DNA from: Ectocarpus siliculosus | Lineage: Eukaryota > Sar > Phaeophyceae > Ectocarpales > Ectocarpaceae | Assembly: GCA_000310025.1 (NCBI GenBank) | Contig: FN648688.1 | Span: forward strand, 17,805 to 63,956 | Length of the DNA: 46,152 nt | Reading direction: 5' to 3' | Shown here: one piece after another, positions 1 through 46,152 of the stretch | Layout of the letters: each line of letters starts with the position of its first letter | Position numbering within the stretch: position 1 is the first letter of the stretch | The notes under the pieces: model-generated | What the model saw: only the letters and a program-made list of their open reading frames with translations | Databases searched by the model: none | Told to the model about the DNA's origin: nothing | Made by a program: the position numbers and the translations under genes

Positions 1-477
1 ATCCCCCCCCGGACCCCCCCCTCGAGCCAGAGCGCGTGGTCTGCTAAGTCATAATATATGTACTTAATTTAAAGAAAAATATATATATACCCCGTAGATG
101 TTTACAATGATCCGATTACTGAATCAACATACCGAAGACTATTTATTCCGGTACAATACTCCTTAGTTAGGTGAATTGAATACCTCCTTACTGTTGTTTA
201 CAGCAGTGCAAACTCTAATGACTGGCATTGAGTATTCCAACGAGTCCTCCATCGTGATTATTTCGGAGCTTGTTTTTTTGCTCTCGGTCGGGGGGGGTAG
301 TCTGTAACAAGGGAAACATTATCCAGATCGAAACGACCTTCTTACAAACTCGAGGAATATAATTTTTTCTCAGTGGAAAAAAGGGCCTTTTTTGTGGGTC
401 GCAATATGCTTCAGTTCATGGTGTTGGCTCGTGTCCCAACAAGACACCGAGCGCCCTGTTTTTGGGTCGCCAGCAGA
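1..477. other. No gene recognised; AT-rich start
   Basis: The first bases are C-tracts followed by AT-rich sequence. I see no coding frame with family character on either strand. Short reading frames here have no recognisable motif and are probably chance. Confidence 0.5.
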
Positions 478-885
478 GCGCATGTGTATATCCCACACGC
501 CAGTGGCTGCAGTTTGTGGATGTCGTCGGCCAAAGGCCTCTCTCTGGAATGAATGCGTTGTGGACTGATCACGCTCGGAGCAACCAGAAAACAAAAAGGG
601 AACGTCCAAAAAATGTCAACAACGCAATAAATACACTTAAAACTTCCGTTCACGCGTACAGGCCGTGTGCAGTCAAAACTGGACAATACGCTCTGCTTCT
701 GAGACGCGAGCGGCGCGTATGTGTATGATCACACGCCATTGATTGGCTGCAGTTTGTGGGTGTCATCGGCCGAAAGCCTCCCTCTGGCATGCGGTTTTGA
801 CTGGTAGCGGGTGACACACGGAGCAACACATGGTGGAACAAGAAAAAAGGCCAAATAGGCAACACCGCAACACACTTATTTCTAG
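478..885. repeat. Two-copy degenerate direct repeat
   Basis: The stretch from about 478 to 640 is repeated imperfectly from about 714 to 885. Shared blocks include a GCGCATGTGTAT-like start, CACACGCCA, GGCTGCAGTTTGTGG, CATCGGCC and the CCTCYCTCTGG block, in the same order in both copies. The period is about 236 bp. This is probably an old tandem duplication; no coding role is visible. Confidence 0.6.
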
Positions 886-2759
886 GCGGGTGTGGGAACC
901 GTCCTCCATTATCCCATTTTCCCTTTTTATGTTTACCTTTATTTTTGTGTTGTTTTATTTTGATCGGTTCCGAGGGCTGCTTTTTTTCTCGACCGGTCGG
1001 TGTGTGTGGTAGCTGTTCTTTTCTTTCTATCATTTTTTTTTTTTTTCTTAATGTGACACAATAAATCCATCTCTATCTACAGAAAAAAGTCTAAGATAGA
1101 TTAGCAATGAATCCATAGCGTCAGCGAAGGGCTATCTGTGTGTCTACGATTTCCCGAACAGCACACAGCGACATCTCCCCAATTGTTTTCTTTTTCCGAG
1201 TGCTTTGTACTCTGTTCTTGTTTTGTTTCCCCGCGGCTTCGTATGCTCCGGGTTTTGCGACCACGGGCTCCCCATTTTTGTGGACTATAGAGCTAATGTG
1301 AGAGAAACAATAACAAAAACAATTTGCTTCGGTTCACGGTTCACGTTTGCAGAGATGATGCAATGGAGAGGTACAGAACAAGTCATTTGTGAACGGCTTC
1401 ATGTACAAGATAAGACGTCTAGACACAACAAGTCCACGATGCTACGCATGTGGATGCTCACCACTCACTGCGTATGGTGTACGTGGATGCTCACCTTATT
1501 TGTACTTCCCACAGAGAGACAGAGATTCCAACTTGGACTCGAGATATGGGCGGGCAGAACAAGAAGAACGGCGAGTGAGTGGGTGGGTGGGGGCGAAATT
1601 GTATGTCGTCTGTCTGGTTCATGACGCACAGAAAAATCTTCCGCACCACCCGGCGAATGGATATAGTGCCCTTATCGCTACCTGGATGAACCCGGGATAC
1701 TAGGAGGCTGGGCAAGCAAGTGGCCATTGTATTTGCGTATTTGAGCAATATGCACCCGCCCGAAATGGTATCCGAGTCCAAGGGTCCGAATACCATGACA
1801 CTAGCAATTTGAAGTACGCAGGGGTGGGGGGCCAAGGTGAGCCGGGTGTTTTCGAGAAGTTGCCAACTTCCTGATGTATATGCGTGCATTCTAACACTAA
1901 AAAAAGCGGTCCGCCGTGTCGGCCTATGCTTTTCTTGAACGTTTTTCTCACTGCGGACCACACAGGCCAACGTCACAGCAGTCACTATTTACGCACCGTA
2001 CGACCAGTGAATATTGACTACACGGAACGGTCCGCTGTGACTCGGTCGACGGTACGCTGCCTTCTTCCTCTCTCAAAATACAGTGCACTGGAAAGTCCAT
2101 TGTTGTGTCTGTCGTGTCGAGCGAAAATTATTATTTTGCACCCATAGGGGGGGGTTTGAGATTTTTGTGTATCGCCCAAGGGCGCACAAAAACATTTTTT
2201 TCCGACACCTAACCCTACCCCCCCTCCCCCCTCCTCTACCCCCCCCAGAGGATGAGGAGGGTACGGTCCAAAGTACGCACAAGCTTATCTAAGGGTAATG
2301 CCCATTGGTACGGCATTAAAAAAATACTAACGTCCCCCATTGGGCGGTGGAGGACTTAGACCCAAAACTCTCCGGCGTGAGATCTAAAATGGATCGGACG
2401 GTGGAGAGGGGGGGGTGTTCGTTGCTTGAAGTGGATCAATAAAACATAGAGCTATCAAAGCAAAGCTTATTACTCACGTCGAGCAAGCCGAACGACCTGA
2501 CCAACCACGCAAAACTGCGGAGCTAGATGTGCGGCAAGCACAATGCATTTTGTGTTCGATGGGAGAGAGGCGAGTACAAAAAGCAGTAACGAATTTTTGG
2601 ACAAACTTTCGGCAGATAGGTCCACTCGGGAGCGTAAGTGGGGTAGCAACCCATGGTGGAGCGTACATGAGAAGCTGGACGTTGGTGTACGTACGCTCCA
2701 TCCCGGCGTGTGAGTACGATCTTAGGCTATGCAAGTCGTCCCTGAACTTATTGTGGTGA
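886..2759. other. Gene-poor stretch
   Basis: No recognisable protein. There is a T-tract at about 1031-1046 followed by an AATAAA at about 1061, and C-rich tracts around 2145-2245. A reading frame of 164 codons on the minus strand (1491-1985) has no family motif and biased composition, so I do not call it a gene. From about 2480 to 2760 the sequence may be 5' untranslated sequence of the LINE that follows, but the boundary is not defined. Confidence 0.4.
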
Positions 2760-2837
2760 AAATGACCTCCCAGGAGGAAAGTAGCTTGTTCCGCAGGACT
2801 TCGGAGATGATAAATTGGCTGGTCGGGGAACGTCTGG

Positions 2838-3074
2838 GTGTTTACTAAGAAGAGCGCCCGGCAAAAGACTGGGGTACTTGTGCCAGGAGGTGTGAATTTG
2901 GATCTAGACTACGAGCCCATGTTGGAGGCGCTATTTAGCGTCGGTGAGCCGGCAAAAGAACTGAAAGGAACCACAACCAACCCCCACCGGACACTCGAAT
3001 TGGGAAGGCCGAATATTCCGTATACCTTCCTGAAAAAACACGAAACACAAGTGGCCACGGTCCAGTTGCTGTAG
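2838..3074 (+). pseudogene. LINE 5' reading-frame fragment
   Basis: A 78-codon frame just upstream of the endonuclease frame, in a different frame and ending 5 bp before its first ATG. It shows no recognisable domain. Its position and similar codon style suggest it is the N-terminal region of the LINE protein, or a short ORF1, separated by a frameshift. A chance frame is possible. Confidence 0.35.
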
Positions 3075-3079
3075 AGATC

Positions 3080-3787
3080 ATGAAGATGGTGAAGAAGCCG
3101 GGAGGATGGAAGCAGAAACTGTGGAAGGGAGACAGGTTGGAGCTTCTGCTGTTTGGGATTCCAAGGGACATGACGAGGATAGAACTCAAGAACTGTTGTG
3201 ACAGGGAGGGACTGCACTGCCTAGCAAGGGGAGAAGTAGGCAGAGAGCATGAACATTTCCGGGTGAAATCGACCAAGGGAGACAGCCAAGAGTGTTTGGG
3301 GGTTGACATCAAAAAGCTGTCGAACTACGTAAGGAAGTTTGGATGGAGGGTTTGCGTCGCGAACATGATAGAAACAGAGAAGGTAAGGAGACAAGAGGCG
3401 AGGGCGATAGAGGCGACGAAGGGACCGGGCGGGGGAGGCGAGAAGGCAAATCAGAAGAACGCCGAGAAGAAGCGGAAGGCGAACGATAGAGTGCGCAAAA
3501 TCTCCAATACGGAAAAACGCAAGCTGAGAGTGGGGTCGTGGAACGTGTGCGGGTTCGCAAGGAGTGAGCGCAAGCGGTTGGAAATAGTGGACCAAGTAGA
3601 ACAAAGCGATCTAGATGAAGTGGGGATCCAAGAGACGTGGGAACTGAAAGATGAGGACGTGGTAAGCAAACTAGGGAAATACCGGTGGGTAGGTAAGGCA
3701 AGAAAGGGCTTAGACCCGAAGAAAAGGGGGGAGGGGGGAGTCGGATTCCTGGTCAAGGAACACTTGTTTGACGTGGTGGAAGGGTGA
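3080..3787 (+). pseudogene. LINE ORF, N-terminal half of APE-type endonuclease
   Basis: The frame begins with a basic region (residues about 1-145, many Lys/Arg), followed by the start of an EEP endonuclease domain: RVGSWNVCGF (about 150-160) with the conserved Asn, and VGIQETW (about 182-188) with the metal-binding Glu. In LINEs this enzyme nicks target DNA to prime reverse transcription. The frame stops at TGA 3785-3787, which lies just inside the inserted 11.7-kb element, so this is truncation by insertion and not a natural end. The rest of the domain resumes at 15514, after the second copy of the 10-bp target duplication, in the frame needed to continue the protein. Confidence 0.85.
3773..3782. 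repeat. Target site duplication, left copy
   Basis: GTGGTGGAAG here is repeated exactly at 15514-15523. The two copies bound the 11.7-kb insertion. Both copies encode the same stretch of the LINE endonuclease, so deleting the insertion and one copy restores the reading frame. This is direct sequence evidence for a transposition event. Confidence 0.85.
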
Positions 3788-3860
3788 TGTACATTATCCT
3801 TATTCGTGCCCATGGGTACCCATGGGTATACCCATGGGCACCCATTGGGGCGTGGGTACC
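3783..3860. repeat. Left terminal inverted repeat with palindromic subterminal repeats
   Basis: After the unique 5' part of the repeat (3783-3807), the sequence becomes CCCATGGG and GGGTACCC palindromes, overlapping and partly degenerate, up to the GTGGGTACC at about 3852-3860. The right end has the same arrangement. Dense palindromes directly inside a TIR are plausible transposase-binding sites, which is an inference. Confidence 0.75.
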
Positions 3861-5428
3861 TAGACTATGGGAACGACGTTGGAAATTGCAAAACTCCCTC
3901 TGTTAGATGTATGCATACGTACTCCTCGTTGTGGACACTTTGGGTTCGGCACCCGGCATTTTCTTCCTCTCGGAAGCCACTCTCTTTCTCGGGGGCACAC
4001 AGCGGGTAACGCGATGCAACACTGCGCATGGCTGGTACTCGTAAGCCATTCACCTGCGGCGCCTGTCCTTACCGTTCAACCTCGCGTAAACTGGATGCAT
4101 ACGCGCGCTTTGCTTACCACCCATGACAAAGAAAGGCGATGATCCATCACCTAGCAACATATGAAGGCATAGTCTGACTGACGGAGGAAATGCGTATATA
4201 CGAAGTGTAAAGATCCCAGAGCACGTATTTCAAGCGGAAGGTCATCAGCTACCAAGGGCAGGTAGCCGGAAACGCTACTCTAGTCAGATGGCATTATGGT
4301 CGGGGTCGCGTCCCCCCCAGCGAAAGGGTATCGGGGGCGCGTGAGGGTTAGCGCCAGTGAGTTGCCGCCCCGGTCGCAGTTTACAGCCTTGGTGTACGTA
4401 CCAACAGCGAATAACTCGACTCTTCGCTTTTGTTCATGGCCACAACTTGTACATCATGCTGATTCCATTGCTGCTGCCGCCCCAAGCGTCACCGCAGAGT
4501 CCATGGACCGCACCGTTGGCCTTTTAGACTTTGCGGCGGGCACGGTGATACGCTGCGCAGCAGTTCAACTAGGCTGAGCGTGTGCACCCAACTTTGGTAA
4601 TAACGTAGATCATGTGTGTGATTGCTCGGGGTTGTGTCGCAGTGTACGGCGAATGGAATAAGTGTGGTGTGTTCTTTGGATAAAACGAGCAAAAAATAAG
4701 GTAATGCTCGTGGTAGAAAATATTTATGCGTGAGGGGCCTTGTCAACGGAGGGTTCTATGCGCCACATCTTCCCAAAGATTGCTTTTGTTGTCCTGGACA
4801 CTCTTGTCGTCGTCCTCGTGCAAGAAGAGGTGGGAGTCCGCTGGCACAACCTCTCACGGAGGTTGGCAACCACGAACAGTGTACGTACATGGAATGACGT
4901 GTCGCAACACCTCGTGCGTGAAGCTGTGGGTCAAGTTTTCCTCGTGACCGGCTACAAGGCTGAACCACGTGCTTTGGTACTTACAAGGGACATCGAAATC
5001 TAAATTACTTGTAATACGTGCTGTTCGTTGCCGTACGCAGGAGCTGCCGACAAGGATTGGATTTCTTGTCCACACACACCTCCTGTGTAGCCTTGGATGG
5101 TTGTAGTTGTACGGAAAAAGGATACTGAAAGTGTACATTTTATTACTCTGCGTACAATGAAAAGTGTCGTATACGTCTCATGACGAAAATGAGAGTACTG
5201 TCGCCATACCAAGTTGAACGCCACCAATAGAAACCTGGGAAGGCCGTACAAAAATGGTCGTGTACGTACGCGGTTGTCGTCACCTTGAAGCCTCTCACCG
5301 AAAACACACCCGCGGACGCTCTTGCCGATACACGGTATACGAGAACATGGCAACAGGTTACGACCACTGAAAATTAAGCAGGCAGCCGCAAGGATGTTAC
5401 TTCCATTGTGGCAGAGAATAACCTTGGA
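3861..5428. other. Transposon interior, no gene recognised
   Basis: Several short open frames occur, for example 4296-4577 (+, 93 codons) and 4740-5003 (+, 87 codons). None has a family motif I can name. They could be host sequence captured by the transposon, or chance. There is no TATA-like or other regulatory signal I would defend. Confidence 0.4.
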
Positions 5429-5571
5429 GGACCCGGTGAGGGTAGTAAGTCGTGCCATACTTCGATTGAAAACACTAAACAACTGCGAGAGAGAAAAACC
5501 CATGAGGACCCGATGATGGTAATAAGTCGTTCCATACACTTCGATTGAAAACGCCAAACAACTGCGAGAAA
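5429..5571. repeat. 77-bp tandem duplication, two copies
   Basis: GGACCCGGTGAGGGTAGTAA... at 5429 recurs as GGACCCGATGATGGTAATAA... at 5506, with a shared CTTCGATTGAAAAC and CAACTGCGAGA in each. On the minus strand the copies read phrases such as VFNRSMARL, faintly like the FNIP repeats found just downstream on that strand. The 77-bp period is not a multiple of 3, so if it was FNIP-coding it is out of frame now. Confidence 0.6.
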
Positions 5572-5797
5572 CAAACGTGGCACAACACGAACGACTGAAG
5601 TCCCACAAAGAAAACCAGGGAATACCCCGCGTCGGAACATGCACGGGGCGCCATTCGTAAACCTCTTCACCCCACCGTGCCAGAGCGAGCTCGAATGCCC
5701 TGGTCTACAAAACCACGATCGTTCATCACGAAGTATGGAGCTGGTCACCACCAGGCATTTCCCCGCATATTACTGCGCGCTTCAAGTGTTTATCCTT

Positions 5798-6796
5798 TCA
5801 ACGAGTCACAGATGCATCTCTAAACTGAACCCTCTTCAGCGACCTTGGCCACATGTAACCACACGTAAAACCGTCACCTGTAGACATCCCGTCAAACCTC
5901 AGTTCGACTATAGCTCTCGGCCAACGTACGCCTGACAGTGGTTGTTGGAAGCGTTTGCCAAACGACAACTCCTTCAGGGTAGGAGCCCAACATGACTCGA
6001 GAGTGATTGAATGATCCCCCAAAGGCAAGCGACTCCAATCCAGGCGGCCACTGCAAGGTGTAAACCTTCGTGTTGAACTTACCCTCAAGCACCAACGTCT
6101 TTAGGCTCGTAGGCCAGGTGGTGTCGCTTACACGCCACCCGCAGCCTGACCCAAACTCGAAAGCTTCTAGCGTGGACGGCCACTTAGCGCGTTCGACGGA
6201 AACCATGTCGTCGAAATCATCCGGGAACACAACCTATGCAAGTTCCTGGGCCAATGAACGGCATCAACCTCCTGGTTAAATTTTAAGGGAAACGACACCT
6301 CCTACAGCCCGTCAGGCAACTGCATGCCTTGTATTGGGCTGTTGAAACTCCCCCCCAACCGTAGGACCTTGGGCGTGGCAGGGAGTACCACAGGAGGCCT
6401 CAGCCCCCCGTTCCACGCACCCCCCAAGGTGAGATACTGCAGCGAATCAGGCCAGATAACGCCTAGCAGGTTCTGCTGGAACGCATCACCGGCCGTCAGA
6501 GCGATCAATGCATCCGGCCAACGATAGCCGGTCAATGGCTGGTCAAAGCACGTACCAAACGCCAAACGTTGCAAGCTACTGGGCCACCGGACTGCGGCGA
6601 TTGGCTGGTTGAAGCATCCTCCTAGACGAATGTCCTCGATGGAATCTACGAAAGTCACACCTTCGATGGACCTGTTGAATGTGCTTTCTAGCGAAAGTTG
6701 CTTCAAATTAGGAGGCATACTGATACTTTCGAGTGGCTGGTTGAAGCGGCTCTCGTAGCCGGATCCTGTTATATTCTTATCCCTTACCCAGATCAT
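5798..6796 (-). pseudogene. Broken FNIP-repeat protein gene
   Basis: On the minus strand about 14 repeats of roughly 22 residues follow one another, with the FNIP pattern FNxxIxxxxWPxSLxxLxFG: for example FNQPIAAVRWPSSLQRLAFG and FNTKVYTLQWPPGLESLAFG. FNIP repeats are leucine-rich-repeat-like solenoids known from Dictyostelium, some algae and giant viruses, and are thought to mediate protein binding. The frame 6796-6302 ends with TAG after LPDGL, but the repeat continues in the same frame (EVSFPLKFNQEVDAVHW), so this is a nonsense mutation. A one-base shift near 6235 moves to the frame of 6230-5892, and another near 6020-6060 moves to that of 6088-5798. No F-box or other N-terminal domain is visible upstream. 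It lies inside the 11.7-kb transposon, so it is probably captured cargo that has decayed. Confidence 0.85.
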
Positions 6797-6945
6797 TCGA
6801 TGTAAGTATTGGATTTGGTTGGGTGAGGCCTCCTGCGCCGGTCTGTGGTCCCGCCCATTACTTTCTTCTTAATTATCCGATCTGTCACATCTTAGTTCTT
6901 GACCACTCACGCCTCTAAGCTAGGTCTCGCCCACCCAAACTTTCT

Positions 6946-8160
6946 TTATTTTTCGCGGCGAGCACACGCAGAGAAATTGCATGTGAAGTCAGCCGACAAC
7001 GGCAACGCGTTTGAGTCTGCGTACAGCTCGCTACGGGTCCTCTTGGAACCCGGTTCCCCCACACTAGTAGTGGCGCCAACATATCGCTTCGCTACACTCT
7101 CCGTGCGCCACCCGGCAATTTTCATGATATCGACCATCGCCGTTCCGTCAAGCGACTGCGCTACAGAACCTCCGACGCGGAACGAGTGCATAGTGTAGCG
7201 GTGCGGCAGTCCCGCCGCTCGGAAATGCCCTTGTAGGGCAGCCGTCATCTGAACCGCCGTAAGCGGAGCGCAGCCCCGAGTTCCATCCAGCAGAACGATA
7301 GGAAACAGATGCCCTTGGGACAAATCCCAGCCAATACGCTCCGCCGCACTGATGTAGGCCGTAAAATTGCTCACCGCACAAATAGACGGGCAAGCGACGT
7401 CCGGACGCACGACCACGGCATCAACAGAGTCCCGGAGGGTCTTGCCAAACTGGAAGTTGAAAATCAGAAGACCCTGCCCCGCGGGCAACCGCAGAACTTG
7501 CGATCCCATAGTGAAGGAGAGATCATGGCCTCGCCGCATGGAGGCGAACGCCAGCGAAAACAAAGCGACGTCCCTGGTGAGCTCAATACGTTCCGCCAAA
7601 GAGGACGCAGTCTGCGCGCGAGAGCGCATGTCCCTCAACAGATCGATGAGGACGTGCGGTAACATAGCCTCTGCCTGGTTGACAGCGACACCCACACGTT
7701 TTTTTTCCTCCCCCGTGAAGACGAGGTAGGAGTCGACGAGAGGACTACAACAGGGGTTGCCCGAGCGCGTGGCAGGGTCCCAGCTGCTGTCTTTTCCCAA
7801 CTGTTCTTGCATCGCCATCTTCAGCTTGGACACGATCCCTTTCTGCATGGACGCGGCGGCATACCGCTTAGCACATGGCGTGTTTGGAAGACAATCGCGG
7901 CCGTGAGTTGTGCCGACACCAGGGCATGCCCTGTCGTGCACCCGCTTGGTACCACTACCTTGTGTTTCCAAGAAGCAGAGATAGTCAAACACGTCTCGGT
8001 CCGACGCCTGCTTCCAACCCCGACGTTGTTCAGTCGCCGAAAGTATGAAAGCGTCGAACCCGTCCGCTACGGCGCACTTGCACTGTTGAGGACGACGGTT
8101 AGACGCGGCCGAGAGGACCTGATCACCACGAGCGCGCAGCGCGTCGAAATCGATCGACAC
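6946..8160 (-). CDS. Tyrosine recombinase (Crypton-like), C-terminal catalytic part
   Basis: 404 codons with the catalytic set of a tyrosine recombinase (phage-integrase fold): Arg209 in SMRRGHDLS, a candidate Lys240 in FGKT, His325-x-x-Arg328 in MHSFRVGG, Trp351 in GWRTES and the nucleophile Tyr360 in KRYVG. Such enzymes cut and rejoin DNA through a 3'-phosphotyrosine link and in eukaryotes mobilise Cryptons and DIRS/Ngaro elements. No reverse transcriptase lies next to it, which fits a Crypton. The frame overlaps the N-terminal frame 8828-8067 and probably belongs to the same protein, joined by a one-base frameshift or a short intron near 8150. The gene is inside the 11.7-kb TIR transposon and divergent from its KDZ-type transposase. 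It could be a Crypton nested in the transposon or cargo. No split direct repeats like those at 33-41 kb surround it. Confidence 0.8.
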   Translation of the reverse strand: MSIDFDALRARGDQVLSAASNRRPQQCKCAVADGFDAFILSATEQRRGWKQASDRDVFDYLCFLETQGSGTKRVHDRACPGVGTTHGRDCLPNTPCAKRYAAASMQKGIVSKLKMAMQEQLGKDSSWDPATRSGNPCCSPLVDSYLVFTGEEKKRVGVAVNQAEAMLPHVLIDLLRDMRSRAQTASSLAERIELTRDVALFSLAFASMRRGHDLSFTMGSQVLRLPAGQGLLIFNFQFGKTLRDSVDAVVVRPDVACPSICAVSNFTAYISAAERIGWDLSQGHLFPIVLLDGTRGCAPLTAVQMTAALQGHFRAAGLPHRYTMHSFRVGGSVAQSLDGTAMVDIMKIAGWRTESVAKRYVGATTSVGEPGSKRTRSELYADSNALPLSADFTCNFSACARREK

Positions 8161-8828
8161 CCGAGCCGCTTGAGGGTCACGCGGTACCGGACGCCCGCGG
8201 GCAGGCTGAACACCGCAGGATCAACAATAGTTGTAATGTCCCACGTTTTCCGTCTGGCACGACGAACACAGCCTTCTGACTGCAGGAGGCGGCCATGGCG
8301 GAGCGCGAGTTCCACAGTGTACTCGGCCAGGAGCTTCTTCGCCTCGGCCTGGCGATAGGCAACTGACTTGTCGCCCGCCCGCGAAGTGGCCACCTTCCTG
8401 GCGCGCGCCAAAACTGCCGTGTAGGTCTCCACCCCGGGAAGGGGCGGCAGCCGAGTGGCCACCTCACCCAAACGGAGGACCAGCTCCTCCACAGTGCCCT
8501 GATCGCAACCGAGCCGGTTGCGGTCGAACACCCGCCCAAGGTCTAGCGTTGCCCCTGCTCCCGGCACCAGCGCCGTGTAGCACGGCAGAGCGTAGGCGGC
8601 CGTGGTCGCGTCCACAAACGCGGCCGTCTGGCGGTCGGGCCGGGGAGGCAGCCCAGGTGGAGGCAGGGAAAGCGGTCCCATCGGCGCGCTGGCAGCCGCT
8701 GGGGCCGCGGCAGCCGCCGCCGGGGCAGAAGCCTCTGAGGAAGCAGGCGCAGCCGCTGAGGAAGCCGTTGTAGAAGAAGCAGCCGCCGAAGTCGCCGCCG
8801 TGGAGCGCCGCGTGTTGCGAGGCGGCAT
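8067..8828 (-). CDS. N-terminal part of the tyrosine recombinase gene
   Basis: The ATG at 8826-8828 starts a frame with a low-complexity Ala/Ser/Pro N-terminus (residues 1-60). A more ordinary helical region follows (about 65-215, including EELVLRLGEVATRLPPL and KLLAEYTVELALRHGRLL). In residues 215-232 it runs up to the point where the catalytic frame takes over. The overlap region reads RVTLKRLG in this frame and SIDFDALRARGDQ in the other, which looks like one continuous protein broken by a small indel. The role of the N-terminal region is unknown; in related recombinases it would be the core-binding or DNA-binding part. Confidence 0.55.
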   Translation of the reverse strand: MPPRNTRRSTAATSAAASSTTASSAAAPASSEASAPAAAAAAPAAASAPMGPLSLPPPGLPPRPDRQTAAFVDATTAAYALPCYTALVPGAGATLDLGRVFDRNRLGCDQGTVEELVLRLGEVATRLPPLPGVETYTAVLARARKVATSRAGDKSVAYRQAEAKKLLAEYTVELALRHGRLLQSEGCVRRARRKTWDITTIVDPAVFSLPAGVRYRVTLKRLGCRSISTRCALVVIRSSRPRLTVVLNSASAP

Positions 8829-9901
8829 GTTACGACTCTCAAATACATCCCTTCTCCTCGATAGCTCCGGCGTATTTCGGGAGAGAAAAGGGGGACTAAA
8901 CTAGGTGGGGTCATTTTCCAACATCCTTTCTGGAATATCTGACTCTTCCCGATTTCGTTCCGAAATCTAGATTCGTCTCAAATCCGAGATTACGAACGAC
9001 ATCACCTCAACGGTGGCCGGCCACACCACTCCGTCCATGGGCGAGTCGAATAAATCCTTGGCCCGAAATACACGCAAGTGACTCGGCGGCAACATGCGAA
9101 CATGTGATTTGCCCGCTAGCGGACCATAAGTCCGCGGAAATCGACATCATCCTGACGCCGTGCATGTTGTCGTGGAACTTGTTAAAAGAAGGGGCGGACG
9201 TACATGCCGACCAAGTACTCGCAACCGCAGTCGATGGCTTCAGCTTGGTTAGCCACTCTACCGATTCTCTGTCGTATGTCGGCCCCTGGTATTTCGTCGC
9301 CTAGGGTACTCCTGAGGAGAGGATCCAGCATCCCTCTGTGGGTTACTGTGGCACACATCGCTGCTACGTTGCATATCTGACAGGGGGGGCTTCAACTCCT
9401 ACGCTGAACTGTACTCCAACACGGCCGCCGCGGACGTCGGCGGCGGCCGGGAGTTGCGCCTCCTGGGTTCAGAGCTCCTGCAGTGCTGGGAGATATACGC
9501 CGTGCTTAAGGCCGCAAATGATGTCGGTAAGAAAGTTGCGTTGTCCCCTTACTGCACCATGTTGTATTCTATTGTGACAACACAGCAGACCTCTCCCCGC
9601 ATTGGAATACATTTTCCATCGAAGGCGAACAAAATTTAGCACCCAATCCCCATTCCGACCGCGTACAGGTTAACAGTAACTTCTCGTAGGAAGGATAAGG
9701 GAGCGCCGAGCAGGGGACATGCGTGCGAGCCTTTCATTTGGCAGTAGTCAATCGTTTGTTTCTTCTTGTCTTTCCTCTGTCATTACGCAAGGGGTGGGAC
9801 ACCTACCGGGGGTGGGAGATGTTTGACAAGCCTTAGCGGTTACACGAACGACCGCGCCTCCTCTACAGCACGGAGGGTTATTCACACAGAACCGACAACC
9901 G
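8829..9901 (+). other. Intergenic stretch with possible upstream transposase exons
   Basis: This separates the recombinase gene (- strand) from the recognisable transposase pieces (+ strand), so it probably contains both promoters. Two + strand frames, 9104-9304 and 9454-9639 (with LLGSELLQCWEIYAVLKAAND), have an exon-like look and could be the N-terminal exons of the KDZ-type transposase. I have no motif to prove it. Confidence 0.3.
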
Positions 9902-10261
9902 ATGGCGAGTCGCCTTCAGCTATCGTTCTGGCAGCTGACTCAAGTTCTTAGTCTTGCTTGCCGTTACTCAAACTTTCTCCGTTATGATTGCGTGCAAGGT
10001 CCACACAAGTGGTACGCATTGCCGGCCCAGGCACTCAAGCCAAGGGATCCCAAGGCTGTCGATGTGTTTGATGAGAGAGGTGAGCAGTCAGGATGCAATA
10101 GTTGGGCGGGGCTACGTCGTGTCGAGGAGGAGCTCAACTACAGGTACTGGAGGGACTCCCCGTGGGTAGATCACGCTTGTGATCAGTGCCGGAAATACAC
10201 TCCCATAGAGGGACAGGACTTCTGGACGCAGGCGGCCGCGATAGACGGCATACGTCCACGC
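9902..10261 (+). pseudogene. KDZ-like transposase, segment with first Asp region
   Basis: The frame contains HACDQC followed about 20 residues later by AAAIDGI. In KDZ transposases a H-C-D-x-C cluster precedes a V-x-D-G-(I/V) strand that carries the first acidic residue of the RNase H-fold core. The candidate Asp codon is 10244-10246. The usual continuation after DG is lost after about 10250, either at an intron or by decay. The sequence upstream of about 9960 in this frame is less convincing. Confidence 0.6.
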
Positions 10262-11275
10262 GATACTTCAAGGTCTGCAAGTGTTTTTTTTCGGCGGAGA
10301 ATGCCTTACTCTTGGCTCGTTTTATTCTGGTGTCGCAAAACAGTCTCATACTTCGTCGCCGCTATCCATACCTTCCGCTCGTCGGTTTGGGTTTGTCCGC
10401 TCCAAACACTGCCAAGGACGTTGCACAGCGGCGGGTAGATGGTATTATTCTTAAATGATGCGTATTGCCGGGACTTTGTTAGGCGCATTTCGATGTTATC
10501 GCCGTTAGTTGGCGCTGCCGTGTGTTTCGCATGGACCTGCCTTTCGAGGCGCCGTGGGTGGGGGCGCTAAGTGTTACTTGAACGTCCCCGTACACACACT
10601 CCTTTGTTGTCGCATGGTTCCCGGAATTTTTTTGTTTGCCCAGCTCACGCACAGACCAACCATCAACGTCGTTTGTAACGCCTGTTGATCCCACAAAATA
10701 TAACTCGACACCACCCTCTCCTTCAAACGTCCCGCGCCTTCACAAGCCCGTGCTCTTTCAAGTGTGACCGTGACATTAAAGGGCTTCACTCCACGCAGAC
10801 GTACGTTGCAACTTAGTGTCGAGCGAAGACACGGTTGAGCACGATTCCCTAGTAGCTAACCCTCGTCCGAAGCCCTGTCCCAAGCCCTTGCCGCTAGGCT
10901 GCACGTATTCGTGCATCATCACCACAACCAACGTTCAATACGTGTCGCTAAAGCTACCTGAATGGTAGCGTCATGCCCAAGTTCATCACGCTTGCTGAGA
11001 GACGCGTTAATCGACGTATCGGTATGGGGAAAAACGATGGCAGCTGCGCCGTCGATTAGCTTTCTGGGATAGTAAGGCGTGCCGCTTGTACAACGCTAGA
11101 TCGATGGCTGAGGTTTTCGTGACACAGAGGCTCACCAACAGCATGCATAACGTAACCAGCTACGTCTTTCATACACTGCGAGACCAGTCAAACGGCAACC
11201 AACACAAACTGCGTATCGTAGGAAGGCAACAATAATCAAGATACGCCGAGGTCTTTTCGTGATCTTTTGTGATCT

Positions 11276-11488
11276 TTGAATGGCAGATACTGCGAGGACC
11301 ACGCTGCTGTACACGGGCACAAATGCGCGTTCTGGGTCGCACAACCGCCCTGCGGAAACAATCGCGAGGACAACAGGCTAACGTGCACAGCACACAAGGC
11401 ACAGGAGGACGAGTTCTACAGAAGGAACCGGGAGGCTACGTGGACTGCTGCACAGCGAGCGCGCTTCTTGGACCAGGAGGTGTCGTAG
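11276..11488 (+). pseudogene. KDZ-like transposase, zinc-cluster segment
   Basis: The frame reads GRYCEDHAAVHGHKCAF, then PPCG, then LTCTAHKAQEDEFYRR. The spacing C-x2-H-x6-C ... C ... C-x2-H is the pattern of the cysteine-rich cluster that sits within the catalytic region of KDZ-type transposases. It lies on the same strand and in the right order between the first and second acidic regions. The adjoining 1 kb on each side has no coding signal I recognise and is presumably intron or degraded sequence. Confidence 0.6.
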
Positions 11489-12429
11489 AATCAACGCATG
11501 CTACGCCCACCCCCCTTTAGGACGAAACAGCAACCTACGACGAAGGGTTTTTGATGTCGGGTTTCTGCATAAACAACAATTGCGGCGGTGGCATACTCTG
11601 TGATTGGTTACCGACATGATATCGTCTTTACATCACCAGAGGGTTCGGGAGGGCTTATCAACTACCTATCAAGTACGTGTTTCGTCGTGAGTCTGAATAA
11701 AAGTCTTTGGACTCCTTCGAAGGTACAGAGCTGCTTGGCTCCTCCTCCTTCATCTGGCCCGTTTTACAGAACCCCAACAACTGTTACTCCTTTCCCCTTG
11801 CGTTCTTTATTTTTGGCAGTTTTTTTTTGGAAAACCGCTCCGATAGGGGTGCCGGTTTTTCTTCAGCAACGTGATGTGCGCACGTTCCAATCTAAAAAGT
11901 CTCGCACAAGCGCCGTGGTTTTTGCATCGACTGCCCCTCTGCTTCACGGGTGAAAAATACCCACCTCAACGTTTTTCCTTGAACAGCGCAAGCTATTTTA
12001 CCCCTAACTCTACTCCTAACCCCACCACAGCTACAGGACAACAGGCGCGTTCCGGCCGGGATGATCCCTCCGACATGGGTTCTCAACCGAGGACGGAACG
12101 CGCCCGGCAGACGACGCGAACGATTTTTCGCACACCGCATGGACTAAGCTCCCACACAAGAGACAGAAGCTCCACACACCAACATCAGTTGAGGGTGTAC
12201 ATCACCATGTACTCCAAGAATACACTGTAGGAGGGCCTGCGATTGAAGCCCACTGACACCGCAGGCTTCGGGTTTAACCTATTTTGAACGTGGCGGTATC
12301 GAGTGTATCATAACGAATCTGGCGCGCATGGGAGCAGCCGGACTTAAGCCACATTGATCGGCACCATCACAAACCCCTTGCTCCCTTGTCACTGCGTGCG
12401 TGTGTGTGCCGACAACATAGCCTGAGGAC

Positions 12430-12786
12430 ATGAGGATGCTCCGTGCAGTTCTAGGAAGGAAGATCAGCTGGGGGAGTCTTTCCCCGAGCTGGTCTTGCTG
12501 GATCATCTGCGGGATAGTGCCCCTCTTGGAGGCGGAAGGATGTGCCGATGTGGACGCGGCCCTGAAACATATTTTTCCCGATGAGGATCGACGCCCGACC
12601 ATCCTCTTTTGCGACAAGGCCTGCGTTCTGGACCGCTACCTGAGCGGCCGAGGGGATCTGTCCTGGGTTGGAACGATGCTGATCGTCGACCGGTACGTGA
12701 CACGTGGGCCGGTGTTTCCAAAGCACCCGGGGCAATTCAACGAGAGACTACGTACACCTCGGCCTAAAGTAGGGCGTGCTCCCTGA
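12430..12786 (+). pseudogene. KDZ-like transposase, second Asp region
   Basis: The frame contains WIICGIVPLLEAEG, then a P-T-I-L-F-CDKACVLDRYL block and WVGTMLIVDRY. KDZ proteins have a CG-(V/I)-(I/V) segment, a D-x-A-C block (YDNAC in many members) with the second catalytic Asp, and a following V-D-x-(F/Y)-H segment. The candidate Asp codon is 12613-12615. The expected His after VDRY is missing here. A similar D-x-x-R-F-H-Y-R-G-H block appears in the next segment, so an intron or duplication near here is likely. Confidence 0.7.
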
Positions 12787-12835
12787 TAGTGAGTTACTCA
12801 CAGCAGCAGGTTGGGCGTTCTAAGTTGTAGTTGGC

Positions 12836-13153
12836 GTGGCGTTGGGGGTGACGTCTACAGTGTGTCCGAACTCCAACTTGGAATTCAGTACCACATACCC
12901 CGGCCGTACCCAATACCCGCGTTGTGCGCATATCGTTACTATGGACGCCGGCAGGTTCCATTATCGGGGCCATACGGAGCTTGCGTTGTCTATCCTCAAC
13001 AACCCAAACGACTACAACAACCCTCTTCTGTGGAACTTGCAGCAAGACCCACCCGAGTTCTGCTGGAACTCCTCCATCGCCGAGTCCAACAACGGGTGGC
13101 TAAGCCGTGCGTCAGATACACCCTGCGTCGAACCAATACCAGTTTCTGGTTAA
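12836..13153 (+). pseudogene. KDZ-like transposase, FHYRGH and NSSIAE region
   Basis: From about 12941 the frame reads DAGRFHYRGH, then NNPNDYNN, and then CWNSSIAESNNGWLS. KDZ transposases have a D-x-F-H-(x)3-H block followed by N-P and a terminal (F/W)-N-S-S-x-A-E-x-x-N block, whose Glu (here codon 13082-13084) is the likely third catalytic residue. Together with the preceding pieces this gives D...D...E in the right order. The first 30 codons (before about 12930) are probably intron. Confidence 0.7.
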
Positions 13154-13298
13154 CACGTCATTACAGACCCCCGTTGATGTCTTTTCCTCGCTGTCTCACT
13201 CGTAGTCCGTGTTGTTTCATCCATTAAGGCTAAGGGGCGCCAACTACGTTAACTACCCACACCTGTTTTGAAACGCATGCCTCTCTTGTTGACCAGGG

Positions 13299-13427
13299 TT
13301 TCGACATGTCCTCATGCGCATGCCAAAGGTGCTGAATCGTTTCGTCTTGGACAACAACATCTGCTTCAAGAACGAGCTCCTGCTCACCAAAAAGCTGTTG
13401 TCCCAGCACCCGACCTTTGACCGTTAG
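13299..13427 (+). pseudogene. KDZ-like transposase, C-terminal exon
   Basis: After a CAG acceptor-like site at about 13296, an open stretch reads MRMPKVLNRFVLDNNICF and ends in a helical NELLLTKKLLSQHP segment before TAG 13425-13427. KDZ proteins end in a comparable helical region after the NSSxAE block. The exon assignment rests on position and composition, so confidence is moderate. Confidence 0.45.
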
Positions 13428-14522
13428 TGAAGCACGTACAACACATACATCCGGAACGGCAGGTTGTAGACGTCAGGAACCGTACAGCTCCCGCTGCCAT
13501 CTTTTTCGTCCTCCTACGGTGTGTCGAGAGCGGGCCAACATTCCTACCGATCCGAGTTCCCTGGTGCTCTCTACCTAGCAGAGAGGAATCCCACCCGCAC
13601 AGATGTCCTGGAGTGATGGGCTGAAGGATGCACTTGGTTATGGTTACACCATTCCCGCTACCTAATGGGGCTGCTTTACGTACATTCGAGCCGTGTAGGT
13701 TGCTTCCTCTTATCTAGCTGCGTCATGTCACTTTGATCGGCGACGTTTCTTCCTAGAGTGGGTTTACTAGAATGGGTTGACGTTGTTGTCGTTGTTTTTT
13801 TGGTCCCATTGCACGGTTGAAATTGAAAATTGCCAACGTTTCCCGGTATGGGTTTCCTTCCTGGCGGGAGTGTTGTCTGTTCTCGGGACGATATGTGCCG
13901 TGTGTATGTCAACATCGTGGTTCCGACTTCTTGTCAATATCTTGGTTCCGACGACATCTTTTTTCCTTGTTGCGTCGTACACAGCGTAACGACGATATTT
14001 TACAATGTCCCACGCGGAGTTCGTCGTGAAGGTGTCGAGCGTGGATTTTCTATGGTGCTGTGTTTGGCTTCATGTATTTTTCACAACATCGTCTTTTTGT
14101 GGCGTCATTACGTATGTTAGTATTTCCTTCGTGGTTCTTCAGGACCGAGCCAAATAGTGCCGAATATGGGGCATATACAGCAAGGGGTAAGGGATTCAGG
14201 TCGTGACAGAAGCGACCCCGACCCAAGAAGCGTAAGGGGGTTTCAACCACGTGGACACGAGCTGGTCACGACATACATACCGGGTTTCATATCGTCGCCG
14301 AAGCGAACCCGCATTGCCAATTGACGTTCTGTTCCTTACTTTTATCTCTCCCCGAGGTAGTATACACGCATGCGTGCGTGCCCGTTCAGGTGAAAAAAGG
14401 GTGTCAAACCATACCCGAAGCTTTCCCGCCCCGCGGCCCTCTTCATTGCGTCGGGGTTCTCCGTTTATTTCTGTGTCTCGGTGCAGATGTTTGATACATT
14501 GGCCCATAACCAAGTGAAATTA
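13428..14522. other. Transposon interior, no gene recognised
   Basis: About 1.1 kb without a defensible coding frame. Short frames such as 14251-14517 (+) and 14196-14513 (-) overlap on opposite strands and show no family motif. It probably contains the 3' end of the transposase transcript and spacer sequence. Confidence 0.4.
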
Positions 14523-14850
14523 CACGGTGGGTACCCACGTGCACCATAGGCAATGCCCATGGGTACCCATGGGTACCCAATCCATACATAACCAAGTGAT
14601 ATTACCCCCGTGGGTACCCACGTTCACCATGGGCAATGCCCATGGGTACCCATGGGTTCCAACAGACAATGCCCATGGGTACCCATGGGTTACCACGGGC
14701 AATGCCTATGGGTGCCCATGGTGACTCATGGCCACACACATGGTGACCCATGGGCACCCAAACTGATGCCTAACGCTAGCCCATGGTCGTCACCGTGGGT
14801 AGCCACAGGCACCCGTTGGTGATAACCGTGGGTAGCGATCCGTTGGTATC
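14523..14850. repeat. Internal CCCATGGG/GGGTACCC palindrome array
   Basis: A run of overlapping palindromes CCCATGGG (NcoI core) and GGGTACCC (KpnI core), separated by GGCAATG and ACCACGGGCAATG spacers and increasingly degenerate after 14710. The same words fill both transposon ends. The array translates as an open MGTHGYPWVP repeat, but this follows from the repeat and I do not regard it as coding. Confidence 0.8.
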
Positions 14851-14889
14851 GGTGGTGTAGCACCCTACGGGTGCCGACGGGAATTCGGG

Positions 14890-15210
14890 ATGATCACCAA
14901 GGGACCTATTCGTCCTGACGAAGGAAAGACGACATGTCTTGGAGCTTTGAAAACAACTAAACCCACCGTACCGTCTAAATCTGAAACAAGTCAGTATGAT
15001 GAAGAGACGTGCCCAAGGCCTCGGCGTGCGCGTGCACTGTACGAAACACGGGAGATGCGACTACGCCCTCAGCGTCGCGCCGTGGACCTGGGTGAGCCTA
15101 GCGCCGTGGATCTGGGTGAGGCCACACTGACGCGCTTTCCTCCACGCCCACACCAAGCCAGTTCAGTTGTATCCTTTCTTTGTTTACATTCTTGCGCCGA
15201 GCTGGAATAA
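14890..15210 (+). CDS. Unrecognised 106-codon frame in transposon right arm
   Basis: Starts ATG and ends with TAA near 15210. It contains a short internal repeat, VDLGEPSAVDLGEATL. No family is recognised and the composition is Arg/Pro/Thr rich. It may be a small gene of the transposon or chance; I lean towards chance. Confidence 0.2.
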   Translation: MITKGPIRPDEGKTTCLGALKTTKPTVPSKSETSQYDEETCPRPRRARALYETREMRLRPQRRAVDLGEPSAVDLGEATLTRFPPRPHQASSVVSFLCLHSCAELE

Positions 15211-15402
15211 TGCTGGACTCACCAACTGCTGAGCTGTGAGCCTCCCACGGAACCTTGGGTGTACCACCTCGCTGCGGCCGCGCCTTCGTCGACCCCGCCT
15301 AATCGATGTTAGAGTACGCTTAATCGTGGTACCCGTTGTGATCCATCCCCGTGGAGGTGAAGGCCATTACGGTCCTCCGTGGGCCGTTGGTGGCCGTGTG
15401 TG

Positions 15403-15513
15403 CCCATGGGTACCCATGGGTACCCATGGGTTCCCATGGGGCGTGGGTACCCACGGGTACCCATGGGTACCCATGGGTACCCATGGGCACGAATAACGAT
15501 AGTGTATATGATT
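15403..15513. repeat. Right terminal inverted repeat with palindromic repeats
   Basis: The stretch 15403-15490 is a nearly continuous run of CCCATGGGTACC units, including the same CATGGGGCGTGGGTACC word found at the left end in the same orientation. The outermost 15491-15513 is the inverted match of the left end (GGCACGAATAACGATAGTGTA). The adjacent GTGGTGGAAG is the right copy of the target duplication. Confidence 0.75.
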
Positions 15514-15523
15514 GTGGTGGAAG
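15514..15523. repeat. Target site duplication, right copy
   Basis: Identical to 3773-3782. The LINE coding sequence resumes here, reading VVEAVV and then DFEESLWLKI in the frame interrupted at the left copy. Confidence 0.85.
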
Positions 15524-16060
15524 CAGTGGTGAAAACGGATTTCGAGGAAAGCCTATGGCTTAAGATACCTGGGGAGCGGGATGAGAAAGATTTGATTCTA
15601 GGAAACGTATACGTCCCACCGTCGTCGAAGAAAGTCGCAAGCAAGGCGCAGTAGAATTTCGGGCAAATTGGGGAAGATGTCCAGAGGTTCAGTAGGAAGG
15701 GAGAAGTTGTCATAGTGGGCGATTTCAACTCCAGAGTAGGGAAAGCTTCCAGTAGAGGACAGGCGATCGGGCAGCACGGAGAAGACAAAGTGAATGACAA
15801 CGGAGTGAGGATGCTTGAATTCTTGGGAAGCAACGAGCTGATGGTGTTGAACGGTAGGAGGGAATGCGATAAGCCGGAGTTCACCAGGCAAAGGGCAGTT
15901 TGCAATGAATACTCGATCCTCGACTACATCCTGGTAGATATGGGGAGCACACAGATCCCAGAGCTGCACGTAAGTGCGATAGATATACTGTAGGTTCGAC
16001 CGACCATTTCCTCATATGGGCAAACATCGAACGATCTAGAAAGACGGAGAGTAAGAAACA
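15514..16060 (+). pseudogene. LINE ORF, C-terminal half of APE-type endonuclease
   Basis: Continues the EEP domain: LILGNVYVPPSSKK, the metal-binding VVIVGDFNSRVG (Asp-x-Asn) and SILDYILVD. After a frameshift at about 15990 comes GSTDHFLIW, which carries the Asp-His catalytic pair. An in-frame TAG lies at 15652-15654. Together with the N-terminal half at 3080-3787, all landmark residues of the nuclease (Asn, Glu, Asp-x-Asn, Asp-His) are present, so the domain was functional in the ancestor. The copy itself is dead because of the stop, the frameshift and the insertion. Confidence 0.85.
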
Positions 16061-16565
16061 GAGGAAAGTGTTCCGATGGAAAGTAGAGCGTTTGGGAGAC
16101 GAGTGGACACGGGATGAATTCCAGAAAAGACTGGGTAGAACCCTTTAGGAAACTGCTGAGAAGCGTCGAAGACGGACAGGTAGACGTACAAGCAGCAGGG
16201 AACAGGGTGATTGAAGGATTGGAGTCCATAGTGAACACAACGGCAGAGAGAGTAGTGGGAAAGAAGGTGGTACGATGTGGGGTATCGGTGAAGGAAGTGG
16301 TGAGATGACGAGCTGAAAGAAGAAATAGGGGAACGCAGAGAAGTCTTCAAGCAGTACCTGAGTGAGGGGTCTGAGGAGAGTTGGGAAAAGTACAGGGCCA
16401 AGAGGAAACAGGTGAAGGGACTAGTGAAAAAGAAGAAAAAGTGCATTTGGGACGAAGTAGTGCAGAAGGCCAACGGAGGCCTGGAGGGGAACGCCAAGCA
16501 GATGTGGGAAGGGATTAGTGGGATGGTAAAACAGACCGCGCAAGGGGGGGATACACGTAGCAACT
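16061..16565 (+). pseudogene. LINE ORF, linker between endonuclease and RT
   Basis: Sequence between the two catalytic domains, open only in pieces (for example 16114-16308 with RKLLRSVEDGQVDVQ, then 16412-16663). It is charged and helical, as expected for the linker and N-terminal fingers of LINE RT. At least two frame changes are needed to read through. Confidence 0.6.
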
Positions 16566-17531
16566 TTGCAAGGTGTGAACGGTGGACTAGTCAGCAGTGG
16601 GAAAGGAAAAAGGGAAGTTCTAGCAGGACACCTCAAGAGACTTGGAGTGCCTACGGAGAATGAAGCTTTTGACCAAATGCTTAAGGAGGAGGTGGACCCA
16701 TGGGCCCAGAAAGAAGAAGAGAAATCGAAGGCAGACATTGGGAATGTAGAACTAGAAAACGAGTTCACTGAGGACGAGGTTGAGGCGTGTGTGAACAAGC
16801 TGCAGTGCCACAAAGCAGCAGGGGCGGATGGGATAGTCAACGTGTTCATGAAGTTTGGGGGGAAGGGGATGATCCAGTTGATGGTATTGCTGTACAACTG
16901 GGTGTGGAAAAACGAGTATGTGCCAAGTAGATGGAGGGAAGGAGTGGTTGTGAACTTGTTTTAAAAAGGAGACAAGACTGACTACAGGCGTATCACACTG
17001 TTGAACACAGTAGGAGAAGTGTTTTGTATGTTTTTGAACGATAGGTCAGTGGGAGTATTGGAGAAGGAACGTAGCATTAGTGAGGGCCAGGCAGGTTTCC
17101 GACAGAAGAGGGGGTGCGTAGACCACGCATTCACGGTAGGGAGAATCATCCAAGGTAGAAAGAGGGCGGGAAAGCCGACGTACTGCTTCTTCCTGGACGT
17201 AAACAAGGCATACGATACCGTATGGAGAAATGAGCTGTGGAAACAATTATCCGAGTACGGGATCAAGGGGAAAATGTGCAGAGCGCTGAAGATGACAGAG
17301 TGTATGGAAAGCGCGGTCATGCTGGACGGAGAACTGTCTAAGTTCTTCGACATTGAGCAGGCGGTCCCACAAGGTTGCACGCTGTCCCCAACATTGTTCC
17401 AGGTGTTCATCAACAATCTGTTGGAAGTCGTTGAGGCAGTCCGGAAGGGAGTAAAAGTAGGGGACACGGAAACTTCGGTGTCAGGAATGCTGTTTGCGGA
17501 TGATTTTTTTTGGTATGTCGGACACCCCTGA
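16566..17531 (+). pseudogene. LINE reverse transcriptase domain
   Basis: RT motifs are in order: KAAGADGI (motif 1/2 region), VVVNLF, DYRRITLLN, motif A in FFLDVNKAYDTVWR, motif B in AVPQGCTLSPTLF, and motif C in MLFADDF with both catalytic Asp. One in-frame TAA at about 16962-16964 replaces a Lys codon between LF and KGDK. After FADD a T-run (about 17503-17510) has changed length, so the following sequence continues in another frame (EGQQLQIDTAKKFTDE) while this frame ends in TGA. The active-site residues are intact, so the decay is fairly recent. Confidence 0.9.
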
Positions 17532-17577
17532 GGGACAGCAACTACAAATTGACACGGCGAAGAAATTTACTGATGAA

Positions 17578-18116
17578 ATGAAAGTTTGTTGTCGAAGACC
17601 GAATAAACTGTAGTTTATTGTGCACGGAAGAATTCGGAACATCTCCCAGATCTACGGTTGTATTTGGGTTCTTGTTGTGCCGCCCCGGAGGCGTGTTGGT
17701 TGGGTTGTCTTGGTTTGGTTTTCTGGGGTCTTCCAAAAAGAAAGGTCTCACGGAGTTCTCATTCTGCTGCCTCGCTGCTTCTGCATCAAGAGTCTGATAG
17801 ACGCATGTCTACTGAACCAAGGGCCACGTGTTGAGGAATGCACAGTGTGTAACACGCAGCCCGCGTCGGAATGTCACGCGGGAAGGAGGGCAGCAGCTAG
17901 CTACATCGAAGTTTGGGCCCGTAGCTAGTAGCAGAAATTCGTAACTTTTCGGGGGTTGATGATGATAGAACACGCTCGGCTGGAGCGACCAGCCGTGGAA
18001 CTACGAGGGGACTACTACCTACTCTGGGGGCTTGACAACCCGCGTGGTATGTGTCTTCGTGTCAAATCTCATCAAGGGCTGGCTAATCACATCTCATCCA
18101 CCGCCATCGTTTCAAT
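17578..18116. mobile_element. Small insertion (about 0.54 kb) in the LINE
   Basis: LINE coding sequence stops after KKFTDE at about 17577 and resumes at about 18120 with SANVKEIAVMVCNE. The material between does not fit LINE protein in any frame. Its first 40 bp (GTTTGTTGTCGAAGA, then AATAAACTGTAGTTTATT) resemble the start of the A repeats at 33358 and 40296, suggesting a relative of the split-repeat element. The flanks AAAGTTTGT and AAGATTGTC are only weakly alike, so a target duplication is not established. Exact boundaries are uncertain by about 10 bp. Confidence 0.55.
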
Positions 18117-19360
18117 ACAAGATTGTCTGCCAACGTTAAGGAGATTGCCGTCATGGTGTGCAACGAGGTCAGGGAGGAACCAGTTGAACATAGATGGAAG
18201 TGGGGGATCGAGGAGATTGCAGTAGTGGACCAGTACACATACCTCGGAGTAGAGATCGCAAAAGACTGCTCGTGGAATGCACACATGTCCAAGGTAGCGG
18301 AAAAGGCCAAAGCACGAGCAGGAAAGCTGCGCCCAATACTCGCAAACCGGCACCTCGACACACGCATCAAATTGGCGGTTTTGAAGAGCGTAATCGTACC
18401 GCCGCTAGAGTACGCCGGAGAAGTATGGGAAGGAAATAAGAAGGTAGTGAAAGAACTCGAGGCGGCGCAGATGAAAAACAGCGAAAATCATCCTAGGATG
18501 CTCCAAGCGCAGCCGTCAGGGCAGAATTGGGGGTCCAATCCCTACGGTCGGGAAGAGACGCAAGGAAGCTGACATGGCAGTATCGCATGTGCGGGATGGG
18601 AGAGGAGAGATTGCCGAGAATAGTATGGGAGGCGAAGTGGGCAAACAAAAAGAGGGGTAGACAACCCACAGAATGGGTCAAGGTTGTAGAGGACGTATGG
18701 AAGGGGTTAGACATCGACGAAGATGAAACGCTGGAAACGGAGGGTCTACAGGGGTTCAAGGAGAAGATATCTGTTGCTTGTACCGAGAGAGAACAACAGA
18801 ATCTAAGGAAAGAAACCAAGGATAAGGAGGGTCTAGAAGCGTACGGAATGTTGAAAGAAGGAAATAGGGTTCAAGGACTACCTACATGGACCAATGGATG
18901 CAGGGACAAAGCTTAAGGTCAAATTCAGGACCGGGGACATAGGCGTTCGAGAACGTCGACAAAGACATAGGACGGTAGACGACGAAGACGACAAGCTCAA
19001 ATGTGATTGCGGCTTCGAATGCGAAGACGGTGTTCATGTAGTCGCGGAATGTCCGTGGTAGGAAGAGGAGAGGAAAGTGTACATGACTGAGCTGGGAAAA
19101 ATACAAGGGACGTACAGGGAGATGTTTGAGGCATGGAATAGAGAGGAGAGGACGGTAGCTGTACTGGGGAGTAGGAAGTGGTTTCAAAAGGCGGGAAGGG
19201 ATATCGTTAGCATAGACAGACTAGGGAAGACATTTTTGAGCCACCTTTGGCAAAGTAGGAAGGAAAGATTGGCCATCGGTGATCGGTCCTGTGGGAACAA
19301 TGCTCCGTCCTCTCGAGGACGCGTGGTCAATGGTCTAACCGCTAAGGCATGCAAAACATA
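18117..19360 (+). pseudogene. LINE ORF, thumb and C-terminal Cys/His region
   Basis: The first part (18123-18480) reads QYTYLGVEIAKDCSWNAHM, the YLG motif typical of LINE RT thumb regions, then KLAVLKSVIVPPLEYAGEVW. A frameshift near 18475 leads to the frame 18527-18916 (LTWQYRMCGMGEERLPRIVW) and another near 18870 to a segment with CDCGFECEDGVHVVAECPWY. The latter is a C-x-C...C...H-x4-C pattern like the zinc-binding tail of many LINE proteins, with a TAG directly after it at about 19060. The last frame (19077-19361) ends with TAA. Needed corrections confirm a pseudogene. Confidence 0.8.
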
Positions 19361-19387
19361 AGAGTACGCCCCCCCCCCGCCCCCCGC

Positions 19388-19528
19388 CCCCGGGTTGAAG
19401 ACTTTATTCAACCTGGGATAGGCGGGGGCTCCGCCCCATTGTTGTTGTCTTCACATTAAAAACCGTTCCGGTACCTTCGTACGTCCGTACTGATCCAACA
19501 CTCGACGCGGTCGATCCCCGCGGTCACA
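19388..19528. repeat. Hairpin and GTT/CTTCACATT repeat after LINE 3' end
   Basis: GGTTGAA (19393-19399) pairs with TTCAACC (19407-19413). Then GTTGTTGTCTTCACATTAAA, CCGTTCCGGT, ACGTCCGTACT and GCGGTCACA follow in order (19439-19528). The same series of words occurs at 40971-41105 and 41199-41353, so this is a dispersed repeat family. No coding sequence. Confidence 0.6.
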
Positions 19529-20433
19529 GGCGAACTTACCCTAAAACGGTACACTCAAATAAACCGGCCCCGAGGGGAACGCAAGTCAATATAAATCAAC
19601 GACAGATACTCTGGAGTCCTCCACTCCCTCTGCGCGCTATGCGAGGTATCAACTGAGACTAGGAGTCACCATCACGGGCCGGAGATAAAGAGGTACACCC
19701 CCTTGGTTCAATCTTGGTACTTCACAACGCAAGCAGAGACGAGGCCATTGGGCACAGAAAAAGAGAGAAAAAAAGAGAGAAAAAGAGAAAAATAAATATA
19801 TAAAAAGGAAACAGTAAGGAAAGAGAAAATAAAATGAAAATAACGTGAAAAAGAGCGAGGACAAAAAGGGACCAGGCCGAAAATAACAAGAATCTAGGGT
19901 TAAGGATTGACCCCCCGCCCCCCAATGGGGCTGGGGGCCAACATCCAGGACGGATGGTAGTGAGTGTCCGGGAGGACGGAAAGAAGAAGAAGAAGGGTAG
20001 AGGATTTGTAGGGGCGGGAAGAAGGGACGGTGTTGGGAGAGGCAAGGAATTTGTGAAGAATTTTCGGCAGTCGACGAGCGCGCGGTCCGTCGGGGGTGGA
20101 AGGGACATGTCAGTCCGTAGTCTTGTCTATCGGAAATCGTAAAGCCGAAACATCGAGGTTTACATCATGTACATAACGATGTTCCACCTTGCTCAGTGTC
20201 TTGCTTAGTGTTCCCTGGTGTTGCCTGGGAGTGAGCGATAGCGAGCGACTGAGAGAGAAAGGAAGGATAAGGGAGGAAACAGACTGAAGAAGCGAAGCGG
20301 CTCCAACCTGCACACAGTGGTCGGACTAGCTCCACACTGAACCCGCGTCAGAGATCGTCACATCTCGTCACACTTGGCCTCGTCTTGGATTCGAACGTGA
20401 GTCGCTTCAACTTTTAGTTTTCTTTTCGGGTGC
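19529..20433. other. Noncoding stretch with long purine tract
   Basis: A purine-rich tract (mostly A and GA) runs from about 19757 to 19870, with another GA-rich tract from about 19970 to 20060. A GGGGCTGGGGG word at about 19926 is preceded by C-rich sequence. I see no gene. The tract makes open frames on the opposite strand (Phe/Leu/Ser rich) that I regard as artefacts of composition. Confidence 0.5.
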
Positions 20434-20510
20434 AGTGGATAATGTTTTTCTGCCGTGGGATTCCTTGGGTAGACATATCTCTCTGTTTCGTAAGCTTGAG
20501 CTCGCCACCA

Positions 20511-20974
20511 TGGCAGCACTCACAGGCGGCGGCGCCGACTCATCCGCAGCCAGCCCACGCGGCACCAGTAGTGCTCCACGTAGCTCTGCTTCTAGTGGCA
20601 ACAGCTCCCCGGCTTCGACACATTCCGCTACCTCCACGGACGCCACTCAAGTACACTCCTTGCTGCAACAAGCAGCCTCATCTTTAGGGTCTTTGGTCGA
20701 ACATGCAATTGCATCTCCTGTTTCACCCAGCACATCCGTGCCTCGTGATACACACCAAACACCCTTCGACACTAGTAGCACACTGGCGGCCAATGATACT
20801 TCACTGTCCGACAATGTTGCTTCACGCGACACCATGCTCGCCACACAAGCACACACTCTGCAAAGTTCGGATATGCCTTTTCTTCCTGAAGGGCCTTCGA
20901 TCGGCATTTCCCACAACGTGACTGCAAGTGACACGGCAGAACAAAATGCTGCCATCGCCACAATGCTTCTGTAG
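20511..20974 (+). CDS. Ser/Thr-rich reading frame with strong Kozak start
   Basis: The ATG at 20511 sits in GCCACCATGG, a near-ideal eukaryotic initiation context; an earlier in-frame ATG at 20435 has a weaker context. The 154-residue product is rich in Ser, Thr, Ala and Gly, begins MAALTGGGADSSAASPRG and has no recognised domain. It could be the disordered N-terminus of the SWIM transposase read further downstream (22.1-23.1 kb), with introns between, or a separate host exon. The stop TAG at 20972 lies in ordinary sequence without a clear donor site. Confidence 0.4.
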
Positions 20975-22144
20975 ACACTTTTGTTTTCTGTTTCTCGCAT
21001 GTTCACTGTTGTCGCGGGCTGGAGATCCGGGCCTTGTACGGTGTTGTTGCGCAGGCAGCCGGCGTGATTGGAAGTATCTAGTCAGTTTCTTTTCCGTCTG
21101 GCTGTTGTCGAGGGTGGTGTCGGAGGCGAGTTTGACGGCATTCTTGGAGCTACCTACTCCTGCCGTGGGGCCACGGAATGTACTGCGTGCGTCCCGTCAA
21201 CGGTCACTTGTGAATATATTTGGAGTGTAGCTCACTATGCCTTTCGTGCTTCGCAAAGAAGTACGCCATAGGCATCCGCACAATCTAGACTTCTTGCGTT
21301 CATGTTGCACGACACCTAGCCCCCTGCAAACATTCCGGCGTGCCTTCACCTTCACCTTCACCTTCACAGGTTGGGGACTCGACCCATTGTGGCCCGAAAA
21401 GCGTTCCAGGAGGAGGACCTGCAAACGTTCCTCGACCCCATGGAAAAAGAGCTCCAGCGTGTTGGAGCCAGCCAGTACTGCCAGCGGGTGAGAAGTGTCT
21501 CGGCGATAGGCGTTCCATCAGCTGTGGATGTGTGCTGTGTGTTGTGGTCGGTACAGTAGACCGTGCTTGAGAGGTTACCGTTCGACAGTAATTGCAACTT
21601 GGTTTGTGCCTCGGGACCACGAAACTAAGGAAGTCACTCAATACCCCCAACTCAGGTTTTGGTGGTGTAAGAGTGGAGTGATCACGGCGAAAGCGCTTGT
21701 GTCTCTCATGTCAAAGCAAAACAAAAAGAACAACAGAAACCACAAACCTAGAGCTGGGGCTTCTCACGAGCACTCGGGATGCGCGACATGATGAAGTAAT
21801 GCTGCAACTCATCTCATTCCTGCAGCTCATGTAATGACAAGTGTCCGCGACAAAGAGTGCCGCATCTCGTGTGGTATGGTACGCTACACAATCGTTTAAG
21901 CATCGAGCCTAAACCCGGCAGTGTATACAAACACAAGCCTGCGTTCCACCCGTTCGCGTGACGTACGTTGTATTGCTTTCTGACTTCAGCAAGTCTCCTC
22001 AAACATTCCACCCCGTATCGTTGATACTTCAGGAACTCAGAGACGAGGTGGGCGAATCTACGCCGTACGACGTCAAAATCATAGCTTTCAGGCCCCGCCG
22101 CCAACGACGGCCACCCCCTTCCTCTGGATGGCCGATCACTCCGT
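20975..22144 (+). other. Possible intron/exon debris between Ser-rich frame and SWIM piece
   Basis: Two + strand fragments look exon-like: 21068-21271 (EGGVGGEFDGILGATYSC) and 21371-21490 (ARKAFQEEDLQTFLDPMEKE, followed by GTGAG as a possible donor). They share strand and order with the SWIM transposase piece but carry no diagnostic motif. A short CTTCAC microrepeat lies at about 21346-21368. Confidence 0.3.
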
Positions 22145-23083
22145 GTGGCGGTCGAAAGCTGTACCCGAGGCATCAACGCCTTCGAAGAAGCGCCAGCCAA
22201 CACTGACCTAGACGAGGACATCATACGCGGGCAGAACGCTCAATCGACAGAGGACAGCACCGCGTGGGCGCGTACCTCCTTGACGGCGTTTTTGGCGCTC
22301 ATTGCTGATATTCCGGTCAACCTTGTTGCCGCCGCGCGATACAACCTCAATGCAAGGAACCTGATCCACGTCGTGGTTTTCGGCGCCGACGGCTTTCACC
22401 TGTGCTCATGCTTGAAGCTTTTGCGTCACGGGCTACTATGCAGGCACTACTTCGCTGTGCTACTTCGTTTCATCGGCGGTAAGTATGAAGGAGTTTTGCT
22501 TCGTCACGACTTCGACGGTAACAGCGTACAAAATCGGTGGAGGAAGTCACCTGACGGCAGCGATGAGCCATGGACCGTTTCCAGGGTGTTGGACAACACG
22601 GGGCACGGTGCCGGGTGGGACGGATGTGTCGCAGGTGACGACCACAACTACTGGGGCCCAACATTCGAAGACCAGAACAACGAGGAAGGCGTTCACCCCT
22701 CAGAACGTCCAGCGCTGGCCGCTTAGGAACGGCAAGCGTCCGACCAGCGCAGAGCGTACGCGACCATGATGGCAAGGAGTAAGGACAACGTCGGCGAAAA
22801 ATTGAGGACGGTACCGTTTGCCAAGGCTCTCGAGATTCAGGCAGAAGTTGACAAGCTCGTCAAGTTCCACTTGCATGACCCGAGCGGTGGCTCGAATATG
22901 AGGAACCCATCGCAAGCCCCAAGGAAGGGAGGCCGAAAGGGAGTAAGGGGCGCCCCGGCATTGTTACGCACTCAATCGGTAACCCTGAGGGCCGGCAAGA
23001 CTAGAGTCGCAGGGCCAAAAGGGTTAGGGACGGTTTCGGGGCTGGGTCGGGAGCGTCCAGGAAGAGTACGAAGACAAATTTGA
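22145..23083 (+). pseudogene. SWIM zinc-finger transposase (MULE-like), C-terminal part
   Basis: The frame 22145-22726 has a SWIM motif, CSCLKLLRHGLLCRHYFAVL, with the C-x-C-xn-C-x-H arrangement used for DNA binding by Mutator-like and FAR1-type transposases. It is followed by SVQNRWRKSP, the usual region after the finger. After TAG at 22724 the sequence runs on in another frame (22766-23083) with FAKALEIQAEVDKLVKF and a basic RKGGRKGVRG tail like the KGRPKG-type tails of these proteins. The DDE catalytic core expected upstream is not recognisable. This is a C-terminal fragment. No TIRs were found around it. Confidence 0.7.
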
Positions 23084-23931
23084 AGGTCGTGTCCGACTCT
23101 TGAATGCGAAAGGCAGCGTTGGTGCTACTGTAGCACTTCACCTAGCACCGGGGGGGTTCGCAACCTTTTTACATATGAAGGATGTAAAGTAAGCCGGCGT
23201 TAATGACAGTCGGTCGGTGGCGCCGTTGGCGTATCGTCGTTAAATACTCACCCCGGGGCGCGAGGAGGCATTGGCCGTATGATACATAAGCGGAACAGTT
23301 GATATAACGCGACACGTAGAAGGGACTGTAACGACAATCCACTCCTCACCTGAGGTTGACGACGAGCGTATTGCGTCTAAGTTGCCATCGGGAACGAGGG
23401 CGAAGAGCATATATGTAGCGGACCTGGGAACAGACTACCCGCAACGTTTGTTTTGTCGCCCGCGCACCCTCTATTGCTACGATGGCCGATCGTTGTGAGC
23501 ATTTCACCACACCTAGTGCTTGCAATTTGCTGCCTTGCCAAGTGCCCGTGGCTCGTGGGAGACCAACGGCGTTACTTCCGGGGTGAGACATGCGTGTTGC
23601 GTGTTATGAAATAGACTAGCGCTTTCTTCCGTTTTTCGTGTTTGTATGCAAACCAAGACATCAATGCAAAGGTATGTACGGTGTCTTCGATGCGAAACAT
23701 CGCCTCATTGCCTCCCTAGCACAAAATGACGGGCATTACCCCGCCCACACCCACGGCGGGGTTGGGCACCCTAATCCAATTCTATCAGTACAGCACACCC
23801 ACGCGTTATGTTGAACCCTGCGCCAACCCAGCTCCGCCGAGAGGGTGTTTGCCTCTTCCAGTAACTTGTCTCGGAATCGAGGACTAGCCACAAGGACGCT
23901 TCATAAATTATGTATACCGGCCATGCTATTT
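23084..23931. other. No gene recognised
   Basis: No coding frame with motif on either strand. A CCCGCCCACACCCACGGCGGGG inverted repeat lies near 23740-23762. Otherwise unremarkable. Confidence 0.4.
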
Positions 23932-25010
23932 GCTCCACCGGTTGAGTAAGTTCTTATTTGCTCCACCAGGCAGATCTCGACCCACAGAGCTCCAATCTAC
24001 CTCAAACCAACTGCATCGTGTAGGTATCGACTACAGCTATCTGCAACAAACGTACAAGCTAAATCCTACTGGTGGCTGCAGAGATATGCTGAAAAAGGGG
24101 GTTCCGCAGCATGTCAGGAAGCAGCAATCGTCTCGAACCTCCGTCCACACCGCTCCAATTGACCTCAAAACCTTTTGCGTCGTGTCTGTACGGTCCCTTC
24201 CGTTCTCCCAAGCTATCCGAAACTCCCATCCGATATATTCCCGCAGAGATATGGTCAACCGAGGGGGTTCCGCAGCATCTAGGGGGGGGTAAATGGCATT
24301 TGTCCCGCTATACCTCCCGTCACATAGCTGAACCACGCCTAACTTGGCCCGCATCGTGTTGGTACGGTTCACAGCTATCATTCAAGCCATCCTCCACCCC
24401 AATCGAACCAGTGGGTGCAGAGAAACGCCAACACGCGGGGCCTCAGTGGCTCAACGGCCGGTGGAGCAGATAAGCTTAACTGCTCCACCAGGCCAAACTC
24501 TATCTACCGGGCGCTGTTTGTCTTACGAAGACTTTCTTTGTGTTGGCCCGGCTCACAGCTATCATACACGCCATTGGACACCCCGATCGGACCAGTGGGT
24601 GCAGAGAAAGGCCCACCCACGGAGGCTCAGTGACTCAACGGCCGGTGGAGCAGATAAGCTTAACTCCTCCACCGCCAAACTTTATCTGCCGGGCGCTGTT
24701 TGTCTTACGAAGACTTGCATTGTGTTGGCCCGGCTCACAGCTATCATACACGCCATCGGACACCCCGATCGAACCGGCGGGGGCAGAGGAACACCGACCC
24801 ACTGGGGCTCAGGGACTCAAGGGCCGGTGGAGCAGATAAGCTTAACCGCTCCACCAGGCCAAACTCTATCTGCCGGGCGTTGTTTGTCCTACTACGGCTT
24901 GTATTGTGTCGGCACGGTTCACAGCTATCATTCAAGCCACCGGACACCCCAATCGGGCCAGTGGGTGCATGGAGACGCCCACCCATTGTTCGTGGGTCTA
25001 CGGACATGGT
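23932..25010. repeat. Satellite-like tandem array, about 182 bp per unit
   Basis: Three well-preserved units begin with GCCGGTGGAGCAGATAAGC at 24457, 24641 and 24823 (184, 182 and about 183 bp). More diverged units extend leftwards to about 23932, recognised by TTGCTCCACCAGGC, GCAGAGATATG and GGGGGTTCCGCAGCAT words. Each unit begins with GGTGGAGCAG-ATAAGCTTAA-CTGCTCCACC, which in the 24457 unit is a perfect 10-bp inverted repeat around a palindromic core; later units carry one mismatch. Divergence rises towards the left, so the right side was amplified most recently. Open frames across the array are a by-product. Confidence 0.85.
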
Positions 25011-25279
25011 TTGGATATGTTAGCCGTACGTACAAGTGTGACGCAGATGGTGTAGAACCTTTTAGGTAGGGGTACCGTGATGATGCACCGGGGCCCCTTT
25101 TGTTGTGTGCAGCATCCCTGCTGCCACTCCTCCTTTCTGAGCACGACAGCGCCCTGGGTACGGGCGTTGCCTCACCGTCTAAAGTTAATACACTACACAA
25201 ACAATACCCGATAAGTACGCGGAGTACGGCCTCGCAAACACTCTAGAGTTTGTCCCTCGAGGGATAGCCTCATTGGGTG

Positions 25280-26640
25280 ATGGCTGCGTCGGACAGCGGT
25301 TCGGTCGAAGGGCTGGGGGAAGAGACCTCAGCCACGCAACAGCAACACGCCGAGGACCCGGTGATTGCGAGGCTGGAGGGCCAGTTATCGCAGCTGATGA
25401 GCATAGTGATCGAGCTGAAGAGGAAGGAGCCTGGCGACGCCGTGGCGGGCGATGCCAGTAGGGGCGGCGGTGCTGCCGTCCCAAGCCAGAGAGAGCCCTT
25501 GCCGTCGGAGGGCGGCGGGGCATTTTCCCGGGAAGCGGCCCGTGATGGGCCAAATCACCCGTGAGAAAGCCGCTGGGACAACATACCGGGAGCGAGTCCT
25601 GGGGTTCCAGCGAGAGTGGGGCCTGGCGTAGGAGCTGACCGCGGGGAGGCGAGGGGGTTAAACCCCCCAGGTGAGATACCCGCAACTCGTGGTAACGGTG
25701 AATACATCAACAGCTTCAATCACGCGAAGAAAGTGAACGTGGTGGCCCCTCGCCTTGAGGGGGTCCGCAGCAGCGGATTTAGCACGTGGCGAAAAGCTTT
25801 CATCCATGCCGCTAAGACGGTGGAACTAGACGGTCAATTCATCGGGAGTATTGAGAGACAGGCCCCCGTGGGCGACCCGAACATGCCCACCTCCACGCTG
25901 TATAACGACTTGCGCTACACTAGGAGCGAGGTCGCACGTGGGCTCGCCGCGTTCCACTTCATCACTCCCGCCGTGGTGAAAGAAACCGACAAAGCGGTCG
26001 TCAGTAGTTGTGTGACGGCGAAGGGGGTCCTCACGGAGCTTGAGAATGTTTACGACCCCGAGTCGCAGGGATCCAAACAAGCCCTGATGAAAGAGATGTT
26101 CCGCTTCTCGATCCCGGCACACAGCAGCAGCAATCCAATCGAGCACCTAAGCAAGCTCGAGCAGATGTAGATGCGCCTACGCGAAAAGGGGCTCAACGCT
26201 GACACGCCATTTGTCATCGCACACTTCGTCGACTCGCTTCCACCCGAGTACCAACAAGCGAAGTTCCTGTTGGAGACGGCGACGAGGCTGGACAGGGGCG
26301 AGATCGTCAGAATCGTGAGCACGGTGCACGCGAGCCTCCCGGAGGGGAGGAAGGCCCCGAAGGGCCAGCGGAAGGCGGACCATGCTTTCCTCGCGAGCGA
26401 CGGTGGCAGCAGGGGTGGAGCGCCCGGCCGCAGCAGCGGCGGCCGCAACAAGGGTGGCGGCGGCGGCGGTGGCGGCCAGAAGGGGAAAGGGGGTGGTAGC
26501 AAGGGCGGTGGGGGCGGTGGAGGTGGCAACAGCGGCGGGGGCGGCGACGGCGGTGCAAGTAGCATGCACGGCCGCTGCTTCCGGTGCGGAGAGAAGGGTC
26601 ACCAGGCGGCCGCCTGTACCAAGCCCGAGCCCGATGCGAG
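25280..26640 (+). pseudogene. Copia gag region
   Basis: Read from ATG 25280. A short coiled-coil-like segment (IARLEGQLSQLMSIVIELKR) is followed by an in-frame TGA (25562-25564), then the copia gag (UBN2-like) body: FSTWRKAFIHAAKTVELDG, TLYNDLRYTRSEVARGL, LTELENVYDP. A second in-frame TAG is at 26168-26170, with the same frame continuing (SLPPEYQQAKFLLETATRL). A Gly-rich linker of simple GGC/GGT repeats (about 26430-26560) precedes the first zinc knuckle, CFRCGEKGHQAAAC. The frame shifts by one base between this knuckle and the second (CEKCLGYGHDKSTC), which is already in the pol frame. Gag packages RNA in the particle. Confidence 0.85.
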
Positions 26641-27519
26641 AAGTGCCTGGGCTACGGACACGACAAGAGCACGTGCTCGTCCGAGCAGGCGGTGCTCGCG
26701 GTGGAGATGTCGGTCTTGGACGCCACCGCACTGGACGTGGCAGAGGAGGCGCTAGTGGTCCGTGACTTCACAGGCGAATGGAACAAACTCGTTGATCGAG
26801 GGGGTGTAGAGCAGGCCAGGCAGGAAAGGTTTGTGGCCGATACCGGCGCAACCAACCACATGTTCCCGAGCGCTAACGCGTTCGAAAACTACCATGAGTG
26901 CGATCGACGTTTGAGTGTCGCCGCAGGGAAGCAAACCTTCGCCATCGTAGGGTATGGCGACGTGAGGGTGACCATCAGTTCTCGCGTTGGGACCACAGAC
27001 CTGTTGTTGAAACGGGTCACTCATGTGCCGGAGCTCAACTACAACCTCGTGTCCCTCACAGCCCTCTTGAAACAAACCAAGGGCCGCTTAGCCGCAGACG
27101 AGCACGAGTTGGAGGTGTTTGTTGGTGGGGGGGAGTCGGTGTACTTCCCTCTATGGGGGGACCTGTTCGTTCAGACTGGTCACGGCATAGAGTCGGGTAG
27201 GGAACTAACCTGTGCCATAATTGCTCCTGGCAACGCGAAAGCGAACCGCACCCCCGTTGACATCAACGACTTCCACTGCGCGCACGGCCACTCCCACGAG
27301 GTGCTGCTAAAGAACACGGCGAAGCAGCAAGGGGTGACGCTGGTGGGCCAGCTCCGGGAGTGCATGGGGTGCTCGGCGGCAAAGGGGCTATCCAAGCCCA
27401 TCCCCAACAGGACGTCCACCCGAGCAGTTAAGAAGCTGCAGAGAGTTTTTATGGATTTGAGTGGGAAGGCAAGGGCGCAGAGCTTGGCTCCGTCTGCCCT
27501 GTTTTCCGCTAGGATTTGA
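26584..27519 (+). pseudogene. Copia protease and GAG-pre-integrase
   Basis: Begins around the second zinc knuckle, then has the aspartic protease active site FVADTGATNHMF, followed by YNLVSLTALLKQ, which is typical of copia proteases. The pre-integrase domain contains the zinc-binding His/Cys set in DFHCAHGHSHEVLL and LRECMGCSAAKGL. The integrase catalytic core starts at RVFMDLSGK and is then cut off; the first catalytic Asp region is just retained. The frame ends at TGA 27517-27519 a few codons after the break. Confidence 0.85.
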
Positions 27520-28762
27520 GTGGGAAGCACCAAGCTACCCCTCCCTTTGGGTCGAAGCCACAGCTTGGGCATGCAACGCCCTGAACTGCACCTCCACCAC
27601 ATTCAACCCGGACAATAAATCGCCGTACAAAATGTGGCACGGGCACCCACCTCCCCCAGAGGCGACGCACCCGTTCCTCAAACCCGCCGTATACAAGGTC
27701 AAGCGCACGCACAAGTCAGAGCCGAAAGCGAAAAAGTGTTTTTACCTCGGCCCTGGAATCAACACAGAAAGTGATTGCGTGCGCATCCTGAACGAAAAAC
27801 GCCAAGAGATCACCACTCGCAACTTCACCTGGCAATCTTTTCCCGCCGCCCCGACCGCGCACCCCCGAGCACCGATGCCTCCCATTGCAGAGGAGGACGA
27901 GGAGCTCACGACTGGGGAGCACGAGGGCGGGGAGGGTGCGTCATGCCATGGTGGAGGGAGGGCGGAGGGAGAACCTGAGGATGGAGGTTTCCACCTTGAC
28001 ACGACGGTAAACCCGGGGCCCGCGGAGCCGCCCGCACGCGATGCGCCGGCGGCGCCGCCGGCCACGCCACAGGAGTCGGGCGCGGGCGACGCTGGCGATG
28101 GCGCCCCCTCGAGCAGGGAGGGCGTGAGTGTCGCCCCATCTACCACGTCGACCGAGATGGCCGATGTGGGCGGCGGCGAGGACGACCGCAGCAGCAGCAG
28201 CAGCGGTGGCGGCAGCAGCAGTGACAGCGGCAGTGACAGCGACAGCGTCAGCGACACGGATATCCCGGCGCTCCGCGGGCCCGAGGAACGGAAGCTCGCC
28301 CGCTTTGGCGAGCCGGCCGAACTCACCAGCCGCCGACTCAGGGAGAACCCTCGCCGGAACACGAGGTTCGAGTCGTCAACGAGTGCCGAAGGTCTGCTCG
28401 CCCGCCATGCGTCGGCGGCGGGGCTGCCCACCCTGCCCATCAACAGCACGGAGGAGTACACCCACTGGGTGCTCGCGTGTGTGGTCGACGTGGTGGAAGG
28501 GCTAGAAGCGAGGGCGGTGCAAGCGCTGCTGTGTGAGCGCGCGGAGGAGGCCAGCATCGCGCGCCAAGAGGCCGAGGACTTCCTGCTGGGAGCGGAGGAC
28601 CTCGTGCTCAACTCTCCAGACGCCTTCGTCAGGGCCTTGGCGTCGACCGAGCTGAGTACAGAATCCCCCATAGGCAAGCGTCCGAGTGACGTTGAATCCC
28701 CCCCCATGACCGTAGCCGGCGTTGCCAAGTCTGTGTACAGAGAGGATGGGAACAGGCCATGA
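27461..28762 (+). pseudogene. Copia integrase C-terminus and acidic linker
   Basis: Starts inside the deletion scar. The sequence GGATTTGAGTGGGAAG occurs at 27453-27468 and again at 27512-27527, flanking the join. Downstream, LWVEATAWACNALNCTSTT and SPYKMWHGHPP are the end of the copia integrase core, followed by KKCFYLGPG and FTWQSFP. So most of the DDE core has been lost. A long low-complexity linker of Asp/Ser/Gly (28190-28260, AGC repeats) leads to RT. The frame ends TGA at 28760, but a WEQAMREEF block, typical of the copia RT start, continues in another frame. Confidence 0.8.
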
Positions 28763-29650
28763 GGGAAGAGTTTGATGGGCACTTGGACACGGGAACGTTT
28801 TCGTTCGTAGACAGTACGCCAGAGGGGCGTAGACCTGTGAGTTCAAAGTGGCGTTTTACTTGGAAGACGAACAAGGAGGGGAAAATCGAGAAGTTCAAAG
28901 CGCGTCTGGTCGCTAGGGGGTTTTCGCAAATTCCGAATGTGGACTCTACTCATCCTCCCCTTGCCCATCATCCGCATCCAATAAACTGATGCTTGCGGTA
29001 GCCAATGAGAAATCATTGAAACTCAACCACTGGGATGTCAAGCAGGCGTTTATACACGCTAAGTTAGACGAGGATGTGTTCTTGAGGCTCCCTGCGGGGT
29101 GTGGGGAAAAATCCCACAAAGTTGTCAAGGCTGAGCGTGCTATTTACGGCTTGAAGCAGAGCGGCAGGCAGTGGGGGTACCACGCTGCCGACACGCTTGT
29201 AGAAAACGGGTTCGAGCAGTGCAAGGCGGACCCGTGCGTCTTCCGCAAGATGAAAGACGATGTCGTGGTGATGATTATCGTGATTTTTGTGAATGAAATT
29301 TTGGTGGCTGGGTCTGATGATGATTGCAAGGAGTTGCTCGCTTCCCTCAACAAGGCATTCCCCACCAAAGACCTTGGAGAGTGTGTGTGGTTCGACGGGT
29401 GTGCCGTTGAGAGAGACCTAGAGGCTGGGACCCTTAGAATCTCCCAAACCGCGTACATTGACAGCATCGTGAATCGCTTTGATGTGCAATCGACCTCCCC
29501 CATCCCTGCTTCCCCTGGTGCCGACCTAGGGCCGAAGCGAGATGACGAGAGTGGAGGGGAGTGGCCAGTGAGGGAGGCCATCGGCAGCATGATGTGGGTG
29601 TCGACGTTCTCGCGCCCGGACATCTCGTTCGCTGTGCGTGCGGTAGCGCC
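28745..29650 (+). pseudogene. Copia reverse transcriptase, active site altered
   Basis: Copia RT signatures: KWRFTWKTNKEGKIEKFKARL, LVARGFSQ, then after a frameshift near 28940 LNHWDVKQAFIHAKLDEDVFL (motif A with Asp), RAIYGLKQSGRQW, and PCVFRKMKDD. At motif C the usual YVDD is FVNE (in VIFVNEILVAGSDD), so both catalytic Asp are replaced (Asn and Glu). This alone should abolish polymerase activity. A further frameshift near 29640 moves the following connection and RNase H to another frame. Confidence 0.9.
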
Positions 29651-30235
29651 CACGCCCATGCCCCTGCCGAGAGGCACTGGAAGGCGATACGGAAGATCCT
29701 CGCCTACCTCAAAGAGACGAGGGACCTCGGGATCACCTACAAATGGAGATCGGGGCTGGGGCTGGCGGTGTACGTGGATGCTAGCTACGCCGACGCTGAG
29801 GATAGGCGTTCTGTGTCAGGGCTGGCAACAACGGTTGCAGGGACCGTCATCAGCCACGGTAGCAAAACGCAAGCTATCGTATCTTTGTCGTCTACGGAGG
29901 CAGAGTACATTGCTGCCGGAGAGGGTGTGAAGGAAGCTTTGTTTGTGCGTGCAGTGCTTTCGTTTATTGCCCCAGAGACCAGTGGCGGTAGCATTCAGGT
30001 CCTTGAGGACAACCAGGGGGCTATGGCCTTGGTGCAGAACCCCCTTAGCTCAGCGCGTAGCAAGCACATCGACGTGCGGTACCACTTCATTCGTGGATTG
30101 TTTAGGTCGGGGGACATCTCGATCAAATTTGTGTTGACGTCGGAGCAACATGCAGACATGCTCACCAAGGCTCTTAGCAAGAGCAACCTGCGGTACCACC
30201 GGAAAAAGCTGATGAATTTGTCGGAGTTTCTGTAG
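29640..30235 (+). pseudogene. Copia connection and RNase H domain
   Basis: After HWKAIRKILAYLKETRDLG come the RNase H motifs AVYVDASYADAEDRRSVSG, LSSTEAEYIAAGEGVKEAL, and VLEDNQGAMALVQNP, with Asp, Glu and Asp at the expected places. Then come ARSKHIDVRYHFIRG and QHADMLTKAL, the standard C-terminus of copia pol. It ends with TAG at 30233-30235. This stretch is uninterrupted, so the 3' part has decayed less than the 5' part. Confidence 0.9.
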
Positions 30236-30331
30236 GATGTTTCAGCGCTTGGGGAAGGTCATGTATACCATGCGGGAAAAGATGCATTACTGTCGCGGGC
30301 TGTGTACCATTGGCAGGAGTAGGAGGCTTCA

Positions 30332-31057
30332 TTGACACCTCTCGCATTTGCCGCGTGCAACAGCAGTTGCAAAGCCATGCATGCGCTATTTCAGCACGGA
30401 GCGCAGGTTGGCGTTCGTGGCAATCAAGGATATACGCCACTGCACGAGACTTGCTGGGAGCGTCACGAAGGGCTAGAGGCGGCCGTGGATATGCTGCTGC
30501 GATGGGGAGCAGATGAAACAACCTTGAACTATGGTGGAGCGAGCCCTGCGGATTTCCTCGGTGGAAGATACGGCAAGGTTATTGGCCATAATCCGGCGCC
30601 GCAGGACGAGATCGATCGGACAAGACTTCTTCTCTCTCGAGCCCCGGCCGACAGAGCGTGGCGTCGCCGGGGCTGGTTGGTCATGCTCCGCTCGCGCGAC
30701 TCGAAGGCTCAGGAGGGAAAGTGTCGTAGCTCTGGCGGCTACGACCACGGTGATGGTGGTGAGGTCGGGGGATCTGAGATGGCGAGGAGCGAGGGCATGG
30801 CGGGTGCTGATTATGGCCGGCCTGGGACGACACGCAACGGTGCTGGTGGTGAAGTCGAGGCTGGAGGCGGAGAGGAGGTCCAAGACATCGCGGCAGGGCT
30901 GCTTGGGCTTAGAAGGAAAAGCGTGGTGCACACGGCTAGCAACGACGGATGTGTGGTTGGCGCCGAGGGCGGAGAGGAGGGCTTACGGTTGGAGGTGCTT
31001 CTGCTGTTAGGACTCGGGCTGGAGGGGGTGTTTCGCGCGGTGGTGGGCTTCCTTTGA
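30332..31057 (+). pseudogene. Ankyrin-repeat protein fragment, brown-algal type
   Basis: About two ankyrin repeats are visible: TPLAFAACNSSCKAMHALF, then YTPLHETCWERHEGLEAAVDMLL with GADETTLNYGG. Ankyrin repeats are helical protein-binding units. They are followed by RTRLLLSRAPADRAWRRRGW, a tail I recognise from memory as common in Ectocarpus ankyrin proteins, and at the end GLEGVFRAVVGFL. The middle part is repetitive Gly/Glu and its neighbours in other frames read almost as well, so it may be frameshifted. It lacks an N-terminus. It starts just after a possible acceptor (TAGGAGG) about 100 bp downstream of the copia end. It could be an exon of a truncated gene interrupted by the retroelement, or a captured fragment. 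Confidence 0.6.
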
Positions 31058-32803
31058 GAAGCACCAAGGAACAACCTTCTTCTTGGGGGCTTGGGTGAGT
31101 TGATTTGTTTGTTGTTTTCCTCGCACTCTCCCGGCTGCCTGCAGCACATACAGTCGGCGGCATGAATTAGTCGACCTGCCCAGATCTGCCGTGTTCTTTG
31201 TTTCGTTATCTCTGAGGTATAGCAGTATTCTGTCTCTCGGTGCGTGACGGTCGATCGGACACCATTCCCACACCTGCCGTCCCTATTTTGGATCCATACC
31301 TTGTGTCGGAGCCCAGGCAGGTGGTTATTATTTTGACAGGTTGGAGTACCACAGGGTGATCTTGGAGCTCTCGTCTACCGTACGAGGTGCCTCTATCATT
31401 ATTTTGCAGCATCACACATAGTACCGTGGGTAATCCGAGAAGCTGACAGCAGCAGCCGCATTGCAATGCTCAACTTCGCAGATGTTGTGGCTCCGTGGTA
31501 CCCCGGTGCAGAAGGCGGAAGACACCATGCTCCCTTAATGTGACAGCACCATCATCTAGGTCCCTTCATGGGGATTGTAAGGTCGAGATCAAGAAACTCG
31601 CGTGGTTGGGTTTGCCGAATCGAACGATCTGGGAAACAACCCTTCTGTAACGCACCATCGCTGGGCGGCCTCTCGAGACCCCGTTGTTGCGGTTGGATAT
31701 CACACACCGTATGTTGCATAAGATATCACACGCCCTGGACCAATTTTCGAAACTCAGTTTCTCGGCAGGAAGAGCAGTGACGGTGCCGCAAATGGCGGCG
31801 TTGGAACCGTCTCGTTGAGAGCTTTCCGAAAAAAAATCCGTAGATTTCGGCATCCTCATCGTCGTGGAGTAATCGAGCATTTAAACGGTCTAATGCAACC
31901 AACGGTACTCGCCCCCTTGCGCGACCCCTGTTATGTCGACGAGTGGAGATCGGTTACACATGTTTGGGGATGTTCATTTCGAGTTTCGAGTGCGTCCCCG
32001 TGTTGTGAGAAACACAAGGAATTTGTTTTCTTGGCGCTGTGCGGGATCTACACTCTTGCGCGACTTTCCCCTTTGATCGGTTGCTGTGCAGACTACTTCC
32101 GACTGGGCCACGTGGTGGTGAGTAGGGACTCCTTTTTTTTACGAAGTAGTCGGTTGTGGCTCCGCTTTTGGAATGTTTTTCTCAATTCATCTCTCCTTTG
32201 TTGTTGCCCGCCTCCACTAAGGCATCACACGTCTCGGCGTTTTGGTTGGACAACTGCTGAAGTACGGTTGATGCTGGCTTTCCGTGAGTAAATGGAAATA
32301 TTTTTTATTTCGTGGCATAGCAGCAACTGTGGCTCTGGTTTGTATGCAAGGCGTTTCTCTCTTCGCCGTGCCGGGTCGTTTCCTGGCACTGGTCCAAAAT
32401 GCCGACGACAAGCAGAGTTCGAACGATGTTGGCTGTTTGCAAGTGATCCACGGCGATAAAAGTAAGCATGTTCGTTTCGGTTAGTCGACTTATCATGCCG
32501 AAGATATGCTAGCTGTCGCTACAACGAGCGACAGCTGATAGATGTAACTGTCGTCAGACGTGTGCGTCCACGGACGGAAACAGAGTGCACACACCACACA
32601 CTTGATACTACACCTGCTGTGCGTTGGTGTGAGAGCTGTGGTAACGTTAACTTCACCTACCGGTTACCCGCTCCCCCGTCCTCATCGCGCTTTCGTGGTC
32701 AAACGTACCCCCCGCATACTGTTGTTGCTGAACCCCCTATTCCCTCTTCTTTGTTCGGTGGTTTTCCAATTGCCACTGGCCAGCGATACAGCAGGACACA
32801 AGT
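31058..32803. other. No gene recognised
   Basis: Open frames such as 31815-32291 (+) and 31566-31880 (-) have no known motif and unstructured composition. Nothing resembling an RNA gene was seen. Confidence 0.4.
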
Positions 32804-33119
32804 CAGTTTTCGTCACCTAGCGCACCAATCGTCATCATGGCACCACTTCGAGCGTGTGCTCCATTGCGATATCTCGGGGCGTGACAGTTGTGTTAGGCAT
32901 GGGTGCTGTGTGTGGGAAAGACCTTCGTGGCGGCGTGGAATCCAAATCGCTTTTTTTGCATCGCCAGGCGAAAAAGCCAAACCGGATTTGACATCGCGAT
33001 GATGCTCTCGCCACATACAGCACCCATGCCCAATACAACTATCACGCCCAGAGACACCACAATGGAGCACACGCTCGAAGTGGTACGATGGCGATCGGCG
33101 TCCTAGGTTTCGATAACTA
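32804..33119. mobile_element. Foldback element (long near-complete inverted repeat)
   Basis: The left half reads TTCGAGCGTGTGCTCCATTG, later GGCATGGGTGCTGT, then AATCCAAATCGC. The right half has the inverted counterparts GGATTTG, ACAGCACCCATGCC, and CAATGGAGCACACGCTCGAA. Pairing extends outwards to ACCTAG (32815) / CTAGGT (33103) and with mismatches to about 32804/33119. Only a few bases near 32968 form the loop. RNA or single-stranded DNA would fold into a hairpin of over 130 bp. This is the form of a MITE or foldback element. No internal gene. No clear target duplication seen. Confidence 0.75.
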
Positions 33120-33357
33120 ATAATGTGGTGCGGTGCTCACATTGCTGGCAGTTGAGCGGGGCGGTAACGGCGCGACAGCAATACATAGTCTCATCATGAG
33201 TCCAGCGGCATCGAGACCAGATGCTGTCGCCCGCTGTGCGTATGTGTCGCTTGTTATGCGTACACCATCTGCTGTGCGTGTGTTGTCTGCTTTGTGGTGT
33301 CGCCCGCAGTGCGTGTGTTCTCTGCTGCCAATCCGCTGTGTGCTCCGAAAAAAAAAA

Positions 33358-33625
33358 AGGAACGTTTGTTCGAAGAGCAGATAGAATAAACTGGTGTTTA
33401 TTTTGTAACAGTCGAATTAGAATTTGGCTTCATTTTCTATCGGAAACCCAGGGTCACGGTGTTTGGATTTATTGTTGTAGTCTATAGGTAGGGATGTCAT
33501 TCCGTGATCGAGTCCACGCAGGGGCTGTAGCAAAGTCGGGTAACGTGTGAGAGCTACAGAGCGCGTGAAGCAACGGAAGGACAGCAGCAGCCGCCTAACG
33601 CAGTAGCGGCGGCAGTTTAGAAAAT
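33358..33625 (+). repeat. Split direct repeat A1 (left end)
   Basis: 268 bp, starting AGGAACGTTTGTTCGAAG and ending GGCAGTTTAGAAAAT. It matches 40296-40564 with a single-base length difference. It contains AATAAAC (33385-33391) facing GTTTATT (33396-33402), a hairpin that also reads as poly(A) signals on both strands. An A-tract (about 33348-33358) lies directly outside. Confidence 0.9.
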
Positions 33626-33687
33626 GGACGGGACGGGACGCGGCGCAAGCATTGGGGAAGCGACCAGCGCGCGCTCGGGACCCTCCA

Positions 33688-33692
33688 TATAA
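33688..33692 (+). promoter_or_regulatory. Candidate TATA box of the split-repeat element
   Basis: TATAA in CCATATAAGG, about 60 bp inside the end of repeat A1, in a GC-rich setting (GGACGGGACGGGACGCGG just upstream). The position suits a promoter for the full-length transcript. No transcription start is provable from sequence. Confidence 0.35.
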
Positions 33693-34373
33693 GGTGTGTA
33701 ATCGGGTCCGTGTCCAACATCCATCGTGTCTGCCGTGTTCCTTCCCGCGTCCCGCTACTCTTGTGACCTCACCGCTGCGTGCATTAGCGCGCGGGGGGGA
33801 GGGTGCAGTAAGATAAGCGGCGTACCGCAGTCTCTCTCGCCACGCCGTTCAGATAGGTACCCTCCCACACATGGGATGTGGTTCATCCCAACCGAGATGT
33901 ACTATCGCTGAAAAAATATTTTAACGGAGAAAACGCGCTGCTGTACGTGCCACGATAGCAGCCATCGTACTGCACGGGGTGGGGAAACCTTGCGGCATCG
34001 GACATAACCGATCGACCCGCGGCAGTGGGGCACGTGGCGTGTGCTGTCAAGAGTATGCACATGGTGCCGGTGCCTTGTTCTCTGTTTCCCGCGGCTCACT
34101 CGGGACTACTTGCCGGTACCTGGTCTGTGCCGCGCACAGACGGGTAAATGTAGCCGAAGGCATCGACGATAATATGCTCACGTAAGCTATCGTCTCCACT
34201 GATGGCATTGGCAAGTCCCACGGTATACAAAGCGGCCGCATGCGTAATTGGAAAGTGCATACAACAGCATTCACGGGAACGGATGAACAGAAGCAGAAAC
34301 CGTGTTGTTGGCGAGTGGAAGTTAACCGATCTCAACGCAAAAAAAAAAAAAAAAACGAAAGTCGTACACTTAT

Positions 34374-35425
34374 CAGCACGGGACGCGCCAACGAGTGGAA
34401 ACACCTGCGCTGTTGGCGAGTAGAGTTAACCGCATTGTGTTGCATGTGTGCTGTAAGCCTCAGCACGAGACGCGCCAACGAGTGGAAGCACCCGCGCTGT
34501 TGGCGAGTAGAGTTCACCAAATTCAACGCATCGGAAGGAAAAAGACCACAAATAATGTATCAGTACGGGACGCGCCAATGAGTGGAAGCACCCGTGCTGC
34601 ATATGTGATGTCAGCCTCAGCACGGGACGCGCCAATGAGTGGAAGCACTCGTGCTGTTGGCGAATAGAGTTAATCGATCTCACCGAAAAAAAAACAACAC
34701 AAAAGCCGTACACGTATCAGCACGGGACGCGCCAATGAGTGGAAGCACCCGTGCTGTTGGCGGGTAGAGTTAACCGCAACGTGTTGCATGTGCGCTGTCA
34801 GCCTCAGCACGAGACGCGCCAATGAGTGGAAACAACCGTGCTACATGTGTGCTGTCAGCCTCAGCACGGGACGCGCCAACGAGTGGAAGCACCCGCCGCG
34901 CTGTTGGCGAGTAGAGTTTACCGAATTCAACGCATCGGAAGGAAAAAGACCACAAATAATGTATCAGTACGGGACGCGCCAATGAGTGGAAGCACCCGTG
35001 CTGCATATGTGATGTCAGCCTCAGCACGGGACGCGCCAATGAGTGGAAGCACTCGTGCTGTTGGCAAGTAGAGTTACATAATCGATCTCACCGGAAAAAA
35101 AAAGCCGTACACTTATCAGCACGGGACGCGCCAATGAGTGGAAGCACCCGCGCTGTTGGCAAGTGGAGTTCACCGTATCCAACGCATCGATCAAAACAAC
35201 AAACACGTATCAGCACGGGACGCGCCAATGAGCGGAAGCACCCGTGTCGCTGCGAACTGGGGTTCCCCGAATCCAAGGTTAAAAAAAAAACAAAAATCCA
35301 CCGTTAGTGCTCTGAAGATAGAAAAAAAGCACGTCCAAAGTATGTCATCTGCGCACTCTCCATATTGTGAAGTCGCCTGGGCGTCAGCACGGGACGCGCC
35401 AATGAGTGAAGCACGCGTGCGGTAG
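34374..35425. repeat. Stem-loop repeat array, about 12 units
   Basis: A word CAGCACGGGACGCGCCAAT followed by GAGTGGAAGCACCCGTGCTG recurs at about 34374, 34463, 34561, 34618, 34718, 34805, 34862, 34965, 35022, 35117, 35212 and 35387. In the consensus CAGCACGGG pairs perfectly with CCCGTGCTG around a 21-base loop. Spacers of 20-65 bp vary, many containing GTTGGCGAGTAGAGTTAACCG. A higher-order block of about 220 bp (34463-34683) is repeated at 34862-35085. It lies in the noncoding left interior of the split-repeat element, so it could be a structural or packaging signal of its RNA, or simply an expanded minisatellite. Confidence 0.85.
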
Positions 35426-35439
35426 GCGTCTGGCATTTC

Positions 35440-37900
35440 CGAATTGGATAAAGAGTAGAGGCGGATACTAACCCTTGCGTGACTGGGTTAGTTTGATTTT
35501 TTTTGTTTTCATTTTCCCCACAACTGGCTCTCTGCCGTCAAAGATCTTCCAAGCATGCGTGTACACCCATAAATCACGGCGGCAAGGATGGTGCAGCAGT
35601 GGGTCCATGTGTGGGGCTCACAGGGATGGGGACGCGGTATATGTAAAAAGGTGACGAACAGGAGTACAGTAGTACTACTGCTGGCACATCTTTTCCACCT
35701 CATCCTTGGACAGAGCATAGGGCAAGCGCATATATATGATATAATAGCGGCGCTAGATGCGAAGACGCGGACGGAAGACCGTCTCACAGAAGCGCCAGAT
35801 CGACGGAAAAAAAAACGGCCCGCTCACCAGAGAATCGAGAGCATCACCCGCTATCGCACAAAATGCATAAAAATCGGGGTAAATTTTACTACTCTGTACT
35901 ACAAATAGAGAGCTGTGATCGGAGCTGTGATCGGAGCTGTAGTCCCGAAAACCGTTGTCTTTGAGCGAAATTTTGCACACAGCAGACGAACCACCCTTCA
36001 CTCCCAATACTGGGAACCACACGCACCGCAACCACAACAACATCAAGCACCGAGGCCGTACGTTAGCATCGGCTCCGGTGCGCGCTTTCTCTGCTCTCCC
36101 CCGCGGATGCGGCACCGGGTTGAGCAGATGTTTGGGGCTGTATGTACCCTCCGATGGTATTGTGCGTTTGAATCTTAAGAGTACAGCAGTATCGGTAGGC
36201 AGTAGACTGGATCTGGCAAGGATATCTGCCTCACGTCAGAGAGATGAGGCATGGGTGAATAGTGCTGTGCTATGTGAGTCCTGTGCTCCTTGCTGATAAG
36301 CGCGCCTTTGGGGTGGGCTGCCTGTGTCTCCCTGCTGGTCTCTATCTATGTAGTTTTTTGCTCTTAGCCGAGGCACAACGTCGATCTTTCGGCACGCAAA
36401 GTGATCGACGCTGAGGACGGAGCTGAATCGGCCTGTACTCACGTAAGGGTTAAAGGCCACTTAAGCTACCCCTGGTGCCAAGAGCTCGCTCTGTGGCAAT
36501 ATAACGAGTTACGATGATATTTAAATATCGAACGATAGCTAACATTACCATCTATCCCGTAACTAAAACTAAAACTAAAAATCGTTATAAGTGACAAGGT
36601 ACAGCGGTAGCCGTTTGCCTAAGTTGAAGATGGAATATTGAGGGAAAACACGGCCCGGAGGGTATTAACGGCTACCTTGAATACTAGTGATTGCGCTCGT
36701 TCTACTGCTTCCCAGAACGTCTCCTTTGGCACAAACAATGATGATGGTACTAACGAGCGTTTAGAATTAAAAATATAATAAAAATGCTTACCCGGGGACA
36801 AAAACGAAGAATCCCCTGGCTTTCGTTTGGCTGTTTATAGAAAAAATAAGAAGGAGGAAGCAACAGCATTAACAATGCCACGCGACGGGAGGTAGCTTTA
36901 CCCACCATCTGTCTCGTACAAGGTTAGATGCCATGGGGTATCGTGTGTGTGGAGAAAAAAAGTTGCAACTGCCCTCTCCCGCACGGAACATCCCGGAAAA
37001 GCCGCGCAGCCCTGTTCTGATCGTCAGTCCGTTCACCGCTTGTCACGATCGGCATTTCTCCTCGAGCACCCAACGAGCCGGCCCGTTTATAGCTTGCCGG
37101 CGAGCAGAGCCTTCTGGCTACAAATAATGGCCATTGTCTCGGTGGTAGGGTGCCGATAGCCCCTCTATGAGCAGTGTGCAGCAGGTCGTGTCGTGCACTT
37201 GCTTTGCAGCGGCCTCGCGCCAAACTCCTTGAACTCCTTGCCTCTTTGATTTTGATTTTGATAGAAAAAGTCCCCTGGGACTTCTTCCCAGACAGAGGAA
37301 CTTCTAAAAATCAAAGGGCGTCGTCAGGAGGTAGCAGATATTCGACCAATCAGATCTCGATTTTGATTCGATTTTTTTTTCGATTTTGATTTCGGCACTT
37401 CGTTAACATTCGCCCTTAGCGGCTGGAAAATAAATAAATCGAGAAAGGCTGGGATATCGTACGCCACCTTGGCGCCGAACGCTGTAGAGGGCTCAGTTTT
37501 TATCCAGCTGGAGCAAACTTGCGCTTAAACGATCGGCATGGTCCATGACAACAAGGAAAAAAAAAAGGCATTCCCCGATATTGTTGGCAAGATATGAATT
37601 TTTAAGCCAGGTGGGCGTTAACACTCGGGTGGCCTTTTAATACCCGCCTCTACTCAACACCTCCAAAACACGTGCCGAGGAATATTCGGGATTGTCGAGA
37701 TACGGGACCCCCATTGACCGTAGCGTAAGCAGCAACAATCACTCCACTCAATCTACAGGCGTCGAGAACGAACCAACGCAAGCTCGTGATATAACAACGC
37801 GTCGTTCTGGGCCCGACGCAGAGCCTCGTCAGATATTTCCGCCGAAGATAGGAACTTGTAGAGCACTCTAACTGCAGATCCAGGCGCGCGATCGACCACG
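35440..37900. other. Noncoding interior of the split-repeat element
   Basis: No reverse transcriptase, RNase H or other domain is recognisable. Small features: a 13-bp tandem repeat (GAGCTGTGATCG, three times) at about 35910-35942; ACTAAA repeats at about 36560-36580; TTTGATTTTGATTTTGA runs at 37243-37265 and 37355-37395; an AGTCCCCTGGGACT palindrome at about 37268. Where an autonomous element would carry RT there is only this. Confidence 0.55.
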
Positions 37901-37922
37901 CTCACGATGAACAGGAAAACAA

Positions 37923-38772
37923 GTGTTCCCGCAACGCCGCCCTGACGTTCGCCCGCCGCCTGCCGCCGGTTCGCTGCTTACACGACTCCAACTGCGACCA
38001 GATGCCGACACGGGCCTCCACGCGGAGCGGCAGGGCTGCGGCCGGGCAAGCAGGGCGAGGTCGGGCGGCGACACTCTCGACACCACGCACGAGGTCTACC
38101 GCGCGATCGGTGGCGAGCTCGACGACTCGCCCCTCGACGCGGAGCGGGTCACGTACTTCCGCGAGGCGTCGAGCGGTATCCTCGTCGCGAGGGACAGGGA
38201 CAGGCACCCGCGGCGACCCCCCCGCTGACGAGACTGAGCTCGCTCCTCTCCGCGGGCTGGTGGACGGCCTGAGGGAGGAGCTGCAGCGGGAGCGCGACGA
38301 GGCTGGCGGCGATATCCAGTAGCTTCAAGCATCGATCGACGACCTGATCGCCACCCAAGCAGCAGGACCTGGCCTTTAGGGGGAGGTGCAACTGGTGGGC
38401 ACAACCGCCCCACCACCGGCATCTCGGGCCCCCGCTGTACCCAGCGCCGAGGCTGCTAAGGCTGCGGCAAAGGATAGGGCGCGGATGCAGGGGGACCTCC
38501 GCCGGCTAAAAGCGCAGCTCATCCTCGGACGGCCTCCGGCAGTTGCAAAACTGTCGGAGCCGAAGTGGCAATCCTTGCCTCGCAAAGGCGTTCTGGTGAC
38601 AGAGAAAGTGGCGGCATCGCTCGACACGCTCTCAAACTTCCGGGTCGAAGACCGTGGTCGCAACGTTGGCCACGGCAACGGGGGAGGGTGCGGAGGAGAG
38701 GCGCGCGCCGCTGGCGAGGGCGGCGCGAGGCCCACAGCCGCTGATTTCTTCACCCACGAGAAAGACAAATAG
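37923..38772 (+). pseudogene. Gag-like / ORF1 region of the split-repeat element
   Basis: The sequence reads well in one frame to about 38200 (EVYRAIGGELDDSPLDAERV), then shifts by one base to a helical, charged segment (LRGLVDGLREELQRERDEAGG). Two in-frame TAG codons follow (about 38320 and 38377), with the same frame continuing through AEAAKAAAKDRARMQGDLRRLKA to a TAG at 38770. It is Arg/Ala/Glu-rich and predicted coiled coil, consistent with a gag-like or DNA-binding ORF1, but no zinc knuckle is present. Its last 119 bp overlap the recombinase frame in another phase. Confidence 0.5.
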
Positions 38773-40168
38773 AAGTGCGGGCTCTCCCGCGTGGCGGGGG
38801 GGGCCTACCTCGGTTGGCAGTGCACATGCGGCCAAATCGAACGGCAGCACGCCGGTCTACACGAGGTTGGCCCAGGGCAATCAGCAGGTTCAGGACCTGG
38901 GACAGGCAGGACAGGACTCTGTTGCCGACGTCTTGGCATCCAGCTCGTCGAGCACTCAGTTGTCTAGAAGGACTTGCACGTCAGGCTTCAACTCTTGGTG
39001 CACGTTTCGGAGGCTGACGGAGAAGCCCAAGTTTCTAGGGCAACGTGCCAGGGACCTTCATGTGTGGGAGTTGATAGACTTCGTAGCCTGGTGTTTCGAG
39101 TCTGAGGGTAACCTAGCGAGTACAATATCCGGAAAACTCACGGCTGTGCAACATTTTCATACTTGTAGGCTGGAAGCTTCGATCGAGCTAGACTTGTCGT
39201 CTCCGATGTTGAAATGTGCGCTAAGGGGGATGGCGAGGAACCACGTGGCTATGGGGACGGTACGCCGTGTGCGCCTGCCTGTGTTATGGCGTATGCCGCT
39301 GGACGGGGAAAGCGCAAGGCAGAACTGGGGGGAAGGGGGCAGAGTGATGTGGCTGTGTCTGTGCCTGTCCTATCTCTTCATCACACGGTCTGATGAGGTG
39401 TTCGCGAATGACGCGGGCAGGGTGCATGAGGCACACCGTCTTACGAGGGCGGACAAATCATTGTTTGCCGACGGGACGCAACTAGACTTTAGTCACTGTC
39501 GTAGAGCAGACCGTGTTGAAATGAGGTTTAGAGGGCACAAGGCCGATCAAGAGCAGAAAGGCAACATACGGGTTCGTACGCGAGACGAAGTCACCGGACC
39601 GCAGTCAGGTGTGAGAGCACGCGGCGGCGCGGTGGCTCTTGTGGTGGAGCTATTGTCGTGTCATGCGACGTTGCCTGACTCCGCTCCGTTGGCTCCGTAC
39701 CGTAGTGGAAGAGCAGTGAGAGTAGTGAAGTATAGTGCTGCCCTCCGTGCAGTAAGAGAAGTGGTAGCGAAGTCGGGGCGTAACCCCCAGGAGTACGCGT
39801 TGCACTCGTTGCGAATTGGAGACGCGACGGCTCTTGCATCGGGCGGAGACATCGCAGAACGAGTGATTCAGAGAGAAGGGAAGTGGAGGTCGAATGCCTA
39901 CAAGCCGTATGCGCGAAACAATGTAGAGGATTCGCGGCGAGTGTCACGGAACTTACAGACGGCAGCAGGATCGTATCGAGACAGCCGGGGGAGGGGACCG
40001 TATGGGGAACGCATAGTTGAGTTATTCGATAGTCGTCCAGAAACTGACCTCGATGTGGGTGTTGTAGAATGGTGTGTACCATTTGAGGACTTGGTCAGTT
40101 TTGGGACTGCTGCGGTTGCAGTCGTAGTCCCCCGGCTAGTATTTATGGGGAGAGAGATGGATTTGTAA
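38654..40168 (+). CDS. Tyrosine recombinase of the split-repeat element
   Basis: 504 codons without interruption. Residues 1-100 are low-complexity and partly a shadow of the preceding frame, so the true start is probably internal or follows a frameshift near 38770. Residues about 105-200 look like a core-binding domain (FNSWCTFRRLTEKPKFLG, ELIDFVAWCFESEGNLAS). The catalytic domain has Arg245 (FITRSDEV), Lys296 (GHKADQE), His384-x-x-Arg387 (ALHSLRIGDATALASGG), Trp411 and Tyr416 or Tyr419 (WRSNAYKPYAR). The enzyme would join a circular intermediate to target DNA. The last 37 codons lie inside repeat B1, so B2 carries a second copy of the gene's 3' end. It differs from the recombinase at 6.9-8.2 kb in sequence and in lacking a TIR context. 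All landmark residues are present, so it may still be active. Confidence 0.9.
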   Translation: MVATLATATGEGAEERRAPLARAARGPQPLISSPTRKTNRSAGSPAWRGGPTSVGSAHAAKSNGSTPVYTRLAQGNQQVQDLGQAGQDSVADVLASSSSSTQLSRRTCTSGFNSWCTFRRLTEKPKFLGQRARDLHVWELIDFVAWCFESEGNLASTISGKLTAVQHFHTCRLEASIELDLSSPMLKCALRGMARNHVAMGTVRRVRLPVLWRMPLDGESARQNWGEGGRVMWLCLCLSYLFITRSDEVFANDAGRVHEAHRLTRADKSLFADGTQLDFSHCRRADRVEMRFRGHKADQEQKGNIRVRTRDEVTGPQSGVRARGGAVALVVELLSCHATLPDSAPLAPYRSGRAVRVVKYSAALRAVREVVAKSGRNPQEYALHSLRIGDATALASGGDIAERVIQREGKWRSNAYKPYARNNVEDSRRVSRNLQTAAGSYRDSRGRGPYGERIVELFDSRPETDLDVGVVEWCVPFEDLVSFGTAAVAVVVPRLVFMGREMDL

Positions 40169-40295
40169 CAGTTGACGCCGGCCTTCGCAGCTAACGCGGC
40201 CGGAGAGACGATGAGCGTTTCGTGCGTCTCTCTCCCCAACACGTAGCCTAGAAACCGAAGAAATAATGAAGCAATTCGAAAGAAAACAAAATAAA
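40057..40295 (+). repeat. Split direct repeat B1
   Basis: 239 bp from GGGTGTTGTAGAATGGTG to CAAAATAAA. It includes the last 37 codons and the 3' untranslated region of the recombinase gene and directly abuts A2. Copied at 40631-40869 with about three substitutions. Confidence 0.9.
40147..40236 (+). terminator. Hairpins after the recombinase stop codon
   Basis: CCGGCC (40178-40183) pairs with GGCCGG (40198-40203). GAGAGACG (40203-40210) pairs with CGTCTCTC (40225-40232), and GGGGAGAGAG at 40147 is also complementary to CTCTCTCCCC at 40227-40236. These overlapping stems sit just before AATAAT/AATAAA-like words. They could affect 3'-end formation or be recombination-related. Function is a guess; the pairing is exact. 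Confidence 0.4.
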
Positions 40296-40564
40296 AGGAA
40301 CGTTTGTTCGAAGAGCAGATAGAATAAACTGGTGTTTATTTTGTAACAGTCGAATTAGAAATTTGGCTTCATTTTCTATCGGAAACCCAGGGTCACGGTG
40401 TTTGGATTTATTGTTGTAGTCTATAGGTAGGGATGTCATTCCGTGATCGAGTCCACGCAGGGGCTGTAGCAAAGTCGGGTAACGTGTGAGAGCTACAGAG
40501 CGCGTGAAGCAACGGAAGGACAGCAGCAGCCGCCTAACGCAGTAGCGGCGGCAGTTTAGAAAAT
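40296..40564 (+). repeat. Split direct repeat A2
   Basis: 269 bp, the second copy of A1, directly downstream of B1 without spacer. It carries the same AATAAAC/GTTTATT hairpin (40323-40340). A 66-bp unique spacer (40565-40630) separates it from B2. Confidence 0.9.
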
Positions 40565-40630
40565 CCCGCCCTCCCATCCCTTTTCTTTCGAAGGTGGGGG
40601 CATAAGTTCGGGAGTATTCGGTATCTAGTC

Positions 40631-40869
40631 GGGTGTTGTAGAATGGTGTGTACCATTTGAGGACTTGGTCAGTTTTGGGACTCCTGCGGTTGCAGTCGTA
40701 GTCCCCCGGCTAGTATTTATGGGGAGAGAGATGGATTTGTAAGAGTTGACGCCGGCCTTCGCAGCTAACGCGGCCGGAGAGACGATGGGCGTTTCGTGCG
40801 TCTCTCTCCCCAACACGTAGCCTAGAAACCGAAGAAATAATGAAGCAATTCGAAAGAAAACAAAATAAA
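40631..40869 (+). repeat. Split direct repeat B2 (right end)
   Basis: Second copy of B1, including the recombinase C-terminal codons without a start, so only a non-coding duplicate of the gene end. The element ends after CAAAATAAA; flanking sequence GCGTATCATC begins at 40870. Confidence 0.9.
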
Positions 40870-40970
40870 GCGTATCATCTGCTGACCCCTGTAGTCTAAA
40901 ATCAAGTCATTTTCATGTACTCTAAAACCTAGATTAATCGAACAGATGCGACACACTTTTTTCAGGATTA

Positions 40971-41197
40971 TTGTTGTTGTTGTTGTTGTTGTCTTCACAT
41001 AAAACCGTTCCGGTCTCCACTCAGTACCTTCTAACGTCCGTACTATACTATACTATACTATACTACAACAGTACAACTGACGCGGACGCCTTTCGTGGTC
41101 ACAAGTAGGTTGCCGCAATCTTGTTTTTCAAAGCCCGAGTGATCCACACGATCAAGCGAAAAACCCAAGAACTGAATCGAGCCCTGCTGCAGCGTAC

Positions 41198-41236
<39 letters not shown>

Positions 41237-41353
41237 CTTCACATTAAAACAACCGTTCCGGTCTCCGCTCAGTACCTTCTAATGTCCGTACTATACTATA
41301 CTATACTATAGTATAACAGTACAACTGACGCGGAAGCCTTCCGTGGTCACAAG
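40971..41353. repeat. Two GTT-tailed repeats with ACTAT microsatellites
   Basis: Copies at 40971-41105 and 41199-41353 share a (GTT)n run, GTCTTCACATTAAAAC, CCGTTCCGGTCTCC, CTCAGTACCTTCTAA, GTCCGTACT, a (TATAC)n microsatellite, AACAGTACAACTGACGCGG and CGTGGTCACAAG. A third, shorter relative lies at 19439-19528. The two copies here are tandem with about 90 bp between them. They are probably the tail of a non-autonomous retroelement; no coding sequence. Confidence 0.75.
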
Positions 41354-44197
41354 CCAACTGCCCCCCATAGGAGGGGGGGGTACACCTTTCTAAAAAATAA
41401 AGGAAAAAAAATGGACACCAGAAATTCCTCCAAGGAGCGATTTGTTATCCAACCGAAAACGAGATCAACAGTAAGGCAAACAATAATCGGGATAAAGAGA
41501 CGATCGGCGACCCCGGTCAAAGGGATGAAATGACGAAAGGCAAAGAAAGAAAGAACAGAAAGAGAAAAAAGAAAGAAAACAGAGAGAAAGAAAGACAACG
41601 AAAGAAATAACGGCAGATAGAGACAGGTCCCCTCCAACGCTCCAGTCTACCGTGGAGCGCTATATTGCGGCGAGACCTCAGGCCGGATTAGAAATCTCGC
41701 TTCGCTCGAATAAAAGGACCGCTCGAATAAAAGGACTGCTGTCGCCCTGCAACAACACTCTTGGTTTTGTATGGGTCGAGCTTCCTGGTTTCGTTTGAGG
41801 CGGCGTTTGACATCCGCTTTGAAGTATGGGCTTTCATCTAGTAAGACCCGTCCTGGGATATGGTGCATTTTGCATGGGTTTCGTGGTCATCAGACCACAA
41901 ACGAAACGGAATGCGCAAAGCAACGTGAAGGTAGGAGGACTCCACTTGTACTACGTGCCACCAGTCCTGTGGCTTTCTTGTTTCGTGTGTACCTCTGCTG
42001 CAACCGCGTTGTACCTGCTTTTACCTTGTGTTCTTTTGTTGCTCTGTCAACCACCCCCATTTCTGGTCGACTTGGATCTGTCAGATGCACCAGCTCCACG
42101 GATCAGTACTCCTCAGATCACGTGGTGTGGACTCCGGAGTGAACGGGTGCATACCAGGGCGTATATGACTCTTCCTCCGCCCACAACCGGTCTGATTCTG
42201 TGCTGAGATGACCATGTTTCTCCTACTTGATCACCGTTGGGGGTTGGTGGGTGCTTCGTCTTGTCATCTTTGAAGTGTTCAACATTCCCGGCAGGCGTTG
42301 TGTTGGTTTAGAACCCACGTGGGATGCGTTGGTTTGTGCATCAGAGCAGGTTTGAAGCGGCGGACGTAGGTGTTCGTATCCTGTCTCTTGGAGTTTCTAG
42401 ATCGGGACGAAATCGCCAAGGGCCCTTGCTGTGACCATTCCGCTTTTCCGAGCAGTGGAAAAAGAAACACAAGAAGAATAATGCACCCCGGACTCGAATC
42501 GGCGACACGTGACATGTGAAAGTACCGAGTGTATGTTTTGTAGGTGTGAGGCGTGTATGTGACGGACAGGTGCCCTCCCATGATAAGAAAATAGTTTATT
42601 TTGGAGAGTAGTTGAGGTGAGGTATGGTGGAGATTCAGCTAGCGCCCGCACTTAAGAACCGCTGATGTTGCGCGAGGCTCGATGCTTTCTGGCTGCCTCA
42701 AACCGAGCACCTGTCTTCATTTCCATAGTTCTTATGTCGAGCATGCCTCCGCCTATCCGCCTATGAAAAAACGGTGTTCTTGTTCCTCGTATCTTTACGC
42801 CGAGGTCCCATGCAGGACACAGGTTCTCCTGGGTAATGAAACACTTGTTTGCGTGTTCATACAAAAAGCAGAAAATACGCCGTTCAGCAGGACCTCTGGA
42901 TCCAACGCACCGCAGCTTCCGCGATCACCACAGGGTGGAAACACAGACACGACATCGCCTAAGAGGTGTCAAACTACATATAGAAACAATAACCCACGTA
43001 GTAGGGGTCCACGAGGGTCACCTTCGGCAATATTGTCCTCCCCGCTTCTACTTACGTCCGTCATAGCTACACTGTTGAGGCCTGGAGCCTCCCCCCTTTC
43101 TGCAATCGTAGGACCTCCTCCCTTCTCTGCGGTGCTCCCCCAAGCAAATCCCACGACCCTAGACGGCGCGCCCCGCGTGGGCCAGCAGCTTGCCATGATG
43201 ACAACGAAGGGCGAGCGCTGATGATGATGCTGTACCTATAATAGTATTTTCCCGTCTGGCCCAATCTTCTGGCGAGAAGAGACCCAAGTTTGTTTTCAGC
43301 CCCGACGTCCTGGAGCCTCCCAGTGTGCGCCTTCGTGAAGCAGTTACCGCCGGCAGTATTTCTCTTTCATCCTCGAGATGTCGACCAAAAAAAGTCTTCT
43401 CTAAAGTCTCAAGGCATACAGACAGACATGGCTTCCGTGCATGCACACACCATACACACAGCGTGGTAAGCGCAAACACGATATCACGCGACGAGGGGTA
43501 TGCCGTGTGACGAGCACGCACCTACCCCCACCAGTAGCTCAGGATGTGCCCCGCCAGGAACAATAGTGTGGCTAGCCGGGATACCCAATGAACCCATGGC
43601 ATGTATCGATTTGGCACAGCAAACGCGAGGATGATGACCTGGTTCTGGTACATTCATGTTAAGCGTATCCCCCACTCTCATACTCTCATCAGAGCCTGAC
43701 AACAAGTTCCGGACCCGGACGCAAAGACAAGGAAACCGCTCAGGATGGACACATCACAACACTTCACGCCCTCACAAAATTTCAGGGGGGGGTCCCTGGG
43801 TTGTGGAATGAAGCTCTCGATATATATGTAATCCCCCAGCATCAAACGAAATTCGTACATATATCCATTCCCTCCCCGGAGCTCTTGTACATATGTATTG
43901 TCATCAAGCAACTTGATTGAGCTGTACAGATAGCGCCCGCATTAAGAAAAAAAAGGCTCAAGTTTTTTCGAAAAATAAGAAAAAAAGGGTTATGAAACAT
44001 AGCTCAATCTCTTCCACAACGTAAGAAGCGCCCCAATATGAAACATGATGGTGCGATACCCCCATGACATCAGAAACAGAAATCTTCGGTGTGCTCCTAC
44101 CCCCCTACCTAGCTGAACAGAAGTAGTGCATTATTTTTTGTAGGGGGCAGAGTGGTTATTTTCGCGCCCCCCCCCCCAAACAAGGGTCCCCCCCCCC
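41354..44197. other. No gene recognised; purine tract and short frames
   Basis: A GA-rich tract runs from about 41520 to 41615. Two overlapping frames on the + strand (41771-42142 and 41826-42206) and one at 42682-43221 have no known motif. AGCGCCCGCAYTTAAGAA words appear at 42640 and 43933 and may mark ends of a small repeat. From 44115 the sequence becomes C-rich and leads into the tandem array. Confidence 0.4.
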
Positions 44198-46084
44198 GGT
44201 GTTTGCCATCGGGCTTTGGGTTTTCGTCGCTTGGCAACGACGTTGTAAAACAAGCCCCCCACTCGGTGTTTGCCATCGGGATTGGGTTTTCGTCGCTTGG
44301 CACCGACGTTGTAAAACAAGCCATTTCACTTCGTGAACTCGACAACCAGGTTACCGTTTTTTTTTTACCTCGGTTTTTGTTTTTGGCGGTAACCATAATG
44401 GTGGTCGAGTAGATCATGTTGTGCGGGGTCGAGAACCCTCACTCCGCGCAACGGGGGATGATCTCACCACGTTGTGTTAAACTGGTCAAGCACCCTCGAG
44501 GCAGTTACACAGTGCTTACAACTGTCTCTGGAAGTGAAAGCACCAGAAAATAAATTAAGTCATACGTAGCTGTCATCCGTACGCAAGGAAGTAAGCACAA
44601 GATGCCGAACACCCTTAGCAGGATGCAGCTCACCCTTCATGCGACTCGCCAAATACCTCACGGCGCTTCGCGCTTGGTGATGTGAGAGCCTGGTCCGGTG
44701 AGAACCCGGCGTGCTCCGTCCCGGCTTTGTAGGGATGCGAGGTCAATGGTCAAACGACTACGGCATGCACGACTATGAGTACACCCCCCCCCCCCCGGTG
44801 TTTGTCATCGGGGTTGGGTTTTCGTCGCTTGGCAACGACGTTGTAAAACAAGCCCCCCCCTCGGTGTTTCCCCCCCGGTGTTTGCCATCGGGGTTGGGTT
44901 TTCGTCGCTTGGCAACGACGTTGTAAAACAAGCCGCCCCCCCCGGTGTTTGCCATCGGGGTTTGGGTTTTCGTCGCTTGGCAACGACGTTGTAAAACAAG
45001 CCCCCCACTCGGTGTTTGCCATCGGGATTGGGTTTTCGTCGCTTGGCAACGACGTCGTAAAACAAGCCAATTCGCTTCGTGAACTCGGCAACCAGGTTAC
45101 CGTTTTTTTTTTTTTACCTCGTTTTTTTTTTTGGCGGTAACCATAATGGTGGTCGAGTAGATCATGTTGTGCGGGGTCGAGAAACCTCACTCCGCGCAAC
45201 GGGGGATGATCGCACCACGTCGTGTTAAAATGGTCAAGCTTCCTCGAGGCAGTTACACAGTGCTTACAACTGTCTCTGGAAGTGAAAGCACCAGAAAATA
45301 AATTAAATCATACGTAGCTGTCATCCCGTACGCAAGGAAGTAAGCACAAGATGCCGAACACCCTTAGCAGGATGCAGCTCACCCTTCATGCGACTCGCCA
45401 AATACCTCACGGCGCTTCGCGCTTGGTGATGTGAGAGCCTGGTCCGGTGAGAACCCGGCGTGCTCCGTCCCGGCTTTGTAGGGATGCGAGGTCAATGGTC
45501 AAACGACTACGGCATGCACGACTATGAGTACACCCCCCCCCTCGGTGTTTGCCATCGGGATTGGGTTTTCGTCGCTTGGCAACGACGTTGTAAAACAAGC
45601 CAATTCACTTCGTGAACTCGGCAACCAGGTTACCGGTTTTTTTTTTTTTACCTCGGTTTTTGTTTTTGGCGGTAACCATAATGGTGGTCGAGTAGATCAT
45701 GTTGTGCGGGGTCGAGAAACCTCACTCCGCGCAACGGGGGATGATCGTACCACGTTGTGTTAAAATGGTCAAGCACCCTCGAGGCAGTTACACAGTGCTT
45801 ACAACTGTCTCTGGAAGTGAAAGCACCAGAAAATAAATTAAGTCATACGTAGCTGTCATCCGTACGCAAGGAAGTAAGCACAAGATGCCGAACACCCTTA
45901 GCAGGATGCAGCTCACCCTTCATGCGACTCGCCAAATACCTCACGGCGCTTCGCGCTTGGTGATGTGAGAGCCTGGTCCGGTGAGAACCCGGCGTGCTCC
46001 GTCCCGGCTTTGTAGGGATGCGAGTTCAATGGTCAAACGACTACGGCATGCACGACTATGAGTACACCCCCCCCCCCCCCCCCC
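44198..46084. repeat. Composite tandem array of short and long modules
   Basis: A short module M (about 58 bp, starting GGTGTTTGCCATCGGG and ending GTTGTAAAACAAGCC) and a long module L (about 460 bp) alternate: M at 44198 and 44265, L to about 44785; M at 44797, 44877, 44944 and 45011 plus a partial at 44863, L to about 45530; M at 45544, L to about 46066. M contains CGTCG-CTTGGCAA-CGACG. L contains GGTTACCG...CGGTAACC around T-runs, and ends CGGCATGCACGACTATGAGTAC plus a C-tract. The three L copies are almost identical. M numbers vary 2, 4, 1. Open frames here come from the repeat. Confidence 0.85.
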
Positions 46085-46152
46085 TGCTGTTCCCTGTGCT
46101 GTACTGGAATACTGCCCCACATCGCGGAAAAACCCATGGTCTCCGCTGTTGT
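46085..46152. other. Window end, unique sequence
   Basis: Short unique sequence after the last C-tract of the array. No feature seen. Confidence 0.4.

Follow-up and report, generated by a model that had tools for sequence, protein, structure and literature searches.

A split-direct-repeat element without reverse transcriptase in Ectocarpus siliculosus, very probably a deletion derivative of a Ngaro-type retrotransposon mobilised in trans

Introduction

How can an element with the split direct repeats of a tyrosine recombinase (YR) retrotransposon have moved recently if no reverse transcriptase (RT) can be recognised in it? This question is raised by a locus of Ectocarpus siliculosus lying within a stretch of 46,152 nucleotides (hereafter the window; contig C469, 17805-63956). 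A sequence-only reading had assigned the element to the PAT/Ngaro class, recognised a gag-like region and a recombinase besides 4.3 kb of noncoding DNA, and considered two options, namely an RT provided in trans or a type of element without RT. Ngaro elements are defined, in the excerpts of the sources used here, by split direct repeats together with gag, RT-RNase H and YR and by no methyltransferase (PMC4157794, PMC8547959), and 15 Ngaro families with 3,893 copies, 689 of them intact, are given for Ectocarpus in the available part of a genome survey, amounting to 2.45% of the genome (PMC12477816). Here, the window was analysed together with a genome of 189 Mb in 492 contigs.

Results

Architecture and ends of the element

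Repeat comparison and the alignment of copies showed that split direct repeats in the order A1 ... B1-A2-B2 bound an inserted element at positions 33358-40869 of the window, the borders given in the sequence-only reading being exact. The near identity of the pairs described in the sequence-only reading was borne out, since the A match (33350-33625 and 40288-40564) reaches 99.3% over 277 bp and the B match (40057-40295 and 40631-40869) 98.7% over 239 bp. B1 includes the initial 8 bases of the second A match, and A proper begins with AGGAACG. Empty paralogous sites concur within a few bases with the left border of A1 and the right border of B2. Inverted terminal repeats of the DIRS1-like kind were not found at the termini of the window element, which are direct repeats, and the single inverted repeat of at least 25 bp in 30000-46152 falls outside the element. 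The features are as follows:

33358..33625, plus strand: A1, left terminal repeat, starting AGGAACG; border from comparison of copies
34340..35293, plus strand: subterminal tandem-repeat array, 5' noncoding; RT-bearing relative L042 has an array too
35472..36449, no strand given: nested repeat of about 1 kb, with borders CTAA/CCCTTGCGTGA ... TCACGTAAGGG/TTAA in the window
37813..38770, plus strand: gag remnant lacking the zinc-knuckle part and interrupted by three stops
38651..38652, plus strand: junction of the gag deletion, from L042rc 1973 to 2662 (about 0.69 kb)
38654..40168, plus strand: 504-aa ORF with the tyrosine recombinase; C-terminal end frameshifted relative to L042 and running into B1
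38884..38889, plus strand: junction of the RT-RNase H deletion, from L042rc 2899 to 4948 (about 2.05 kb), with 6-bp microhomology
40057..40295, plus strand: B1; repeat search and comparison of copies
40296..40564, plus strand: A2; repeat search and comparison of copies
40565..40630, plus strand: 66-bp spacer between A2 and B2, 94-100% alike among copies having A2-B2
40631..40869, plus strand: B2, right terminal repeat, ending AAAACAAAATAAA; comparison of copies

The reverse transcriptase core is absent from the window copy

The RT-RNase H frame of L042 (768 residues) was compared with the whole window by tblastn and matched only with residues 9-35 at 38798-38878 and residues 723-768 at 38885-39014, two residual ends that flank the deletion junction, all other rows having E values of at least 0.7. 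Four RT homologues retrieved from the whole window the C-terminal end alone at E<0.01 (P0020, E 0.006; weaker values for the other three), and a profile of 19 RT homologues retrieved a single frame with the C-terminal end (E 0.0006), the best other rows having E values of at least 0.3. As a control, the same L042 query covered L042 nearly end to end. Because both tblastn and the profile found the frame ends alone while the control was covered, the RT-RNase H core of the window copy is absent, not degenerate. The YR ORF and the missing RT of the sequence-only reading were therefore confirmed, and the profile search that it proposed detected no RT in 33.6-37.9 kb or elsewhere in the window. A degenerate RT within 33.6-37.9 kb is ruled out, the RT of the parent being located between gag and YR, which corresponds to 38884-38889. 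A Pfam scan of four window ORFs, YR included, gave no match, and neither did Rfam at the gathering threshold. Taken together, the window copy has neither an RT-RNase H of its own nor an intact gag, as an autonomous element would.

A relative with the same termini carries the missing genes

L042 on contig C74, the one RT-bearing copy that was read, was reached through a segment of the Ectocarpus protein P0013, in which an RNase H-like part is joined to a YR. This copy of about 8.45 kb has terminal repeats as in the window copy together with gag, RT-RNase H and YR, its stop-to-stop frames following each other as gag (564 codons), RT-RNase H (768) and YR (392) before B1-A2-B2, with A1 at C74:183943-184213, 8 kb upstream. 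This relative belongs to the same genome, and its A, B and spacer are 92-98% alike. Matches to the P0013 segment abut YRs of the family on C74, C79, C156, C187, C27 and C147, and close A repeats also adjoin undeleted boundaries on C27, C273, C14 and C156. The existence of a relative with the same terminal repeats and an RT counts against the option of a type of element without RT.

The gag of L042 carries what we take to be a cysteine/histidine knuckle, and its pol presumably carries a YVDD box. In Pfam, RVT_1 was weak in the RT-RNase H frame of L042 (E 0.02) and was matched by 9 of the 19 RT homologues (best 2.7e-4, below the curated cut-off). The predicted fold of the homologue P0020 (pLDDT 81.6, pTM 0.82) resembles the RTs of CaMV, foamy virus, Ty3 and HIV, with 71 structure matches at E<=0.001; RT structures make up all of the best 50 of these 71, with low TM-scores (0.2-0.45) over long alignments. 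L042 thus appears to encode an RT-RNase H, whose Pfam scores lie below the curated cut-off and whose homologue P0020 has a predicted fold matching solved RTs. The protein relatives include unnamed products of Ectocarpus sp. CCAP 1310/34, with 64% (YR) and 57% (RT) identity. One of the 19 RT homologues also matched Peptidase_A17 in Pfam (E 8.2e-4). Searches of PDB sequences with the RT and the YR gave no useful match, the hits to OspA (E 0.31 and 0.79), ribosomal bL9 (E 0.0006) and a ubiquitin hydrolase (E 2.1) being taken as spurious.

With regard to the class of the parent, L042 has the split direct repeats A1 ... B1-A2-B2 of Ngaro elements with the internal repeats downstream of YR, and no methyltransferase family was found among the Pfam matches of its three frames, those of one RT-bearing copy. 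Given the order gag, RT-RNase H, YR and no methyltransferase match, the parent of the window element looks like Ngaro rather than PAT. A PAT-type parent would share the split direct repeats, which are common to PAT and Ngaro, and Pat1 has a gag zinc finger according to the section of PMC4157794 used here; the gene order of L042, its internal repeats downstream of YR and its Pfam matches free of methyltransferase make such a parent unlikely. Of the PAT/Ngaro class proposed in the sequence-only reading, the Ngaro half is therefore kept.

One RT deletion is shared by the RT-less copies

Copies of the family were collected by YR protein searches (best 85 of 1046 candidates scored), and 25 sequences (window, L009-L031 and L042) were compared. 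In the alignment, the window copy equals L042 minus about 2.05 kb of RT-RNase H and about 0.69 kb of gag. The RT deletion is common to every one of the 23 RT-less sequences that can be read at this point (window, L009-L028, L030 and L031), which break at about 2899 and resume at L042rc 4948 with six shared bases (GCAGGT in the case of the window); the left break of L020 comes earlier, at 2864. Base changes hide L015, L022 and L023 from a short exact pattern, and they align across the junction, while L029 has a run of N with the junction visible at its edge. The 1341-aa open frame of a copy on C241 was rejected as an artefact of a 2,883-base N run, the RT-deletion junction being found at its right edge.

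The gag deletions follow another distribution. The deletion from 1973 to 2662 occurs in 16 subfamily-1 sequences (window and L009-L023; in L019 1-2 bases off), a second one from 1952 to 2463 occurs in six sequences (L024-L028 and L031), and L030, with no gag deletion of comparable size, keeps a 514-codon gag frame. One of the three stops in the gag remnant of the window lies upstream of the first Met that this remnant has in common with L042. The gag-like region of the sequence-only reading is accordingly gag-derived, although broken and truncated.

Across the genome, the 21-mer of the RT junction (at most 1 mismatch) was found at 107 places and the undeleted 23-mer (at most 2 mismatches) at 10, one of them L042, counts that leave out more diverged copies of both kinds, and reversed-pattern controls for both gave 0. 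By these junction patterns, the RT-less form exceeds the RT-bearing form about 10:1. Since one junction recurs at 107 places against 10 undeleted ones, the loss of RT was probably a single event preceding amplification, and the simplest order suggested by the alignment is that RT was lost first and the zinc-knuckle half of gag later, twice, in two subfamilies. The RT deletion thus preceded the insertion in the window, in line with the earlier doubt about a loss of RT after insertion. A full-length relative with RT from which the window copy differs by deletion, which the sequence-only reading had named as evidence against itself, does exist at the level of the family, although the deletion recurs at 107 places and is not private to the window copy.

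As for the stretch of about 4.3 kb upstream of the gag remnant, its description as noncoding held, with the amendment that about 1 kb of it is a nested repeat. It is composed of the tandem array, the nested repeat and further subfamily-1-specific sequence, which reaches about 37.66 kb in the copy alignments. About 984 bp of 35472-36449 were found at no fewer than 20 further places where the match stops with the repeat (best 40 of 380 candidates scored in the genome search), and at one such place, on C16, TTAA lies outside CCCTTACGTGA and its inverse in surroundings unlike the element. We take the nested repeat to be a piggyBac-like MITE. No part of the noncoding stretch of the window coincides with the position of RT in L042.

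Copies have constant ends, varying flanks and empty sites

All four of A1, B1, A2 and B2 are visible in 12 of the 25 sequences within the stretch fetched. Other forms comprise A1-body-B followed by flank without A2-B2 (L016, L018 and L025), B leading into flank, A1 not being within the fetched sequence (L017 and L019), a sequence cut within B (L015), B-A followed by more element body (L026), and B1-A2-B2 whose A1 is either absent or beyond the fetched sequence (L021-L023, L030, L031 and L042); besides, two A repeats lie 569 bp apart on C12. Flanks vary between copies and the ends are constant in nearly all of them, A1 starting AGGAA and B2 ending AAAACAAAATAAA, with the exceptions of L014 (registered one base off) and of L021 and L023 (a changed base in B2). 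L009, which lies at another site with other flanks, shares 99.8% identity with the window copy across 7.5 kb, in agreement with the recent movement proposed earlier.

When the flanks of the window element were joined (118 + 97 bases), they matched genome repeats across the join in 38 of 40 rows (best 40 of 85 candidates), the remaining two being the window's own flanks. Three empty paralogous sites were aligned, reading A-rich CCGAAAAA...CATCTG without the element and with no evident target duplication; a few bases vary at the join, and gain or loss of 1-2 bases is possible. These data bear on the explanation that the element is a relic, in which RT was lost independently after insertion or copies spread by segmental duplication. 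YR retrotransposons of fungal genomes are mostly incomplete according to the portion of PMC3783388 seen, as such an explanation would have it; the single identical junction at 107 places, the same ends within differing flanks, the empty sites and the near identity of two copies in different flanks render it scarcely credible.

The repeats of a copy also resemble each other more than those of other copies, A1 and A2 showing a mean difference of 0.77 within a copy vs 7.88 between copies (13 copies, L026 included), and B1 and B2 1.39 vs 4.23 (18 copies). Such a pattern would result from repeats that serve to rebuild one another in each round of reverse transcription. The window copy is an exception in both repeats, its A and its B being nearer to a repeat of another copy; L014 is the second such case among 13 for A, and L021, L023 and L030 bring the cases for B to 4 of 18. 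Shuffles within subfamilies reached the A signal in 141 of 5000 trials, which makes it modest, and the B signal in 0 of 5000, which makes it clear.

The recombinase and its constraint

The identification of the YR rests on PF00589 in relatives and on the alignment. Among the relatives, P0093 scores 31 bits (cut-off 27.1) and P0104 27.0, 0.1 bit short; PF00589 is precomputed for 2 of the 120 YR relatives listed, and it was matched by one of 18 close homologues (E 0.19), three unrelated families reaching similar E-values. NCBIfam gave no match for these 18 homologues. In the alignment, R, HxxR, W and Y, which we take to be the positions typical of YRs, are intact in the window copy. A structure prediction of the YR was discarded (pLDDT 44), and Dicer_dimer appeared in Pfam for the YR of L042 (E 0.25).

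One C-terminal frameshift of the YR is common to 13 of the 16 subfamily-1 copies, and L019, L022 and L023 have a different small deletion near the same site. Without constraint, 27% of YR changes would be expected to be synonymous. Fixed changes between L042 and subfamily 2, for which the branch is not resolved, were 13 synonymous to 3 nonsynonymous (p 1e-5), those separating subfamily 1 from the remaining sequences 11 to 13 (24 changes; p 0.06), and singletons 31 to 53 (84 changes). The subfamily-1 ratio did not differ from that of singletons (p 0.48), whereas that of L042 and subfamily 2 did (p 0.002). The subfamily-1 YR is therefore not clearly neutral. Because of the frameshifts and of a fixed-change ratio like that of singletons, it is probably, though not certainly, also supplied in trans.

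These observations allow an explanation by movement as DNA to be weighed, according to which the RT-less lineage is now Crypton-like and its own YR excises and integrates DNA circles at B|A junctions. The intact typical positions of the window YR would fit this, as would some constraint in subfamily 1, if present, and the product-like forms (the three copies without A2-B2, B-A leading into a second body in L026, and the A pair on C12). These odd forms are explained equally well by homologous recombination between repeats, however, and the C-terminal lesions throughout subfamily 1, its fixed changes compared with those of L042 and subfamily 2, and the RT-bearing relative with the same termini leave movement as DNA improbable. 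In its fuller version, a retroelement turned Crypton-like that would have kept its split repeats as YR sites and spread by circles as a YR-driven DNA element, it is highly improbable.

Discussion

The window element is very probably a non-autonomous deletion derivative of a Ngaro-type YR retrotransposon with the structure A1-gag-RT/RNase H-YR-B1-A2-B2, whose movement, as the comparison of copies suggests, was mediated in trans. Of the two options raised at the outset, RT in trans thus provides the best reading, as L042 encodes a putative RT-RNase H and RT-less copies have multiplied. In the proposed mechanism, the RT-less element would be transcribed together with its split repeats, and the gag and RT-RNase H of RT-bearing relatives, probably their YR too, at least for subfamily 1, would act on its RNA. 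That RNA would be usable by the proteins of relatives because the cis signals (A, B and spacer) are kept, and gag and RT probably come from RT-bearing relatives, since copies without RT and half of gag multiplied. The B1-A2 junction could then serve as the template joining the cDNA ends into a circle, and the circle would be inserted by YR through recombination of its B|A junction with an A-rich site, leaving no target duplication.

If so, the family is a natural experiment on the cis requirements of split-repeat YR retroelements. Spread despite the loss of RT-RNase H and half of gag would imply that the signals lie in the A and B repeats and the spacer, and perhaps also in the 5' noncoding DNA, and that the proteins of RT-bearing Ngaro relatives are shareable, a parasitic derivative having risen about tenfold over its likely helper.

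Several known systems share part of this organisation. TOC1 of Chlamydomonas is a non-autonomous element of PAT type with split repeats and is not known to encode RT or YR; it resembles the window element in having split repeats without RT, and differs in that the window element has a YR and probably a Ngaro-type parent. Cryptons are YR DNA transposons that are not known to have RT, split direct repeats or an RT-bearing parent, so the likeness is confined to a YR without RT, the window element having both split repeats and an RT-bearing relative.

Ngaro elements of Cafeteria burkhardae, in the part of PMC8547959 consulted, are alike in the arrangement A1-[ORFs]-B1A2B2, in YR and RT-RNase H (here in the relative) and in isolated AB repeats, and they too include deletion variants, such as type 2b without ORF1. 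Compared with what the available text describes for Ngaro of Cafeteria and Ectocarpus, in the present family RT-RNase H, and later gag, were deleted while YR was kept, and the RT-less form prevails by 107 to 10. SIRE of VIPER, in the passages of PMC6681497 at hand, is likewise a short non-autonomous YR-retroelement derivative that keeps A and B repeats, but it consists of the A2-B2 region only, whereas 7.5 kb, YR included, remain in the window element. ALOG-DIRS1 of Ectocarpus, in the excerpt of PMC3537659, is also a brown-alga YR retroelement with RT-RNase H upstream of YR, and differs in its length of just over 9 kb, its 159-bp terminal direct repeats, its ALOG-domain YR and its inactive adenine methylase. 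A literature search that left supplements aside found no description of the RT-less family, which the TE library of Ectocarpus may already contain. Altogether, the family stands out among known derivatives by the deletion of RT-RNase H with retention of YR and by its approximately 10:1 excess over the RT-bearing form.

Recombinant forms of the element

Rearranged copies of the element were found elsewhere in the genome. Three of them (L016, L018 and L025) have the recombinant form A1-body-B, without A2-B2, while the recombinant form of a fourth copy, L026, consists of B-A leading on to a second body. Additionally, a pair of A repeats lies at G000:C12:1582100-1582940, and the distance of 569 bp between the two suggests tandem A-spacer-B units at this site. 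For 3 of 40 A-spacer-B places (C30:3632657, C109:151136 and C14:3550693), no B1 match is listed alongside; these are candidate solo AB units.

Insertion site and neighboring sequences

The flanks of the element, at 33240-33357 and 40870-40966, are parts of one genomic repeat that occurs in at least 38 further places, and this host repeat is older than the element inserted in it. An inverted repeat lies to the left of the element at 32836-33090 (arms of 80 nt, 88% complementary, 95 nt between them), and an imperfect direct repeat with TTG microsatellites lies a short way to its right at 40968-41353. Farther out, a large direct-repeat block spans 44178-46079, in which a unit occurs three times, its copies spaced about 748 and 534 bp apart. 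The window also contains an open reading frame:

29561-30235, ORF

The ORF, for which a Pfam scan returned no match, presumably resembles a Ty1/copia polyprotein at its RNase H end.

Sequences carried within subfamily 1

An additional noncoding stretch at 36450-37660 has matches in subfamily-1 copies; in the RT-bearing relative L042 and in subfamily 2 none was found, except for one 185-bp patch adjoining the copy L030. The element also contains a nested repeat:

35472-36449, nested repeat of about 1 kb, bordered by TTAA-type sequences (in the window, CTAA/TTAA)

This repeat is present inside subfamily-1 elements and moved along with them. Among the matches scored, at least 20 other places in the genome have a match that stops at the end of the repeat, which we take to be piggyBac-type.
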